Of a stretch of 64,000 nt of DNA, positions 1 through 64,000 are shown in pieces; the first letter of the stretch is position 1; each line of letters starts with the position of its first letter. The stretch lies in the NCBI GenBank assembly GCA_903930435.1, contig CAIYYN010000068.1, positions 1 through 64,000 of the forward strand, read 5' to 3'. The notes below the pieces were generated by a model. The model was given only the letters and a program-made list of their open reading frames with translations. It searched no databases and had not been told where the DNA came from. Source of the stretch: an uncultured Hyphomicrobiales bacterium. Its GTDB lineage: Bacteria; Pseudomonadota; Alphaproteobacteria; Rhizobiales; Ancalomicrobiaceae. A program made the position numbers and the translations under genes.

Positions 1-88
1 CGAAAACCAGTTGCCGAAGATCATCCGCGGTGTCAAATTCGCCGACGGCTCCGAGATAAAAAGCACGAATGAATTCACCGCCGCCTGA
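1..88 (+). CDS. 3' end of an unidentified gene (5' end outside window)
   Basis: In frame 2 the window opens inside a reading frame whose last 28 residues end in ...SEIKSTNEFTAA before a TGA at 86-88. The other two frames in this stretch give an implausible arginine-rich peptide or an early stop. The piece is too short to identify a family. It lies upstream of the small exported-protein gene on the same strand, with about 170 bases between them. Confidence 0.45.
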   Translation, partial: ENQLPKIIRGVKFADGSEIKSTNEFTAA

Positions 89-259
89 TCGAGCCGTCAC
101 CCAAATTCAAGCATAGCTCCACACCACATCAAGGAGTCTTTATAAAAGTTTACGATTTTTAACCGAAGAACTTGACTTCCTTATTCAAATCGGCGATTTC
201 GAATGTAAATGAAATCATTAAGTTTTCATTCATGACCTTGGTCATAGATAGGATTGAAC

Positions 260-760
260 ATGAAGCGGATTTTGATGACGTTGGCGATCTCTTCGTCGAT
301 GGTAATGTCGGCAGCCTAGTTTGCTCACGCTACTGTGGCAGACCCGTTGGCTTCTCTCGATTTGTCGGGTGCATCCACGACCAAAAAGGGACAGACGACT
401 TTCGAGTCTGACCTGGCTACGGTGGCGCAATTCACGTCAGCTCTTACGAGCTTGTATTCGAGCCTGGGATACACGAGCCTGGTTTCGGATTTGGCGACAT
501 ATGCTACGGGTCAAGGTGCGACATTCAATTCGGCATTGATTAATCATGCTGAGAACGATTGGTCGGCAACTCTGACATTCAATGACAGCGCAAAGACGAT
601 CGCTGTTGATGGGGCGACGCTGGTCGGTGGTAACCTCATTTCGACGCCGCCGCAGACCATCGGTGCTCCGGGACCTGTCGCAGGTGCTGGTGTTCCTGTC
701 ATTCTTGGTCTGGTCGGGTTCGCCGCCTTCCGTCGCCGCAAGGTGACAGCCGCTGTCTGA
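260..760 (+). pseudogene. Small exported PEP-CTERM-like protein, signal peptide interrupted by an in-frame TAG
   Basis: An ATG at 260 follows a good ribosome site (AGGA at 250-253) and opens MKRILMTLAISSSMVMSAA. A TAG at 317-319 follows, and the same frame continues FAHATVADPL... to a stop at 758-760. Together the two parts read as one signal peptide with an A-H-A cleavage site and a mature protein of about 140 residues. The C-terminus has a P-G-P motif, a short hydrophobic span and an RRRK tail, the three-part layout of PEP-CTERM/exosortase-type sorting signals. A GTG at 335 could start a protein without the signal peptide, but no good ribosome site precedes it. One CAG-to-TAG change would explain the break. 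A recent nonsense mutation, a sequencing error or amber read-through all remain possible. The biological role is unknown. Confidence 0.6.
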
Positions 761-816
761 TCAGCTTTGAATACCGTGCCAGCTAACACCGGCGGCAAAA
801 TCTGACGAATTTTTCA

Positions 817-843
817 GGGCGTATCGCGAGATACGCCCTTTTT
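817..843 (+). terminator. Rho-independent terminator
   Basis: A perfect 9-bp stem (GGGCGTATC / GATACGCCC) with a GCGA tetraloop is followed by five T residues. It lies 57 bases after the stop of the small exported-protein gene and ends transcription before the convergent alpha-2-macroglobulin gene. Confidence 0.9.
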
Positions 844-1008
844 GCTTGAATTGACTTGCACTGAGGATCGGGTCGGGATTGCAGCCTCAAGCACTGCCTC
901 TGTCTACCGCATAATCTCTTAACCCGTCGGGGTTGCGTGCAATAGAACGCGGTTGGAAAAGATGCAGCTATCCAGAAATAGATCGTAGAGCTTTGCTTCC
1001 ATGGCGTG

Positions 1009-4000
1009 CTACTTCCCCGCCACGACCTCAACCGACCCATAGCTCGTCCGGCCAAAGCGTTCAGGGCGATACATGTCCTCAATGGTCGCAGGCGGCAGGA
1101 TGTATTTGCCGGGTGCAACGGCGCGGATCATATAGGCCGCATAGAAGAATGCCGATTGACCGGGCGCCCGGTTGAAGGTCGCGACAAACCGGTCGTCGCG
1201 GTACTCGGTATGGACGGCTTCCATCTTGCCCTGATCGAGCCAATCAAAGCCGGAGAGATCGGCGGATGTGACGAGGTTGGGGTTATCGATCTCGAAACCA
1301 GCCGGCAGACGATCGACCAGCATCAGTTGCCCGTTGTCCGGCTTTGATTCCGTCACCTTGAGCACGACAACAAGCCGGTCGGTCTGTTTGACCTGCTTGG
1401 CATCGACCGTCGAGCCATCCAGCTTGTGGAACGTACGCTCAATTGCGAACCCTTGCGCCTGCGCCGGTTCCGGTTGGATGGGGTGTCCGGAGGCATTCAC
1501 GATCGCGCGCAACGGCGCCGGACCGCTGTTGGCGACCTTGACTGGATGGCCCGTCAGAGCGCTCGATTTGAAGGTCTGGTAATAGGCCCCCGGATGCGGC
1601 GTACCATCGACTGTCAAGGCGACTTGATCGGCCTCGCGGGCGGTCGCAAAGGCGGCCAGAACCATCCAGCTGTTTTCCTGGGTCGACGTATAGCGGATTG
1701 TTTCGCGGTTCGATCCGACCCACGATTCGACCTTCTGCAACAACGCCGGTTGCGCACCGGATTCTGCCATCAATGCAATCAGGCCCGCTCCGTCCCGCAG
1801 GGGCGTTCCGTAATCGGCTCGCCAGACGCGAGCCGGACCCATAGCCTGAAGCCGGACAAAGGCGGCTTCAAACAAGGGCTGCGCACGGCCTCGGTCTCCC
1901 AACAGGGCGAGCGCGGCCCCGACTTGGGCACGCGACAAGGGCGTCGCAAAGATGTCCGGCTTGGTGTCGGCGAGATAGCGGAGATCACCGATGATCGGGC
2001 GACCATTGCGTGCCAGCACATAGGCCGCATAGCCGATCTTGTCGGCATCGGCCTCTTTCGGTTCGCTCGTGTTGACGATGAAATTGCGCAGCCGGTCGAG
2101 TGCCGTCGACATGGCCACCTGCGGCACCTCAAAGCCGCGTTCACGGGCACGCGTCAGGAAGTCTGCCGCAAAACTGTCGAGCCAGATATCGTCATCGCCG
2201 CCTGCGCGCCAAAGACCGAACGCTCCGTTTGTATCCTGCCGGGACAGGACAGTTGCGATCGCCTTGCGGATACGTTCGTCAACACCACCGTCAAAATCGA
2301 GCGACGTGCTCGACGCGAGCTTGTTCACGTAGAGCAAGGGCATGGCGACCGAGACGGTCTGCTCCGTGCAGCCGTAGGGATAGCGATCCAGTTGCTTCAG
2401 CAGCGAGGCCACATCAAAGGCTGACTGAGGCGCGACCGACAGCGAAACAACGCCGGTGCCGTCGATGAACTCCTTGGTCAGGTCATCGGAGATCGTGATT
2501 GCCCCGCCATTGGCAGCAAGCGGCTGGATGGAGCGATGATAGACCGGCGGTGTCGCGGATTGCACCGGCACGGACAGGCTCTGGGAAACCGCGATCGTAC
2601 CTGCACCCACTTTGATGTCGAAAGTCGCGTTGCCCAGTCCCGTCGCATTGAAGGGAAGCGACAGTTGCGCCTTGCCCTTGGCGGCCAGCTTGATGCTTGG
2701 GTGCATGATGCCCGCCGCCATCGTCACCGGGCCGTGAACTTCCACGTCGACGGCATAATTGCCAGCAGGCCCCTCGACATTGTCGATGTTGAACTGCAAG
2801 CGGGACTGATCACCAATCGTGAGGAACCGTGGCAAGGTCGCCTGCACGACGATCGGGTCGCGTACGATGACATCGGCTTCGGCATGGCCGAGTTTCCCCG
2901 CCGTCCAGGCGACGGCAGCGACCCGCACGGTGCCATTGAACGTCGGAATATCGAAATCGACGTCTGCCGTGCCATCTGCGGCAACTGCCACAACGCCCGA
3001 ATAACGCGACAGAGGTGCCTGATCTGGCGGCCCCTGGATCTGCTTGGCATCGCCGTCACCACCTGACGTGATTGCGCCGCGCGTCCCCTGCATGCCGTCA
3101 ATCAGGTAGCCGTAGAGATCGCGCAAATCACCCGACATCATATGCTGGCCGAAGACGTGTTCCTCAGGGTTGGGCGTCTCGTAATGCGTGAGATTGAGAA
3201 TCCCGACATCGACCGCCGACACCGTCACATGCGCCATCTCGCCTGGTGCCAGGCCCGCCAGTTTCACATGCGTGGTCAGCGTCGCGCGCGGATGCATTTG
3301 TTTCGGCACATCCAGCGTCACGCCGAGGGTACGCGCCGGTCGATCCACGGCAAACCAGCCAACGCCGATGGCACGCCCGGGCATGCGGTGCGCGGCAACA
3401 TCCAATGGGCGGTAGGCCATGGCGACGACGTAGGCCCCTGCCCCCCAGTTGGCGTCCGCCGGGAAGGTGACCGTGGTGCCTGCCTTCTCGATATCCAGTT
3501 GCTGGATCGCTTCGATCCTGTCGGAGACGATGGCCACCGTTGCCTTGCCGGCAAAGCGCGGCGACAGCCGAACCTTCACGTCTTCACCGGCCGCATAGGC
3601 GGTCTTGTCGGTGGCCACATCAAGCACATCAGGCGTGTCCGCCTTGTCGGCCCCCTGCCAGCCAACGGAGAATGTGACCGACGTATGCGGATGGCCGGGA
3701 TCATCTGAGGCGACGTCGAGCCGATACTGCCCCCAATCGACGACGCTGGCGATATCGGCGGGCTTGCTCGCCGCAATATCGATGGTGCCATCGGCAATGC
3801 GTCGCACGGCCTTGACCACCTCGAAGTCCCAGTGCCCTTCGGAATTGTACCATTGGTAGCTGTGTTCAATCCGCGACAGGGTCCATTTGACGCCCTTCTT
3901 GACGAGCCTAGTCCCATCCGGTGCCGCGTAGACGACCTGGAATTTAGCCTGATTACCCGCCGACAGGCCATCGCCGAACTGTGATCTGACCGCCAGCACT

Positions 4001-6282
4001 GGAGCCTTCGGCAGGATCGGCAGCGTTACACTACGCTCGATGGCCCGACCGCCATTTTCGGTGATTTGCAGCGTTACACTGACCTGAAGCGGGCGTGTCG
4101 TTTCACCCTCGGGAAGCTCGACCGAAACCGATGCATGGCCCTTTTCGTCGGTGGTATTTTCGCCTTCGATGCTTTTTGCAATCGCCTCAAACGGCTCATC
4201 ATCCAGCCCGACGGTCCAGTCAGCCAGACCGGGAACCGTCGTTTGTGTCGCCAGTTCGATCTTCTGCGTACCCGTGATCGCCAAACCATCTGCGGGCGCG
4301 CCATAGAGATAGCTTGCATTCACGTCGAGCGACATTGGCTCGCCCGGATGCAACGTGGTCTGGCTGGTTGTCACCTTCATGTCGATGCGTTCGGGGACAT
4401 AATCCTCCACGAGGAAGGTCACATCACCAACCGCAGGCAGCTTGGGATCGGTAAAGGCCTGAACGTGCCAGGTCCCGGTTGGCAGACCCGAGACGAGCGG
4501 CAAAGCCCATGCCCGACCGCCTTCGCCCTGATCCTTGACCACTTCACGCTTGTATTCGACGCCATCGGAGCGCTCCGCGACCAGCGTCACGGGCAAACCG
4601 GACACTGACTTGCCCTTCACGTCGCGCAACAGGGTCGTGACGTTGACGGTCTCGCCTGACCGATAGACGCCACGTTCGGTATAGAGAAAGGCATCAACGC
4701 CCACCGGCGTCTCGCGACCCTTGACGCCGCGATCAGTCAGGTCGAACGCGTTCTGCTGCTGATCGAGGAAGCCATAATCGCCGTTGCCATCCTCGGCGAT
4801 GATCATGCCCGGCGACATGCCACCCTTGCCACGTGCGAGTCCTGCGTCGAACACGACATGACCGGATGCGTCCGTCTTCTTGGTATCAAGCACTTCATTG
4901 TTCTTCGCGATCAGCCGGACCTTGATATCCGCCCTGGACTCGGCCGTCGACAGCGAACGGACAAAGACATGCAAACCGTCGTTGGCGCCCGCAAAGGATG
5001 TCAGGCCCAGATCGGAGACGAGGAACCATTGCGTCGCCTTGGCGTTGTAGTCATCGCCCTTGCCATTGTCGGGACCGGCGACCATGACATAGATGCCCGG
5101 CTCCAGTTTGCCGACAGCCTCCATGAAAGGAAAGGCGGTGACGACATCCTTGTTCAGCTGCGATTTGACACTCAGCTTGCCGGTCCAGACCTCGACGCCC
5201 TTCTCCTCGGCGATCTTGTCGGCCTGATACTGCTGAAGCTGCTGCAGGAAATCCTCGGAGTGCACGGTCGTCGGCAGGCTACGGTCGCCGATGCGATAGA
5301 CACCAATCGCGACTTTCTCGGTGTTGACGGTCACGACCGGCAGGCCTTCCTGCCCGGTGCGCGGCAGCACGTAATTGCGACCGGTAAAATGCACGGAGGG
5401 GCTGCGATCCTTGACGTAGAGATCGTAGTCGGCGGACTTCAGCAAATCTTCGCCAACGGTAGACGGCAAGCCCTGACGGATCACGACATGGTAACTCTTG
5501 CCATGTTCGAGGCCCTCGACGCAGAGTTGCCGGTCACTGACGGACAAGGCGGGTGTGGCAATGCCGGTGACCGTAACATACGGCGTGAAGTCGGTTTTCC
5601 CGCCGGCGAGTTGCTCGGAGAACTGGAAGCAGGCGCGTGGCGTCACGGAATCGGAATCAAGCTTGTACTCCAGCAGTCGAAAACCGAATTCGACGCGCAA
5701 GTCAGCATAGGTCTTGCGAACGGCGGTGAAAGCCTCCCCCGTCAGGGAGGGGTCCAGTCCCTTCAAGCCAGCGCGCAGGATCTCAAGGGCCGTGCGCTGC
5801 TGCTTGTAGGTAACGGCATAAATCTGTGCCAGTGAATCCAGGGCCGTCGCTTCATCTGCCTTGTTAACCGCCCGCTGATACCCGACGTAGGCCGCAATTT
5901 CGGCTGACTGCTGAAACGCATAGTTCTCGGCGTATTTGTCGCTTTTCAGATAGGTCGTTGCGATGCCAAGCTGGTTCCAGGATAGCCAGTCCCTGGGGTC
6001 TAGAATGACGGCCTGGATGTAGAGATCCCGCGCCGCCTGATAGTCCTTGCGCGCCATGGCAGCAGCAGCATTGGCCTTGACCTTGGCAACCGGATCCTTG
6101 GAAGGCTTGATTTCAGCCTGCCATTTGGCTTCCAGCTTCACCGCCTCGCTGGCCATATAATCGTTCACATAGGCCTTGTGATCGGATGCCTTGGGGTCCA
6201 CCGCCTTCGTCTGCGCCAAGCCCGGCACCGCCAGCATGACAAGAACGAGCGCCGCAAAAAAACGCCTGGCAAGCCGATCCAT
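1009..6282 (-). CDS. Alpha-2-macroglobulin family protein with thioester motif
   Basis: A protein of 1,757 residues. The start at 6282 is preferred over 6303 because GGGGAG sits just upstream and the protein then opens with a clean signal peptide (MDRLARRFF, hydrophobic core, cut near GLAQ). There is no lipobox cysteine, so it should be a soluble periplasmic protein and not a lipoprotein like E. coli YfhM. Residues about 50-200 look like TPR-type helices. Bait-region and macroglobulin domains follow. The thioester motif G-C-T-E-Q-T is intact, with its cysteine near residue 1305. Bacterial members are thought to trap foreign proteases in the periplasm. The usual partner, penicillin-binding protein PbpC, is not beside it here. 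The gene is probably monocistronic; the next gene upstream on the same strand is a response regulator about 160 bases away. Confidence 0.9.
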   Translation of the reverse strand: MDRLARRFFAALVLVMLAVPGLAQTKAVDPKASDHKAYVNDYMASEAVKLEAKWQAEIKPSKDPVAKVKANAAAAMARKDYQAARDLYIQAVILDPRDWLSWNQLGIATTYLKSDKYAENYAFQQSAEIAAYVGYQRAVNKADEATALDSLAQIYAVTYKQQRTALEILRAGLKGLDPSLTGEAFTAVRKTYADLRVEFGFRLLEYKLDSDSVTPRACFQFSEQLAGGKTDFTPYVTVTGIATPALSVSDRQLCVEGLEHGKSYHVVIRQGLPSTVGEDLLKSADYDLYVKDRSPSVHFTGRNYVLPRTGQEGLPVVTVNTEKVAIGVYRIGDRSLPTTVHSEDFLQQLQQYQADKIAEEKGVEVWTGKLSVKSQLNKDVVTAFPFMEAVGKLEPGIYVMVAGPDNGKGDDYNAKATQWFLVSDLGLTSFAGANDGLHVFVRSLSTAESRADIKVRLIAKNNEVLDTKKTDASGHVVFDAGLARGKGGMSPGMIIAEDGNGDYGFLDQQQNAFDLTDRGVKGRETPVGVDAFLYTERGVYRSGETVNVTTLLRDVKGKSVSGLPVTLVAERSDGVEYKREVVKDQGEGGRAWALPLVSGLPTGTWHVQAFTDPKLPAVGDVTFLVEDYVPERIDMKVTTSQTTLHPGEPMSLDVNASYLYGAPADGLAITGTQKIELATQTTVPGLADWTVGLDDEPFEAIAKSIEGENTTDEKGHASVSVELPEGETTRPLQVSVTLQITENGGRAIERSVTLPILPKAPVLAVRSQFGDGLSAGNQAKFQVVYAAPDGTRLVKKGVKWTLSRIEHSYQWYNSEGHWDFEVVKAVRRIADGTIDIAASKPADIASVVDWGQYRLDVASDDPGHPHTSVTFSVGWQGADKADTPDVLDVATDKTAYAAGEDVKVRLSPRFAGKATVAIVSDRIEAIQQLDIEKAGTTVTFPADANWGAGAYVVAMAYRPLDVAAHRMPGRAIGVGWFAVDRPARTLGVTLDVPKQMHPRATLTTHVKLAGLAPGEMAHVTVSAVDVGILNLTHYETPNPEEHVFGQHMMSGDLRDLYGYLIDGMQGTRGAITSGGDGDAKQIQGPPDQAPLSRYSGVVAVAADGTADVDFDIPTFNGTVRVAAVAWTAGKLGHAEADVIVRDPIVVQATLPRFLTIGDQSRLQFNIDNVEGPAGNYAVDVEVHGPVTMAAGIMHPSIKLAAKGKAQLSLPFNATGLGNATFDIKVGAGTIAVSQSLSVPVQSATPPVYHRSIQPLAANGGAITISDDLTKEFIDGTGVVSLSVAPQSAFDVASLLKQLDRYPYGCTEQTVSVAMPLLYVNKLASSTSLDFDGGVDERIRKAIATVLSRQDTNGAFGLWRAGGDDDIWLDSFAADFLTRARERGFEVPQVAMSTALDRLRNFIVNTSEPKEADADKIGYAAYVLARNGRPIIGDLRYLADTKPDIFATPLSRAQVGAALALLGDRGRAQPLFEAAFVRLQAMGPARVWRADYGTPLRDGAGLIALMAESGAQPALLQKVESWVGSNRETIRYTSTQENSWMVLAAFATAREADQVALTVDGTPHPGAYYQTFKSSALTGHPVKVANSGPAPLRAIVNASGHPIQPEPAQAQGFAIERTFHKLDGSTVDAKQVKQTDRLVVVLKVTESKPDNGQLMLVDRLPAGFEIDNPNLVTSADLSGFDWLDQGKMEAVHTEYRDDRFVATFNRAPGQSAFFYAAYMIRAVAPGKYILPPATIEDMYRPERFGRTSYGSVEVVAGK

Positions 6283-6442
6283 CGTGTCACTCCCCGCGAC
6301 CAACGTCGCCGACTATTGTTTTATGTCACTGAAATCAGATGCATTCAAAAAGCCGGAATTTCCAGCGGTCACCAGAGTACCACAGGCGAGGGTTAAGGCA
6401 ACAAGATGGAGTGCGGATGACAGAAGCGCCGCCTATGGCTCT

Positions 6443-7354
6443 TCAATCCTCATTGATTGCCTTGAGCGCCAAAATGGCGGCGGAGGCACGGTTCTCGACG
6501 CCGAGTTTGGCGTAGACGGTTTCCAGATGCTTGTTCACGGTTCGTGGGCTGAGCCCCAGGATATCGCCGATATCGCGGTTGGATTTGCCGCGCGCGATCC
6601 ACACAAGCACTTCCGCCTCGCGGGAGGTCACCTGAAACCGGCGTTTCAGGGCAGCTTCCTCGCCGCCCACGTCATCGCTCATCAGGCGAAACAACAGCTC
6701 ATCATCGCCCGTGCGCCCGATCATCGACAAGGCAATGCGACGTGTCCCAATTTGACCGAGCACAATATTCGAGGAAGACTGGCCGTCCGCAACCGCCTTT
6801 CGCGCGGTTTCCGGCAGCTCGGTTCCCGTGCCGGACAGAACCTCGGCAATCAGCCGCGCGGCCTGCGGCGTTGCCCACAAGACATGACCCGAACTATTGA
6901 CCGCCAGCAGAAACCGCCCGGCGGTATCGAGTGCAAGGCGCGCACTGTGTTCGCGACGTGCATTGGCCATATGGACGCGGATCCGAGCCAACAATTCGTC
7001 GAGAATGATTGGCTTGGTAATATAATCGACGCCGCCTGCTTCCAGTCCGCGCACGATGTCTTCGGTCTCGGTCAGACCTGTCATGAACAGGATCGGTGTA
7101 TGGGCTGTCTGGGTCAGCGCCTTCAAGCGGCGACAGGTCTCGAAGCCATCCAGACCGGGCATGACCGCATCCAGCAGGATCACATCGGGCGAGATCCGGG
7201 TCACGATATCGAGCGCTTCCGTGCCACTGGTGGCTACCAGAACCATCGCACCGGTTGCCTCAAGCGCCTCGGTCAAAAAACCAAGGGTTTCCGGACTGTC
7301 ATCGACGACCAGAATGATGTTGCGGTGCAGTGATTGCGGATCGACGTCAGCCAT
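6443..7354 (-). CDS. LuxR-family response regulator paired with the permease-kinase
   Basis: A protein of 303 residues. The N-terminal receiver domain has LVVDDS, the phospho-acceptor aspartate in ILLDAVMPG at about residue 62, and a conserved lysine in the TKP motif. The middle section (about 130-230) resembles a degenerate PAS domain. The C-terminus is a LuxR/FixJ helix-turn-helix (TSREAEVLVWIARGKSN). The start at 7354 overlaps the stop of the upstream kinase gene in an ATGGCTGA junction, indicating translational coupling; an ATG at 7381 is possible but extends further into the kinase. It is therefore the likely output regulator of that kinase, and the divergent urea transport operon is an obvious target. 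The target and the signal are inferences. Confidence 0.9.
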   Translation of the reverse strand: MADVDPQSLHRNIILVVDDSPETLGFLTEALEATGAMVLVATSGTEALDIVTRISPDVILLDAVMPGLDGFETCRRLKALTQTAHTPILFMTGLTETEDIVRGLEAGGVDYITKPIILDELLARIRVHMANARREHSARLALDTAGRFLLAVNSSGHVLWATPQAARLIAEVLSGTGTELPETARKAVADGQSSSNIVLGQIGTRRIALSMIGRTGDDELLFRLMSDDVGGEEAALKRRFQVTSREAEVLVWIARGKSNRDIGDILGLSPRTVNKHLETVYAKLGVENRASAAILALKAINED

Positions 7355-10300
7355 CCACACCATCCGCCAAAGCAGCTTCATGCGCCGCTTCCTGCCCGAT
7401 TTCAGGGTCGGTTGCCGGTTCCAGATCCAGTTCCTCCAGCATGGTGATCAGGCCCGCCATATCAAATTGCGCCAGGTGCCGGGACAACGAAGCAAGAACG
7501 GGGCCGTTTTCAATTCCTTTGGCTGCCAATTCGCCAACGCGCTTCTCCAGACCGCTGCGATAGCCAATGCGCGCAAACTGAAGGAGTTCAGCGATATCCT
7601 TCGCGCTCAGCGCGGCAGCTGGAACGGGTTTCTCATCCAGTTGTTCCGAGACAGAAGGGGCAGGCTCTTCGACCATCACGCCTTCATCGAGCCACTCAAG
7701 CCCCAATTGAACACCAAGCCGCTCGACCAGTTGCCGGAGATCGAAGGGTTTGGCGATCGTGTCATCATAGGGCTGTTCTTCGACCGAGGGTGGTCGTGTC
7801 TCGCCAATATTGGCCGACAGAATGATGATGCGCGGCTTCGTCAGCCCCTTTGCCCGCAAGGCGCGCGCGAGGTCCCAGCCGTTCATGCCGGGCATGGAGA
7901 TATCGAGCAGGAACAGATCCGGCGTCAATTCCTGTGCAAGCGTCAGGCATCCCGCTGCATCAGCCGCCATCAGCACATTGAAACCGAGCGGCGTCAGGAT
8001 CTCGGCAACGAGATCCCGGTGCTCGGCATTGTCATCGACCACCATGATGGTCCGGCGACGTCCGCGATAGCCGCGGATCATCAACGGACCAGGCGGCGGC
8101 GCATCGGGTGCCGACACGCTCGCCAGCATCAACCGGACACGGAACTGGCTGCCCTTGCCCGGCTCGCTGGTGACCGAAATATCGCCCCCCATCAGCGTGG
8201 CCAGCATTTTGGTGATTGTCAGGCCAAGCCCGAGACCCGGTTGACCCGCCGCGCCCTCGCCTCGCTCGAACGGCTCGAAGATCCGTTGCAACTCCTCACG
8301 CGGGATGCCGGGACCCGTATCGCTGACGATGATCGTCGCGACATCATTGCGCAACGAGACCTGCAAGGTGACCGAGCCGGACGCGGTAAACTTGATGGCA
8401 TTCGACAACAGGTTGACCAGAACCTGACGCAGGCGCTTCTCGTCGGTGGCAACAACCTCTGGCAAAAATTCGGGGCGCGAGAACGTGAACGTCAGCCCCT
8501 TGGCTTCTGCCTGAAACCGGAACATGTCGTCGATCTGCGCCAGGAACTCGGCGAGACGCACCTGATTGCGAGCCAGTTGCAGACGTCCGGCCTCGATCTT
8601 CGAGATATCGAGCAGCCCGTCGATCAGGCCGGACAGATGTTCAGCCGACCGTCGGATGACCCGGACGGCATTCTGGCGCGGTTGCGGAATCGCGGTATCG
8701 CGTTCCAGCACCTGCGCATAGCCCATGACGGCGTTGAGCGGTGTCCGCAGTTCGTGGCTGAGGCCCACGAGATAGCGCGATTTGGCGAAATTGGCCGCTT
8801 CCGCCGCTTCCTTGGCCTTTTGCAGGGCAGCGTCAGTGCGCTCATGCGCCTTGATTTCGGCGAGCAGCAGGCTTGTCTGGCGTTTTGATTCCTCTTCGGC
8901 GACGCGACGGCTCTCATGCGCGAGCACGAAAAACCACGCGATGACACCAGCCACGATCAACGCAACAAAGAAGGCGGCCCAAAGTGCACGCGCCACGACA
9001 CTTGTCTCGGTCTCTCCGACCTGAAAATGGATGACCAGCAGCACCAGACTGATCACACCGGTGAGGAGCGCAAACAGCCCAAAGAATTCGACGAGCCGCT
9101 GACTGACATTATGAGCCAGAAACGCTGGCAGGATGGCCCGGATCGCAACGCGGGCCTGTGAGGCAGCGCGCGCATGCGGCTTGCAGAGATCGCCGCATCG
9201 GGCATCCAGCGAACAACACAGCGAGCAGATCGGCGCACCATAGGCCGGACAATAGGCACTATCCTCCGGCTCGAACTCATGTTCGCAGATCCGGCACTGG
9301 ATGGTTTTCATTGCGGCCCAACCAGCACGCGGTTTCCGGGCGAGATAATACCGACCGTCTGTTGCCCAGGCGATCAGTGGCGCAAGCGCAAGCGCGACCA
9401 CCAGGGACACAAATGGCGCAAAGGCCGCCGCCAGCACTCCGAACTCACCGGCGGCAGAGGCGAGCCCGAGGGTTGCCGCGCCCAGCATCGCACCGGTCCC
9501 GACCGGGTTCACGTCATAAAGATGCGCGCGCTTGAACTCGATGCCCGGCGGAGACAGGCCGAGCGGCTTGTTGATCGCGAGATCGGCGACAATCGCCCCA
9601 AGCCAGGATACTGCGAGGATCGAGAACAACCCGAGCGTCTTTTCCAGCGCCTGATAGATCCCCAGTTCCATCAGAAGGAGCGCGATGGCTACGTTGAAGA
9701 CAAGCCAGACGACCCGGCCCGGATGCGAATGCGTCAGCCGGGAAAAGAAGTTCGACCACGCGAGCGATCCGGCGTAGGCATTCATGACATTGATCTTGAG
9801 CTGCGACACCACGACAAAGGCCGCCGTCAGCACGAGCGCCATCTGCTTCGACGGCACCATATACTGGAAGGCGACGTCATACATGTAGGCGGGTTCACCG
9901 GCATGGATGCCCGGCACCCCATAGCGCAACGTGAGCACCGCCAGCAGAGATCCGGCAAAGAGCTTCGGCGCGCCGAGAAGCACCCAGCCGGGACCGGCCA
10001 GAAACAGCGCCGTGTACCAGTTCCGGTCAGCCACTCCTTGCGATCCCGGACTTTGGCGGTCAAACAGCTTGTCGGTCAGGGGATCGCGCTTCTGCTTGGC
10101 CGGCAGGAAGCGCAGGAAGTCGACCTGCTCACCTATCTGGGCAATCAACGACAGGATGACAGACGACGCCATGCCAAAGCGGACGAGATCGAAACTCTCC
10201 CAGATCGTGCCGGGTTGCCCGCCCGATTGCAGGCCACCGAATTGCTGCCACGCCACGATCTGCGGCCAGTCGTGCCAGACAATGAAAACGAAGGGCGCAA

Positions 10301-10859
10301 TATTCAAAAAGATCCAGAACGGCTGCGTCCACAGTTGGAAGCGCGAGATGGCGGTGATGCCGTAAATGACCAGCGGGATGACCGCGAGTGACGACAATAT
10401 ATAGGAGATCCAGAGCGGGATGCCGAAGGCCAGTTCAAGCGCCGACGACATGATCGAGGCTTCGATGGCAAACAGGATAAAGGTGAAGCTGGCATAGATC
10501 AGAGATGTGACCGTCGAGCCGATATAGCCGAAGCCTGCACCGCGTGTCAGCAGGTCGATGTCAACGCCATAGCGGGCGGCATAGCGGGAGATTGGCAGGC
10601 CGGTCACGAGCATGATGATCGAGACAACAACGATCGCAGCCGCCGCATTGATGAACCCATGCGCCAGCGTGATCGCGCCGCCAATCGCCTCAAGCGCCAG
10701 AAACGAAATCGCACCGATCGCCGTTTGCGCGATCCTCAGCGGCGACCACCGGCGTGCCGATTTGGCCGTGAACCGGAGCGCATAGTCCTCCAGCGTCTGA
10801 TTGGCGACGAATCGATTGTAATCCCGACGGATCGGCAAGATGCGCTGGCGCGAGAACAT
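7347..10859 (-). CDS. NCS1-family permease fused to a hybrid histidine kinase
   Basis: A protein of 1,170 residues. The start at 10859 is chosen for its AAAAGGAG ribosome site. Residues about 40-510 form a full multi-span NCS1 transporter, the family of cytosine, purine, allantoin and hydantoin permeases. Residues 517-560 are a cysteine-rich, zinc-ribbon-like stretch (CRIC, CSLCC, CGDLC). Two more membrane spans and a coiled coil follow. Then come HisKA with phospho-histidine about 702 (SHELRTP), HATPase (NLLSNAIKF, DTGPGIP, GLGLGL), a receiver with aspartate about 986 (LLDISMPG), and a helical tail. It is coupled to the LuxR-type regulator downstream and divergent from urtABCDE. By analogy with transporter-linked kinases such as CbrA, it may sense or import a nitrogen compound (urea, a nucleobase, a hydantoin) and control uptake. 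Substrate and signal cannot be read from sequence. Confidence 0.9.
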   Translation of the reverse strand: MFSRQRILPIRRDYNRFVANQTLEDYALRFTAKSARRWSPLRIAQTAIGAISFLALEAIGGAITLAHGFINAAAAIVVVSIIMLVTGLPISRYAARYGVDIDLLTRGAGFGYIGSTVTSLIYASFTFILFAIEASIMSSALELAFGIPLWISYILSSLAVIPLVIYGITAISRFQLWTQPFWIFLNIAPFVFIVWHDWPQIVAWQQFGGLQSGGQPGTIWESFDLVRFGMASSVILSLIAQIGEQVDFLRFLPAKQKRDPLTDKLFDRQSPGSQGVADRNWYTALFLAGPGWVLLGAPKLFAGSLLAVLTLRYGVPGIHAGEPAYMYDVAFQYMVPSKQMALVLTAAFVVVSQLKINVMNAYAGSLAWSNFFSRLTHSHPGRVVWLVFNVAIALLLMELGIYQALEKTLGLFSILAVSWLGAIVADLAINKPLGLSPPGIEFKRAHLYDVNPVGTGAMLGAATLGLASAAGEFGVLAAAFAPFVSLVVALALAPLIAWATDGRYYLARKPRAGWAAMKTIQCRICEHEFEPEDSAYCPAYGAPICSLCCSLDARCGDLCKPHARAASQARVAIRAILPAFLAHNVSQRLVEFFGLFALLTGVISLVLLVIHFQVGETETSVVARALWAAFFVALIVAGVIAWFFVLAHESRRVAEEESKRQTSLLLAEIKAHERTDAALQKAKEAAEAANFAKSRYLVGLSHELRTPLNAVMGYAQVLERDTAIPQPRQNAVRVIRRSAEHLSGLIDGLLDISKIEAGRLQLARNQVRLAEFLAQIDDMFRFQAEAKGLTFTFSRPEFLPEVVATDEKRLRQVLVNLLSNAIKFTASGSVTLQVSLRNDVATIIVSDTGPGIPREELQRIFEPFERGEGAAGQPGLGLGLTITKMLATLMGGDISVTSEPGKGSQFRVRLMLASVSAPDAPPPGPLMIRGYRGRRRTIMVVDDNAEHRDLVAEILTPLGFNVLMAADAAGCLTLAQELTPDLFLLDISMPGMNGWDLARALRAKGLTKPRIIILSANIGETRPPSVEEQPYDDTIAKPFDLRQLVERLGVQLGLEWLDEGVMVEEPAPSVSEQLDEKPVPAAALSAKDIAELLQFARIGYRSGLEKRVGELAAKGIENGPVLASLSRHLAQFDMAGLITMLEELDLEPATDPEIGQEAAHEAALADGVDG

Positions 10860-11179
10860 TGGACTCCTTTTGGCACCTATTCCGCCGCAAACGCAAGCAA
10901 GGACCATTCCAAGGGTGATGCCGGGTTGGCCTCCCTGCACGGCAGATGCCGGGATGACAGCGATAGACCGGCGAACTGCATCCCGACGACAGGTGCATCC
11001 AAACCCGATTCATTCCAATTTTTGCACACAAAACAGGCAAAAGTCCGATTAAAAAGTCCGCAAACCTCGAACTTACGCCAAATGACGTATGGGCGTTTGT
11101 TGCATTGCGGTGAAGTTTTGCGCCCAAGCGGTTCCAATCGGGGTCCGTGAAAACAATTGTCTGTTGAGAGGCGTGCTAC
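10860..11179. other. Divergent regulatory region between the permease-kinase and urtA
   Basis: No convincing gene lies in these 320 bases. They must carry the promoters of both the kinase operon (minus) and urtA (plus). A GG-N10-GC pair at 10872-10885 resembles a weak sigma-54 site but is nearly 300 bases from urtA. GAGAGG at 11166-11171 is the urtA ribosome site. Confidence 0.5.
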
Positions 11180-12460
11180 ATGTCTTTGTTCAAAACCATG
11201 ACCATCGCCGGAGCGGTACTTGCAGGGGCTCTCACAGCCTCGGCCGCACTGGCTGAAGACACCATCAAGGTCGGCGTTCTCCACTCGCTGTCGGGCACGA
11301 TGGCGATTTCGGAAACAACACTGAAGGACACCGTTCTGTTCCTCATCGACGAGCAGAACAAGAAGGGCGGCGTTCTCGGCAAGAAGCTCGAGCCAGTCGT
11401 CGTCGATCCGGCCTCCAACTGGCCGCTGTTTGCGGAAAAGGCTCGCGAGCTGATTTCGAAGGACAAGGTTTCGGTCGTGTTCGGCTGCTGGACCTCGGTT
11501 TCGCGCAAGTCGGTTCTGCCGGTGTTCAAGGAACTCAACTCGATCCTCTTCTATCCCGTCCAGTACGAGGGTGAAGAATCCGAGCGTAACGTGTTCTACA
11601 CGGGCGCTGCTCCGAACCAGCAGGCAATCCCGGCTGTTGACTACCTGATGTCGGCTGACGGCGGCTCAGTCAAGCGTTGGGTCCTCGCCGGTACCGACTA
11701 CGTTTATCCGCGCACCACCAACAAGATCCTCGAAGCCTATCTGAAGGCCAAGGGTGTTGCTGCTGAAGACATCATGATCAACTACACGCCGTTCGGTCAT
11801 TCCGATTGGCAGTCGATCGTCGCTGACATCAAGAAGTTCGGTTCGGCTGGCAAGAAGACCGCCGTCGTCTCGACCATCAACGGCGACGCCAACGTTCCAT
11901 TCTACAAGGAACTCGGCAACCAGGGCATCAAGGCAACCGACATTCCGGTTGTGGCCTTCTCGGTTGGTGAAGAAGAACTCGCTGGCCTCGATGCCAAGCC
12001 GCTGGTCGGCCATCTGGCTGCCTGGAACTACTTCGAGTCGATCAAGACGCCGGAAAATGCGCAGTTCATCAAGGACTGGCAGGCGTTCACAAAGAACCCG
12101 AAGCGCACAACCAATGACCCGATGGAAGCAACTGTCATCGGCTTCCATGCCTGGGTTGCTGCTGTGACCAAGGCTGGCACGACCGATACCGACAAGGTCA
12201 TCGACACCCTGCCGGGCACCAAGGTTCCGAACCTGACGGGCGGTACGGCTGAAGTTCTCCCGAACCACCACATCACCAAGCCGGTCTATATCGGCGAGAT
12301 CAAGGCTGACGGCCAGTTCGACATCGTCTGGCAGACCAAGTCTCTCGTCCCCGGCGCAGCCTGGAGCTCCTACCTCGAAGGCTCCAAGGATCTGGTTGCT
12401 GATTGGGTCACGCTCAAGTGCGGTAACTACAACACCATCACCAAGAAGTGCGGTGGTTGA
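11180..12460 (+). CDS. urtA: Urea ABC transporter, periplasmic urea-binding protein
   Basis: A protein of 426 residues with a signal peptide ending ASAALAE. The mature protein belongs to the branched-chain-amino-acid-type binding-protein fold (Peripla_BP_6) and opens IKVGVLHSLSGTMAISE, a hallmark of UrtA. It captures urea in the periplasm and hands it to UrtBC. It is the first gene of urtABCDE. The gap to urtB holds a hairpin and a palindromic repeat that could lower downstream expression relative to this abundant component. Its codon use is more biased toward preferred codons than its neighbours, as expected for a highly made binding protein. Expression is probably tied to nitrogen status. 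Confidence 0.97.
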   Translation: MSLFKTMTIAGAVLAGALTASAALAEDTIKVGVLHSLSGTMAISETTLKDTVLFLIDEQNKKGGVLGKKLEPVVVDPASNWPLFAEKARELISKDKVSVVFGCWTSVSRKSVLPVFKELNSILFYPVQYEGEESERNVFYTGAAPNQQAIPAVDYLMSADGGSVKRWVLAGTDYVYPRTTNKILEAYLKAKGVAAEDIMINYTPFGHSDWQSIVADIKKFGSAGKKTAVVSTINGDANVPFYKELGNQGIKATDIPVVAFSVGEEELAGLDAKPLVGHLAAWNYFESIKTPENAQFIKDWQAFTKNPKRTTNDPMEATVIGFHAWVAAVTKAGTTDTDKVIDTLPGTKVPNLTGGTAEVLPNHHITKPVYIGEIKADGQFDIVWQTKSLVPGAAWSSYLEGSKDLVADWVTLKCGNYNTITKKCGG

Positions 12461-12475
12461 TCTCCAGAACTCGGT

Positions 12476-12499
12476 CGGGTGCGGGGTCCCTCGTACCCG
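12476..12499 (+). terminator. Hairpin just after urtA
   Basis: CGGGT and ACCCG arms, extended inward by further GC and GU pairs, form a stem-loop 16 bases after the urtA stop. No T-run follows, so it is more likely a partial terminator or mRNA-stabilising hairpin than a full terminator. Confidence 0.4.
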
Positions 12500-12560
12500 G
12501 TCGCTGGATTTTGAAGCAAATGTCATACTGCATGTGTGATTTTTGAAAATACCAACTCCA

Positions 12561-12677
12561 GGCTCACCCCCCACCCTGACCCTCCCCCTGAAGGGGAGGG
12601 AATACCGACCGGATCGCGGAGATGCCCTTGGCGTCTCCTCCCCCCTTGAGGGGGAGGGTCAGGGTGGGGGGTGAGCC
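12561..12677. repeat. Palindromic intergenic repeat inside the urt operon (urtA-urtB)
   Basis: Two arms of about 40 bases (12561-12600 and about 12636-12677) are near-exact reverse complements. They run from GGCTCACCCCCCACCCTGA through CCTCCCC, and each contains its own small GC hairpin. About 35 bases separate them. This is the layout of the extragenic palindromes scattered through many rhizobial genomes. In the transcript it would fold into a very stable stem between urtA and urtB. An open frame running through it in phase with urtB is an artefact of the repeat. Confidence 0.85.
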
Positions 12678-12744
12678 AAACTCTGATATGTATATGTCGA
12701 ACGAAGAAACCGTTTCCCCGCGTCGACACTGGAATGAGACAGTC

Positions 12745-14364
12745 ATGTTGCAGTCACTCAAGACGCCCACCAGACTTGCCGCGCTCCTCATCGGGGCGCT
12801 TGTGCTGTTTCTGGCGATGGCCCTGCCCTCGGTCGCCCAGTCCATCGACGATGCGATTGCGAAACTGACCACTGACGGGTATTCGGACACTGCTGCCGCC
12901 ATCAATGCGCTGGCCACAAGTGGTAGCCCGCGTGCGCTGCCCATCGTGCAGGCGCTGAATGATGGCAAGCTGCAGTTTTCAGCCAGCGACAAGAAGGTCT
13001 TCATCGTCACGGCAACCGGACTGGTTGAAGCAGTTACCGGTGCGCCGGTTGCGACACCGCCCGCTGATATCAGCGACGTTCGCGCCAACAATCGGATCCG
13101 TGGCCTTGTGAACGCTGCGCTCGGCGCGCTCAGCCTGGCCAACCCAGATCCACAAAAGCGGATTGCCTCGGCTGACGCTGTCTTCAAGTCGCGTGACGAG
13201 GGAGCGCTTGCCGCACTCGACACGGCGATCGCCAACGAAACAAACTCAACTGTTGCCATCGCCTTCAAAGCGGCCAAAGCGGCCATCATCCTGTTCAAGG
13301 CCGATGCACCGGTCAATGATCGTGTGGCTGCCGCGCAGGCGATTCAATTGCGCGGAACGCAAGATGCCGTCGCGCTGCTGCGCTCGCTGCCCGCCGACAC
13401 CCCGAAGCCGGTGCTGGAGGCTGCCAACGCCAGCGCCAAGGCGATCGAATATAACCTCGCGCTCTGGTCGATGGCACAGAATGCCTGGTACGGACTGTCG
13501 CTCGGCTCGGTGCTGTTGCTGGCGGCTATCGGCCTTGCAATTACCTTCGGCGTCATGGGCATCATCAACATGGCGCATGGCGAAATGGTGATGATCGGTG
13601 CCTATGTCACCTTTGTCGTCCAGGAGATCATCCGCACGCGGTTTCCGGGCTTGTTTGACTGGTCGCTGACGATCGCCCTGCCGCTGGCGTTCATGACGTC
13701 AGGTCTGGTCGGCATCGCCATCGAACGCACAATCATCCGCTGGCTCTATGGCCGACCGCTCGACACGCTGCTGGCAACCTGGGGCATTTCGCTCGCGCTG
13801 CAACAGACCGTCCGCTCGATCTTTGGCGCTAACAATCGCGAGGTCGGGTCACCTTCGTGGATGTCCGGCTCGTTCCAGGTCGGCCAATTATCGATCACCT
13901 GGGGCCGGATGTGGATCATCGTGTTTGCGTTGATCGTGTTTGCCGGGCTGATCGCGATCCTGCGCCGCACGCCGCTTGGCCTGCAGATGCGGGCTGTCAC
14001 GCAGAACCGGTCGATGGCCAGCGCGATGGGCATTCCGACCGCCTGGATTGACGCACTGACCTTCGGCCTTGGTTGCGGCATTGCCGGGATCGCCGGTGTC
14101 GCGCTCTCGCAGATCGACAATGTCAGCCCGAACCTCGGGCAAGGCTATATCATCGACAGCTTCATGGTCGTGGTATTCGGTGGCGTCGGCAATCTCTGGG
14201 GAACGCTGGTTGGCGCAATGACGCTCGGCATCGTCAACAAGTTCCTTGAGCCGGTTGCCGGTGCCGTGCTCGGCAAGATCTTCGTGCTTGTCGCCATCAT
14301 CCTCTTCATCCAGAAGCGTCCGAGGGGGCTGTTCGCCCTCAAGGGCCGGGCGGTGGAATCATGA
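12745..14364 (+). CDS. urtB: Urea ABC transporter permease UrtB
   Basis: A protein of 539 residues. The start at 12745 is chosen because GGAATGAG precedes it and a signal peptide (MLQSLKTPTRLAALL...PSVAQS) follows; in-phase ATGs further upstream lie next to the repeat. Residues about 30-240 form a periplasmic helical extension typical of UrtB. The remainder is a LivH-type permease with MGIINMAHGEMVMIGAYV and several membrane spans. Together with UrtC it makes the inner-membrane urea channel. It overlaps urtC by four bases (ATGA). Confidence 0.96.
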   Translation: MLQSLKTPTRLAALLIGALVLFLAMALPSVAQSIDDAIAKLTTDGYSDTAAAINALATSGSPRALPIVQALNDGKLQFSASDKKVFIVTATGLVEAVTGAPVATPPADISDVRANNRIRGLVNAALGALSLANPDPQKRIASADAVFKSRDEGALAALDTAIANETNSTVAIAFKAAKAAIILFKADAPVNDRVAAAQAIQLRGTQDAVALLRSLPADTPKPVLEAANASAKAIEYNLALWSMAQNAWYGLSLGSVLLLAAIGLAITFGVMGIINMAHGEMVMIGAYVTFVVQEIIRTRFPGLFDWSLTIALPLAFMTSGLVGIAIERTIIRWLYGRPLDTLLATWGISLALQQTVRSIFGANNREVGSPSWMSGSFQVGQLSITWGRMWIIVFALIVFAGLIAILRRTPLGLQMRAVTQNRSMASAMGIPTAWIDALTFGLGCGIAGIAGVALSQIDNVSPNLGQGYIIDSFMVVVFGGVGNLWGTLVGAMTLGIVNKFLEPVAGAVLGKIFVLVAIILFIQKRPRGLFALKGRAVES

Positions 14365-15527
14365 TTATCTCGTTTCTCATCAAGGGTCTCGATCGCCGCA
14401 CGGCGATCTGCATGCTGGTCCTGCTCCTGATCTGTGCCGCCGTTCCCCTGTCGAACGCCTATCTGCCGGTCGGCCATCCGTTCCGCATTCCAACCGATGA
14501 AATGCTGCAATTCGGCAAATACGGGTCCTATGCCCTGCTCGCCGTGTCGCTTGATCTGGTCTGGGGCTATTGCGGCATCCTGTCGCTCGGGCACGGTGCG
14601 TTCTTCGCGCTCGGCGGCTATGCCATGGGCATGTACCTGATGCGACAGATCGGCGCGCGTGGCGTCTATGCCAACCCGATCCTGCCGGATTTCATGGTGT
14701 TCCTGAACTGGAAGGCGCTGCCGGTCACCTGGTACGGCTTCAACTGGTTCGGCTATGCGATGGTCATGGTACTGCTGGTCCCGGGGTTGCTGGCCTTTGT
14801 CTTCGGCTGGTTTGCCTTCCGCAGCCGCGTCACGGGCGTCTATCTCTCGATCATCACGCAGGCGATGACCTATGCCTTGCTGCTGGCGTTTTTCCGCAAT
14901 GACATGGGCTTTGGCGGCAACAACGGGCTGACCGATTTCAAGGACATCCTCGGCTATAATATCCAAGCGGATTCGACCCGGCGCGGGCTGTTCGTCGCCA
15001 CGATGCTCATGCTGTGTCTTGGGCTTTGGGTGGCATCAGGGATTGTCAATTCCAAGCTCGGCAAGGTCCTGATCGCGATTCGCGATGCCGAAAGCCGGAC
15101 ACGGTTCATCGGCTACCGCGTGGCCGAGTACAAGACCGTGATCTTCACGATTTCTGCCTGCATGGCCGGTGTTGCGGGCGCGCTCTATGTGCCGCAGGTG
15201 CTGATCATCAATCCCAGCGAATTCTCGCCTGGCAACTCGATTGAAGCCGTCATCTGGGTCGCGGTCGGCGGTCGCGGTACGCTGATCGGCGCCATCGTCG
15301 GAGCCGTCGCGGTCAACTGGGGCAAGACGTGGTTCACCGGACAGTTCCCGGAATTCTGGCTGTTCGCGCTGGGAGCCCTGTTTGTTGCCGGGCCGCTGCT
15401 GCTGCCAAAGGGCATCGTCGGTTCGATCTCCGACATGCTGGCCAAGAAGAAATCCAGCCAGATGTATGCCTCGTTGCCTGCAACATCTGAAGCGGTCGAG
15501 GACGGCGCCTCGCCGACTGTGGAGTAA
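14361..15527 (+). CDS. urtC: Urea ABC transporter permease UrtC
   Basis: A protein of 388 residues of the LivM permease type, with about ten membrane spans and the conserved LSLGHGAFFALGGYAMG segment. The EAA-like cytoplasmic loop is in the stretch IRDAESRTRFIGYRV. The start overlaps the urtB stop (ATGA), so the two permeases are translationally coupled. It ends three bases before urtD. The length agrees with UrtC proteins. Confidence 0.96.
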   Translation: MIISFLIKGLDRRTAICMLVLLLICAAVPLSNAYLPVGHPFRIPTDEMLQFGKYGSYALLAVSLDLVWGYCGILSLGHGAFFALGGYAMGMYLMRQIGARGVYANPILPDFMVFLNWKALPVTWYGFNWFGYAMVMVLLVPGLLAFVFGWFAFRSRVTGVYLSIITQAMTYALLLAFFRNDMGFGGNNGLTDFKDILGYNIQADSTRRGLFVATMLMLCLGLWVASGIVNSKLGKVLIAIRDAESRTRFIGYRVAEYKTVIFTISACMAGVAGALYVPQVLIINPSEFSPGNSIEAVIWVAVGGRGTLIGAIVGAVAVNWGKTWFTGQFPEFWLFALGALFVAGPLLLPKGIVGSISDMLAKKKSSQMYASLPATSEAVEDGASPTVE

Positions 15528-15530
15528 ACC

Positions 15531-16280
15531 ATGGATATTGCAGCCAATTCCATCCTCTATCTCGACGGTGTCGCAGTCTCCTTCGATGGTTACAAGGCCT
15601 TGCGCGGACTGTCGCTCGTCATTGAACCCGGCGAAATGCGCGCCATCATCGGCCCGAACGGCGCGGGCAAGACGACGATGATGGACATCATCACCGGCAA
15701 GACCCGGCCCGACGAAGGCGAAGTGCTGTTCGAGGGGTCTACGGATCTGACCAAACTCGATGAGGCCACCATCGCCGAGATGGGCATCGGACGAAAGTTC
15801 CAGAAGCCGACGGTGTTCGAAAGCCACACCGTGCGCGACAATCTCGTGCTCTCGCTGAAGGATAATCGCAGCCCGTTTGCAACGCTGTTTCATAGCTCGA
15901 CCGAAGAACAGGATGCGCGAATCGACGAGCTGCTCACCACCATCAAGCTGACCCATCGCGCCTATGATCTCGCCCGCAATCTCAGCCACGGCCAGAAGCA
16001 ATGGCTGGAAATCGGCATGTTGCTGGCCCAGGAACCGAAACTCCTGCTCGTTGATGAACCGGTCGCCGGCATGACCGACGCCGAGACCATGGAGACGGCG
16101 GCCCTGCTGCGCGAAATCAACAAGACCAAATCCGTCGTCGTCGTCGAGCACGACATGGCCTTTGTCCGCGAACTCGGCGTCAAGGTCACCGTTCTGCACG
16201 AAGGTGCCGTGCTCGCCGAGGGTCCCATCGACTATGTCGCGAATGATCCGAAAGTGATCGAAGTCTATCTGGGGCGTTAA
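15531..16280 (+). CDS. urtD: Urea ABC transporter ATPase UrtD
   Basis: A protein of 249 residues. Walker A is GPNGAGKTT, the signature is LSHGQKQWLEIG and Walker B is LLLVDEPVAGM. The LSHGQ signature and the MTDAET sequence after Walker B are characteristic of UrtD and not of general LivG proteins. It powers the UrtBC channel with UrtE. It starts three bases after urtC. Confidence 0.96.
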   Translation: MDIAANSILYLDGVAVSFDGYKALRGLSLVIEPGEMRAIIGPNGAGKTTMMDIITGKTRPDEGEVLFEGSTDLTKLDEATIAEMGIGRKFQKPTVFESHTVRDNLVLSLKDNRSPFATLFHSSTEEQDARIDELLTTIKLTHRAYDLARNLSHGQKQWLEIGMLLAQEPKLLLVDEPVAGMTDAETMETAALLREINKTKSVVVVEHDMAFVRELGVKVTVLHEGAVLAEGPIDYVANDPKVIEVYLGR

Positions 16281-16315
16281 CACACTGTCATTTCACCAGA
16301 ATGCGCGTTCAGTTG

Positions 16316-16437
16316 ACCCCTCATCCGCCCTTCCGGCACCTTCTCCCACAAGGGGAGAAGGCGACACAAACTGAGCGCTTTCGTTTGATCCTTCTCCCCT
16401 TGTGGGAGAAGGTGGCCAACGGCCGGATGAGGGGTGA
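16316..16437. repeat. Palindromic intergenic repeat inside the urt operon (urtD-urtE)
   Basis: A left arm (about 16316-16361) beginning ACCCCTCATCCG and a right arm (about 16390-16437) ending CGGATGAGGGGT are reverse complements. Each has an inner hairpin built on CTTCTCCC...GGGAGAAGG. This is a different repeat family from the one between urtA and urtB, but it is placed in the same way, in the only other sizeable gap of the operon. Confidence 0.85.
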
Positions 16438-16481
16438 AGCCAAACTCTCCGGCCCAAACAGTTGAACGATCGAGGTACCCG

Positions 16482-17177
16482 ATGCTGACAGTCAATTCGA
16501 TCGATCTCTACTATGGCGCGGCGCAGGCGTTGCGCGGGGTGTCTACCCATGCCGAGATCGGCAAGATCACCTGTGTTCTGGGGCGCAATGGCGTCGGCAA
16601 GACGTCGTTGCTGCGGGCGATCACCGGCCACCAGTCCATTGCCAACGGCAGTATCGAATGGGAAGGCCAGGTGCTCGGCAAGCTGGCCCCCTACGAGCGC
16701 GCACGACGCGGCATCGCCTTCGTGCCGCAGGGACGCGAAATCTTCCCGCTCTTGACGGTGCGCGAGAATCTCGAGACCGGCTTTGCCTGCCTGCCGCGTG
16801 GCCAGAAGAAGATCCCCGGCGAGATCTTCGAGCTGTTCCCGGTCCTGAAGGACATGATGGGGCGTCGCGGCGGCGATCTCTCCGGCGGCCAGCAGCAGCA
16901 ATTGGCCATCGGGCGGGCGCTCGTCACCAATCCCCGGCTGCTCGTGCTCGATGAACCGACCGAAGGCATCCAGCCGTCGATCATCAAGGATATCGGTCGC
17001 GCCCTCGATTACCTGCGCTCCAAAGGCACGATGGCCATTCTCCTGGTCGAGCAATATTTCGATTTCGCCCGCGAACTCGCCGATACCTACACTGTGCTTG
17101 ATCGCGGCGAAGTCGTCATCTCCGGCGACAAGTCCGACGTTGATCCCGAAGCCGTCCGCCGCAAGATCGCGGTTTGA
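16482..17177 (+). CDS. urtE: Urea ABC transporter ATPase UrtE
   Basis: A protein of 231 residues. The start at 16482 (GAGGTACCCG then ATG) gives MLTVNSIDLYYG, the normal N-terminus of UrtE; the frame is open further upstream only because it runs through the repeat. Walker A is GRNGVGKTS, the signature LSGGQQQQLAIG and Walker B LLVLDEPTEGIQPS. It is the second ATPase of the urea importer and the last gene of the operon. No urease or urea carboxylase genes follow in the window. Confidence 0.96.
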   Translation: MLTVNSIDLYYGAAQALRGVSTHAEIGKITCVLGRNGVGKTSLLRAITGHQSIANGSIEWEGQVLGKLAPYERARRGIAFVPQGREIFPLLTVRENLETGFACLPRGQKKIPGEIFELFPVLKDMMGRRGGDLSGGQQQQLAIGRALVTNPRLLVLDEPTEGIQPSIIKDIGRALDYLRSKGTMAILLVEQYFDFARELADTYTVLDRGEVVISGDKSDVDPEAVRRKIAV

Positions 17178-17279
17178 GGCTCATTGTGGAATAAAGACAG
17201 TCCGCGACAGGATCTTCCGGCAAGGCGCGGGCCGGGCTAACCTGACGTATGCGCGGGGAGCCGAACAGCGGGGAATGAC

Positions 17280-17876
17280 GTGTCGGAAGACGTTAAGACG
17301 GGGAATGGCGGGCAGGAGAGTGATCGCCGGTCGGACAGTATTTTGATCCGCGCCTGCGAGGCCGATGACATTCCGGCGATCCAGGCGATCTACGCGGAAG
17401 CCGTCTTGACGGGTACGGCGTCTTTCGAGATTGAGCCACCGAGCGTGGCCGAAATGCACGCCCGGCGCGAGGCGCTGATTGGTGGCGGCTTTCCCTATCT
17501 GGTTGCCTGCGAGCCGGACGCACTGCCCGGAGCCCCCGGTACGCTGTTGGGTTATGCCTATGCCGGTCCCTATCGACCGCGCCGGGCCTATCGCTTCACG
17601 GTGGAAAATTCGGTCTATGTTGCACCATCCGCGCAAGGGCGCGGCGTTAGCAGCCGGTTGCTGGAACACCTGATCAAGGCGTCGGAAGCCATGGGCGCGC
17701 GGCAGATGATCGCGGTCATCGGCGATTCCGCTAATCGCGCCTCGATCAGCCTGCACCGGCGCTGCGGCTTTGAGCACACGGGCGTGTTTCGCTCCATCGG
17801 CTTCAAGCACGGTCGCTGGCTGGACACCGTGTTGATGCAGCGCACGCTCGGCAGCGGCGACGCGTCACCGCCCTGA
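17280..17876 (+). CDS. GNAT N-acetyltransferase, phosphinothricin-acetyltransferase-like
   Basis: A protein of 198 residues starting with GTG at 17280. The GNAT core begins at about residue 22 (IRACEADDIPAIQAIY) and has the acetyl-CoA loop QGRGVSSRLL and a C-terminal motif SLHRRCGFEHTGVFRSIGFK. These features match the Pat/Bar/YncA group, which acetylates phosphinothricin, methionine sulfoximine or similar amino acids. The actual substrate is not determinable here. It is convergent with betC, with 12 bases between the stops. Confidence 0.88.
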   Translation: MSEDVKTGNGGQESDRRSDSILIRACEADDIPAIQAIYAEAVLTGTASFEIEPPSVAEMHARREALIGGGFPYLVACEPDALPGAPGTLLGYAYAGPYRPRRAYRFTVENSVYVAPSAQGRGVSSRLLEHLIKASEAMGARQMIAVIGDSANRASISLHRRCGFEHTGVFRSIGFKHGRWLDTVLMQRTLGSGDASPP

Positions 17877-17888
17877 TGCCCTGCCCGC

Positions 17889-19415
17889 TCAATCCCCGCG
17901 CGGGTAACGCTTGTTGGCTTCCAGCACGTTCAGATCCATGTGATTGCGCATGTAGCGCTCGGAGGCCAGGCGCAGCGGCTGGTAATCCCAGGGGTAATAG
18001 GCTCCGTTGCGCAGCGCGCCATAGACGACATGCCGCCGGGCCTGACTGGCGCGGATCTCCGCGTCAAAGGCCGCAAGATCCCAACGCGCCGCCATGTCGG
18101 CCTTCAGCCGCGCGAAGACTTGCCCATAGGCGGGATCAGCGGCCAGATTGGTTTGCTCATGCGGATCCTTGTCGAGATCAAACAATTGCGGCGCGTCAAG
18201 TTCACAGAGTACGAGCTTGAATGCCCCGTCGCGCAAGCCAACCAGCGGCGCTTCCGAACCTTCCGCTGCATATTCCATTGGGACGGCGCTGCGTGAGCCG
18301 GTGCCATTGGCCAGCCCCACCAGGCTCTCGCCGTCGGTCCAGGGCAGGATGCGGGTGAGGTCGATCCCGGCGAGTTCGGCAATCGTCGGCAGCACATCGA
18401 GCGTGGAGACCGGCTGCGCGATCCGGCCCGGCGCCATGCCCGGCGCGGCAATCAGCAACGGCACGCGGGCGGACCCTTCAAAGAAGCTCATCTTGAACCA
18501 GAGGCCGCGCTCGCCGAGCATGTCGCCGTGATCGGAAACGAAGACGACAATCGTGTCATCCGCCATCTCGCCGCGCTTCAGCACATCGAGAATTTCACCT
18601 ATCTTGTCATCGATATAGGAGATATTGGCGAAATAGGCCCGCCGCGAGCGGCGCACATCTTCTGCCGTCACCGTCGCGGAGGCAAAATCGCAGGCGTTCA
18701 TCAGGCGCTGCGAATGGCGATCCTGGTCCTCATAGGCGATGGGGCCGACTGTCGGTTCCAGCGCCGGGCAATCCGCATAGAGATCCCAGTATTTGCGACG
18801 GGCCACATAGGGATCGTGCGGATGCGTGAAACTCACGGTCATGCACCAGGGCCGGTCATCCAGCCGTCGCGAGAGATCGTAGAGTTTGGCGCAGGCGTTG
18901 AACGCAACCTCGTCATCATATTCGAGCTGATTGGTGATTTCGGCCACCCCTGCCCCGGTCACCGAGCCGAGGTTATGATACCACCAGTCGATGCGCTCGC
19001 CGGGCTTTGTATAATCCGGCGTCCAGCCGAAATCGGCCGGGTAGATATCCGTGGTCAGCCGCTCCTCGAACCCGTGCAACTGGTCCGGTCCGACGAAATG
19101 CATCTTGCCAGACAGAACCGTGTGATATCCAGCGGCGCGCAGGTGGTGGGCAAAGGTCGGGATATCCGAGGCAAATTCCGCCGCATTGTCATAAACGCGC
19201 GTGCGACGCGGCAATTGGCCAGACATGAACGAGGCCCGCGCAGGCGCACACAAGGGACTGGCCGTATAGGCATTGGCAAACCGCGTTGCCCGCTCTGCGA
19301 GCGCCTTCAGGTTCGGCGCATGCAGGAACGGCGCCGGACCATCGTCAAAGAAGGTCCCGTTGAACTGGTCGGCCATCAGGATCAGGACATTTGGCTGTTT
19401 GGCAGAGGCCGTCAT
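17889..19415 (-). CDS. betC: Choline-sulfatase
   Basis: A protein of 508 residues, with the ATG at 19415 preferred over an upstream TTG. It hydrolyses choline-O-sulfate to choline and sulfate, feeding glycine-betaine synthesis. The formylglycine motif C-A-P-A-R has its cysteine at about residue 56 (SPLCAPARASFMSGQ), and HFVGPDQLHGFEERL and the C-terminal RYMRNHMDLNVLE are diagnostic of BetC. The length equals that of the Sinorhizobium enzyme. The usual betI, betA and betB neighbours are absent from the window, so the gene stands alone. Confidence 0.93.
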   Translation of the reverse strand: MTASAKQPNVLILMADQFNGTFFDDGPAPFLHAPNLKALAERATRFANAYTASPLCAPARASFMSGQLPRRTRVYDNAAEFASDIPTFAHHLRAAGYHTVLSGKMHFVGPDQLHGFEERLTTDIYPADFGWTPDYTKPGERIDWWYHNLGSVTGAGVAEITNQLEYDDEVAFNACAKLYDLSRRLDDRPWCMTVSFTHPHDPYVARRKYWDLYADCPALEPTVGPIAYEDQDRHSQRLMNACDFASATVTAEDVRRSRRAYFANISYIDDKIGEILDVLKRGEMADDTIVVFVSDHGDMLGERGLWFKMSFFEGSARVPLLIAAPGMAPGRIAQPVSTLDVLPTIAELAGIDLTRILPWTDGESLVGLANGTGSRSAVPMEYAAEGSEAPLVGLRDGAFKLVLCELDAPQLFDLDKDPHEQTNLAADPAYGQVFARLKADMAARWDLAAFDAEIRASQARRHVVYGALRNGAYYPWDYQPLRLASERYMRNHMDLNVLEANKRYPRGD

Positions 19416-19522
19416 GAGGACATCTCGTTTCAATGAAAGTGTGCTATGGGCAAGTCGGGGGTTTCAAAGCTGTATGACCGAGAGTAACCTTTGATGACGG
19501 CCCGACAATGAGGAAATTCCAG

Positions 19523-20044
19523 ATGTTGACCACGACACGACCCGCATTCCGTCTTGTTGCATCCCTGATTTTCATCGTCGTTTCAATGCTTTTGACTGAA
19601 TTAACGTCCACGCAGGCCGCCGATGGACCGACCCTGCGCATTGATGGTGCCGTCGCCACCCCCCTGACGCTAACGGTCGCCGATCTCGCCGCCTTGCCCC
19701 AGAGCGACGTTCATGTCGCCTATTTGACCGGCCATGGCCCGGAGGAAGCAACCTATTCCGGCGTCGCCCTTTGGTCGCTGCTGGAGAAGGCGGGCTTTGG
19801 TGAGGCCTTCAATGACAAGAAGACAAAGCTATCCCACGTGCTGATTTTCACGGCCTCCGACGGCTATCAGATCGCCCTGTCCTATGGCGAGTTGGAACCG
19901 AACCTTGAGGGCAAGTCTGCGATCATTGCGTTGAAGCGCAACGGCCAGCCGATTGACGACAAGGACATCTTTCGCCTCGCGCTGCCCGGTGACAAGCACG
20001 GCGCGCGCAACATGCACCTGATCACCCATATCGAACTGAAGTGA
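19523..20044 (+). CDS. Exported molybdopterin-fold (sulfite-oxidase-like) small protein
   Basis: A protein of 173 residues. The start at 19523 has GAGGAAA upstream; 19508 is the alternative. A signal peptide ends near TQAADG. The mature part resembles the oxidoreductase molybdopterin-binding fold (PF00174): LRIDGAVATPLTLTVADLAALP, YSGVALWSLL and LALPGDKHGARNMHLITHIEL. At this size and without an obvious cofactor cysteine it may bind no molybdenum. A short monooxygenase-fold gene follows 19 bases later, suggesting a two-gene operon. The function is unknown. Confidence 0.75.
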   Translation: MLTTTRPAFRLVASLIFIVVSMLLTELTSTQAADGPTLRIDGAVATPLTLTVADLAALPQSDVHVAYLTGHGPEEATYSGVALWSLLEKAGFGEAFNDKKTKLSHVLIFTASDGYQIALSYGELEPNLEGKSAIIALKRNGQPIDDKDIFRLALPGDKHGARNMHLITHIELK

Positions 20045-20063
20045 TCAGCCCGCGAGGAACCCA

Positions 20064-20414
20064 ATGATCGCCATCATTTTCGAAGTCTGGCCAGCCGAGG
20101 GCCAGTCACAGAATTACCTGGACCTGGCAGCCGAGATGAAATCGGAAGTCATGAAGATCGACGGGTTTATATCGGTCGAACGCTTCCAGAGCCTGACTGA
20201 TCCCTCGAAACTTCTGTCAATCTCCTTCTGGCGCGATGAAGAAGCGGTCAAGGCCTGGCGCAACCTGCCAGCTCATCGCCGTACCCAGTCAAAGGGGCGT
20301 GCCGGTCTGTTCTCGGACTATCGGCTGAAGGTGCTCAGTGTCATCCGGGACTACGGCATGACTGATCGGGCAGAAGCGCCTGCGGATAGTATTGTGGCCC
20401 ATCGCACGATCTAG
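20064..20414 (+). CDS. Antibiotic-biosynthesis-monooxygenase-fold (ABM) protein
   Basis: A protein of 116 residues with a GAGGAA ribosome site. It opens MIAIIFEVWPAEGQSQNYLDLA and includes GFISVERFQSLTDPSKLLSISFW, the pattern of the small dimeric ABM ferredoxin-like fold. Family members include quinol monooxygenases and haem-degrading enzymes, and many are of unknown role. It probably shares a transcript with the preceding exported protein. Confidence 0.82.
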   Translation: MIAIIFEVWPAEGQSQNYLDLAAEMKSEVMKIDGFISVERFQSLTDPSKLLSISFWRDEEAVKAWRNLPAHRRTQSKGRAGLFSDYRLKVLSVIRDYGMTDRAEAPADSIVAHRTI

Positions 20415-20625
20415 TCGCAACAGAACGCGGACCGCAGCGGCAACCAGTATAACAATGGCATGTCACGTTGAGATGATCTGATTTTCCTGAACTGGACCGC
20501 CATCCTGTTCAGCTAGAACCTGCTATTTCAAGAAATAATACACTTACTTATTCATATATTTTATAACTCGCTATTAACCGAACAAATATATAGTGCTCCC
20601 AAATCGCTGTCATGGAGCCAAATAA

Positions 20626-22710
20626 ATGCTTTCGATCAATAGCTTACTGAAGATTTTGATCTCGGCCTTCTCGCTGGTGATCTTGAGTCTGTTATCCGTC
20701 GAGACATGGTCCGCATGGCAGTCATATCAATCCGCAGATCGCGTTGCGCGGGTTGCCGCCGCCGCCTCACCCTTGTTCAGGGTCCTCAACGGTGTGCGCA
20801 TTGACCGGGCAAATACCGTCCGCATGCTCGGAAACAACATTGTCTACACGTCGATTGTGCCGGAAGTCGAATTTGCCCGGAAAGACGAGATCAGCGGACT
20901 TCAGGAAGCAACGGCTGCGCTGGAGCAATTTGATTTCGCCGACAAGCCCGCCACGCTTGCAGCCTTGAACGGCTACCAGCGCCAGATCAGCCAATTGCAG
21001 GCCGACTCGCTGGTGGCAATGGCAAAGCCGCTGGCCGAACGCCCGGCCGACCTCGCTCAAACCTATAACAAGACTGAGACCGATCTGCTCGACCTGGCCA
21101 CCAAGCTCAGCAAGAGCCTGAATACACAAATATCTTTGAAAGACCCGTTCATTGATCAGCTCTTCGAAATCTATAACAACGCATGGAACGCCCGCATCGC
21201 GGCAGGTGACGCATCGCTGACGATTTCGAACTATCTGGTCAAGGGGTCTGCACCGCCTGAAAATATCTCCAAACAAGCCGCGTTCATGGCTCAAGCCGAA
21301 GCGTTGATGGCGTCGGCGACACGCATTGCCAATTCCCTGCCGCTGACACCGGAAATGCGGGCCAGTGTTGAGGGTGCCAAGGGCGGCTTCTTCAGCGACG
21401 ATGCACGCAAACTGCAACTGACCACGCTCGCAGCCCTCGTGAAGGGCGAAAAGCAGGACATGAACAGCGACAAGTGGAATGCCTTCATCCTTCCGGCTTA
21501 TGGCCCGATTTTGAACATGGCGCTTGCGTCACTGAAAATGGCGGCCCAGCATGCCGCTGTGGTGAGTGCAAACGAGGCTTCCAGAACCGTTGAATATGCC
21601 GTGGCGTTGGTCGTTGCCCTCATTTTCACGGTGTTTGCCAACTTCCTGCTGAGCAACCGCATCACCAAGCCGCTCACTCAGATCACCAACAGCATGGCAC
21701 GGATCGCGTCCGGACATGTTGACGACGCTATTCCGGGCTTGGGCAGGACAGACGAAATCGGCGGGATCGCATCTGCCGTCGAAGTCTTCCGCGATGGACT
21801 GAAGCGCAATCTGGAACTCGAACAGTCCTCAAGTGAGGATCGCGCCGCAACCGAGCGCAAGCGCCGGGAAATGCTGGATAATCTGGCGCGGAGCTTCGAG
21901 GCTTCGGTCGGCAGCATCGTGGATGCCGTCGCCGCATCTGCCCGCGATCTCGACGGCGCCGCCAAGGTTATGAGCCAGACTGCCGTCGATACCTCGCATC
22001 GCTCCACAGCGGTCGCAGCAGCTGCAGAAGAGGCCTCCGCCAACGTGACCGTTGTCGCCTCGTCCGCAGAAGAACTTGGCGCATCGGTGGCCGAAATCAG
22101 CCGCCAGGTGCAGCAGTCCTCGGAAATGTCGGAAGCCGCCGTGGAAGAGGCACGCGCCACAGCCACCATCGTGGGTGAACTCTCGACCGCAGCAACCAAG
22201 ATCAGCGAAGTTCTGGGCCTGATCTCGACCATTGCAGGTCAGACGAACCTGCTGGCACTCAACGCAACGATCGAAGCCGCACGCGCCGGTGAAGCCGGAC
22301 GTGGCTTTGCCATCGTCGCATCCGAGGTCAAGGAACTCGCCAACCAGACGGCAAAGGCGACAAGCGAAATCTCGGCACAGATCTCGGCCATTCAGTCATC
22401 GACCGAGCGCGCCGTCGGTGCCATCGGTGGCATCGCCGAAACGATCCAGTCGCTGAACCATGTGGCCACGATGATCACCTCGTCGGTCAGCCAGCAGGGC
22501 GAGGCAACCGGCGAAATCGTGCGCAGCATCGGGCAGGCATCGAGCGGTACGTCGGAAGTCACCGGCAATATCACCGGCGTCGCCCGCGCTGCCGCCGAAA
22601 CCGGCGAAGCCGCCAACGAAGTCCTGCAGGCCTCCGAAACGCTCTCGCGTCAGGCACGCGACCTGCGGGCGGAAGTTGATCGCTTCGTGGCCACCGTCCG
22701 CGCCGCCTGA
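20626..22710 (+). CDS. Methyl-accepting chemotaxis protein
   Basis: A protein of 694 residues. A membrane span at about 8-30 precedes a periplasmic all-helical ligand domain of roughly 290 residues. A second span (about 322-345) leads into a HAMP domain ([21 protein letters not shown]) and a long coiled-coil signalling domain. The kinase-contact tip is [20 protein letters not shown]. There is no C-terminal CheR-docking pentapeptide. The ligand is unknown. The upstream 210 bases are AT-rich and hold no gene. Confidence 0.95.
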
Positions 22711-22731
22711 TCGACGCCTTGTACCAATAGC

Positions 22732-22761
22732 GGCGGTTGCCCTGAAACGCGGGCAGCCGCC
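22732..22761. terminator. Hairpin terminator between convergent genes
   Basis: An 11-bp stem, GGCGGTTGCCC and GGGCAGCCGCC with one GT pair, encloses an 8-base loop between the chemotaxis receptor and the convergent SDR gene. The 3' side on the plus strand has only a short T-rich tail, so termination strength is uncertain. It can form in either transcript. Confidence 0.5.
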
Positions 22762-22770
22762 GTTCCCGTT

Positions 22771-23520
22771 TCAGTAGGTCGCGCGTCCACCGGAGACGTC
22801 GAACACGGCACCCGTTGTGAACGAGGCTTCTTCGCTGGCAAGCCATGTGATGATCGCGGCGATTTCGTCGACCTGACCAAAGCGCCCCATGGGTATTTTG
22901 GACAGCATGAAATCGATATGGGCTTGCGTCATCTGGTCAAAGATCGGCGTCTTCACCGCAGCCGGCGTGACTGCATTCACCGTGATGCCCGACTTCGCCA
23001 GTTCCTTGCCGAGCGATTTGGTCAAGCCGATCACGCCCGCCTTCGAGGTCGAATAGGCGGAAGCGTTGGGATTGCCTTCCTTGCCCGCAATCGAGGCCAC
23101 ATTGACGATGCGACCGTATCCCTTGGCGACCATGTATGGCCCGACCGCCTTGTTGCAATAAAAGAGGCCATTGAGATTGATGTCGATGACCCGTTTCCAG
23201 TCGTCGACCGGGTAATCGATGACAGTCGTGTTGGGACCGGTGATGCCAGCCGAGCAAACAAGCGCGTCAATCGAGCCCATGGCAGCGGCAGATGTCGCCG
23301 CTGCAGCAGCTACGGCATCGGCGTCCGAAATATCGAGGGCAACGCCCGAGGCGTGATTGCCGAGACGGGTGATGATCGCGTCGATGCTCGCCTGGTTGAG
23401 ATCCCAGATCGCAACCTTGCCACCTTCAGCCACGATGCGCTCGACCACAGCCAGCCCGATGCCGGATGCTCCGCCTGTCACGACAACACCACGACCAGAA
23501 AAACGTTGATTGAATTGCAT
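22771..23520 (-). CDS. Short-chain dehydrogenase/reductase
   Basis: A protein of 249 residues with an AAAGGA ribosome site. It has the Rossmann motif TGGASGIG, an acidic residue ending the second strand (IWDLN) that favours NAD over NADP, NSAG-like CSAG, and the catalytic S-Y-K set in VASIAGKEGN and AYSTSK. It is last in a minus-strand operon after a GntR regulator and a fuconolactonase-like amidohydrolase. That context suggests oxidation of a sugar or sugar-acid alcohol, and the amidohydrolase would act on the resulting lactone. The substrate is inferred only. Confidence 0.9.
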   Translation of the reverse strand: MQFNQRFSGRGVVVTGGASGIGLAVVERIVAEGGKVAIWDLNQASIDAIITRLGNHASGVALDISDADAVAAAAATSAAAMGSIDALVCSAGITGPNTTVIDYPVDDWKRVIDINLNGLFYCNKAVGPYMVAKGYGRIVNVASIAGKEGNPNASAYSTSKAGVIGLTKSLGKELAKSGITVNAVTPAAVKTPIFDQMTQAHIDFMLSKIPMGRFGQVDEIAAIITWLASEEASFTTGAVFDVSGGRATY

Positions 23521-23630
23521 GAGATGGGTCCTTTGAGCACAGTCGGGCGATTAGAGAGCAGCGGGCCATACCCGCCAGGGGAAGCGATTGTATCCCCCAG
23601 AAGATCTGTTGGAGACATCGTACCGGTATG

Positions 23631-24521
23631 TCAAATCCGGTAAAGACGCGCAGCGTTCCCGGCAAACAGAGCAGCGTTCTCGTCGTCTGACAAGTCTGAT
23701 GTCAGCGAAAGAAAGGCCCGCCAGAGCTCTCCATAGGTCGAAAACAGCTTGTCGACCGGAAAGTTCGAGGCAAACATGACGCGGTCATGCGTGAAAGCCT
23801 CAAGCGTTTCAAGCACATAGGGCCGGATGCTGTCGATTGTCCAATGATGGTCGAGCATTCCGAGACCGCTGATTTTCACCGCGACATTCGGGCGTTGTCC
23901 CAGTTGCCGCATGCCTGCCGCCCAGTCGGCAAGGCCGCTGCTGCTGCGATCACATGGCATGCAGGCATGATTGAGGATCACCGACACATCCGGGTTTGCG
24001 TCGATGATAGTCAGCGCCTCTGCGATCTGGTGGGGATAGAGTTGCATGTCAAAAGACAGACCGAACCGTTTCAGCAGTGGAAAATTCCGCTGCCAGATCG
24101 GGTTTTTCAAATGATCCGGCACGCCGTAGCTGTAAAGTGGATCGGCATGCTGGTTCAGCACCTGCCGGATGCCACGCGTATTGGCAAAGGCACACTGCGC
24201 CTCGAGTTGTGCCTGGGCATCGTCGGCGGCCAGGTCGGCATTGACGACGAGCGCCTGCGGAAATCCAGCTGCCGATGCATCAGCCAGCCCTTGCAGATAA
24301 CGTGTCTCCGCGACCCGATCCGTTGGAAACGCTTCGACATGGACGATGCCAGCCAGATCAATGTCAGAATTACCGTCGGCTTCGGCAAGCAATTCCGGCA
24401 AGAGATAGCTCCGCGCGATCGGCGTATTATCTCCGACAAGCCCGACAGACGGCTTTTCGAAATGCGGATAGAGACCCGTCGTCAGGTCCCATATATGCAC
24501 GTGAGGGTCGATAATTCGCAT
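23631..24521 (-). CDS. Amidohydrolase, fuconolactonase/PDC-lactonase-like
   Basis: A protein of 296 residues of the Amidohydro_2 family. It begins MRIIDPHVHIWD (metal-binding H-x-H) and ends with the metal-ligand aspartate in FASNFPVDK. The order and length fit L-fuconolactonase and 2-pyrone-4,6-dicarboxylate lactonase relatives, which open sugar-acid or pyrone lactones. It lies between the GntR gene (39 bases upstream) and the SDR gene, so it is probably part of an inducible sugar-acid pathway. Confidence 0.88.
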   Translation of the reverse strand: MRIIDPHVHIWDLTTGLYPHFEKPSVGLVGDNTPIARSYLLPELLAEADGNSDIDLAGIVHVEAFPTDRVAETRYLQGLADASAAGFPQALVVNADLAADDAQAQLEAQCAFANTRGIRQVLNQHADPLYSYGVPDHLKNPIWQRNFPLLKRFGLSFDMQLYPHQIAEALTIIDANPDVSVILNHACMPCDRSSSGLADWAAGMRQLGQRPNVAVKISGLGMLDHHWTIDSIRPYVLETLEAFTHDRVMFASNFPVDKLFSTYGELWRAFLSLTSDLSDDENAALFAGNAARLYRI

Positions 24522-24559
24522 GTCCCGTGGTTCCCGGCTGGGTGGGGCCGACTCAGAAT

Positions 24560-25300
24560 TCAGCCGCCGCGCTCTTTTGCGAGTTCGCGCATGGCCTCGT
24601 AGGTTGTCGCCCGGATGCTGTTCATGTGCGTCGTCAGGGCCATCACGACCTTGTCGGCATCACCTTCCTCCAATGCGTCAACAATTGCGTCATGCTCACG
24701 CAAGGTCAATTCGATCACACCATTGAGCTGGCTGGATACGCGACGATATCCCATCCCTATCTCGTACAGGGATTGCCCAATTCGCTCAAGAAACGGATTG
24801 CCGGCGAGGCTCATCAGCTTTTTCTGAAACTCGCCATCCAGAACACGAAAACCAACGGGGTTATCGAAAACCTCAGACCCGGCTTTGACCAGCTTGCGCA
24901 GGGTTTCGATATCAGCAGCCGTGACTCGCTTCAAACCGGCCCGAAGAATTTCGCTCTCGATGACCACACGCGCCTCGTAAAACGCGTCGACATTGCTCTC
25001 ATCAAGCGCCAGCAAAAATTGCACAGGTCCCAGCAGGCGCGCCGGTGTCAGATCGGTGATATAGCACCGCCCGCCCTGCCGGCTTTCCACGACACCCATG
25101 ATTGACAGACTTCGCAAGGCCTCGCGAACGACCGGACGCGACACCTGCATCACTGCGCCAAGCTCCTGTTCGGTCGGAAGCTTGTCACCTGCCTTCAGAT
25201 TCCCGGAGCGGATCAGTTCCAGCAAGCTCGTCGCGACACGTTCGGCGACCGGCTTTCGGCTCAACGGCTCTATCGGGTCAACCGTGTCCGTAAAACTCAC
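24560..25300 (-). CDS. GntR-family (FadR subfamily) transcriptional regulator
   Basis: A protein of 246 residues starting with GTG, with GGGGGAAA just upstream. The winged helix spans about residues 16-85 (LKAGDKLPTEQELGAVMQVS, VVREALRSL). The FCD ligand domain follows, with its metal-type histidines in LREHDAIVDALEEGDADKV and LTTHMNSI. It is first in the operon with the amidohydrolase and SDR genes and divergent from a hydroxypyruvate-isomerase-like gene, so it probably represses both units and is released by a sugar acid. Confidence 0.92.
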   Translation of the reverse strand: MSFTDTVDPIEPLSRKPVAERVATSLLELIRSGNLKAGDKLPTEQELGAVMQVSRPVVREALRSLSIMGVVESRQGGRCYITDLTPARLLGPVQFLLALDESNVDAFYEARVVIESEILRAGLKRVTAADIETLRKLVKAGSEVFDNPVGFRVLDGEFQKKLMSLAGNPFLERIGQSLYEIGMGYRRVSSQLNGVIELTLREHDAIVDALEEGDADKVVMALTTHMNSIRATTYEAMRELAKERGG

Positions 25301-25633
25301 TTGAAATTTCCCCCAATGATCTGGGTTGGCTTGACATAACCAAAGTCATCCAAGGCATCATGCCGCCAGCGCGCAGGCTGTCACCCGCAATCCGATTGCC
25401 CGCAGCCTTCACCAGGGCTTCGATTCCCATGTGGCATTTATAGGCCATTTACGCAGACACTGGGCCTGACTTAGGTGCGAGTCAAGTTGGCTGACAAATC
25501 ATCCCGAGATCGCTCAATTAGACTTTTGGCGTACGGGACCCAATCCCTTTCTCTTCGCGGCCCTTGACGCGCTGCCGTTTGGCCGCCACTCAATGTCGGC
25601 TCCCGCTGCAACGATCACGAACCGGACGAATCC
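25301..25633. other. Divergent regulatory region of the sugar-acid genes
   Basis: No gene is seen in these 333 bases between the GntR gene and the isomerase-like gene. A GGTT-N10-AACC inverted repeat at about 25324-25341 is a possible regulator site, but FadR-type operators vary too much to assign it. Confidence 0.35.
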
Positions 25634-26410
25634 ATGCCAAAGTTTGCCGCCAATCTGACGATGATGTTCACCGAGGTGCCTTTCCTCGACCGGTTCGCGG
25701 CAGCAGCCGATGCCGGATTTGCAGCGGTCGAGTTCCTGTTCCCCTACGCACATTCGCCGGATGAAATCGCGGCCGCCCTTTCGCGCAATCATTTGACCCC
25801 GGCGCTGTTCAACATGCCGCCTGGCGATTGGGCCAATGGCGAACGTGGTTTCGCCGCCCTGCCCGGCCGGTTCGAGGATCTGAAGGCAAGCGTTGCAACT
25901 GCGCTCAGCTATGCAGATGCCACCGGTATCAAGCGACTGCACATGATGGCTGGCATCGCCGACGGCACTGATCCCAGGGGCTGGGACAGCTATCGCCGCG
26001 CCGTCGTTTATGCGAGCGAGCAATTGGCCTCCCGCAATCTCGATCTGATGCTGGAGCCGATCAATCCGCGCGGCGTACCCGGCTACTTCCTCAATGATTT
26101 CAACAAAACGGAAGCCCTGATCACGGAACTGGCGCTGCCGAACGTGAAATTGCAATTCGATATCTTCCATCGCCAGATCCTGCATGGCGACGTGACCTTT
26201 GCGCTCCGGCGGACGCTGCCGATAATCGGCCACATCCAGATCGCGTCGATCCCGTCGCGCAATGAGCCGGATGGCGAAGAACTCAATTACGCCTATCTCT
26301 TCGCCCAGCTCGACCGCCTCGGCTACGATGGCTTTGTCGGGTGCGAATATAATCCGCGCGGTGCGACGGTGGATGGGCTTGAGTGGTTCCAGCCCTGGAA
26401 GCGCAAGTAA
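25634..26410 (+). CDS. Hydroxypyruvate isomerase / 2-oxo-tetronate isomerase family protein
   Basis: A protein of 258 residues with a TIM-barrel AP-endonuclease-2 fold. It starts MPKFAANLTMMFTEVPFLDRF and contains FNMPPGDWANGERGFAALP, LMLEPIN, LQFDIFHRQ and GCEYNPRG, with glutamates and aspartates placed to bind a metal as in Hyi and OtnI. These enzymes interconvert hydroxypyruvate and tartronate semialdehyde, or 2-oxo-tetronates. It is divergent from the GntR operon and followed 60 bases later by an exported hydrolase. Confidence 0.88.
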   Translation: MPKFAANLTMMFTEVPFLDRFAAAADAGFAAVEFLFPYAHSPDEIAAALSRNHLTPALFNMPPGDWANGERGFAALPGRFEDLKASVATALSYADATGIKRLHMMAGIADGTDPRGWDSYRRAVVYASEQLASRNLDLMLEPINPRGVPGYFLNDFNKTEALITELALPNVKLQFDIFHRQILHGDVTFALRRTLPIIGHIQIASIPSRNEPDGEELNYAYLFAQLDRLGYDGFVGCEYNPRGATVDGLEWFQPWKRK

Positions 26411-26469
26411 CTGACCGAGCCAGTCAAGGCAGAGCGCGACAAGACGCTCGCCAACGGAGGAAACAGACG

Positions 26470-27543
26470 ATGGTAATTGACATCAGGAAACTCGCCAGCG
26501 GGCTGGCAGTCACACTCGCCCTGTTTATCCAGCCCGTCAGCGCGGCGGATTACCCCGCCCCCCAGCCAGCCGACTGGATCGCGCATGATTTCCGGTTCCA
26601 TGACGGCACGGTCTTTCCGGAGCTACGCGAGCACTATGTGACAATCGGCAATCCGGCGGGTCAGCCGGTGTTGGTCCTGCACGGTACGGCAGGCAGCGGC
26701 ATGGGCATGGTGACGCCCGATTTCGCGGGTGCCCTGTTCGGCCCCGGTCAGCCGCTTGATGCCTCGAAATATTTCATCATCCTGCCGGATGCGATCGGCG
26801 CAGGCGGGTCCTCGAAGCCGTCGGATGGCCTAAAGGCGAAGTTCCCGGAGTATGACTATGAGGACATGGTCAATGCACAATATCGGCTGGTCACCGAAGG
26901 CCTCGGGATAAAGCACCTGCGGCTGGTTCTGGGCAATTCGATGGGTGGCATGCACACCTGGATGTGGGGTACCAAATACCCGGGATTTGCCGATGTTCTT
27001 GTTCCGACGGCGTCCCAGCCCACCGAGACGGCTGCGCGCAACTGGATGATGCGTCGCATGATCATCGACATGATCAAGGCCGATCCAGAGTGGGACGGCG
27101 GTAATTACAAGACCCAGCCGAAGTCTGTCCGCCTGATCAACGTGTTTTACGGTATTGCGACGAACGGCGGTACGCTTGCCTATCAATCCCTTGCACCCAC
27201 CCACGCCGCTGCCGACAAGCTCGTCGATGCGCGAGAGGCCGCCGCACCGCCATCTGATGCCAATGACTTCCTCTATCAGTGGAATGCGTCACGCGATTAC
27301 AATCCGTCACCCGATCTTGAGCGGATCACAGGTACGCTGCTCGCCATCAACGCCGCCGACGATGAGCGCAATCCGCCTGAAACCGGCATCGAAGAACGTG
27401 AGATCCGCCGCGTCGCCCACGGTAGCCTCTACCTGATCCCGGCCAGCAGCGAGACACGCGGCCATGGCACGACCGCGATGGCCAAATTCTATCGGGATCA
27501 ACTGGCGTCCGTCCTCGCCAGCGCACCCGTGCTGAAGCCGTGA
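26470..27543 (+). CDS. Exported alpha/beta hydrolase (homoserine-acetyltransferase-like)
   Basis: A protein of 357 residues. The start at 26470 has GGAGGAAA upstream and opens a signal peptide ending QPVSAAD. The hydrolase core shows LVLHGTAGSG, the nucleophile elbow GNSMGG (serine about 157), the acid in INAADDERNPP and the terminal histidine in ETRGHGT. The sequence order is that of the MetX-like branch. Export to the periplasm argues against a biosynthetic acetyltransferase, so hydrolysis of an ester or lactone is more likely. The substrate is unknown. Confidence 0.87.
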   Translation: MVIDIRKLASGLAVTLALFIQPVSAADYPAPQPADWIAHDFRFHDGTVFPELREHYVTIGNPAGQPVLVLHGTAGSGMGMVTPDFAGALFGPGQPLDASKYFIILPDAIGAGGSSKPSDGLKAKFPEYDYEDMVNAQYRLVTEGLGIKHLRLVLGNSMGGMHTWMWGTKYPGFADVLVPTASQPTETAARNWMMRRMIIDMIKADPEWDGGNYKTQPKSVRLINVFYGIATNGGTLAYQSLAPTHAAADKLVDAREAAAPPSDANDFLYQWNASRDYNPSPDLERITGTLLAINAADDERNPPETGIEEREIRRVAHGSLYLIPASSETRGHGTTAMAKFYRDQLASVLASAPVLKP

Positions 27544-27582
27544 TTCAAGGTCTCGGAGAATGACCAAACGCGCCATAGCCAT

Positions 27583-27654
27583 CATCGCGAGCGAAGCGCG
27601 GCGATCCAGAGTCAGCCGTGTCAAGTCTGGATTGCTTCGCTCCCGCTCGCAATG
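27583..27654. repeat. Imperfect inverted-repeat (REP-like) element
   Basis: The left arm (27583-27610, CATCGCGAGCGAAGC...) and right arm (27626-27654, TCTGGATTGCTTCGC...) are imperfect reverse complements about 15 bases apart, in the gap between convergent genes. The sequence type, with GCGAGCG...GCAATCCAGA, is one commonly repeated in alphaproteobacterial genomes. Confidence 0.7.
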
Positions 27655-27697
27655 AAGCCCGAAACAGAGCGACGTGCCAGATGACTCGTTGCTTCGC

Positions 27698-28588
27698 TCA
27701 CACCACCTTCGCCCTTGCGGCAGTGGCCTTTTCGACGGCTGAGGACAGATTGAGGATGCGGATCGCGTTTTCCGAGAACAGTTTCTCGATGATGCCGGGC
27801 TTGAAGCCTTCCATCTCCCACTCATCGCAGCACTGGCCCGGACTCCAGCCCGGATAATCCGAGCCGAACAGCACCTTGTCCTGCAGGCGGCGCTGCATGT
27901 CGTGCTTGAGGGTTGGCGGGAAATACTTCGGGCTCCAGCCGGAAATATCGATGGAGACGTTTTTCTTGTGGATTGCGACCGCGATCAGTTCATCGGTCCA
28001 CGGCCAGCCGGGATGGGCGGCGATGATGTTGAGGCGCGGAAAATCGGCGGCGACATTGTCGAGATTGGGAATGGGGCGCGCATAATCCAGCTTGAAGCCG
28101 AGGCCACCCGGTTCGCCCGCCCCGATGGCCGTCGTTCCGCAATGGATCAGGACCGGCGCGCCGAGCGACTGCATCAGATCCCAGATCGGGTAAAACTGCC
28201 GATCCGCCGGAGCGAAGGCCTGAACCGGCGGCTGGTATTTCATCCCCATCAGCCCGAGGCCGCGGATCGCGTGCTCGATTTCTTCCAAGCCCTTACGCCC
28301 GCGCCAGGGGTCAACCATCCCCCAGCCCGGCAGGAACACGTCGGGATAATCGCGGGTCAGCCCGGCCAATTGCTCGTTGGTGAAGACGCTGCCACCCGCG
28401 CCATGTTCGGCATCCCAGGCAATGGCAATCGCGAGGCAATCGTCACGGCGGAAATCAGCCACGATGGTTTCATCGGGACGGGCGGCAAACCGACCCTTGA
28501 ACATGCGTTGTGCCGCTTCCATGAACGGGCCACTCGCCTCGGCATAGGCCGCATTCATCGGATGGACATGGACGTCAATGGCTCGCAA
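27698..28588 (-). CDS. Amidohydrolase family protein (ACMSD-like)
   Basis: A protein of 296 residues of the Amidohydro_2 family. It has the N-terminal metal motif DVHVHPMN, a conserved HCGTT strand, the metal histidine in IIAAHPGWPW and the catalytic aspartate in LFGSDYPGWSP. This arrangement is that of the decarboxylase/hydrolase branch that includes aminocarboxymuconate-semialdehyde and gamma-resorcylate decarboxylases. The substrate is unknown. It lies about 40 bases downstream of the CobW-type gene on the same strand and could share its transcript. Confidence 0.87.
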   Translation of the reverse strand: MRAIDVHVHPMNAAYAEASGPFMEAAQRMFKGRFAARPDETIVADFRRDDCLAIAIAWDAEHGAGGSVFTNEQLAGLTRDYPDVFLPGWGMVDPWRGRKGLEEIEHAIRGLGLMGMKYQPPVQAFAPADRQFYPIWDLMQSLGAPVLIHCGTTAIGAGEPGGLGFKLDYARPIPNLDNVAADFPRLNIIAAHPGWPWTDELIAVAIHKKNVSIDISGWSPKYFPPTLKHDMQRRLQDKVLFGSDYPGWSPGQCCDEWEMEGFKPGIIEKLFSENAIRILNLSSAVEKATAARAKVV

Positions 28589-28626
28589 GGCACTTCCTCC
28601 CGGATTATCATTTCAACTCAATGGTA

Positions 28627-29724
28627 TTACCCAGCCCTGACAGAAGCGGCTGCAACGATCAGACCCGGCAAGGCATTTGCCCAACTTGCGCGAATGGCAC
28701 CCGCTAGCTCCTGCTCGACGATCAGAACCAGCCGACTCCTCCGCATCTCATCCGGCCAGCGATCCAGCTCAACAGCCGGGTGCAACACGTGGTGAATGCC
28801 ATGGAGCACAACCGGACCCTCGGAACCAGCTATATCGAGCATGGCTTTCAGGCGCAGCAACCGCTCGGAATGTGGCAACCGCACGGAGCGAAGCCACGTC
28901 TCGAACCGATGCCAGTCGAGCGGTCGATCCGCCGTCAGGGACAGCGCGACATAATCACTGGCATGACCGTCGAGATCAGTTCCACCATCGGCCTGAAATC
29001 CGGCGCGGGCAGCCGTCATAGCCGCTGGCAGTGCGTCGGCATCGAGAAACGAGGCGGGAAAGAGATCCAATGGCGATACCCGGCTATCCAGCGACCCATG
29101 ACGCCCGCGTGGATCAATGATGCGGACTGATGCTGCCGGGTTCAACCTGCCAATTCGGAGGATGAGCTGTTCGACGGTCGCCGTATCCACGAGGTCAGCC
29201 TTGGAGACGAGGATCGTATCGGCCAGGGCGATCTGTTTGCGGGTCTCGGCAAAGCGGGTGATGTGATCCTCGCCAAACAGCGCATCGACGACCGTGACAA
29301 TCGCCTCCAGCCGCAGCGCCCGGGAGATCACGGGATTGCGCAGGATGCCTTGCGCGATGGGGGCCGGATCGGCAAGGCCCGAGGGTTCGATGATCAGCCG
29401 GTCAAATGCCGGCATGTCACCCGCTTCCCGGCGCGTGAAGACCCGCATAACCGCCTCTTCCATGTCACCGGCCAGATTGCAGCACAGGCACCCGTTCGCC
29501 ATGACGACGGTCTTGTCCGCACCATGATCGATCAGATCGGCGTCCAGCGGAATCGCTCCGAACTCATTGACGGCAACCGCCGTCCGGGCCATCGACGGAT
29601 GGCGCAGCAAGGTGTTGACAAGCGACGTCTTGCCTGCACCCAGGAAGCCGCTGAGCAGCACGACCGGCAGTCGCGCCCGATCCAGGTCAGCTCGCAGGAA
29701 AAACGATGGTCTGGCGGCAGGCAT
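28627..29724 (-). CDS. CobW/COG0523-family G3E GTPase
   Basis: A protein of 365 residues. Walker A is GFLGAGKTS (residues 26-34), the metal motif C-L-C-C is at about residue 83, Walker B/switch is LIIEPSGLADPAP, and the guanine-recognition motif is VSKADL. A CobW C-terminal domain follows. Family members insert or store metal (Zn, Co, Fe or Ni) for partner enzymes. There is no Zur or cobalamin context here. The metal-dependent amidohydrolase just downstream is a plausible client, by inference. Confidence 0.92.
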   Translation of the reverse strand: MPAARPSFFLRADLDRARLPVVLLSGFLGAGKTSLVNTLLRHPSMARTAVAVNEFGAIPLDADLIDHGADKTVVMANGCLCCNLAGDMEEAVMRVFTRREAGDMPAFDRLIIEPSGLADPAPIAQGILRNPVISRALRLEAIVTVVDALFGEDHITRFAETRKQIALADTILVSKADLVDTATVEQLILRIGRLNPAASVRIIDPRGRHGSLDSRVSPLDLFPASFLDADALPAAMTAARAGFQADGGTDLDGHASDYVALSLTADRPLDWHRFETWLRSVRLPHSERLLRLKAMLDIAGSEGPVVLHGIHHVLHPAVELDRWPDEMRRSRLVLIVEQELAGAIRASWANALPGLIVAAASVRAG

Positions 29725-29944
29725 GCTTTCGGAGTCATCCCATGTTGATTGGTCTGCCCCGAGGACCGGGACGCGATGGTTTCAAAGCCGACTGTAGACA
29801 TCTGGACGCTGCCGCGCCAGAGGTCCGGACGCCCCGTCACCAGCCGGGCATCCAGGTCGCGGCTCGCATGCAAGGAGATACTGGCGTCCAGCCCAATTGC
29901 CCCCTAAAACCGGAACGCAGAACAGGATCAGGAGTGAACCGCCG

Positions 29945-31144
29945 ATGCCGGAATCGTTTGACGACGTTTGGCCCCCAGAGTCAAAAGTGGCAACCGGGCC
30001 TTTGCGCGGGGTGCGCGTTCTGGATCTGACAACGGTCATCATGGGTCCTTCGGCGACCATGATGCTCGGCGATCTTGGCGCAGATGTCATCAAGGTCGAG
30101 AATGGCACGGGCGACACCATGCGCTGGATTGGCCCGTTCCGGCATGACGGCATGGGTCCGATGTATCTGGAGGGCAATCGCAACAAGCGCGGCGTCCTGC
30201 TGGATCTGAAGACACCAGAGGGCAAGGCGGCGATCCTGGCGCTGGCCGCCAAGGCCGATGTGCTCGTCTCCAATGTCCGCCCCCAAGGCATGGCCCGCCT
30301 CGGCCTCGACTATGCCGCCATTTCTGCGACCAATCCAAAGATCATCTATTGCGCCGCTGTCGGCTATGGGTCTGGCGGGCCGGAAGCAGGCAAGGCCGTC
30401 TATGATGATCTGATGCAGGCGGCTTCCGGGCTGGCAGGCCTGTTCAAGACGATGGACGGCGCACCGCGCTATACGCCACTGAACCTGTGCGACCGGATCG
30501 TCGGGCTTTATGTCGCCAATTCTATCACGGCGGCGCTTTACCATCGCGCCCAGACTGGCGAAGGCCAGTTCATCGAAGTGCCAATGTTCGAGACCATGGC
30601 GCAGTTCGTGCTCGCCGATCATATGTGCGGTGCGGCTTTTGTGCCGCCTGAAGGCGAGATGCGCTACAAGCGCCTGATGTCGCGCACACGTGGACCCTTT
30701 GCGACGCTCGATGGCGATCTGGCCGTCGTGGTCTATTCTAACAAGCATTGGGAAGCGTTCAGCAGCTTCGTCGGCGAACCCGGCCTGCTCAGCCGCGATC
30801 CACGCTTTGCCTCGCAGGAATCCCGCACCCGATACGCCGAGGACATGGGCCGGTTCATATCCGAACATCTGAGCAAGCGCACGAGCGACGACTGGCTCAA
30901 GATCTTCGTCGAGCTTGATATCCCTGCCTGCAAGGTCAATTCGATGGAAGATCTGCTGACCAACGAGCATCTCAATGCCGTTGATTTCTTTTCGACCGAA
31001 ACCCATCCGACCGAAGGCGAGATCCTGATCCCGCGCTTCCCCGTGACGTTCTCCAAATCGCCCGCCGACCTGCGCCGTCTCGCGCCCAATCTCGGCGAGC
31101 ACAATGACGAGATCCTGGGTTCACTGGCCCCGAAGACCTTATGA
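29945..31144 (+). CDS. Class III (CaiB/BaiF) CoA-transferase
   Basis: A protein of 399 residues. The start at 29945 follows CAGGAGTG; an in-phase ATG at 29897 is less likely. The family signature VRVLDLTTVIMGPSATMMLGDLGADVIKVE opens the protein, in segments about residues 22-55. The probable catalytic aspartate is in NLCDRIVG, and TGEGQFIEVPMFE follows. It transfers CoA between an acyl-CoA and a free carboxylate. It starts an operon with an enoyl-CoA hydratase and a second class III CoA-transferase, so the set probably activates and processes a small organic acid. Confidence 0.92.
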   Translation: MPESFDDVWPPESKVATGPLRGVRVLDLTTVIMGPSATMMLGDLGADVIKVENGTGDTMRWIGPFRHDGMGPMYLEGNRNKRGVLLDLKTPEGKAAILALAAKADVLVSNVRPQGMARLGLDYAAISATNPKIIYCAAVGYGSGGPEAGKAVYDDLMQAASGLAGLFKTMDGAPRYTPLNLCDRIVGLYVANSITAALYHRAQTGEGQFIEVPMFETMAQFVLADHMCGAAFVPPEGEMRYKRLMSRTRGPFATLDGDLAVVVYSNKHWEAFSSFVGEPGLLSRDPRFASQESRTRYAEDMGRFISEHLSKRTSDDWLKIFVELDIPACKVNSMEDLLTNEHLNAVDFFSTETHPTEGEILIPRFPVTFSKSPADLRRLAPNLGEHNDEILGSLAPKTL

Positions 31145-31184
31145 CCATAAAATCAATCAAATCAATATAAACCGGATACAAAAC

Positions 31185-31970
31185 ATGACCGAGGAAAAGC
31201 CCGATATCCGCACGGAACGCCGTGGCAAGGCGCTCTGGATCATCATCGACCGCGAGGAGCGGCGTAATGCGATGAACAAGCGCGTCATTGCCGGCATCGA
31301 AGCGGCCATGAGCGCCGCCGAGACTGATCCGACGATCCGGGCCGTCGTCTTGACCGGTGCCGGACGCAAGGCATTCTGCGCGGGCATGGATCTGTCATCG
31401 GGCACCGGCACTTTCACGCTTGGCCTTGATCAACCCATGACCGACCTCGGCATGTTGATCCGACGGGTCAAGGCGATGCAAATCCCGGTGATTGCACGGG
31501 TCAATGGCGATTGCGTCGCAGGTGGAATGGGATTGATGGCGATGTGCGACATGGCGATCGTTGCAGACAATGCCCGGTTCGGATTGCCCGAGGTCAAGGT
31601 TGGCGTGTTCCCGATGCAGGTGCTGGTGCTGCTGCGGTCGCTGATCGGCGCGCGCCATATTAATGAGTTGTGCCTGACCGGCGACATGATCACGGCAGCG
31701 CGTGCCCGCGACATCGGCCTCGCCAACGACGTCGTTCCCTACGACGATCTGGACGCGAAGGTCGATGCGCTCGTCGCCAAACTTTGCGCCAATTCGCCCG
31801 TCGCGATCCGTCGTGGCAAATATGCGATGGCGGCGATGGAGATGATGGCGTTCAACGAGGCCATTGCCTTTGCCGAACAGTTGATCACCGTCGCCTCCTT
31901 GACCGGGGATGCCACCGAAGGCCTCGCCGCTTTCAACGAGAAGCGCAAGCCAAAGTGGGCGGAAGACTGA
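31185..31970 (+). CDS. Enoyl-CoA hydratase/isomerase family protein
   Basis: A protein of 261 residues. The start at 31185 gives MTEEKPDIRTERRGKALWI. Crotonase-fold motifs include the oxyanion-hole segment AFCAGMDL and GGMGLMAMCDMAI, followed by FGLPEVKVGVFP with one catalytic glutamate. The other glutamate usual in hydratases (GGGCE) is replaced, so isomerase, racemase or other crotonase chemistry is possible. It lies 40 bases after one CoA-transferase and three bases before the next. Confidence 0.9.
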   Translation: MTEEKPDIRTERRGKALWIIIDREERRNAMNKRVIAGIEAAMSAAETDPTIRAVVLTGAGRKAFCAGMDLSSGTGTFTLGLDQPMTDLGMLIRRVKAMQIPVIARVNGDCVAGGMGLMAMCDMAIVADNARFGLPEVKVGVFPMQVLVLLRSLIGARHINELCLTGDMITAARARDIGLANDVVPYDDLDAKVDALVAKLCANSPVAIRRGKYAMAAMEMMAFNEAIAFAEQLITVASLTGDATEGLAAFNEKRKPKWAED

Positions 31971-31973
31971 TCC

Positions 31974-33107
31974 ATGACCAACCCGAGCCGTGGCGGCATT
32001 CTCTCAAACCTGCGTGTGATCGAACTGGGCCAGGTGCTGGCGGGTCCCTTTGCCGGGGCCGTGTTTGCCGATCTCGGTGCCGACGTCATCAAGATCGAAC
32101 GGCCCGAGGGTGGCGACGATGGTCGCCGCATGGGCGTGCCGTTTCATGGCGATGACAGCCTGATCTTTCAGGTGTTCAATCGCGGCAAGCAATCACTCAC
32201 GCTTGATCTCACGACGCCTGAGGGACTTGCCGCGCTGGAAGATCTCGTGAGCACCGCCGACGTCATGCTCCACAATTTGAGACCGGGCGTGGCGGAAAAA
32301 CTCGGCATCGACGGCAAAAGCCTGACTGCCCGCCATCCCCGCCTGATCTATTGCGAGCTGGGCGCTTTCGGCCACATCGGACCGGAGCGTTTGCGCCCTG
32401 CCTATGAGCCGCTGATTCAGGCCTATTCCGGCCTGTCGTCGATCAACGGCGGCCAGGATGACCCGCCGATCCGCATGGGCGCGTCGCTGTGCGATCAGGG
32501 AACCGGCATGTGGGCGGTGATCGGCGCGCTCAGCCTGATCGAGCGGCGACACACGACGGGAAAAGGCGGCATTGTCAATGTCTCGCTGCTGGAGACCGGT
32601 CTGGTCTGGGCCGCTGCCAAGCTCGATGCCTACATGAACCAGGGTCAGGAACCGCAACGCCATCGCTCCGGCCACCCGGATTTCGTGCCCTATGAAGCCT
32701 TCGATGCGGCTGACGGACCCTTCATCATCTGTGTCGGCAATGATCGGCTGTTCGTCAAACTGTGCGCGGCGCTCGATACGCCCGCCTGGGTCACCGATCC
32801 GCGCTATCTCACCAATCGCGACCGGCTCGCCAACCGTCAGAGCCTCGTTGATGCCTTGAACGCGCGATTGGGATCCGGCACGCGGGATTACTGGATCGGG
32901 AAGCTGGAGGCTGTTGGTGTTCCTTGTGCGCCGATCCACACGATTGCCGAAGCCATTGCGACGCCGCAGGTGCAGGCCCTCGGCCTCATCCAAACGGTGC
33001 CCGGCGAAGCCTTTACGCTCACCGGGCTGCCGATTTCATTCGATGGCGTCCGTCCTGCACTGACATCCGCCGCCCCGAAACTTGGCGCTAATACGCTCAA
33101 ATCCTGA
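31974..33107 (+). CDS. Class III (CaiB/BaiF) CoA-transferase, second copy
   Basis: A protein of 377 residues, starting three bases after the hydratase stop. It has LRVIELGQVLAGPFAGAV and FADLGADVIKIE at the N-terminus, the catalytic-type aspartate in SLCDQGTG, and TGKGGIVNVSLLE. It differs clearly from the first CoA-transferase of the operon, so the pair may use different acyl groups or form a heteromer, as known for some class III enzymes. It ends four bases from the convergent mscL stop. Confidence 0.92.
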   Translation: MTNPSRGGILSNLRVIELGQVLAGPFAGAVFADLGADVIKIERPEGGDDGRRMGVPFHGDDSLIFQVFNRGKQSLTLDLTTPEGLAALEDLVSTADVMLHNLRPGVAEKLGIDGKSLTARHPRLIYCELGAFGHIGPERLRPAYEPLIQAYSGLSSINGGQDDPPIRMGASLCDQGTGMWAVIGALSLIERRHTTGKGGIVNVSLLETGLVWAAAKLDAYMNQGQEPQRHRSGHPDFVPYEAFDAADGPFIICVGNDRLFVKLCAALDTPAWVTDPRYLTNRDRLANRQSLVDALNARLGSGTRDYWIGKLEAVGVPCAPIHTIAEAIATPQVQALGLIQTVPGEAFTLTGLPISFDGVRPALTSAAPKLGANTLKS

Positions 33108-33111
33108 GCGT

Positions 33112-33540
33112 TCAGCTGCCGCTCCGGGCTTTCAGGAGATCGCGGATTTCGGTCAGCAGCGCGACGTCGGCCGGCGTGACGGGCGCGGGCTTTGGCTCGT
33201 CTTTCTTCAGCTTGTTGATGAACTTGACGACGAGGAACAAGACAAATGCGATGATGATGAAGTTGATTGCCACAGTGATGAATTCACCGTAACCGATAGC
33301 GGCACCGAGTTTCTTGGCAGCCTCATAGGTGGTCGGCGCTGGGGTTCCGGCGGCAAGTGACTTCAACGAGATGAAGTAATTCGAGAAGTCCAATCCACCC
33401 GTCAGGGCGCCAACAATCGGCATGATGACATCGCCGACAAGGCTCGCTACGATCTTGCCGAAAGCGGCACCGATGATCACACCGATGGCGAGATCGACCA
33501 CATTGCCCTTCATGGCAAATTCTTTGAATTCCTTCAGCAT
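33112..33540 (-). CDS. mscL: Large-conductance mechanosensitive channel
   Basis: A protein of 142 residues that opens [20 protein letters not shown], the conserved MscL N-terminus and first membrane helix ([20 protein letters not shown]). The second helix is [18 protein letters not shown], and the tail is charged and proline-rich. It is an emergency release valve for hypo-osmotic shock. It stands alone and convergent to the CoA-transferase operon. Confidence 0.97.
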
Positions 33541-33779
33541 TTCGCCCTCCGCCTGCCTCTTGGGTGCATCCTTTGTGATAGAATTTGCAGGCTATTCGCC
33601 TCAATCCGTATACGCAATATTAATTATTGGATCTCTCGGCGAAGCCGTTGCATTTATGGGGCAATCAAGCCCAGACTGACCGGATATGGTGCTAACGCAA
33701 TCTGGATAAATCGCATCAGCAGGCATGGTCCTTGCTTTCGTCAGGCATTACGGTTCACTCGGGGATCAGGGAATTGCCC

Positions 33780-34697
33780 ATGCCACGCCAGTTCAACGTC
33801 GCCAGCGCACAACTCGGCCCCATTGCCCGGACGGAGCCGCGTGCTTCTGTCGTCGCACGCATGCTTAAACTTCTACATGACTGCGAGCGCCGTGATGTCC
33901 GCTTTGTCGTCTTCCCGGAACTGGCGCTGACAACCTTCTTTCCCCGTTGGTATTTCGAGGATGAGGCTGAACTTGATTCATTTTATGAACGCGCCATGCC
34001 CAATGACGATGTTGCGCCGCTGTTTGAAGCAGCCCGCAATGCCGGCATCGGTTTTCATCTCGGGTTCGCCGAACTGACCGAGATCGAGGGGCGGAAGGCG
34101 CGCTTCAACACCGCCATCCTCGTTGATCCCGACGGCACCATTGTTCACACCTATCGCAAGGTCCATCTGCCCGGTCACCGGGAGTATGAGCCGCAACTGC
34201 CATTCCAGCATCTGGAAAAACGCTATTTCGAGCGGGGCAATCTCGGCTTCCCGGTCACCGAGACGATGGGTGGACAATTCGGCACCCTGATCTGCAATGA
34301 TCGTCGCTGGCCGGAAGCATTCCGCATGCTGGGGCTGCAAGGCGTCGAACTCGTCGCCATCGGCTACAATACGCCACAACATTACCCGCGTGTGCCCGCG
34401 CAGGACCGGCTGATGGACTTTCACAATCACCTATCGCTGCAAGCAGGTGCCTATCAGAACGGCACCTATGTCATTGGATCTGCCAAGGCGGGTCTCGAAG
34501 AAAACTGCGAGCTGATCGGCGGTTCATGCATCGTCGCCCCGACCGGCGAAATCGTTGCACTCGCCGCAACCCGTGGCGATGAACTGGTGACCGCGCCCAT
34601 CGACCTCGACCGCTGCGCCGAGATCAAGGCACATATCTTCAACTTCACGCTCCATCGCCAGCCGGACATGTACGACCTTCTGACCAAGACGATGTGA
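33780..34697 (+). CDS. N-carbamoyl-D-amino acid hydrolase
   Basis: A protein of 305 residues of the nitrilase superfamily. The start at 33780 makes residue numbers coincide with the Agrobacterium enzyme: Glu47 (FPELALTTFFPR), Lys127 (YRKVHLPGH) and Cys172 (LICNDRRWPE) form the catalytic triad. The FQHLEKRYFE and HIFNFTLHRQP segments are also diagnostic. It removes the carbamoyl group from N-carbamoyl-D-amino acids to give D-amino acid, CO2 and ammonia. The hydantoinase that usually makes its substrate is not in the window. An NCS1 permease module of the family that includes hydantoin transporters is present about 23 kb away. Confidence 0.94.
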   Translation: MPRQFNVASAQLGPIARTEPRASVVARMLKLLHDCERRDVRFVVFPELALTTFFPRWYFEDEAELDSFYERAMPNDDVAPLFEAARNAGIGFHLGFAELTEIEGRKARFNTAILVDPDGTIVHTYRKVHLPGHREYEPQLPFQHLEKRYFERGNLGFPVTETMGGQFGTLICNDRRWPEAFRMLGLQGVELVAIGYNTPQHYPRVPAQDRLMDFHNHLSLQAGAYQNGTYVIGSAKAGLEENCELIGGSCIVAPTGEIVALAATRGDELVTAPIDLDRCAEIKAHIFNFTLHRQPDMYDLLTKTM

Positions 34698-34730
34698 CAT
34701 CGTGTCCGATCACGCCAACCACTGGCGCAC

Positions 34731-36128
34731 CTATTTCGCCAGGCGAACGTTCTGCAAGACCTGCACGAAGAGAGCAGTCATTGCCTGCTGGATGCCATCC
34801 GTCGGGCTTACTTCGAAATAGAGACCCGGCGAGGCACACTGCTGCATATTGACCGGAATCTGGCTCGCCCAAGGCGCAACAGTTCCATTATACCAACCAT
34901 TTGTCGTGAGCGGATAATAGGTCGTATAAAGCACGGCGATCTGTATGCCGCGATTTTTAATGGCCGTGCAATCAGCGACATTGATCGGTTCCTGGCAGCG
35001 CCCGGCACCCAATACGGACTGAGAACACGTGGCGGGATAATAGGCATCCGCCACGCCGTCAGTGACCATGAAGACCACCTTTTTCGGCGCGTTTGGATTA
35101 CTGCCATCTCCCGGAGCGGTTATCACGGTGTTGATCGAACTCAGAACGCCATCAAAGTCCGTCATCTGGTCATTGTTGTAACCGTTATAGGGCACAGACA
35201 TCACATCGATTGCGTTGGCCTGTGTACTGACGCTCGACAGGTTGCTGCTCAGTTGCGCGATTTGCGTGAGACCGATGGATTGAGCACTGCTGCCAAATGT
35301 GTAGATCGCCATCCGGAATTCGTTCGCACTGACTTCCGAACTCTTGGCCGTTGACGTCAGGTTTTGAGTGGCAAGGCGAACCACATCAATCCGCTTCGGG
35401 ATGTTGTAGGTAGCGGCGAGCGCATAAAAATCATTCGGCGAGGCCGACAGGTCATGACAGGCAAAAGCACACTGTGTGTTACCACTGTTGATATACGTAT
35501 TTAAGCTTGCGGGATAAGACGCGTTATATTGCGTCAGAGCGACCATCTGGTTGATCCCTGCCTGTGTCGCCGCGATCCCCATGGACGGTGTATTGTCGAG
35601 CAACATGTAGAAATCGATATAGGGTGCCAGATTGGACGCCCCCTGGGATGCTCCTGTCACCGTCCAATCCGTCATTCCGACCAGTGGCAGGAACGACAAC
35701 TTGATGTTCGCGGTAAAACTGACCTGTGAATTGATATTCAATCCACTTTTGGCAACAGTCGCATTGGCAACCAGGCTATCAATGCCGGTCAGGTTCTGAA
35801 TATTCGCATTAAACAGGTTCAACGCATCAGTCTTACCTTCGGAAATCTCGCCATCGCCCAACATGGCCGCCGCCGCGACAGAAGCAGGCGAATTGACCGT
35901 GACCGAAGAAACAGCTGCGGTATCAGCCGCGTTCTGCAACTGCTGACGCGCCCAATAGACGTTCGCGATATCGATCGATCCGCCCGACAAAACCATGATT
36001 GGCAAAAGCAGCAGCGCGAATTGCATTGCAATCGCCGCCGAGCAGTCGCGCGCCAAATTTTTGGAGCAAGCTGATACCCCGCGAAAAAAGGAGCGCCGGA
36101 ACCTGAAAATCAACGCATAATAACACAT
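34731..36128 (-). CDS. TadE/TadG-type pilus assembly protein with von Willebrand A domain
   Basis: A protein of 465 residues. A short basic N-terminus precedes one membrane helix (MQFALLLLPIMVLSGGSIDI) and the TadG-like DIANVYWARQQLQNAADTAA. A vWA-like region follows from about residue 165 (IDFYMLLDNTPSMGIA, with a partly degenerate DxSxS metal site), then KKVVFMVTDGVADAYY. Cysteines in the second half could form disulfides. Such proteins anchor Flp/Tad pili or act as surface adhesins. No other tad gene is nearby. The N-terminal start is uncertain because no strong ribosome site is seen. Confidence 0.88.
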   Translation of the reverse strand: MCYYALIFRFRRSFFRGVSACSKNLARDCSAAIAMQFALLLLPIMVLSGGSIDIANVYWARQQLQNAADTAAVSSVTVNSPASVAAAAMLGDGEISEGKTDALNLFNANIQNLTGIDSLVANATVAKSGLNINSQVSFTANIKLSFLPLVGMTDWTVTGASQGASNLAPYIDFYMLLDNTPSMGIAATQAGINQMVALTQYNASYPASLNTYINSGNTQCAFACHDLSASPNDFYALAATYNIPKRIDVVRLATQNLTSTAKSSEVSANEFRMAIYTFGSSAQSIGLTQIAQLSSNLSSVSTQANAIDVMSVPYNGYNNDQMTDFDGVLSSINTVITAPGDGSNPNAPKKVVFMVTDGVADAYYPATCSQSVLGAGRCQEPINVADCTAIKNRGIQIAVLYTTYYPLTTNGWYNGTVAPWASQIPVNMQQCASPGLYFEVSPTDGIQQAMTALFVQVLQNVRLAK

Positions 36129-36516
36129 AGATTTTTTCGAACCTATAGGTCATATCTGAACCAAAATTGGTCCCATCAGGTTGCAATTTTACAATTAACT
36201 TTGGATTAACACGTAAGATATCAAGATGTATTTTGGTCTTTATTCTTAATCAATGCTGTCTCATTGCCGAATAGGACAAAACGAATATAAATTTGAATTT
36301 TTGAATATTTATTTCTGCACTGGCTTTCTAGTGATTTTTTCGACCGGAATTGGTTTCATCGCTTGTACTTGGACAAAGAGGTCTCAAGTGCTATCCGCTC
36401 GACCGTCGTGCTGACGAGCGGAGGCAAGTGTTCGTGGCGATCTCGGCGCAGATTGATGACTTCGATACGCTCGCTGGCACTCGCCCGTGACATCAAAAGC
36501 GACGAGGACCGAGGGC
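36129..36516. other. AT-rich gap with a possible gene remnant
   Basis: Bases 36130-36350 are strongly AT-rich, unlike their surroundings, and hold no credible gene; they are probably the upstream region of the TadG-like gene. On the minus strand, about 36356-36500 reads ...ERIEVINLRRDRHEH...ALETSLSKYKR then stop, with no start other than ones inside the aconitase X small-subunit region. This could be a decayed gene end but matches nothing I recognise. Confidence 0.35.
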
Positions 36517-36921
36517 TCACTCCCCGGCGTTGATCCTGTACGTCCCGCCAGCCAAGGCCTGCATCTCGTCGCGGGCGATCTGGATTGCCGGAGGGGCTTG
36601 CCAACCCATCTCGCGAGCGACAACGGCACCCAAAATCAGAATGGCATCCGGCTCAACAAGAACCAGTCCCGCCGGAGCCTGACCAATCCGGATCAGTTCC
36701 AGCATGATCGCCGACGAGGACGAGGAGCCAATCGTTCCGGGCAGGGCCAACATCCGACCGGCAACGCTGATCCCGCATTGGGGATGGCGCACTTGTGTGA
36801 TCCGACCGCTCGCCGGGTCCACGCCACCCCAGAACGACAGCGGCTCATCCAGCCGCAGGAGTTCGCCTTCGCCGTGCCCGTTCAGTAGGATCTTGCCTTC
36901 AAGGAGCTTTGTCTCAGTCAT
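36517..36921 (-). CDS. Aconitase X small subunit (swivel domain, DUF126)
   Basis: A protein of 134 residues. It shows the DUF126 pattern: LSFWGGVDPASGRITQVRHP, the substrate-binding serine run GTIGSSSSSAIMLE, and ILGAVVAREMG. It is the swivelling domain that completes the active site of aconitase X, which in this two-gene (type II) form is a separate subunit. The large-subunit gene ends 13 bases upstream, so the pair is co-transcribed. Characterised bacterial aconitase X enzymes dehydrate cis-3-hydroxy-L-proline. Confidence 0.9.
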   Translation of the reverse strand: MTETKLLEGKILLNGHGEGELLRLDEPLSFWGGVDPASGRITQVRHPQCGISVAGRMLALPGTIGSSSSSAIMLELIRIGQAPAGLVLVEPDAILILGAVVAREMGWQAPPAIQIARDEMQALAGGTYRINAGE

Positions 36922-36934
36922 CTCACTTGCTCCT

Positions 36935-38191
36935 TCAGGCCCAGGCGGTTTCGTCGCGCGTCAGGCGACCGGAAACGGCGCTTTCCACGCAATCGGCCAG
37001 CGATCCATATTGGACGGCATAGCCGGTATTGCCGGGTGCATAATGGGCGAACTTGCCGGAATTGGTTATCAGCACGCCGGAGAATCCGGACAGAATGGGT
37101 GTCACGACGACGCAGGTATCGGCGACGATGGAGATGCCTGAGGTTTCCAGCCTGCCGCGAACCCCTGCCTTTTCAGCCGCCAGAACCGCGTGCCGACCCG
37201 TGCAGGCATAGAAGGGCACGGCTGTTTTGCGGCCATCCAGCAGCCGGTCCAGTTCGGCCAACTCCTCAAAGGAGAGATGCGGACTGCCAATCGCAACCGC
37301 GTCGATCGCCAGCAGATCCGTCGTCGACAGGCCGGCGCGAGCGACCGTCAGCATGTCCGGGGTGACGACGATGGTCTCTTCCGCCGGAATGCCGCCGAGA
37401 ATGGCATCCACCGTCGGAGCCTCCGGGGTGACGCCAGCTATGTGAAACAGGGCAACAGCACCCGTGGAAGCCGCCGCCGCGCCAAAGGCTTTCAGCCGAT
37501 CCTCCGTCGCAAAGCCTTGTAATCCTTCAACAACGCCAATCGATGTGCCGATCATGCGCCCGAACCAGGACCCGATCACCGGCCAGAACACCTCCGACGA
37601 TTTGAGCCGTGCCGAGATCCGGGAGCAGTCCACCACGACCTTCGCCCGCCGGTTCTCGGGCCGATGCAGGCCGTAATCCGGAGCGCGCGCGATGATGGCG
37701 CAGCAAATATCCAGGAAATCGCCATAGCGATTGGTCCGCGCCCCGAGCACCGAGTTGCAGAAGGCCACCGCGTTGGACTCGCCCCAGGCGACATCGGTGC
37801 CTGTCTTTGGCCGGTGACCAGCCTGATAAGGTGCACACGTCCAGGTTGCCAAACAACCCATCGCTTCATGCGCCAGCATCAACCGCTTGGCCATGTCATG
37901 TTCATGCGGCGGCAGGCGGGTCCGCGTTCCGCAGGCAAGATCGAGCGCGCCGACATTGAGCGTCGAGGGAACCGCAACCCGCGCTCCACCCGCCAGCAAC
38001 TTCTCGGCAAACAGGGTGCCACTGTCCCCATGATAGAGCGCGCCATCGATATGGGCCGAGGCAACCGGGATCAGTCGCTCCGCGCCGAAGAGGCGGGCGG
38101 TCTCGGAAACGATCCGCATCGCCATGGCCGCGCCCGCGCCGGAGTGTCCATTCAAAATATTGATTTCGTCCGGGGATAAGTTCAACGACAT
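36935..38191 (-). CDS. Aconitase X large (catalytic) subunit, probable cis-3-hydroxy-L-proline dehydratase
   Basis: A protein of 418 residues, taking the ATG at 38191 (MSLNLSPDEINILNGHSGAG), the usual N-terminus of DUF521 proteins. The frame stays open further upstream but that part is not family-like. Family motifs include ASAHIDGALYHGDSG, PSTLNVGALDL and a cysteine-containing CLATWTCAPYQAGHRP with cluster-ligand-type cysteines. AVAFCNSVLGARTNRYGD also fits the family. It would bind an Fe-S cluster and, with the small subunit, dehydrate cis-3-hydroxy-L-proline to delta-1-pyrroline-2-carboxylate. It is divergent from an amino-acid dehydrogenase operon. Confidence 0.9.
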   Translation of the reverse strand: MSLNLSPDEINILNGHSGAGAAMAMRIVSETARLFGAERLIPVASAHIDGALYHGDSGTLFAEKLLAGGARVAVPSTLNVGALDLACGTRTRLPPHEHDMAKRLMLAHEAMGCLATWTCAPYQAGHRPKTGTDVAWGESNAVAFCNSVLGARTNRYGDFLDICCAIIARAPDYGLHRPENRRAKVVVDCSRISARLKSSEVFWPVIGSWFGRMIGTSIGVVEGLQGFATEDRLKAFGAAAASTGAVALFHIAGVTPEAPTVDAILGGIPAEETIVVTPDMLTVARAGLSTTDLLAIDAVAIGSPHLSFEELAELDRLLDGRKTAVPFYACTGRHAVLAAEKAGVRGRLETSGISIVADTCVVVTPILSGFSGVLITNSGKFAHYAPGNTGYAVQYGSLADCVESAVSGRLTRDETAWA

Positions 38192-38546
38192 GGCACAGAG
38201 GTCCGCAACAAGACACGACCCGCCTACCAAGCCACACGGCAATCGCGAGCGCAAGGCGCACGAGACCACGAGCCAATGGTTGGTCTGCACGGCAAGCGCA
38301 GCAGTAAGCGCAGTGTCTGCCTTAAATAATGGCGCAAAAGGCCAGGTTTGAGGATTCACATGGGCAGCAGAAACCGCAGTTGTGCACAGCAGGACCCAGC
38401 CCGTGCTTTCTTCTTTCTTTTCAATCTCTTATATATTGAGTTCCTGAATTTGATCACAAAGCCGACTTTGCAGTCTGTCCAGCCCTTGAGAACCTCACCG
38501 GAGTGGTTAGCATCATCCCCGATCACGAGCCGAAAGTTTGTCGACC

Positions 38547-38867
38547 ATGTCCACCGGTCTCTCCGCCCCAGCGCCAGCGTCCGCCCTCTTCCACCGATTG
38601 TCGCGACGCGACGCGCCGGAAATTGCGTTTACAATCAACGGGGAAGCCGTGACGGCCAGGGAAGGTGACCTGCTCGTCACAGCCATTTTGACCCACCGAG
38701 CAACCTTGCGGAAATTTGAATTCGGGGCAGACATGCGTGCCGGATATTGCCTAATGGGAGCGTGTCAGGATTGCTGGGTTACCCTGTCGGATGGCAGCCG
38801 GGTCCGGGCCTGCACCACGCTGGTTTCGCCGGGCATGGCCGTGGTGATCGACGAGATAAAGCCATGA
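38547..38867 (+). CDS. (2Fe-2S)-binding subunit of an HcnABC-type dehydrogenase (HcnA-like)
   Basis: A protein of 106 residues, taking ATG 38547 over an in-phase TTG at 38538. It has the plant-type-related cluster motif C-LMGA-C-QD-C, completed by a fourth cysteine in VRACTT. Small proteins of this kind are the gamma subunits of hydrogen-cyanide synthase, opine oxidases and D-hydroxyproline dehydrogenase. Its stop overlaps the start of the next gene (ATGA), so the two subunits are coupled. Confidence 0.9.
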   Translation: MSTGLSAPAPASALFHRLSRRDAPEIAFTINGEAVTAREGDLLVTAILTHRATLRKFEFGADMRAGYCLMGACQDCWVTLSDGSRVRACTTLVSPGMAVVIDEIKP

Positions 38868-40231
38868 CAATAAAAGATAAATCAGTTGTTGTCATCGGCG
38901 CGGGACCAGCTGGATTGAGGGCTGTGGAGGCTTTGTCGAAGGCCGGATTGCGGCCAATCCTGATCGATGAAGCCCCGTTGCCCGGTGGACAGATCTATCG
39001 CCAACCCCCGGTCGGGGCACGGCGTGACCCCAAGTCTCTCTATGGCTTCGAGGCCACCAAGGCGTCCGATCTGCATGGTCTGATTGTCCGGCTGGGCGAT
39101 CAGATCGACTATCGACCCGAGACCCTCGTCTGGGGGATCGAGGGTCATCGACTGGATATCCTAAGTAACGGACAATTCAGCCAGATTTCGTTCGATGCCC
39201 TGATCCTGTCGACGGGAGCCATGGACCGTGTCATCCCGTTTCCGGGCTGGACCTTGCCGGGTGCCTTTACACTCGGAGCGGCCCAGATTGCCCTGAAATC
39301 GCAAGGGGTTGCGATTGGTCGACGGGTCGCGCTCGTCGGCGCTGGGCCATTGCTGCCGCTCGTCGCCTATCAATACTGGAAAGCCGGGGCGACCCTGTGC
39401 GCCGTCCTGGATGTGACGCCATTTTCGCCAAAAGTCTATAATTTACTTCGACTTATGCGCAAACCCGGCACATTCGCCAAGGGCCTTTGGTACACGTTGC
39501 GACTGGCACTCGCCGGTCACCCCATCCAAAGTGGTGTCCGGGCCATCCGGGCGGAAGGCGCTGATCGCGTCGAAGCCCTTGTCTGGATTGATGTTTCCGG
39601 CAAGGAACGACGCGTCGAGGTTGATGCAATCGGCGCGTCTTTCGGGCTGAAATCCGAGGCCCAGTTGGCAGATCTCGCCGGTTGCCGCTTTGTCTTTGAT
39701 GCCAAATCCCGCCAGTGGCAGCCGGAACGCACGCCGGAGGGTCGATCCACCGTGCCGGGTATCTATCTTGCCGGGGATGGATCGGGCATCGGTGGGGCCG
39801 ATGTTGCTGAATTGACTGGGGAAATGGCTGCGCTCAGCCTGATCGAGGACCTGGGACAACCGGTTGAAAAGGCGCGCATTCAAGATCTGGCCAAGCAATT
39901 GGACACCTATGCCCCTTTCCGCACGGCGCTGGAGGCCGCTTACCCGTTCCCGCATCATCTTATTGATCAGATTGATGATTCCGTCATGATCTGTCGGTGC
40001 GAAGGCATGACAGCCGGCCAGCTGCGCCAAGCCGTCAGCCAGCGTGGTGCGACCGAAATGAACCGGCTGAAGGCCCTGACCCGCATTGGCATGGGTCGCT
40101 GCCAGGGCCGAGTGTGTGGCCCCGCCGCTGCCGAAGTCCTTGCCAGAGAAGCCAAATCCACCATAGAGGCGGTCGGCCGACTACGTTGCAATCCGCCCGT
40201 AAAGCCCATTCCGGTCCGGGAGGTGTTCTGA
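38864..40231 (+). CDS. NAD(P)/FAD-dependent oxidoreductase subunit (HcnB-like)
   Basis: A protein of 455 residues. The start at 38864 overlaps the upstream stop. An FAD dinucleotide fold (VVIGAGPAGLRAVEALSKAG) is followed by PGGQIYRQPP, an NAD-type fold and the FAD segment GIYLAGDGSGIGGADVAELTG. The C-terminal BFD-like [2Fe-2S] domain has CRCEG and GRCQGRVCGP. This is the alpha subunit of the HcnABC/opine oxidase/D-hydroxyproline dehydrogenase group. It transfers electrons from the beta-subunit flavin through the clusters. Confidence 0.92.
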   Translation: MTIKDKSVVVIGAGPAGLRAVEALSKAGLRPILIDEAPLPGGQIYRQPPVGARRDPKSLYGFEATKASDLHGLIVRLGDQIDYRPETLVWGIEGHRLDILSNGQFSQISFDALILSTGAMDRVIPFPGWTLPGAFTLGAAQIALKSQGVAIGRRVALVGAGPLLPLVAYQYWKAGATLCAVLDVTPFSPKVYNLLRLMRKPGTFAKGLWYTLRLALAGHPIQSGVRAIRAEGADRVEALVWIDVSGKERRVEVDAIGASFGLKSEAQLADLAGCRFVFDAKSRQWQPERTPEGRSTVPGIYLAGDGSGIGGADVAELTGEMAALSLIEDLGQPVEKARIQDLAKQLDTYAPFRTALEAAYPFPHHLIDQIDDSVMICRCEGMTAGQLRQAVSQRGATEMNRLKALTRIGMGRCQGRVCGPAAAEVLAREAKSTIEAVGRLRCNPPVKPIPVREVF

Positions 40232-41385
40232 TGCGGGAACGGCTACGGACGGACGTGGCCATCGTCGGCGGCGGCATTGCTGCCTGTGCGGCGGCGGTGG
40301 AATTGCGCAAGGCAGGTCTCGGCGTAATCATTCTTGAAAAAGGGCGTTGCGGCTCGGGCGCAAGCGGCGTCAACTTCGGCGGCGTACGCCAACAAGGCAG
40401 AGATCTCAGGGAGTTACCTCTATCTGCCCGCGCCCGTCCCTTGTGGGATGGGTTGAATGCGCTGCTCGGCGAAGACGTCGAATTCGAGGCAACAGGTCAC
40501 CTGAAACTCGCCCGTTCAGAGCAGGATATGGCGGAACTGGAGGCCTATCGGGTCGCGGCGCTGGGCTGTGGACTGGACCTGACCATGCTCGGCGCCAACG
40601 CGGTCCGCGCCGAATTGCCCTGGCTTGGAGACAAGGTCGTCGGCGCGTCGCTGTCACCGACAGACGGTCAGGCCAATCCGCGGGTTGTCGGGCCAGCCTT
40701 TGCCCGACTTGCGGCGAAGCTCGGCGTGGATATCCGGGAATTTACACCCGTGTTATCGGCAAGCCGGAGCGATACAGGGTTCAGCATCGAGTCAGAAACC
40801 TTGAGTGTTTCCAGCCGCTTCCTGATCAACACGGCAGGTGCGGGTGGTGGATTGCTGGCGTCAATCTTCGGTGAGCCGGTTCCGATCACGCCACAATCCC
40901 CCAACATGCTGGTGACCGAACCCCTGCCCTATTTCATTTCGCGCTCCATCGGCGTTTGTGGCGGAGACGTCTACATTCGACAGGTCCGCCGGGGCAATGC
41001 GATCTTCGGCGGCGGTAGCGGCTGGCATGACCCAGAACTTGGCTTCTCCCGCCCATCGAACGAGCAGTCCCTCGGCGGCATGCGTCGGACGCTGCAACTG
41101 GTGCCGCAACTCACAAATGCGCAGGTGATCCGAACCTGGTCCGGCACGGATGGTCGCATGCCGGATAACATCCCGGTCATCGGTCCTTCGTCAACAACAC
41201 CTAACCTGTTCCATGCATTCGGCTTTTCCGGACATGGCTTTCAATTGTCCCCGGCCATCGGACTGATCCTGGCTGAACTCGTCACCCGTGGCGAGACCCC
41301 ATCGCCAATTGACCCCTTCTCGATCAAACGCTTCGCCAATTGGCAAGGCAGCACGACCGGCATCTCCGATCACACCGATCATTGA
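40231..41385 (+). CDS. FAD-dependent amino-acid dehydrogenase subunit (HcnC/DAO-like)
   Basis: A protein of 384 residues, overlapping the previous stop by one base (TGATG). The DAO fold is shown by DVAIVGGGIAACAAAVELRK, GASGVNFGGVRQQG, NTAGAGGG and the C-terminal FHAFGFSGHGFQLSPAIG. It is the substrate-oxidising beta subunit that would attack the C-N bond of an imino or amino acid, for example D-hydroxyproline, proline or an opine. It completes the three-subunit enzyme and precedes a peptide-type ABC importer. Confidence 0.92.
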   Translation: MRERLRTDVAIVGGGIAACAAAVELRKAGLGVIILEKGRCGSGASGVNFGGVRQQGRDLRELPLSARARPLWDGLNALLGEDVEFEATGHLKLARSEQDMAELEAYRVAALGCGLDLTMLGANAVRAELPWLGDKVVGASLSPTDGQANPRVVGPAFARLAAKLGVDIREFTPVLSASRSDTGFSIESETLSVSSRFLINTAGAGGGLLASIFGEPVPITPQSPNMLVTEPLPYFISRSIGVCGGDVYIRQVRRGNAIFGGGSGWHDPELGFSRPSNEQSLGGMRRTLQLVPQLTNAQVIRTWSGTDGRMPDNIPVIGPSSTTPNLFHAFGFSGHGFQLSPAIGLILAELVTRGETPSPIDPFSIKRFANWQGSTTGISDHTDH

Positions 41386-41543
41386 CAAAACCTGGCCACA
41401 ACTTGGGCTTCGCGATTGAAGATTGAGCGCAATCGCATCCCGTTTGCCCTCGACAAAGCGGGAAAAAGCCGATCACTATGGGGTCAGGCACGATTGAACG
41501 AGGTCGGACAACGACCCGGCCAAACTCCTGGGGGACGATTGAA

Positions 41544-43097
41544 ATGAAGCGACATGTGATTGCAGCCGCAGGCTTTCTTCTTGCGACCTTGGCATCGCCG
41601 GCGATCGTGCCGGCACTGGCCGATACTGTCCTCAACATCGGCATGGCGGCTGCGGATATCGGGCAGATTGATCCCCATCGTGCCACCACGACACAGGACA
41701 AGCCAGTCGTTTCATGGATTTGCAACGGTTTGGTGCGCTTCAAGCCGGGTTCGGCTAGTCTTGAACAACTTGAGCCGGATCTGGCAACAAGCTGGGACAA
41801 GTCGGCAGATGGCAAGACGTGGGTCTTCCACTTGCGTCAGGGCGTGAAATTCCATGGGGATTGGGGCGAACTGACTGCCGACGACGTCGTCTATTCCTTG
41901 AAACGCGCAAGTGACCCGAAGACATCTTCCTTTTCGTCGGACTATGCAGTCATCGATTCAATCGAGGCTGTCGATCCGCTGACCGTCAAGATCGTACTGA
42001 AAAAGCCGATCCCGTCGCTGCTCGGTCTTGTTGCCAATTATCATGGCGGCAACGTGATCTCCAAGAAGGCTGCCGAAGCACTCGGTGCAGATTTTCGGAC
42101 AAAGCCGGTCGGGACAGGTCCGTTCATGATCGCGGAATACAAGTCAAACGAAAGCCTGACGCTTGTTGCCAACAAGGCTTATTTCCGTGGCGTACCGAAG
42201 ACGGACAAGATCGTCTATCGGTTTATTCCGGCAGACGCCTCGCGAGATCTGGCATTCCTGTCAGGCGAACTGGATATTGTCTATGGCGGTCAGGATCAGC
42301 GCTGGGTAGATCGCATGGCGAAGGAACCCAACGTCAAGGTCGAGGTTGTGACACCTGCTGAGTTGTCGATCCTGCATCTCAATGAAACCATGAAACCGCT
42401 CGACGATATCCGAGTGCGGCAGGCGATTGCCTACGCGATTGATCGCAAGCAACTGGCGGCTTTCAAGGGCGCAGCAACGGCCATTCCGGCGGTCTCCGTG
42501 GTGCCAACAGGCTATCTCGGCACCGACGAGACCGCCAAGTTGTTCCCCTATGATCCCGCCAAGGCGAAAGACCTGTTGAAGGAGGCAGGCTATGCGAATG
42601 GAGTGGTTGTGAAGTCGATTCAGACCAGCTTGCCAACGATGCTGACCGCCGCTCAGGTTGTGCAAAGTCAGCTGAAGAAGGTTGGCATTGATCTGCAGCT
42701 CGAAGTCGTCGATCACCAGTCGTATCATGCGCAGATCCGCAAGGATATGTCGGGAGCCACCTACTATTCTGCGGCCCGCTTCCCCGTGGCGGATGTGTAT
42801 CTGCGGCAGTTCTATTATTCGCCGTCGATTGTCGGCAAACCAACGGCTGTCGTGAATTTCTCGCATTGTGCTGTGGCCGATACGGAAATCGAAGCGGCGT
42901 CTGTCGAGGTTGATGCCGCCAAGCAGAAAGAGCTCTGGAAGACCGCTCAGCAGAAGATCATCGATGACGTCTGCGCCGTGCCGCTCTATGAACAGCTTCA
43001 GGTCTGGGCGAGCAAGACGAATGTGGATTTCGGCTATGATTTCAAGGCCGCCATCCATCTTGGACCCGTCATCACCGAATTGACCACGAAGCACTGA
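41544..43097 (+). CDS. ABC transporter substrate-binding protein, peptide/opine type (SBP_bac_5)
   Basis: A protein of 517 residues. The start at 41544 follows GGGGGACG and opens a signal peptide ending PALADT. The family 5 fold shows LEQLEPDLATSWDKSADGKT, VKFHGDWGELTADDVVYSL and PLDDIRVRQAIAYAIDR. Binding proteins of this family capture di- or oligopeptides, opines, nickel or glutathione. Its place after the dehydrogenase subunits suggests it binds that enzyme's substrate or a peptide containing it. Confidence 0.94.
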   Translation: MKRHVIAAAGFLLATLASPAIVPALADTVLNIGMAAADIGQIDPHRATTTQDKPVVSWICNGLVRFKPGSASLEQLEPDLATSWDKSADGKTWVFHLRQGVKFHGDWGELTADDVVYSLKRASDPKTSSFSSDYAVIDSIEAVDPLTVKIVLKKPIPSLLGLVANYHGGNVISKKAAEALGADFRTKPVGTGPFMIAEYKSNESLTLVANKAYFRGVPKTDKIVYRFIPADASRDLAFLSGELDIVYGGQDQRWVDRMAKEPNVKVEVVTPAELSILHLNETMKPLDDIRVRQAIAYAIDRKQLAAFKGAATAIPAVSVVPTGYLGTDETAKLFPYDPAKAKDLLKEAGYANGVVVKSIQTSLPTMLTAAQVVQSQLKKVGIDLQLEVVDHQSYHAQIRKDMSGATYYSAARFPVADVYLRQFYYSPSIVGKPTAVVNFSHCAVADTEIEAASVEVDAAKQKELWKTAQQKIIDDVCAVPLYEQLQVWASKTNVDFGYDFKAAIHLGPVITELTTKH

Positions 43098-43122
43098 CCT
43101 CGGAAGCTGGTGGTCGCAGTCG

Positions 43123-44064
43123 ATGCTGAAATTCGCACTCAAGCGCTTGCTGCTGGCGATCCCGACACTCTGGGCGGTTCTGACGATTGTTTTCGTCCTG
43201 ATCCGCATTGTGCCGGGTGACCCGACGATCGTGATCCTGGGCGATCAGGCGTCGGAACAGGCGCGTGCGGATTTGCGGGAAAAGCTGGGTCTGGCGAAGT
43301 CGATTTTCTCACAATATATTGATTTCATGTGGCAAATTGCCCATGGTGATCTGGGCCGGTCGCTTGCGACCAATCGCCCGATCATGTCCGATGTGCTGTC
43401 TGTCTTGCCTTACACGCTCGAACTGACATTGGCCTCGCTCATCGTCGGAACGGTGATTGGCGTTCCGCTCGGCGTTCTGGCTGCCGAGAAGCGCGACGGG
43501 TTTGCCGACTGGTTCGCGCGCGTGTTTTCGCTCGCGGGCCTTTCTTTCCCGGCGTTCGTATCCGGCATTCTCTTGTTGATCGTTTTCTCGTTGAAACTCA
43601 GATGGTTCCCGGTGATCTCGTCGGCCAATCTGGTCGACCCCATCGAGCGCCTTCGGGCGCTTGTCCTGCCCGCCCTGAACCTTGGGCTCCTGATGGTAGC
43701 CTATGTGACCCGTGTGACGCGATCCGGCATGCTGAAGGCGCTGGGCGAAGATTACATCCGGACGGCGCGATCCAAGGGACTGCCGTCACGCATCGTCGTC
43801 TGGCGGCACGCGTTCAGAAATGCGCTGGTTCCCGTTGTCACGGTCGTCGGACTCTATCTCGGCGTGCTGATCGGCAATGCCGTCCTGACCGAGATCGTGT
43901 TCAATCGGCCCGGCATCGGGAAGCTGATCGTGACGGCCCTCAATCAGCGGGACTACACGCTGTTGCAGGGGCTGATGGTCGTGACAGCCTTCGCCGTCGT
44001 CCTGGCCAACATATTGACAGACCTGACATATGGGCTTGTCGATCCGCGCGTGAAGACCGAGTGA
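43123..44064 (+). CDS. ABC transporter permease (DppB type)
   Basis: A protein of 313 residues with six predicted membrane spans. It opens with the DppB pattern LKRLLLAIPTLWAVLTIVF, VRIVPGDP-like IRIVPGDP, and the EAA loop LGEDYIRTARSKGLPSRIV. It forms the channel with the next permease, which starts 12 bases later. Confidence 0.95.
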   Translation: MLKFALKRLLLAIPTLWAVLTIVFVLIRIVPGDPTIVILGDQASEQARADLREKLGLAKSIFSQYIDFMWQIAHGDLGRSLATNRPIMSDVLSVLPYTLELTLASLIVGTVIGVPLGVLAAEKRDGFADWFARVFSLAGLSFPAFVSGILLLIVFSLKLRWFPVISSANLVDPIERLRALVLPALNLGLLMVAYVTRVTRSGMLKALGEDYIRTARSKGLPSRIVVWRHAFRNALVPVVTVVGLYLGVLIGNAVLTEIVFNRPGIGKLIVTALNQRDYTLLQGLMVVTAFAVVLANILTDLTYGLVDPRVKTE

Positions 44065-44076
44065 GGGCATGAGACC

Positions 44077-44943
44077 ATGAGCCTTGCTGCGTCATCCGGT
44101 CCGCCCTCCAGACGGCATTCCCGCCTGACACGTCTGACCCGGTCCATGGGGCTGGTCATTGGTCTGGCCGTCGTCGTCTTGATGATCGTTGCCGCGCTTG
44201 TTGCGCCCTGGATAGCGCCGTTTGATCCCGATGATCAGGACGTCCTGCTGATCCTGAGCGCGCCGGATGCGACTCACTGGTTTGGCACGGATGCCTTTGG
44301 TCGCGACGTCCTTTCCCGCGTGCTCTGGGGCGCACGGGTATCGCTCTATGTCGGCTTTGTCGCGACGGCACTCGGCATCGTGATCGGATCGGCAATCGGC
44401 ATTGTCGCGGGGTTCTATGGCGGGCTAATTGACCGGGCCGTGAGTGCCTCGACCGATATTCTGCTCAGTTTCCCGCAATTGATCATGGGGTTATTGCTGG
44501 TCGCCGTGCTCGGGGCTTCGCTCACGAACCTGATTATTGCCATTGCCATCACCGCCGTCCCGGCCTTTATCCGCATGGCGCGCAGTTCGGCACTTGCCAT
44601 GCGTGAGCGCGATTTCATCGATGCCTGCCGGGTGCTTGGCTATTCAGATCTCAGGATCATGGCGGTACATATCCTGCCGAACAGCCTCGATGAACTCGTC
44701 GTCATGGCGTCGCTCTGGATGGCATCGGCCATCCGCACTGAATCGACGCTCGCCTTCATCGGCCTTTCGGTGCCGCCACCCACCGCGACCTGGGGCGGGA
44801 TTGTACGCGAGGGATTTGACAATCTCCTCGACGCGCCGTGGCTCGCGCTCTTCCCGAGCCTTGCGATCCTGATCGTCATGATCGGCCTCAACATGGTCGG
44901 CGACGGCTTGCGTGACGCGACCGATCCGAGGGCCGCGACATGA
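44077..44943 (+). CDS. ABC transporter permease (DppC type)
   Basis: A protein of 288 residues. It has the DppC N-terminus with one span and APWIAPFDPDDQD, then HWFGTDAFGRDVLSRVLWGAR, and the EAA loop MRERDFIDACRVLGYSDLRI. It overlaps the following ATPase start by four bases (ATGA), as is common in these operons. Confidence 0.95.
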   Translation: MSLAASSGPPSRRHSRLTRLTRSMGLVIGLAVVVLMIVAALVAPWIAPFDPDDQDVLLILSAPDATHWFGTDAFGRDVLSRVLWGARVSLYVGFVATALGIVIGSAIGIVAGFYGGLIDRAVSASTDILLSFPQLIMGLLLVAVLGASLTNLIIAIAITAVPAFIRMARSSALAMRERDFIDACRVLGYSDLRIMAVHILPNSLDELVVMASLWMASAIRTESTLAFIGLSVPPPTATWGGIVREGFDNLLDAPWLALFPSLAILIVMIGLNMVGDGLRDATDPRAAT

Positions 44944-45911
44944 ATGCGCCGCTGATTGTTGACGGTGTCACGACCTCGATCCGGCTGGATGGCCAGCGGC
45001 ATGATGTCGTGCGCGACATCTCGTTTCAGGTGGCTGCGCGGGAAACCCTTGCATTGGTTGGTGAAAGTGGCTGCGGCAAGAGCATGACGGCGCTCTCGAT
45101 CATGGGCCTGCTGCCAGCCGGTATCGCCTCGGTGTCCGCCGGCAAGATCATCGTCGATGGTATCGATATGGTGGCCGCCGACGAGACAGTTCGAGAAAGC
45201 GTGCGCGGCAATCGCATCGGGATGATCTTTCAGGAGCCGATGACTTCGCTCAATCCGGTGCTGCCAATCGGGTTTCAGGTCGGCGAGGCGCTGATGCAGC
45301 ATCAGGGTTTGAGCCGGAGCGCGGCGCGCGCGAAGGCGCTTGACCTGCTCGAACATGTTCGGATCCCGTCCGCTGCGCGACGACTGGATGATTATCCGCA
45401 TCAATTCTCCGGTGGCATGCGACAGCGGGTGATGATCGCGCTGGCGCTCGCGTGCGGACCCAAGGTGTTGATTGCGGATGAGCCGACAACAGCGCTGGAT
45501 GTCACGATCCAGCGGCAGGTGCTGGCCCTGCTCGCCGATCTTCAGGCGCGCGAAGGCCTCGCTGTCCTGCTGATCACGCATAATCTCGGGGTCGTGGCGT
45601 CAGTCGCTGACCGCGTGATGGTCATGTATGGCGGCGATGTCGTCGAAAGTGCTGACGTCAAAGACTTTTTCGCCCGACCAACGCATCCCTACAGTGTCGC
45701 GCTGCTGGCCGCGATGCCGCGTATTGACGCAACCGAGGGGCCGCAACCGATTCCGGGGCAGGTTCCGTCGCTTGATGCCATGCCGTCCGGCTGCCGGTTC
45801 CAGTCGCGCTGTCATTTGCGGCAGGACGTGTGCTCGACGCTGCCGCCCTTGAAGCCGGTTGCAGGTAATCCGGGGCATCAGGTCCGCTGCTGGATGAGGG
45901 GCGACACATGA
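44940..45911 (+). CDS. ABC transporter ATPase (DppD/OppD type)
   Basis: A protein of 323 residues. Walker A is [10 protein letters not shown]-loop [11 protein letters not shown], signature [12 protein letters not shown] and Walker [14 protein letters not shown]. The C-terminal oligopeptide domain has [14 protein letters not shown], a four-cysteine segment that in some homologues binds an iron-sulfur cluster. It overlaps both neighbours by four bases and works with the next ATPase. Confidence 0.95.
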
Positions 45912-46885
45912 CCCGCGCGCCCTTGCTCGACATCCGCGATCTGCGGAAGACCTATCGGGTCAAACACGGCTGGCCGATTGCTCGCACCTCACATGTGCGG
46001 GCGCTGGATGGAATCTCGCTCTCGGTCATGCCGGGCGAAGTCCTTGGTGTGGTTGGTGAAAGCGGCTGCGGAAAATCGACGCTGGCGCGCGTCGCACTTC
46101 GGCTCCAGCCTGCCGATGGCGGCGATGTCCGGTTTGACGGCGTTAATGTGCTCGCCGCATCGCGATCTGAGTTGAGGCAGCTCCGACGTCGGATGCAGAT
46201 GATCTTTCAGGACCCGTCGTCCTCGCTCGACGGTCGGCAACGGATCATTGAAGCGCTCGGCGAGCCATTGCGCGTGCATGGACTGGCGAGCGGTGCGAGC
46301 CTCAGGCCAACCGTCGCGCGGCTGCTTGATGAGGTCGGATTGCCTGCGTCTGCGCTGGATCGCTATCCGCATGAGTTCTCGGGCGGGCAACGGCAACGGA
46401 TCGGCATTGCACGCGCGCTCGCGCTTGGACCCGACCTGATCTTTGCAGACGAACCCGTTTCCGCGCTCGATGTCAGCGTTCAGGCGCAGATCCTGCAGCT
46501 CCTGGGTACAATTCGCGCGACCCGAAATCTGGCGCTGGTCTTCATCAGCCATGATCTCGCGGTGGTGCGCGCGTTCTGCCAACGCGTGGTCGTCATGTAT
46601 CTGGGGCGGATCGTCGAAAGCGGCGATGTCGGGGAGGTCTTCTCGGCACCGAAGCACCCCTACACGCAGTTGCTGAAGGCATCCTCGCCAGAGCCGAACC
46701 CGGCGAAGAAAATCGCGCTGTCATTCCAGGAAGGCGAACCGCCCTCACCGCTCAATCCGCCGACAGGATGCCATTTTCATCCGCGCTGCCCGCTCGCCGT
46801 TGATCGCTGCCGACAGGAAGCGCCTGTGTTGCGGATGGTCGCAGGACAGGGCGCCGTCGCCTGTCACCTGACCGAGACGGGCTGA
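45908..46885 (+). CDS. ABC transporter ATPase (DppF/OppF type)
   Basis: A protein of 325 residues. Walker A is [10 protein letters not shown]-loop IFQDPSSSLDGRQR, signature FSGGQRQRIGIA and Walker B LIFADEPVSALDV. The C-terminus has CHFHPRCPLAVDRC. It is the last gene of the importer operon. Its final 22 bases overlap the end of the convergent epimerase gene, so the two transcripts are complementary at their 3' ends. Confidence 0.95.
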   Translation: MTRAPLLDIRDLRKTYRVKHGWPIARTSHVRALDGISLSVMPGEVLGVVGESGCGKSTLARVALRLQPADGGDVRFDGVNVLAASRSELRQLRRRMQMIFQDPSSSLDGRQRIIEALGEPLRVHGLASGASLRPTVARLLDEVGLPASALDRYPHEFSGGQRQRIGIARALALGPDLIFADEPVSALDVSVQAQILQLLGTIRATRNLALVFISHDLAVVRAFCQRVVVMYLGRIVESGDVGEVFSAPKHPYTQLLKASSPEPNPAKKIALSFQEGEPPSPLNPPTGCHFHPRCPLAVDRCRQEAPVLRMVAGQGAVACHLTETG

Positions 46886-48003
46886 TCGCGCTCAAGGCGC
46901 AGGATTTCGGGAACAGATGTGAACAGGTGATAGAGGCTGCTGGCCGGGATGTCATTGGCGGCAGGCGCGCCTGACAGCGTGAAGCAATCGATCCAGGTTC
47001 CAAGTGGTGCAGGATCGAGATGGACCGCCTTGATCACGGCTGCCAGATCAGTTGCCCCTGAGCGATCGCCCTGGACAATCAGCGCTTTCAGATATTCGGC
47101 TTGTGCCCAAAGGCGCTGGATCTGCTGACGTGGGTGCCCCTGATCATCAACCTCGAGCGCAAGCAAGCCGTGGCTGGCAATCTGCCCGATGGACAAAGCC
47201 CGCTTCAACAGGGCCGCACATGGCACGTCAACATTGACCTCTGGCCTGAGGCGCGCATAGCGGCGCAGGAGCCAGACCCATTCGCAGTGATGGCCGGGTT
47301 CAAGGCGCTGATCACTTTGCCATTCCGCCGTCGCTTCCCACTCGGGGCCAAAGTATTCGCGCAGGGACCCGGTCGCCGGATCATGGAAATGGCGCGTGAA
47401 CAGCGAGAATAGCTCATCGGCCCGATCCAGAAACCGCTGCTCGCCGGTGGTTTCTGCCAGCGCGAGGAACGATTCAAACAGATGCATGTGCGGGTTTTGG
47501 CGACGCGGCAGTGTGCCCTTGTCGTCTTCGCTGAAACCGCCACCGGAGGCCGCCAGCTGGGTGTCAAACACAGCCAGCGTTTCATCGATCCAGGTGAGAT
47601 AGAGACCATCGCCGGAGGCTTTGGCGAGCCAGCATAATCCGAGCAGGACGCAGGCGTGGTCGTAGAGATCGAGCGTCGGGTCCACGACATCGCCCGCCTG
47701 GGTCATGGACCGTGCCCAACCCGGTCGGCCGTCACGCGCCCAAAGCGCCTGCCGCAGGGCTTGGGCGGACTTACACGCCTCTGTCAGCAACCGATCCGCC
47801 TTGTCCCGATGAAGCAGCGACGCATGCGACCAGACGTAGAGTTGGCGAAACTGCGTCCGGGTCCGTAAAAGTGACTGATCATCCGGCGATGCGTCCAGCC
47901 GCAACTTCTCGTAAAACAGCGCGGTCCCGGAGTTCCGTCCATTCCGCAGCCAGGTCGGCAGGGCCGATGACCAGATCCAGTCCGTTAAGGCCGACAATGA
48001 CAT
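46864..48003 (-). CDS. AGE-family epimerase/isomerase
   Basis: A protein of 379 residues taking the ATG at 48003 (MSLSALTDWIW, GGGAA-like site upstream); a GTG at 48066 would add 21 residues. The alpha/alpha-barrel active-site motifs are present: QNPHMHLFESFLAL, EPGHHCEWVWLLRRYA and RLWAQAEYLKAL. The family includes N-acylglucosamine 2-epimerase, mannose isomerase and sulfoquinovose isomerase. The substrate is not clear. It overlaps the convergent ATPase gene by 22 bases at the 3' end and has no sugar genes beside it. Confidence 0.88.
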   Translation of the reverse strand: MSLSALTDWIWSSALPTWLRNGRNSGTALFYEKLRLDASPDDQSLLRTRTQFRQLYVWSHASLLHRDKADRLLTEACKSAQALRQALWARDGRPGWARSMTQAGDVVDPTLDLYDHACVLLGLCWLAKASGDGLYLTWIDETLAVFDTQLAASGGGFSEDDKGTLPRRQNPHMHLFESFLALAETTGEQRFLDRADELFSLFTRHFHDPATGSLREYFGPEWEATAEWQSDQRLEPGHHCEWVWLLRRYARLRPEVNVDVPCAALLKRALSIGQIASHGLLALEVDDQGHPRQQIQRLWAQAEYLKALIVQGDRSGATDLAAVIKAVHLDPAPLGTWIDCFTLSGAPAANDIPASSLYHLFTSVPEILRLERDQPVSVR

Positions 48004-48202
48004 TGGACGATTCCCGGAAATCTCGTCGGCTGGATCAACCCAACGAACGATGCTCGCAGGTTTCACTCCAGTATTTCTAACAATCTATGTCAAGAATGAC
48101 AAAGCGACGCAACAAGCCTGCCCGCAGATCAACCCGGACCCGGCGCTATACGCTCGCAGAAGACCTGCAGCGTCCCCATCATCGGATGGAGCCTGTTGGC
48201 GT

Positions 48203-50170
48203 TTAGCTGGCTCGCAGCCGTGTAAGCAAATTGTTCAACTGAAGCGCCAGTCGCGAGGCGTTGCTGGAAAGTTCGTCAGAGGCTGAAAGTACCTGGGTAG
48301 CCGCCGACGAGGTTTCCTCAGTTGAAGAGACAACATTGGCCAGTGTATTCCGCGACAATTCGGCCTCTTCAGCTACTTCCTGAATACTGCTCGTAATGGA
48401 TCTCGTGGACTGACTTTGTTCAGTTACAGTGGAAATGATCAGGGCGCTATTTTCAGAAAGCCGATTGATTGTCGCTAAAATGCGGTTAATGGCGCTCACA
48501 GCCGAGTCCGTGGACAACTGGATTGCGTTGATCTGAGATGTGATCTGAACCGTCGCATCGGCTGTCTGCGTGGCAAGACTCTTCACTTCTCCTGCAACAA
48601 CCGCAAAGCCACGCCCCGCTTCGCCCGCCCGCGCCGCCTCAATCGTGGCATTGAGCGCGAGCAGATTTGTCTGCGACGCAATAAATCGGATCAGTTCGAC
48701 GACCTTGCCAATATTTTCCGCATTTGTACAAAGCTCATTGATCGTCAAGGCCGCCCGCTCGACATCACCCACAGCTTCGATGGCAAGTGAATGGGAATCG
48801 GACACTTTTTGACTGGTCAGATCAATCGCACCGGCAAGCATCTCCGAGGATTCCGATATTCGATGCACTTCGTTCGACACGGACCCGATTGCGCGCGTGA
48901 TCGTCTGACTCTGAGAAACGGTTTCGGTTGCAGCACTCGCCATCGTACCTGCGGCAGCCTGCAGTTCGGTCGCTGCGGATGCCACGGAGCCGACGATTTC
49001 ACCCATCGATGTTTCAAGCTCATCGACAAATTCGAGCAGCTCGGCCTTGCGGGCTTGTTGGGCTCTCTCCTGAGTCTGGATCGCAAAGGCTCTTAGTGTT
49101 TCCACCTGTTGGAGATTTGCCCTCAGCGTTATGAGCGCGCCGGTCATCTCGCCAATCTCGTTGCGACTGCCCTGATCGACAATTTCAATGTCGAGTTCGC
49201 CGTCGGCCAGCTGAAGCATCTCCTTGGTCACAATTTTAAGGCTCTTGGCGATGTAGCGCCAAATCAAAGTTGAAAGACCAAGGGAAATAGCCAATACCAG
49301 CAAGATCGTGCCTATCATTGCCTTGAAATTGGTTGACTGCATCGAGTCAGCCGCATCCGTCGCGATGCGACTCACGTCATTGGCATGCTCAACAAGTCTG
49401 ACGATGATTGGCTCAACCGATTGATAACTCGCCGAAACAATCTTTTGGGTCTCAACCAGCCTTAATGTGGCCTTGGTCAAATCATTGAACCGCTGCTCAT
49501 AGACGTCAACGTATGACTTCAATCCAATTCTTTCAAAGAGCGGAATGTTCTTGGTTTGCAATACGTCTCTGAATTGATTAGCTACAGCGCCAAGCTTTTC
49601 GACCAAAGAGACCTCATGCGTCAGCATGAATTCCTTTTCCAACTTTGTCATCAACACAGTCTTCAAGGACAGATCGACGTCATTTGTCTCGTCAAATTTC
49701 TGCTGAAGCTCACCTTCAGCCCGCCCCATTTCAAGCTGCATGCCTTTTGTGGCATCAAGACCAATGACATGTCTCGTGTCCACCAAAGCCTTGAAAGACT
49801 CAAAATATTTGGCGAGCGCCGTCTCGATGCTGGCGAGATCGGACTTTAGTTGTTCATCATTCAGATCGTCTGCCGATTTCGAAAGCGCGTTCAACAGCCC
49901 ACGCGCCGTTTCAGCTTCCGCCTTGTGCTGATCAACGTAAATGTCGTCTGATCGCAACAGAAAATCTTTTTCGTGACGCCGCAATTGCAACAAGCTGCTG
50001 CCAAGCCGCGCCGCATTGAGGGCTGTTGCGGCCCCCAGATTGGAGCGTTCGAGCAGCACTGATTGCTGTGCGTCTGACCACCCGACCTGGGCAAGAATAA
50101 TCAGGAGACCGGCTGCACCGATCAGGGCAACAGCGAGGACCTGAAGTCCAATCCGAAAACGCTTGAGCAC
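48203..50170 (-). CDS. Methyl-accepting chemotaxis protein
   Basis: A protein of 655 residues starting with GTG, with GAGAGGTG upstream. A first membrane span (about 8-30) precedes a helical periplasmic domain of about 245 residues containing [14 protein letters not shown], the pattern of helical-bimodular (HBM) sensor domains. A second span (about 280-305), HAMP and the signalling coiled coil follow, with tip [20 protein letters not shown]. There is no C-terminal docking pentapeptide. HBM domains often bind small organic acids; the ligand here is unknown. Confidence 0.94.
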
Positions 50171-50592
50171 CGCGCACCTCTCAAGTCCCTTGAAATATTT
50201 ATCATATCATAATTATAATAACTAAATAAAAGACTAACATGCAACTTGCACAGGTGTTCAAAAATTATAAGCTACGATAATGAAATACAATAAATCGATT
50301 TAACTTTTTAATTGCATTCAAAACATGATAGCTCAGGCTACACTTTCAGATGACATTCTCCGATCAAAAACATTTGCCAGCTCATATTTCGAATAAATAG
50401 CAACTAATCTACAGATTTTGATAATTATTATTCATTATGACTAAATTTGCTTATAAAAAATAAAATTTTTGAATATTTTCAATCGGGACGATTAATTCCA
50501 TCTCGGAGTCCGATGCGAAATTGATCCGCTGGAGAAGCCCGCATTTGGCGACCCTGGATCATATTTCGGGCGAAGGCCCTGATATTAACCTC
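50171..50592. other. AT-rich intergenic region
   Basis: Bases 50195-50480 are very AT-rich and carry no open frame of interest. They probably hold the promoter of the chemotaxis receptor. The composition contrasts sharply with the GC-rich flanks but shows no mobile-element ends. Confidence 0.4.
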
Positions 50593-50621
50593 TTGCCAAC
50601 GCGAGTGGCACACGATATCGA
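50593..50621 (+). promoter_or_regulatory. Probable leuA leader promoter
   Basis: TTGCCA (50593-50598) and TATCGA (50616-50621) are separated by exactly 17 bases. Transcription would begin near 50628, about 40 bases before the leucine leader peptide. This placement suits an attenuator. Confidence 0.55.
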
Positions 50622-50668
50622 ACTAGGGATGATGACGCGCTCGTTGCGTCGGGAATGGACCGCTTCTG

Positions 50669-50797
50669 ATGATCGCTTGCCGCTCCCATCGGCTGACGAC
50701 GATCACGACGACAAACCTGTCGGCGGTGGATATTTGCGCCCAAGAGTCGGGCTGTGCGCTCCTTCCTCTCAACCTGCTTCTGCTTAGCCGCCCCTGA
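50669..50797 (+). CDS. leuA leader peptide (leucine attenuator)
   Basis: A 42-residue open frame, MIACRSHRL... to ...ALLPLNLLLLSRP. Seven of the nine residues from 31 to 39 are leucine (CTC, CTT, CTC, CTG, CTT, CTG, CTT), immediately before the stop at 50795. It lies 120 bases upstream of leuA. Ribosome stalling on the leucine run when charged leucyl-tRNA is scarce would change folding of the downstream RNA and allow leuA transcription. The start codon choice is less certain than the leucine run. Confidence 0.75.
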   Translation: MIACRSHRLTTITTTNLSAVDICAQESGCALLPLNLLLLSRP

Positions 50798-50861
50798 GCG
50801 CTGGCTGGCACCGATGGTGCGGGCTCTCAGGGGGATCAACGACCGGCACACCAACCGCCGG
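50791..50861 (+). promoter_or_regulatory. leuA attenuator stem-loops
   Basis: The first stem, CCCCTGAG (50791-50798) with CTCAGGGG (50826-50833), overlaps the leader-peptide stop and encloses an inner GCACC-GAT-GGTGC hairpin. A second, CCGGC (50843-50847) with GCCGG (50857-50861), follows. They are mutually placed as protector and terminator arms would be, but the second lacks a clear T-run. The exact switch is inferred. Confidence 0.55.
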
Positions 50862-50917
50862 CGGGTTCGCTTAACATAACGATGCGGACCGCTCGGCAAG
50901 ATCTTTGAGGAAACGAC

Positions 50918-52507
50918 ATGTCCAGCATCGCACCTTCCACAGCAGACAAGCAGAACGTCATCATTTTCGACACCACCTTGCGCGACGGTGAGCAATCCGC
51001 CGGCGCATCCATGACCTATGACGAGAAGCTCGCCGTTGCCGAACTGCTCGACGATATGGGCGTTGATGTCATCGAGGCCGGTTTCCCGATTGCCTCCAAT
51101 GGCGATTTTGAAGCCGTGGCCGAGATTGCACGGCGGTCCAAGCGCGCCGTCATCGCCGGATTGGCCCGCGCCATCACCGCCGACATCGCCCGCTGCGGCG
51201 AAGCGGTGAAATTCTCCGCCCGCCCGCGCATCCATACATTTGTGTCCACCTCCCCGATCCATCTGCAATTCCAGATGAAGAAGAGCCTCGATCAGGTGAT
51301 CGAGATCATCAATGCGACCGTTGCGCAGGCCCGCAATCTCGTCGATGATGTGGAATGGTCGGCCATGGACGCAACGCGGACACCCATCGATGATCTCTGT
51401 CGCTGCGTCGAAGCCGCGATCCGCTGCGGCGCGACAACCATCAATCTGCCCGACACTGTCGGCTATGCGACACCGGCGGAATATGAAGCGATGTTCCGCA
51501 ATGTCATCACCCGCGTACCCGGTGCCGACAAGGTGATCTTCTCGGCCCATTGCCATGATGACCTGGGCCTGTCGACTGCCAACTCGCTGGCGGCTCTCGC
51601 CGGTGGTGCCCGCCAGATCGAATGCACGATCAACGGTCTGGGTGAGCGCGCTGGCAACGCCGCGCTCGAAGAAATCGTCATGGCGATCCGCACGCGCGGT
51701 GACGTGATGCCCTATCAGACCAACATCAAGACGCCGATGCTCGTGCAGGCGTCCAAGCTGGTGGCAGCGGTTTCCGGGTTTGCCGTCCAGTATAACAAGG
51801 CCATCGTCGGCAAGAATGCCTTCGCGCATGAAAGCGGCATCCATCAGGACGGGATGCTGAAGAACGCCGAGACCTACGAAATCATGCGCCCCGAAGATGT
51901 CGGTGTCCGCGAAACCAGCCTCGTCATGGGCAAGCACTCCGGTCGCCATGCCTTCCGCGAGAAGCTGATCGAACTGGGCTACGAACTCGGCGAAAACGCG
52001 CTCCAGGATGCGTTCAACCGGTTCAAGGATCTGGCCGATCGCAAGAAGCTGGTTTACGACGAAGATATTGAGGCGCTCGTTGAAAACGAGATTGCGCATG
52101 CAGGCGAACGGGTCCGCGTCATGGCATTGACCGTGATTGCCGGCACCGGAGGCCCGCAGAAAGCAATCATCACGATGGACGTCGATGGTCGCCACGAAAC
52201 CCGCGAGGCCACCGGCTCCGGCCCGGTCGATGCGACCTTCAACGCCATCAAGGCGATCTGGCCGCATGAGGCCAAGCTGGTGCTCTATCAGGTGCACGCC
52301 GTCACAGAGGGCACCGACGCTCAGGCCGAGGTATCCGTGCGGTTGGAAGAATCTGGCCGGATCGCAACGGGTCGCGGCACCGACGTGGATACGCTGGTTT
52401 CATCGGCGCGGGCCTATGTGTCGGCATTGAACAAGCTGACGGTGCGCCGCCAGAAGGGCGCCGCCGAGGATCTCGCCGAAAAAATCCGCGTCAACGACCG
52501 GATCTGA
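50918..52507 (+). CDS. leuA: 2-isopropylmalate synthase
   Basis: A protein of 529 residues with a GAGGAAA ribosome site. It condenses acetyl-CoA with 2-oxoisovalerate, the first committed step of leucine synthesis. The catalytic barrel shows IFDTTLRDGEQSAGASM, the metal histidines in FSAHCHDDLGLSTANS, and GNAALEEIVMAI. The C-terminal allosteric domain (about 400-529) confers leucine feedback. The length fits the long, regulated LeuA form. Transcription appears to be controlled by the leader peptide and stem-loops upstream. Confidence 0.97.
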   Translation: MSSIAPSTADKQNVIIFDTTLRDGEQSAGASMTYDEKLAVAELLDDMGVDVIEAGFPIASNGDFEAVAEIARRSKRAVIAGLARAITADIARCGEAVKFSARPRIHTFVSTSPIHLQFQMKKSLDQVIEIINATVAQARNLVDDVEWSAMDATRTPIDDLCRCVEAAIRCGATTINLPDTVGYATPAEYEAMFRNVITRVPGADKVIFSAHCHDDLGLSTANSLAALAGGARQIECTINGLGERAGNAALEEIVMAIRTRGDVMPYQTNIKTPMLVQASKLVAAVSGFAVQYNKAIVGKNAFAHESGIHQDGMLKNAETYEIMRPEDVGVRETSLVMGKHSGRHAFREKLIELGYELGENALQDAFNRFKDLADRKKLVYDEDIEALVENEIAHAGERVRVMALTVIAGTGGPQKAIITMDVDGRHETREATGSGPVDATFNAIKAIWPHEAKLVLYQVHAVTEGTDAQAEVSVRLEESGRIATGRGTDVDTLVSSARAYVSALNKLTVRRQKGAAEDLAEKIRVNDRI

Positions 52508-52539
52508 TCGATCACGTCGTTGATGATGGACACTTGCTC

Positions 52540-52575
52540 ACTCCCGGCAGCTGGACGTGTCTGGTTGCCGGGAGT
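52540..52575 (+). terminator. Hairpin after leuA
   Basis: A perfect 10-bp stem, ACTCCCGGCA with TGCCGGGAGT, spans a 16-base loop beginning 33 bases after the leuA stop. No T-run follows, so it may protect the 3' end or terminate weakly. The remaining bases to 52763 hold nothing I can identify. Confidence 0.5.
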
Positions 52576-52763
52576 AAGCCTGACGTCTTGCCCTGCGCCG
52601 TGATCCGGATTGCTACGAAGCGGGTGCGTTACTGCCGATAGGTTGCGTGGAATGCCCGCCTCAAGGATGCCGCTCGCTGCCTGATGAGTCCTCGCATACG
52701 TCACTGCGCAGCTCACCGCGCGTCATCCTGTTAATTATGTCAAACTTTCCCGAACTTCTCCCC

Positions 52764-52792
52764 TTGCGTCCTCGAACCCATGCCGCTATAGG
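52764..52792 (+). promoter_or_regulatory. Probable promoter of tRNA-Lys
   Basis: TTGCGT (52764-52769) and TATAGG (52787-52792) with a 17-base spacer. The predicted start lies about 30 bases before the mature tRNA 5' end. Confidence 0.45.
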
Positions 52793-52828
52793 GATGGCGT
52801 CTTGGTTACGCCCTCGCGGTGGCCCCAA

Positions 52829-52904
<76 letters not shown>

Positions 52905-53088
52905 TTTAATCCATCAAAAATTCAATGAAGCCGCTGCATTGGCAGGCGCATGACCGCGTGCAGGTTACGGACCAGTTGCGTGTGTTCGAGCAGGGCTCGG
53001 ATGGTCCGCATTGAGACCATGTGTTTCAGCAAGAGCAATCCGCAGCCAAGATCGGTTTCGTCCCTGACGCTGCGACAGTTTTGAGCGC

Positions 53089-53685
53089 CTACCGCCGCCG
53101 ACCAAATCCTTGGGGCGCAGACGGTGCCGGGCTGGGGGAAAGGCGACGCGGCGGGTCTGACGGCGGCGCGCTTTGCCAGGCTGCCTGGGCGCGATTGGAC
53201 GATTTCATGCGCGCGATTTCTTCGTCGAGGTAAGACAGATCGGGCTTCATCCCTTCGGTATCCTGGCCTGGCATGAGCAGGAGAAACAGGGACCAGATAA
53301 GTGAAACGACGTCGCCCACGAGTGTTGCTTCACCGAACCTTCCGCCAATCAAGATCGAGAGAACCAATCGATCAATAAGGAAGAACGCGGTCACCGAGCT
53401 CAGATACACCAGCGGAGACAGGCCGATGTCGCGCAATCGCTTTGCGGAAAGCGCAAAATGGACCCAAAGCACGACAATCAACAATAATCCAAGCGGCACC
53501 AGCAACTCGGGCCTGAAGACCAATTGGCCGGGAGACATGCCATGTAAGGATCGCCCCATGGAAAAGACAATGATCACACCGACGACCACGGCAAAAATTC
53601 CCAGCACGATGCCGGATACCAATGACCACCCCAGATAGGGAAGACGTTTCAATCGTCCTTCGAACGAAAACATCGCTGAGAGCAT
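53089..53685 (-). CDS. DUF805 family inner-membrane protein
   Basis: A protein of 198 residues with CAGGAG before the ATG. It has the DUF805 opening MFSFEGRLKRLPYLGWSLV, about four membrane helices, and the conserved AKRLRDIGLSPLVYL between them. The C-terminal 50 residues are cytoplasmic, proline- and arginine-rich and low in complexity. The family is widespread and of unknown function. It stands alone between tRNA-Lys and oxyR. Confidence 0.88.
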   Translation of the reverse strand: MLSAMFSFEGRLKRLPYLGWSLVSGIVLGIFAVVVGVIIVFSMGRSLHGMSPGQLVFRPELLVPLGLLLIVVLWVHFALSAKRLRDIGLSPLVYLSSVTAFFLIDRLVLSILIGGRFGEATLVGDVVSLIWSLFLLLMPGQDTEGMKPDLSYLDEEIARMKSSNRAQAAWQSAPPSDPPRRLSPSPAPSAPQGFGRRR

Positions 53686-53777
53686 GCAAAACTCCTGTTT
53701 GTAATAATAATTATCAATGAGTCATTTCAATTCCGTTCAAAAAAATAATGAATGAACTTAAAAGATTTTCTCGAAAC

Positions 53778-54680
53778 CTAGAAATTCACATCCGCGCTTT
53801 GATCTTGCTGGATCACTGCTGCGAGGGTCATCAATTGGGTGGCCAAGGGACTCGTCTTGCGCCAGATCATGCCAATCACGCGCGTTGGCTTCGGTTCGGG
53901 AAAGTGCGAGATCGACACGCTTGCCGAGCGCATTTCAACAGCGACCGCCATCTCCGGGATCAGCGTTATCCCGATGCCCGCGCCGACCATCTGGACGAGC
54001 GTCGACAGCGAACTGGCGTCGAGCAATTCGCGTGGTCGCGTTGATGGCAACTGGCAAAACGACAGTGCCTGATCACGAAAGCAATGACCCTCCTCAAGCA
54101 GCAGCAGGCGCATTTCACGCAATGCCTCGAGCTGCGGGATCGGCTTGCCCGCATCTTCACCTGGACGAACCAGCACAAATTCTTCAGAAAAGAGCGGAAA
54201 TTCCGTCAACGAGGGTTCCGAGACAGGAAGGGCGACGATGGCGGTATCGAGCCGACCTTCGATCAACTCCTGAATCAGTCGGGGCGTAATGGTTTCGCGC
54301 ACATTGATCTCGAGCCCCGCGTAGGATCGCGACAGGGTTCCCATGAGTTGCGGCAGCAAATACGGCCCGATCGTCGGAATAATGCCGATGCGAAGCCGTC
54401 CCATTAGCCGGTCATGCGCGGCGCGGGCGATATCACCCAGTTCATCCACCGACCTCAGGATGTCGCGGACACGCTCGACAAAGGCTTCCCCGAACGACGT
54501 CAATCGCACCTGACGACCGCTGCGGTCAAAGAGGGACGCACCCAGGGTCTCTTCCATCTCGCGGATCTGCATGGAGAGCGCCGGCTGGGAAATGGCACAG
54601 TCATCAGCAGCGCGCCCGAAATGCCCATATCGGGCCAGGGTCTCGCAATACCGCATCTGCTTGAGCGTGAGATTATTCAT
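53778..54680 (-). CDS. oxyR: LysR-family peroxide-sensing regulator OxyR
   Basis: A protein of 300 residues. The N-terminal winged helix is at about 1-60 (CAISQPALSMQIREMEETLG). The redox cysteines are present at about residues 200 (EEGHCFRDQ) and 209 (ALSFCQLP), corresponding to Cys199 and Cys208 of E. coli OxyR, with the GAGIGITLIPE segment after them. It is divergent from katG, the classical target. Oxidation to a disulfide would activate katG transcription. Confidence 0.95.
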   Translation of the reverse strand: MNNLTLKQMRYCETLARYGHFGRAADDCAISQPALSMQIREMEETLGASLFDRSGRQVRLTSFGEAFVERVRDILRSVDELGDIARAAHDRLMGRLRIGIIPTIGPYLLPQLMGTLSRSYAGLEINVRETITPRLIQELIEGRLDTAIVALPVSEPSLTEFPLFSEEFVLVRPGEDAGKPIPQLEALREMRLLLLEEGHCFRDQALSFCQLPSTRPRELLDASSLSTLVQMVGAGIGITLIPEMAVAVEMRSASVSISHFPEPKPTRVIGMIWRKTSPLATQLMTLAAVIQQDQSADVNF

Positions 54681-54693
54681 AAGCTAGACTTAT
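54679..54693. promoter_or_regulatory. Candidate OxyR-binding inverted repeat
   Basis: ATAAG-CTAGA-CTTAT is a perfect interrupted palindrome overlapping the oxyR start codon, and it contains the T-N11-A core of LysR sites. A weaker related pair (ATCAG...CTTA) follows at 54701-54718. The position suits autoregulation of oxyR and divergent control of katG. Confidence 0.45.
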
Positions 54694-54927
54694 CACAACA
54701 ATCAGAAAATCCAACTTAAACTAATGAACGCCGCATGATAGGACGCATCAAGCGAGTTTTGATCGACCGCGCCCGTCATTTATCCCGGCAAAACCGATTT
54801 GGGTCGCTTTGCCGGTGGATATCAGCGACGCGGCATTAATCTGACGCAATTTCGCATGCAAAGCAGGTTAAAGGCTTGGCCAAGGTACATTGCCCGGATG
54901 AGCCGATTGTCATCCTGTGACGTATGA

Positions 54928-57210
<2,283 letters not shown>

Positions 57211-57231
57211 GTTCTCTCGTCGGTGAAATCG

Positions 57232-57264
57232 GGGCGCTGCCAGATCATGGCGGCGCCCTTTTTT
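57232..57264 (+). terminator. katG rho-independent terminator
   Basis: A GC-rich stem (GGGCGC...GCCA with TGGC...GCGCCC) is followed by six T residues, 21 bases after the katG stop. Confidence 0.88.
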
Positions 57265-57279
57265 ATGTCCGGCGCTCGG

Positions 57280-58833
57280 CTAAAAGAGCGAGAACGAGGA
57301 ACCGATCGCTGACGGATCAGCGAAGAGATCCATGGCTTCGAAACAGCCAGACGCTGTCAAGGACTGGTTCCAGGTATGCAACCCCATCAAGGGCTTGCGC
57401 ACGGGGAAGCGGGTTTCGACCGTCTCCGTGAAACCTTGCGGCCCCAGCCGATCGATCCGGGTCACTGCCATGCCGCCACCGTAGCGCAGGCGAGAATCCT
57501 GCACCGGTCGCTTCCAGCTTCCACCTTGATGGATGAGCCTCCCGGCAGGTCTGGCTGATCCGACGTCAACAACTGCCGGCGAATTGGCGATCTTCTGCCA
57601 GGGACCGAATAGGCTCGACGCCTGCCAGATATCGAGCGTGTCCCAGCTAGACGCCCAGCGGGACCGCGTCGAGGCGAACATCCACCAGATACCGTCAATG
57701 CAGGCGGCCGTCGCATCCGCCGCTTCGACACCATCGACGAGAATGCTGTGAAGCCGCCAGCGATCTGGAAAGCGATCAGCCACCCAAAGCTCAATTGTCT
57801 TGCGTGAAGCCGTTTCCGGGATCATCCAGATCTGACCGTCGTGCGCGAAGACGTTGGGATAGGAGAGATGGCAACCCTGTTCGAGTGCCGGTCGCATCGG
57901 CCCGAGACTTCCGTCTGCTTTGATTTCCGCGACAGAAATGACGCCCTTCCGGGTGGCATAGGCATAGTCCTCGACAAAGAGATAGGAGCGACCATCGACG
58001 GTTACGGGAAAGGGATCGGCATAAAACCGTTGCCCGTCATCGGCAAGGACGGTGAACGGCGTCCTGTCGTCCATCGGCAGTCGTCCGAGGCTCGTAGCCA
58101 CTCGGGTGCGATAGATCACGCGCCAGTCGACGCGATGCTTCAACAGTCTTTGCAGGCGGCCATTGATCCGCTGGGTCAGCAATCGGGCCATCAGTTGCGG
58201 AGCGGCAAGGCGCCCTGGAGCCTTTGATGGCAGGGACAGATCGACGCCGGGCGCCCGATAGATCGCTCCGTCAAGCGTTTCCGGATTACGGCGATAGTGG
58301 TCCACGGCCGTCAGCACCAGATGGGCCAGCCGACCGAGCACCATCGCGACACCGGCCAAGGCATTGACCGGGTCCTCGACGCCTACGGCCCATCCGGCAA
58401 CTGCTGTCGTCCGTTCGCCCGACTGGCAGACTGCCGACAGCACGGGCACGTCATTGTCGAGTATGGCTGAAAGCGCGCCGGGGAGTGGCGGCAGGCCCTG
58501 GCAAGAAAAACCAAGTAACGTGACGTGGGTGTTGGCGGTTTGAGCGTGGCCGGTCAGGTCAATTGCCAGATCGCAACCTGAGCGACGATCATAAGCGGCA
58601 ATATGGGTAGGTACCGGCACCAGATCAGCCGCCGTTTCCTTAGCCCCACGCAGAAACAGCCGATCAAATGCGAAGAGGGTTTCAAGTCCGGCAGGAACTG
58701 GCTGGACGTCGCTGACGATCTCGAGGGAGAGATCGATGGTCCGATCAGCGGCGAGCGTTTCGATAACGTGGGATTGCCAACGGCGAAAGTCACCGCGCGC
58801 ACATCGCACCACCAGCTTGAAACCGTCGCCCAT
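57280..58833 (-). CDS. Beta-propeller protein, glucosamine-inositolphosphorylceramide-transferase N-domain-like
   Basis: A protein of 517 residues. The N-terminal about 220 residues resemble a formyltransferase-type region (LETLFAFDRLFLRG, DLAIDLTG). From about residue 265 a five-bladed propeller of the GH43/GH68 kind appears: FYADPFPVTVDGRSYLFVED, HLSYPNVFAHDGQIWMIPE, ELWVADRFPDRWRL and WWMFASTR. This combination is found in proteins related to plant GIPC transferases and in bacterial surface-sugar loci. Enzymatic activity is not established. The methyltransferase gene that follows on the same strand may work with it. Confidence 0.7.
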   Translation of the reverse strand: MGDGFKLVVRCARGDFRRWQSHVIETLAADRTIDLSLEIVSDVQPVPAGLETLFAFDRLFLRGAKETAADLVPVPTHIAAYDRRSGCDLAIDLTGHAQTANTHVTLLGFSCQGLPPLPGALSAILDNDVPVLSAVCQSGERTTAVAGWAVGVEDPVNALAGVAMVLGRLAHLVLTAVDHYRRNPETLDGAIYRAPGVDLSLPSKAPGRLAAPQLMARLLTQRINGRLQRLLKHRVDWRVIYRTRVATSLGRLPMDDRTPFTVLADDGQRFYADPFPVTVDGRSYLFVEDYAYATRKGVISVAEIKADGSLGPMRPALEQGCHLSYPNVFAHDGQIWMIPETASRKTIELWVADRFPDRWRLHSILVDGVEAADATAACIDGIWWMFASTRSRWASSWDTLDIWQASSLFGPWQKIANSPAVVDVGSARPAGRLIHQGGSWKRPVQDSRLRYGGGMAVTRIDRLGPQGFTETVETRFPVRKPLMGLHTWNQSLTASGCFEAMDLFADPSAIGSSFSLF

Positions 58834-58946
58834 CTCGCCTCGAACGTCGTCTTGAGCCGCGCTCCCTGATCAGGCGGCATTCATTCAGGCCGAGCCCGCG
58901 TGAAGCGGCATCGTGCGGCATCAAGCGTCACAGGTCAAACCCGCCG

Positions 58947-59603
58947 TTATCGCCGAATTGCAATCAATGACTTCGTCAGGCCGAATACGCGCTCATCCTT
59001 CAGTTCGGCATCGGGGAACAATGTTTGCATCTGCAGGCGGTCCAACAGGATTGAGTCGTTCACATACTCCATCGCCTGATTGAAATCGACAGCCTTGGGG
59101 AAATAGCCCATCGGTCGCATTGTCAGCAAGCGGGCGCGCCAGGATTCCGGCAGCCAGTGGTACCCGATCGTGCGATAATGCGGCTCCATCGGGAACCAGT
59201 AGTAAGGTGTCTGGACGTAATAGCTGACAGCCACACGGCTGATCTCATTGGCCATCTGCTTCATCTGTTTCCAGCGACCGACGTGCTCGATCACGGAATT
59301 CGAATGCGCCAGATCGAAGGACTCGTCAGCGGCAAACGAGAGATCGCAGGCATTGGCATAACAGCCGGTAAAGCGAGGGTCGGAGAACGGTACCGAGCGG
59401 TCGTCGATATTACCGATCACCACCTCGATCGGCAGGCCCTCGAGCTGATCAAGATACTGCTTCCAGTAATTGAATTCGCCACCAACATCGATGATCCGGC
59501 ACGACCCCTTGCGCGCGATGATCGCGTCAATGATCGACTTCACCATGGCAAATCGCTTCAGCCGGAAGGAGCTGGTGTAGGCCTTTTGCCCGTCGCGCTG
59601 CAT
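58947..59603 (-). CDS. Class I SAM-dependent methyltransferase
   Basis: A protein of 218 residues with an AGGGA ribosome site. Motif I is IIDVGGEFNYW, an acidic motif II region follows, and motif IV is FDLAHSNSVIEHVG. PTYYWFP-like QTPYYWFPMEPHY resembles methyltransferases of lipopolysaccharide and surface-polysaccharide clusters. The substrate is unknown. It lies upstream of the propeller gene on the same strand, separated by 113 bases. Confidence 0.88.
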   Translation of the reverse strand: MQRDGQKAYTSSFRLKRFAMVKSIIDAIIARKGSCRIIDVGGEFNYWKQYLDQLEGLPIEVVIGNIDDRSVPFSDPRFTGCYANACDLSFAADESFDLAHSNSVIEHVGRWKQMKQMANEISRVAVSYYVQTPYYWFPMEPHYRTIGYHWLPESWRARLLTMRPMGYFPKAVDFNQAMEYVNDSILLDRLQMQTLFPDAELKDERVFGLTKSLIAIRR

Positions 59604-59701
59604 GAAAAATCCCTGAAAAAACGTGTGTCAGTTCAGGGTTGAATATCATTTAAAGATTAGAGAAGGCTTTCAGGCTTGAACGGGCAAATCATCTGAATTG
59701 C

Positions 59702-60103
59702 TTAAACTGATTTGTGCGGACGTCCGCCTTTTGCACCATTTGCTCGGGAGGCCGCCGCCTTGGCCGGTGATTTTGCACGGCCAGCCCGCCGCGCCATGTG
59801 GCGCTGCGTACCGAATAAGCCTGCGAGTAACCCGGGAACCGACAAATCAATATCCAAGGCTTCCCAGTGGATACCGTAACCTGACGCGGTCACTTTGACC
59901 TCGGCAAGTTGGGCACCGGATGCCCGACCCAAACCTTCCACAAGCGCTGGCGGAAAGGCGAAAGTCGCATCATTGGTGAGATCGACGACAACACGATGGG
60001 CCGCGGCGTCATAGCGTACAGCTTTTGCGCGCGGCTCCATGCGGGCAACCTGAGCCCCACGCACCAAGGCAGCTTCGATCATGCTATCCGTCAGTTCAGC
60101 CAT
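59702..60103 (-). CDS. DUF2442 family protein, probable partner of the DUF4160 gene
   Basis: A protein of 133 residues with GGGAATTCC before the ATG. The DUF2442 core covers about residues 20-85 (AVRYDAAAHRVVVDLTND, ASGYGIHWEALDIDLSVPGL). A basic, alanine-rich C-terminal tail (ARRAGRAKSPAKAAASRANG) could bind nucleic acid. Its ATG overlaps the DUF4160 stop (ATGGCTGA). DUF2442/DUF4160 pairs recur in many genomes and have the size and layout of toxin-antitoxin modules, but this is not proven. Confidence 0.8.
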   Translation of the reverse strand: MAELTDSMIEAALVRGAQVARMEPRAKAVRYDAAAHRVVVDLTNDATFAFPPALVEGLGRASGAQLAEVKVTASGYGIHWEALDIDLSVPGLLAGLFGTQRHMARRAGRAKSPAKAAASRANGAKGGRPHKSV

Positions 60104-60335
60104 GGAATTCCCTCCAGCGGGCTAAAAGCTCGTCCTTGCGCGCAGTCACGACATCCATCGCCCGCCTCACCTCCCGGTTTGACATGCCATAAGCCCAAAC
60201 CAGTTCCGGCGCGCCGTCATCGGTCAGCAGATTGATCTTCGCCTCGCCGTCGCCAAACACATGGACATGAGCTGGTTCGTGATCATTGAGATAAATGACA
60301 ACTCGCAAACCAAGTGCGCGCAAGACGGTTACCAT
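60096..60335 (-). CDS. DUF4160 family protein, possible toxin-antitoxin component
   Basis: A protein of 79 residues. It contains the family core VVIYLNDHEPAHVHVFGDGE and ends LLARWREFHG. It is first in a two-gene unit with DUF2442. Its ATG at 60335 has no ribosome site and overlaps a TATAAT hexamer, so translation may start from a near-leaderless RNA or from a downstream TTG. The role is unknown. Confidence 0.75.
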   Translation of the reverse strand: MVTVLRALGLRVVIYLNDHEPAHVHVFGDGEAKINLLTDDGAPELVWAYGMSNREVRRAMDVVTARKDELLARWREFHG

Positions 60336-60566
60336 TATAAAATAACCTAACCAGATGGGTTATTCAAGGTGAGGATTTGAACTTAGATGAGGCAGGCGTC
60401 ACATCGGGCACGTAACGAGCATCCGAGCCGTCCCTGGAGGCTTCGATTTCGCGCTCAAGAAATAATTAGGGCGAACTAAACCAAGTTTTGCCCTTAAAAG
60501 CCGAATTAACAACTTTAAATAATTTTCTCATTCATAACAATCAAATTGCGGGCAGCATTGCACCTC

Positions 60567-60595
60567 TTGACCACCCTCGCAGCGTCAGCTATCGT
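60567..60595 (+). promoter_or_regulatory. Probable ilvB leader promoter
   Basis: TTGACC (60567-60572) and TATCGT (60590-60595) are 17 bases apart, a good sigma-70 type promoter. Transcription would start near 60602, just ahead of the leader peptide. The stretch from 60336 to 60566 shows no gene. Confidence 0.65.
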
Positions 60596-60628
60596 CTCCC
60601 ATCAGTCAATCAGAAAGGGCCTGCGGCA

Positions 60629-60688
60629 ATGTCGCGCCACGTGAAGCTTATTGTAGTACGAACGCGCGCTGGAGGCGGAGATCGATAG
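60629..60688 (+). CDS. ilvB leader peptide (branched-chain attenuator)
   Basis: A 19-residue frame, MSRHVKLIVVRTRAGGGDR, with AAAGGG upstream. The consecutive Leu-Ile-Val-Val codons (CTT ATT GTA GTA) are the sensing element. It is followed by alternative stem-loops and a true terminator before ilvB, so starvation for branched-chain amino acids should relieve termination. Confidence 0.82.
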   Translation: MSRHVKLIVVRTRAGGGDR

Positions 60689-60742
60689 ATCTCACGTCAA
60701 CGACAGCGCGCGAAACCAGGGGCCCCGAAAGGCCCCTTTTTT
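60663..60742 (+). terminator. ilvB attenuator with rho-independent terminator
   Basis: An 8-bp stem, CGCGCGCT (60663-60670) with AGCGCGCG (60705-60712), spans the leader-peptide end and contains a GAGATC-GATA-GATCTC hairpin at the stop codon. It is followed by the terminator GGGGCC-CCGAAA-GGCCCC and six T residues (60719-60742). The terminator is certain as a structure; its relief by stalling on the leader peptide is inferred. Confidence 0.82.
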
Positions 60743-60818
60743 GTTGCCAAAATCCTGAAAAACCAACATGACAGCGCCCAAGCAACCAGCATAACGGGCG
60801 GATACGCGGAGAAGATCG

Positions 60819-62630
60819 ATGTCTGAGACGAAAATGGCAACGCCAGAGACTGGCACCACGACCGGCGCACGCGAAATGACGGGCGCTGAGATGGTGGTTC
60901 AGGCGATGATCGACCAGGGCGTCGAGCATATCTTTGGTTATCCCGGCGGTGCAGCGCTGCCAATCTATGACGAGATCTTCCAGCAGGAAACGATCCAGCA
61001 TATTCTGGTGCGCCATGAGCAGGCAGCCGGTCATGCGGCAGAAGGCTATGCCCGCTCGACGGGCAAGGTCGGCGTGGTGCTGGTGACCTCCGGTCCGGGC
61101 GCAACCAATATGGTGACGCCGCTGACCGATGCACTCATGGATTCCGTGCCGCTCGTCTGCATCACGGCTCAGGTGCCGACGCATCTCATCGGGTCCGACG
61201 CCTTCCAGGAATGCGATACGGTCGGCATCACCCGGCCCTGCACCAAGCACAATTGGCTCGTGAAGCGGGTCGAGGATCTGCCCCGCATCCTGCATGAGGC
61301 GTTCCGGATTGCGCGCACCGGTCGTCCGGGTCCGGTTGTCGTCGATATCCCGAAGGATATCCAGTTCAAGACAGGCATCTATGAAAATCTGAAGGACGCC
61401 ATCCAGACATCCTATCGGCCAAAGCTCGCCGGCGATGACCGCGCCATCCGGCACGCGGTCGCGATGATGGCAGCAGCGAAAAAGCCGATCCTTTATACCG
61501 GCGGCGGCGTCATCAATTCCGGCCCGCGCGCCACCGAGCTGTTGCGTGAACTGGCCGACCTGACGGGCTTCCCGGTGACGTCGACCCTGACCGGCCTGGG
61601 TGCCTATCCCGCGACCGGCGCATCCTGGCTCGGCATGCTCGGCATGCACGGAACCTATGAGGCGAACCTCGCGATGCACGGCTGCGATGTGATGGTCGCC
61701 ATTGGTTCGCGCTTTGACGACCGCATCACGGGGCGCACCGATGCATTCTCGCCGGGATCGAAGAAGATTCACATCGACATTGATGCATCCTCCTTCAACA
61801 AGAACATCCGCATCGATGTCCCGATCCAGGGCGATGTCGCCCATGTGCTGGAGGCCATGATCCGCATCTGGAAGGAAACGGTGCCGAACCACGACAAGGC
61901 GGCACTGACTCCCTGGTGGAAGCAGATCGGCGTCTGGCGGGCCAAGAACAGCCTCGCCTACCATAAGATCCCCGGTACGATCATGCCGCAGACAGCCATC
62001 GAACGGCTCTACGCGCTCACCAAACATCGCGAAACCTACATCACGACGGAAGTCGGCCAGCACCAGATGTGGGCTGCGCAATATTATGGCTTCGACCAGC
62101 CGAACCATTGGCTGACGTCAGGCGGTCTGGGCACCATGGGCTACGGCTTCCCGTCCGCCATCGGCGTGCAGACGGCGCATCGCGACGCGCTCGTCGTTTG
62201 CGTGGCGGGTGACGCGTCCATCCAGATGAACATTCAGGAACTCTCGACCGCGATCCAGCACGAGCTGCCGGTAAAGGTCATGATCCTGAACAACCAGTAC
62301 ATGGGCATGGTGCGGCAATGGCAGCAGCTGCTGCATGGCAACCGGCTGGCACATAGCTATACCGAGGCCATGCCGGACTTCGTCAAGCTCGCCGAGGCCT
62401 ATGGAGCCGAGGGTATCCGTGCCGAACGACCGGATGAACTCGATGATGCGATCAATGCGATGATCGCGTCCAAGAAGCCGGTCTTGTTCGATTGCTGCGT
62501 CTCATCGCACGCCAATTGCCTGCCGATGATTCCCTCGGGGAAGGCGCATAACGAGATCCTGCTTGCTGATGATGTCACCGATGAAGATATCGGCGATGTG
62601 ATCGCGGCCAAGGATCGCGCGCTCGTTTGA
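60819..62630 (+). CDS. ilvB: Acetolactate synthase large subunit
   Basis: A protein of 603 residues. It is the thiamine-diphosphate and FAD enzyme that makes acetolactate or acetohydroxybutyrate for valine, leucine and isoleucine. The N-terminal segment has FGYPGGAALPIYDE, and the catalytic glutamate is in VRHEQAAGHAAEG. The ThDP/Mg motif is GDASIQMNIQEL, with NNQYMGMVRQWQ after it. The regulatory-subunit gene ilvH follows after 63 bases. The attenuator upstream ties expression to branched-chain amino acid supply. Confidence 0.97.
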   Translation: MSETKMATPETGTTTGAREMTGAEMVVQAMIDQGVEHIFGYPGGAALPIYDEIFQQETIQHILVRHEQAAGHAAEGYARSTGKVGVVLVTSGPGATNMVTPLTDALMDSVPLVCITAQVPTHLIGSDAFQECDTVGITRPCTKHNWLVKRVEDLPRILHEAFRIARTGRPGPVVVDIPKDIQFKTGIYENLKDAIQTSYRPKLAGDDRAIRHAVAMMAAAKKPILYTGGGVINSGPRATELLRELADLTGFPVTSTLTGLGAYPATGASWLGMLGMHGTYEANLAMHGCDVMVAIGSRFDDRITGRTDAFSPGSKKIHIDIDASSFNKNIRIDVPIQGDVAHVLEAMIRIWKETVPNHDKAALTPWWKQIGVWRAKNSLAYHKIPGTIMPQTAIERLYALTKHRETYITTEVGQHQMWAAQYYGFDQPNHWLTSGGLGTMGYGFPSAIGVQTAHRDALVVCVAGDASIQMNIQELSTAIQHELPVKVMILNNQYMGMVRQWQQLLHGNRLAHSYTEAMPDFVKLAEAYGAEGIRAERPDELDDAINAMIASKKPVLFDCCVSSHANCLPMIPSGKAHNEILLADDVTDEDIGDVIAAKDRALV

Positions 62631-62693
62631 GCGCAATCCCGCAATGACCGAATAAATAGACATCCAGATTGAACGCATGAACGAGATACGGAT

Positions 62694-63254
62694 ATGAACG
62701 CCATGACCCAACCGGGCGAAAGCCAGTCGGCCTATTTCTTCCAGGAACCCGTCAAGACGGTGGAAAGCCACACGCTGTCGGTGATTGTCGACAACGAACC
62801 GGGCGTCCTCGCCCGCGTAATCGGCCTGTTTTCAGGACGCGGCTACAATATCGACAGCCTCACAGTCTCGGAAACCGAGCACGAGAAGCACCTGTCGCGC
62901 ATCACCATCATCACGACGGGCACACCGCAGGTGATCCAGCAGATCAAGCAGCAGCTCGGGCGCTTGATCCCGGTGCATCGGGTCGTCGATCTGACCGCCG
63001 CCGGCAATGTGCTGGAGCGCGAATTGGCTCTCATCAAGATCCGCAGCAAGGGTCAGCCACGGACCGAAGCGCTCCAGATCGCCGAAGCCTTCAATGCGCG
63101 CGTCATGGATGCGACAGCTGAAAGCTTCGTGTTCGAGATCACCGGGAAGGGTGACAAGATCGACCAGTTCATCTCGATCATGGTGCCGCTTGGGTTGGTC
63201 GAAGTCTCGCGCACCGGCGTCGCCGCCATTGCACGCGGCCCCGACGCGATGTGA
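62694..63254 (+). CDS. ilvH: Acetolactate synthase small (regulatory) subunit
   Basis: A protein of 186 residues. The N-terminal ACT domain has HTLSVIVDNEPGVLARVIGL and GRGYNIDSLTVSETE, the valine-binding site of IlvH/IlvN, and the C-terminal ALS_ss domain includes RVMDATAESFVFEITG. It stimulates IlvB and gives feedback inhibition by valine. It is co-transcribed with ilvB and is followed by an inverted repeat. Confidence 0.96.
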   Translation: MNAMTQPGESQSAYFFQEPVKTVESHTLSVIVDNEPGVLARVIGLFSGRGYNIDSLTVSETEHEKHLSRITIITTGTPQVIQQIKQQLGRLIPVHRVVDLTAAGNVLERELALIKIRSKGQPRTEALQIAEAFNARVMDATAESFVFEITGKGDKIDQFISIMVPLGLVEVSRTGVAAIARGPDAM

Positions 63255-63277
63255 GTTGTTCGGTGTTTTAGAGGCGA

Positions 63278-63405
63278 CGATCTGTCATCCCGGCGGAGGC
63301 CGGGATCCAGATTAACACACTGAATTAAATAAGATTTCTCTACCACAAGCCTTTGCCCTTCGAGCAACTTGACTGGATCCCGGCCTCCGCCGGGATGACA
63401 GATCG
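63278..63405. repeat. Perfect 33-bp inverted repeat (REP-like element)
   Basis: Bases 63278-63310 and 63373-63405 are exact reverse complements, 62 bases apart. Each arm contains the inner palindrome CCCGG-CGGAGG-CCGGG within TGTCATCCCGGCGGAGG, a sequence type common between genes in alphaproteobacteria. It lies between the convergent ends of ilvH and panC and could act as a terminator in both directions. Confidence 0.9.
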
Positions 63406-63459
63406 TGCGTTTCGGCTGAACCGCTCTCACGCGGGCTTTTCATGGCGAAGGCGGCGCTG

Positions 63460-64000
63460 TCACACCGGGATATTGTCGATCAGCCGGATATCGCCGAGCC
63501 AGGCGGCGACGAGAAGGCGGGCGGGGCGGTCGAAGTGCGTTAGGGGCTGAAGATCGTCAGCGGACCGAAGTTCGAGGTAATCGACCGCCCCGAAGCCTGC
63601 CGCGGTAATTTCGTGGACGCCTTCCGCCAGCGCCTCGGCAACGGGTACTCCGGTACGGATACGGTTGGCAGTCTCCTTTAGGGCTGCTGCCAACCGTGGC
63701 GCAATAGAGCGATTTTCAGGGGAGAGGCGCATGTTGCGTGATGACATCGCAAGGCCGTCTGCTTCGCGAACCGTCGGACAGGGAATGACCTCGATCGGGA
63801 TATCGAGATCGCGGGCCATGCGCTCGACCACTTTCAACTGCTGAAAATCCTTCTCACCGAAAAAGGCGAAATCAGCGCCGGTTTGAAGAAAAAGCTTGGC
63901 GACAACCGTGGAGACGCCATCGAAATGGCCGGGTCTCGCGCTACCGCACAGCCCGTCACTGACGCCTGCGACTGACACTGTCGTGGCAAAACCTGCCGGG
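63460..64000 (-). CDS. panC: Pantothenate synthetase (5' end outside window)
   Basis: About 180 C-terminal residues; the frame is open to the window edge, where it reads [19 protein letters not shown]. It joins pantoate and beta-alanine using ATP. Motifs include [29 protein letters not shown] and the MSSRNMRLS loop. A GTG at 63978 is internal and not the real start. Its substrate pantoate derives from the valine precursor 2-oxoisovalerate, which fits its nearness to ilvBH. Confidence 0.95.

Follow-up and report, generated by a model that had tools for sequence, protein, structure and literature searches.

We found a histidine kinase that is headed by a permease and encoded opposite a urea importer in a 64,000-nucleotide stretch of DNA from an uncultured Hyphomicrobiales bacterium (hereafter the window). 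This kinase is widespread, and it probably acts as a sensor whose permease-derived part detects urea, or a short-chain amide in its relatives, and which would activate urtABCDE through a LuxR-type regulator and a palindrome upstream of urtA. We favor a sensor of urea or short amides that controls their uptake because the gene linkage, the neighbors of the clade members and the candidate operator converge on it.

The kinase ORF (7347-10859, minus strand) encodes 1,170 amino acids without an internal stop, and its identity is based on translation, Pfam and homologues. From the N-terminus, it comprises an NCS1-like permease domain (residues 1-505; 9345-10859), an eight-cysteine tail (residues 520-562; 9174-9302), two long helices leading from this tail to the kinase (residues 587-658; 8886-9101), HisKA (PF00512, residues 693-758; 8586-8783), HATPase_c (PF02518, residues 805-912; 8124-8447) and a receiver domain (PF00072, residues 938-1048; 7716-8048), all on the minus strand. 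The HisKA, HATPase_c and Response_reg scores all exceed the Pfam cut-offs, and both the phospho-acceptor H702 (within SHELRTP) and D986 (within LLDISMP) are present, as in a hybrid histidine kinase. An earlier note, made from the letters of this DNA, had already read a permease, a cysteine knuckle, two membrane spans, HisKA, HATPase and a receiver in one ORF of 1,170 residues. This layout is confirmed, and the positions given for H702 and D986 are correct. In the model, the helices after the cysteine segment span residues 587-613 and 619-658. A general Pfam scan detected no significant domain in residues 505-690. The NahK/ErcS hybrid kinase model (NF041832) gave 203.7 bits, below its cut-off of 400.

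At the level of profile and predicted fold only, the permease domain is a distant branch of NCS1 (TC 2.A.39), because the Pfam model misses it while profile-profile comparison and the AlphaFold model detect it. PF02133, the Pfam NCS1 model, matched neither the kinase protein (E-values up to 10), nor any of 21 members of the family alignment (E-values up to 1), nor the source genome. In hhalign, a permease profile (residues 20-505) matched an alignment of five NCS1 sequences with a probability of 97.7 (E = 1.8e-12, 413 columns), while the controls UrtB and UrtC, as single sequences, gave 0.2. When the five NCS1 sequences were used singly, the probability was high for L036 only (96.9), and the other four gave 0.5-25.8. 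L036 scores above the PF02133 cut-off, and it had been recovered with the kinase's own query (P0002) at 22% identity. Since it is the sole high-scoring single sequence and was recovered with the same query, the profile-profile support for NCS1 is owed to the profile and in part to L036. For L148, a weak relative, both the cytosine permease model and TIGR00800 gave matches under their cut-offs (E = 1.6e-16 and 4e-11, respectively).

The AlphaFold2 model, built from a 32-row alignment, has a pLDDT of 82.7 and a pTM of 0.83. Its best matches among PDB structures are CodB (Z 32.6, 396 residues) and then Mhp1 (Z 28.8, 27.5 and 25.2); the next structure, at Z 24.9, ties with the lowest Mhp1 entry. 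SSS structures in the same match list have Z-scores below those of CodB and the two upper Mhp1 entries. The list also contains a plant DUR3 with bound urea (Z 23.7), a transporter of the SSS type, and urea binding by a LeuT-type fold therefore has a precedent, in another family. Searches with single permease-domain sequences found no PDB match and no Pfam NCS1 match, and a 21-row profile found only a chance zinc-finger match among PDB sequences. These blanks are misses of sequence methods and no argument against NCS1. Thus, the NCS1 label of the earlier note stands in terms of profile homology and closest fold, and fails in terms of the PF02133 gathering score. Residues Q241, E244-D247, K355-N357, N360 and Y362-S365 are invariant in the 32-row alignment.

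The cysteines of the tail (C522, C525, C537, C545, C548, C549, C555 and C559) are invariant in the same alignment. We read eight stand-alone permeases of the clade, and the tail is complete in that of Methylovirgula, partial in those of Klebsiella, both Acinetobacter, Moraxella and Streptomyces, and decayed in those of Arthrobacter and Tsukamurella. In a search of 299 genomes with the cysteine tail, all strong matches (E-value 1e-10 or better) belonged to the permease-headed kinase family, and weak matches lay in short or mostly broken frames. Judged from these sequences, the cysteine segment is the C-terminal tail of the permease rather than a sensor acquired where permease and kinase were joined, because the stand-alone permeases mostly keep the whole or a part of it. 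For the same reason, we abandoned the idea that the segment is a second input specific to the kinase. The cysteine pattern suggests that the tail perhaps binds a metal.

The ORF of a LuxR-type response regulator (REC and GerE domains by Pfam; 6443-7381, minus strand), the predicted binder of the palindrome, overlaps the kinase ORF at its 3' end. At its 5' end, the kinase gene is separated by a spacer of 320 bp from the divergent urtABCDE (11180-17177, plus strand). This operon comprises urtA for the binding protein of the urea ABC transporter (11180-12460; TIGR03407, 550 bits with a cut-off of 493), urtB (12622-14364; TIGR03409), urtC (14361-15527; TIGR03408), urtD (15531-16280; TIGR03411) and urtE (16434-17177; TIGR03410). 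All five subunits score above the NCBIfam cut-offs. Hence, both the coupling to a LuxR regulator and the position opposite urtABCDE, as described in the earlier note, are confirmed. The source genome has a urease on a contig other than that of the kinase, and an FmdA query, run without a positive control, found no match in this genome. A second urtA-like gene (66%; G000:C56:287-1528) also lies on another contig. The window UrtB carries about 285 extra N-terminal residues beyond the UrtB model.

Of the 385 genomes examined in the class, 27 were matched by the window kinase query (P0002), comprising 25 full-length fusions (source genome included), one truncated copy and one weak stand-alone permease. 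A search that started from a stand-alone relative gave matches in 52 of the 398 phylum genomes. In named GTDB genomes, at least 594 stretches were confirmed, among which a single locus may count twice because two patterns were used; the 80 distinct loci kept are the best matches and are biased to close relatives. The permease part is also matched by 530 plasmid records, 342 of which are from Klebsiella, and the kinase neighborhood was read in one of these Klebsiella plasmids (L037). There, a 49%-identical kinase lies opposite urtABCDE-amiF, and after it comes a reading frame for the regulator (44%) that is missing from the gene table of the plasmid. Creatininase-family fragments are found some 5-6 kb beyond this kinase.

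We then investigated the loci of the homologues. In the class sample of 24 full-length fused loci, the regulator is adjacent in 24/24, and urtA is divergent within 3 kb in 17/24 or downstream on the kinase strand in 3/24; the fetched stretch contains no urtA in the other four (L057, L058, L059 and L061). Among the best 80 named loci, with their bias to close relatives, the regulator adjoins the kinase in 80/80. The fetched flank contains urtA in 77 of these loci (divergent within 3 kb in 67 and at a greater distance, but on that side too, in 10), and two of the three without it are at contig ends. One named locus (L112) has no urt gene within reach, and the ten ORFs scanned in L057, L058 and L112 matched either no family or unrelated ones. 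The phylum sample consists of 53 of the 58 matches to the stand-alone query, namely those previously unread, and 52 of them are kinase-fused. A urt, urease or fmdA gene is within reach in 50 of these 52, and the two misses are an ended contig and a 4.8-kb contig. The regulator was found in 45/53 loci by a 300-nt rule and in five more at 312-491 nt; L215, L226 and the stand-alone L247 are without it. L215 (8199-10856) and L226 (8163-10847) encode receiver-less kinases of 885-894 amino acids, with fmdA near and without an adjacent regulator or the palindrome. Linkage of the homologues to urea or nucleobase genes, on which the earlier note had staked its proposal, is present as urea or amide linkage in the class, named and phylum samples. 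The nitrogen-source sensor proposed there is the best reading, given the transporter-kinase fusion, the LuxR coupling and the linkage to urea uptake.

The linked importers are of two kinds. In the first kind, UrtA is about 65-89% identical to the window UrtA and is often accompanied by urease. In the second kind, UrtA is 36-41% identical to that of the window and is usually found with the formamidase FmdA, often also with the amidase AmiE. We labeled 66 kinase rows of the tree according to our readings of their neighborhoods: 45 have an Fmd-type partner (a second-kind UrtA or FmdA), 17 have Urt and 4 have urease. The partner type changes only four times on the tree (the minimum is two for three types), suggesting a clade-wise specialization for ligands. 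All nine rows of the clade to which the window kinase belongs are Urt-linked.

The kinase-urtA spacer contains a palindrome, TACGCCAAATGACGTA (11074-11089), of the form TACGTCA-NN-TGACGTA, with its center 98 bp before urtA. This is the predicted operator of the regulator. Judged from the window alone, it falls short of significance, since such a site also turns up in 18 of 100 shuffles, and its weight therefore lies in its conservation across spacers. Of 75 dereplicated kinase-target spacers (from 111), 54 contain the dyad TACG-N8-CGTA, whereas the commonest dyad of equal arm length in 20 mononucleotide shuffles reached a mean of 5.65 and a maximum of 8. The longer consensus is about ATACGTCA-NN-TGACGTAT. 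Sorted by divergent target, the palindrome is found before Urt in 20/22 spacers, Fmd-type importers in 32/44 (missing in 12), urease in 0/7, FmdA in 1/1 and a stand-alone permease in 1/1. Its center is a median of 100 bp before the target start, whereas the kinase start can be anywhere between 67 and 766 bp away from it. Counted without dereplication, there are 95 palindromes in 28,736 bp of spacer (3.31 per kb) versus 19 in 2,265,404 bp elsewhere in the same loci (0.0084 per kb). Sinorhizobium meliloti RU11/001 has a kinase of 1,126 amino acids together with the regulator, a divergent urtA (75%) and a palindrome immediately before urtA.

The palindrome also accompanies urtA away from the kinase. 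When urtA is 0.9-11 kb from the kinase, it is kept in 33/42 cases and missing in nine, at a median of 97 bp before urtA (without dereplication), and the 33 include three loci in which the kinase itself faces urease (L158, L199 and L221). In the urt-less loci L058, L059, L061 and L112, the palindrome is upstream of the kinase itself, and L057 has none. In kinase-less genomes of the class, as classified by the class-wide P0002 search, no exact palindrome was found within 400 bp before urtA (0/20, from the best 30 urtA places), and two genes had one with a single mismatch. Kinase-bearing genomes have nine further urtA genes without an exact palindrome: seven are at least 9 kb from the kinase or on another contig, and two are beside it. 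The palindrome precedes neither ureA (0/7 near the kinase and 0/33 far, 0/40 in total) nor ureD (0/34), and the predicted regulon is thus the importer and not urease. Away from the kinase, it precedes fmdA in 7/65 cases and an amidase in 1/29. A refined pattern has four matches in the source genome, that of the window and three others. We took these three, one of which is inside an ORF, as chance, because a reversed control pattern has 13 matches.

We also investigated the genetic loci of the eight stand-alone permeases, and six lie within or next to genes for urease, formamidase or amidase. The gene is found after ureG in Klebsiella, before ureEFG/ureABC in Acinetobacter johnsonii, adjoining fmdA in Moraxella, near fmdA in Tsukamurella and adjoining an aliphatic amidase gene in Arthrobacter. 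In Methylovirgula, it is together with the kinase, regulator, formamidase and amidase. That of A. baumannii is divergent from the kinase and has a palindrome 111 bp before it, and that of Streptomyces has no urea or amide neighbor. The stand-alone relatives are annotated as allantoin or cytosine permeases. In a quick tree, all eight group together in a single clade within the set of rows used (SH-aLRT 99); a ninth stand-alone permease (L247, 31% identical) is outside this tree. Saturation of the branches to the NCS1 outgroup, which are up to 10 long, makes the order of stand-alone and fused forms unreadable from the root. The rooted tree allows that the stand-alone permeases may be derived from sensors through kinase loss. 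The copy of the receiver-less L215 (tree row L178) is their sister in the tree. About even weight may be given to a wider proposal: that these proteins represent an overlooked NCS1-like clade of permeases for urea and short amides, and that the kinase-fused members are urea/amide sensors of many Proteobacteria, which would use the same pocket and ligand and control urt or fmd genes via a dedicated palindrome. As separate observations, 'cytosine/allantoin permease' genes beside urease in L152 (7956-9563) and L040 (5663-7270) look like candidate urea permeases. Alignment column 129, the strongest of three columns considered as ligand residues, has L in 17/21 urea-linked and F in 45/45 amide-linked kinases. 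However, all eight stand-alone permeases have F, including those in urease clusters, and we dropped this column as a ligand marker.

In the proposed mechanism, the permease domain, probably of a urea- or amide-handling NCS1 branch, would bind its ligand in a LeuT-type pocket. The conformational change would pass through the cysteine tail and the two helices to HisKA and HATPase. Phosphate would then move from H702 to D986 and, possibly by way of phosphotransfer, on to the LuxR-type regulator encoded next to the kinase, which would bind TACGYCA-NN-TGRCGTA about 100 bp before urtA and activate urtABCDE. We prefer urea as the ligand in the source organism, because it has true urt genes, a urease on another contig and no FmdA match, and its kinase belongs to a Urt-linked clade. 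The Fmd-linked relatives may sense formamide or acetamide rather than urea.

Alternatively, all members might sense formamide, acetamide or a wider range of small amides, with urea sensed weakly or not at all and the urt genes of the window driven by amides. The majority of Fmd-type partners on the tree (45 of 66, against 17 Urt and 4 urease) and the frequency of FmdA and AmiE beside the kinase agree with this, and the part of PMC10781810 available to us reports that the fmd cluster of M. methylotrophus is induced by formamide and urea alike. We nevertheless consider an amide-only family unlikely, since the clade of the window kinase is wholly Urt-linked, the source genome has a urease and gave no FmdA match, and the four partner changes suggest that ligands are specialized by clade. 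It is still less probable that the permease domain, instead of receiving a ligand, serves only to anchor the kinase passively in the membrane or offers a contact surface for reading UrtBC or the nitrogen state of the cell. The kinase does adjoin an ABC importer, and transporter-kinase complexes such as BceAB-S exist, according to the accessible part of PMC11109136. However, in some relatives the gene opposite the kinase is for urease or a stand-alone permease and not urt, and the alignment shows the invariant residues listed above, from Q241 to S365, in the permease domain.

The earlier note had supposed a nucleobase-type ligand. A sensor of nucleobases, hydantoin or allantoin, with the urea genes downstream of purine breakdown, would fit the NCS1 fold (CodB and Mhp1) and the annotation of the stand-alone relatives. 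Genes of the HyuA/HyuB type (hydantoinase/oxoprolinase) are within reach in L049, L138 and L140, and the creatininase-family fragments of L037 could be read in the same way. However, 161 of 164 loci have no HyuA/HyuB match (one query each), and the gene table of six annotated kinase loci, which is incomplete, shows no genes for purine or hydantoin. The partners are genes for urea, formamide and acetamide, and we regard a nucleobase-type ligand as highly improbable.

Transporter-kinase fusions are already known (CbrA, CrbS, RpuS and Ks-Amt5), and what appears new, in the literature within our reach, is the NCS1-like head and the palindrome. Like the window kinase, the SLC5-STAC kinases CbrA and CrbS/RpuS have a LeuT-fold transporter N-terminal to the kinase. 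CrbS further resembles it in having a LuxR-type regulator (CrbR) and a comparable inverted repeat before the target promoter, as far as described in the available part of PMC5715377. In contrast, the window transporter is NCS1-like by fold and profile, the cysteine tail and two helices appear to take the place of STAC, and the partners of its family are urea and amide genes. Ks-Amt5 likewise fuses a nitrogen transporter fold to a histidine kinase (PMC5764959), but this fold is Amt/Rh and the substrate is ammonium. CodB and Mhp1, the best structural matches, share only 14-16% identity with the window permease, which differs from them in escaping PF02133 detection and in having a cysteine tail and a kinase. 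The fmdCABDEF cluster of Methylophilus similarly combines a formamidase with a urea/amide importer and is induced by formamide and urea, although no kinase is described in the accessible text of PMC10781810.

PMC13296017 names a second urt operon with a histidine kinase gene and a LuxR gene next to it. The Klebsiella urt-amiF cluster is named in PMC13060141, in whose available text the word 'kinase' is absent. In PMC13209695, an fmdA-linked urt transporter is suggested to take up formamide, and 'histidine kinase' is absent from the accessible text. The parts of these three papers that were available do not describe the permease domain. A literature search, with subscription papers outside its reach, found no paper that describes the fusion of NCS1 to a kinase or the urtA palindrome. 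If our interpretation is correct, a further transporter type would join SLC5 and Amt among permease-headed kinases, and a common uptake system would gain a candidate urea sensor. A group of stand-alone permeases next to urease genes, now annotated for allantoin or cytosine, would be re-assigned to urea or amides. The exact DNA site would make the predicted regulon directly testable.

Two other features of the neighborhood were observed. Chemoreceptor (MCP) genes are found near the kinase in the window (20626-22710) and in L057 (4334-6364), which might be a coincidence. A gene for a bacterial alpha-2-macroglobulin of about 1,760 amino acids (1009-6303) adjoins the regulator gene in the window.
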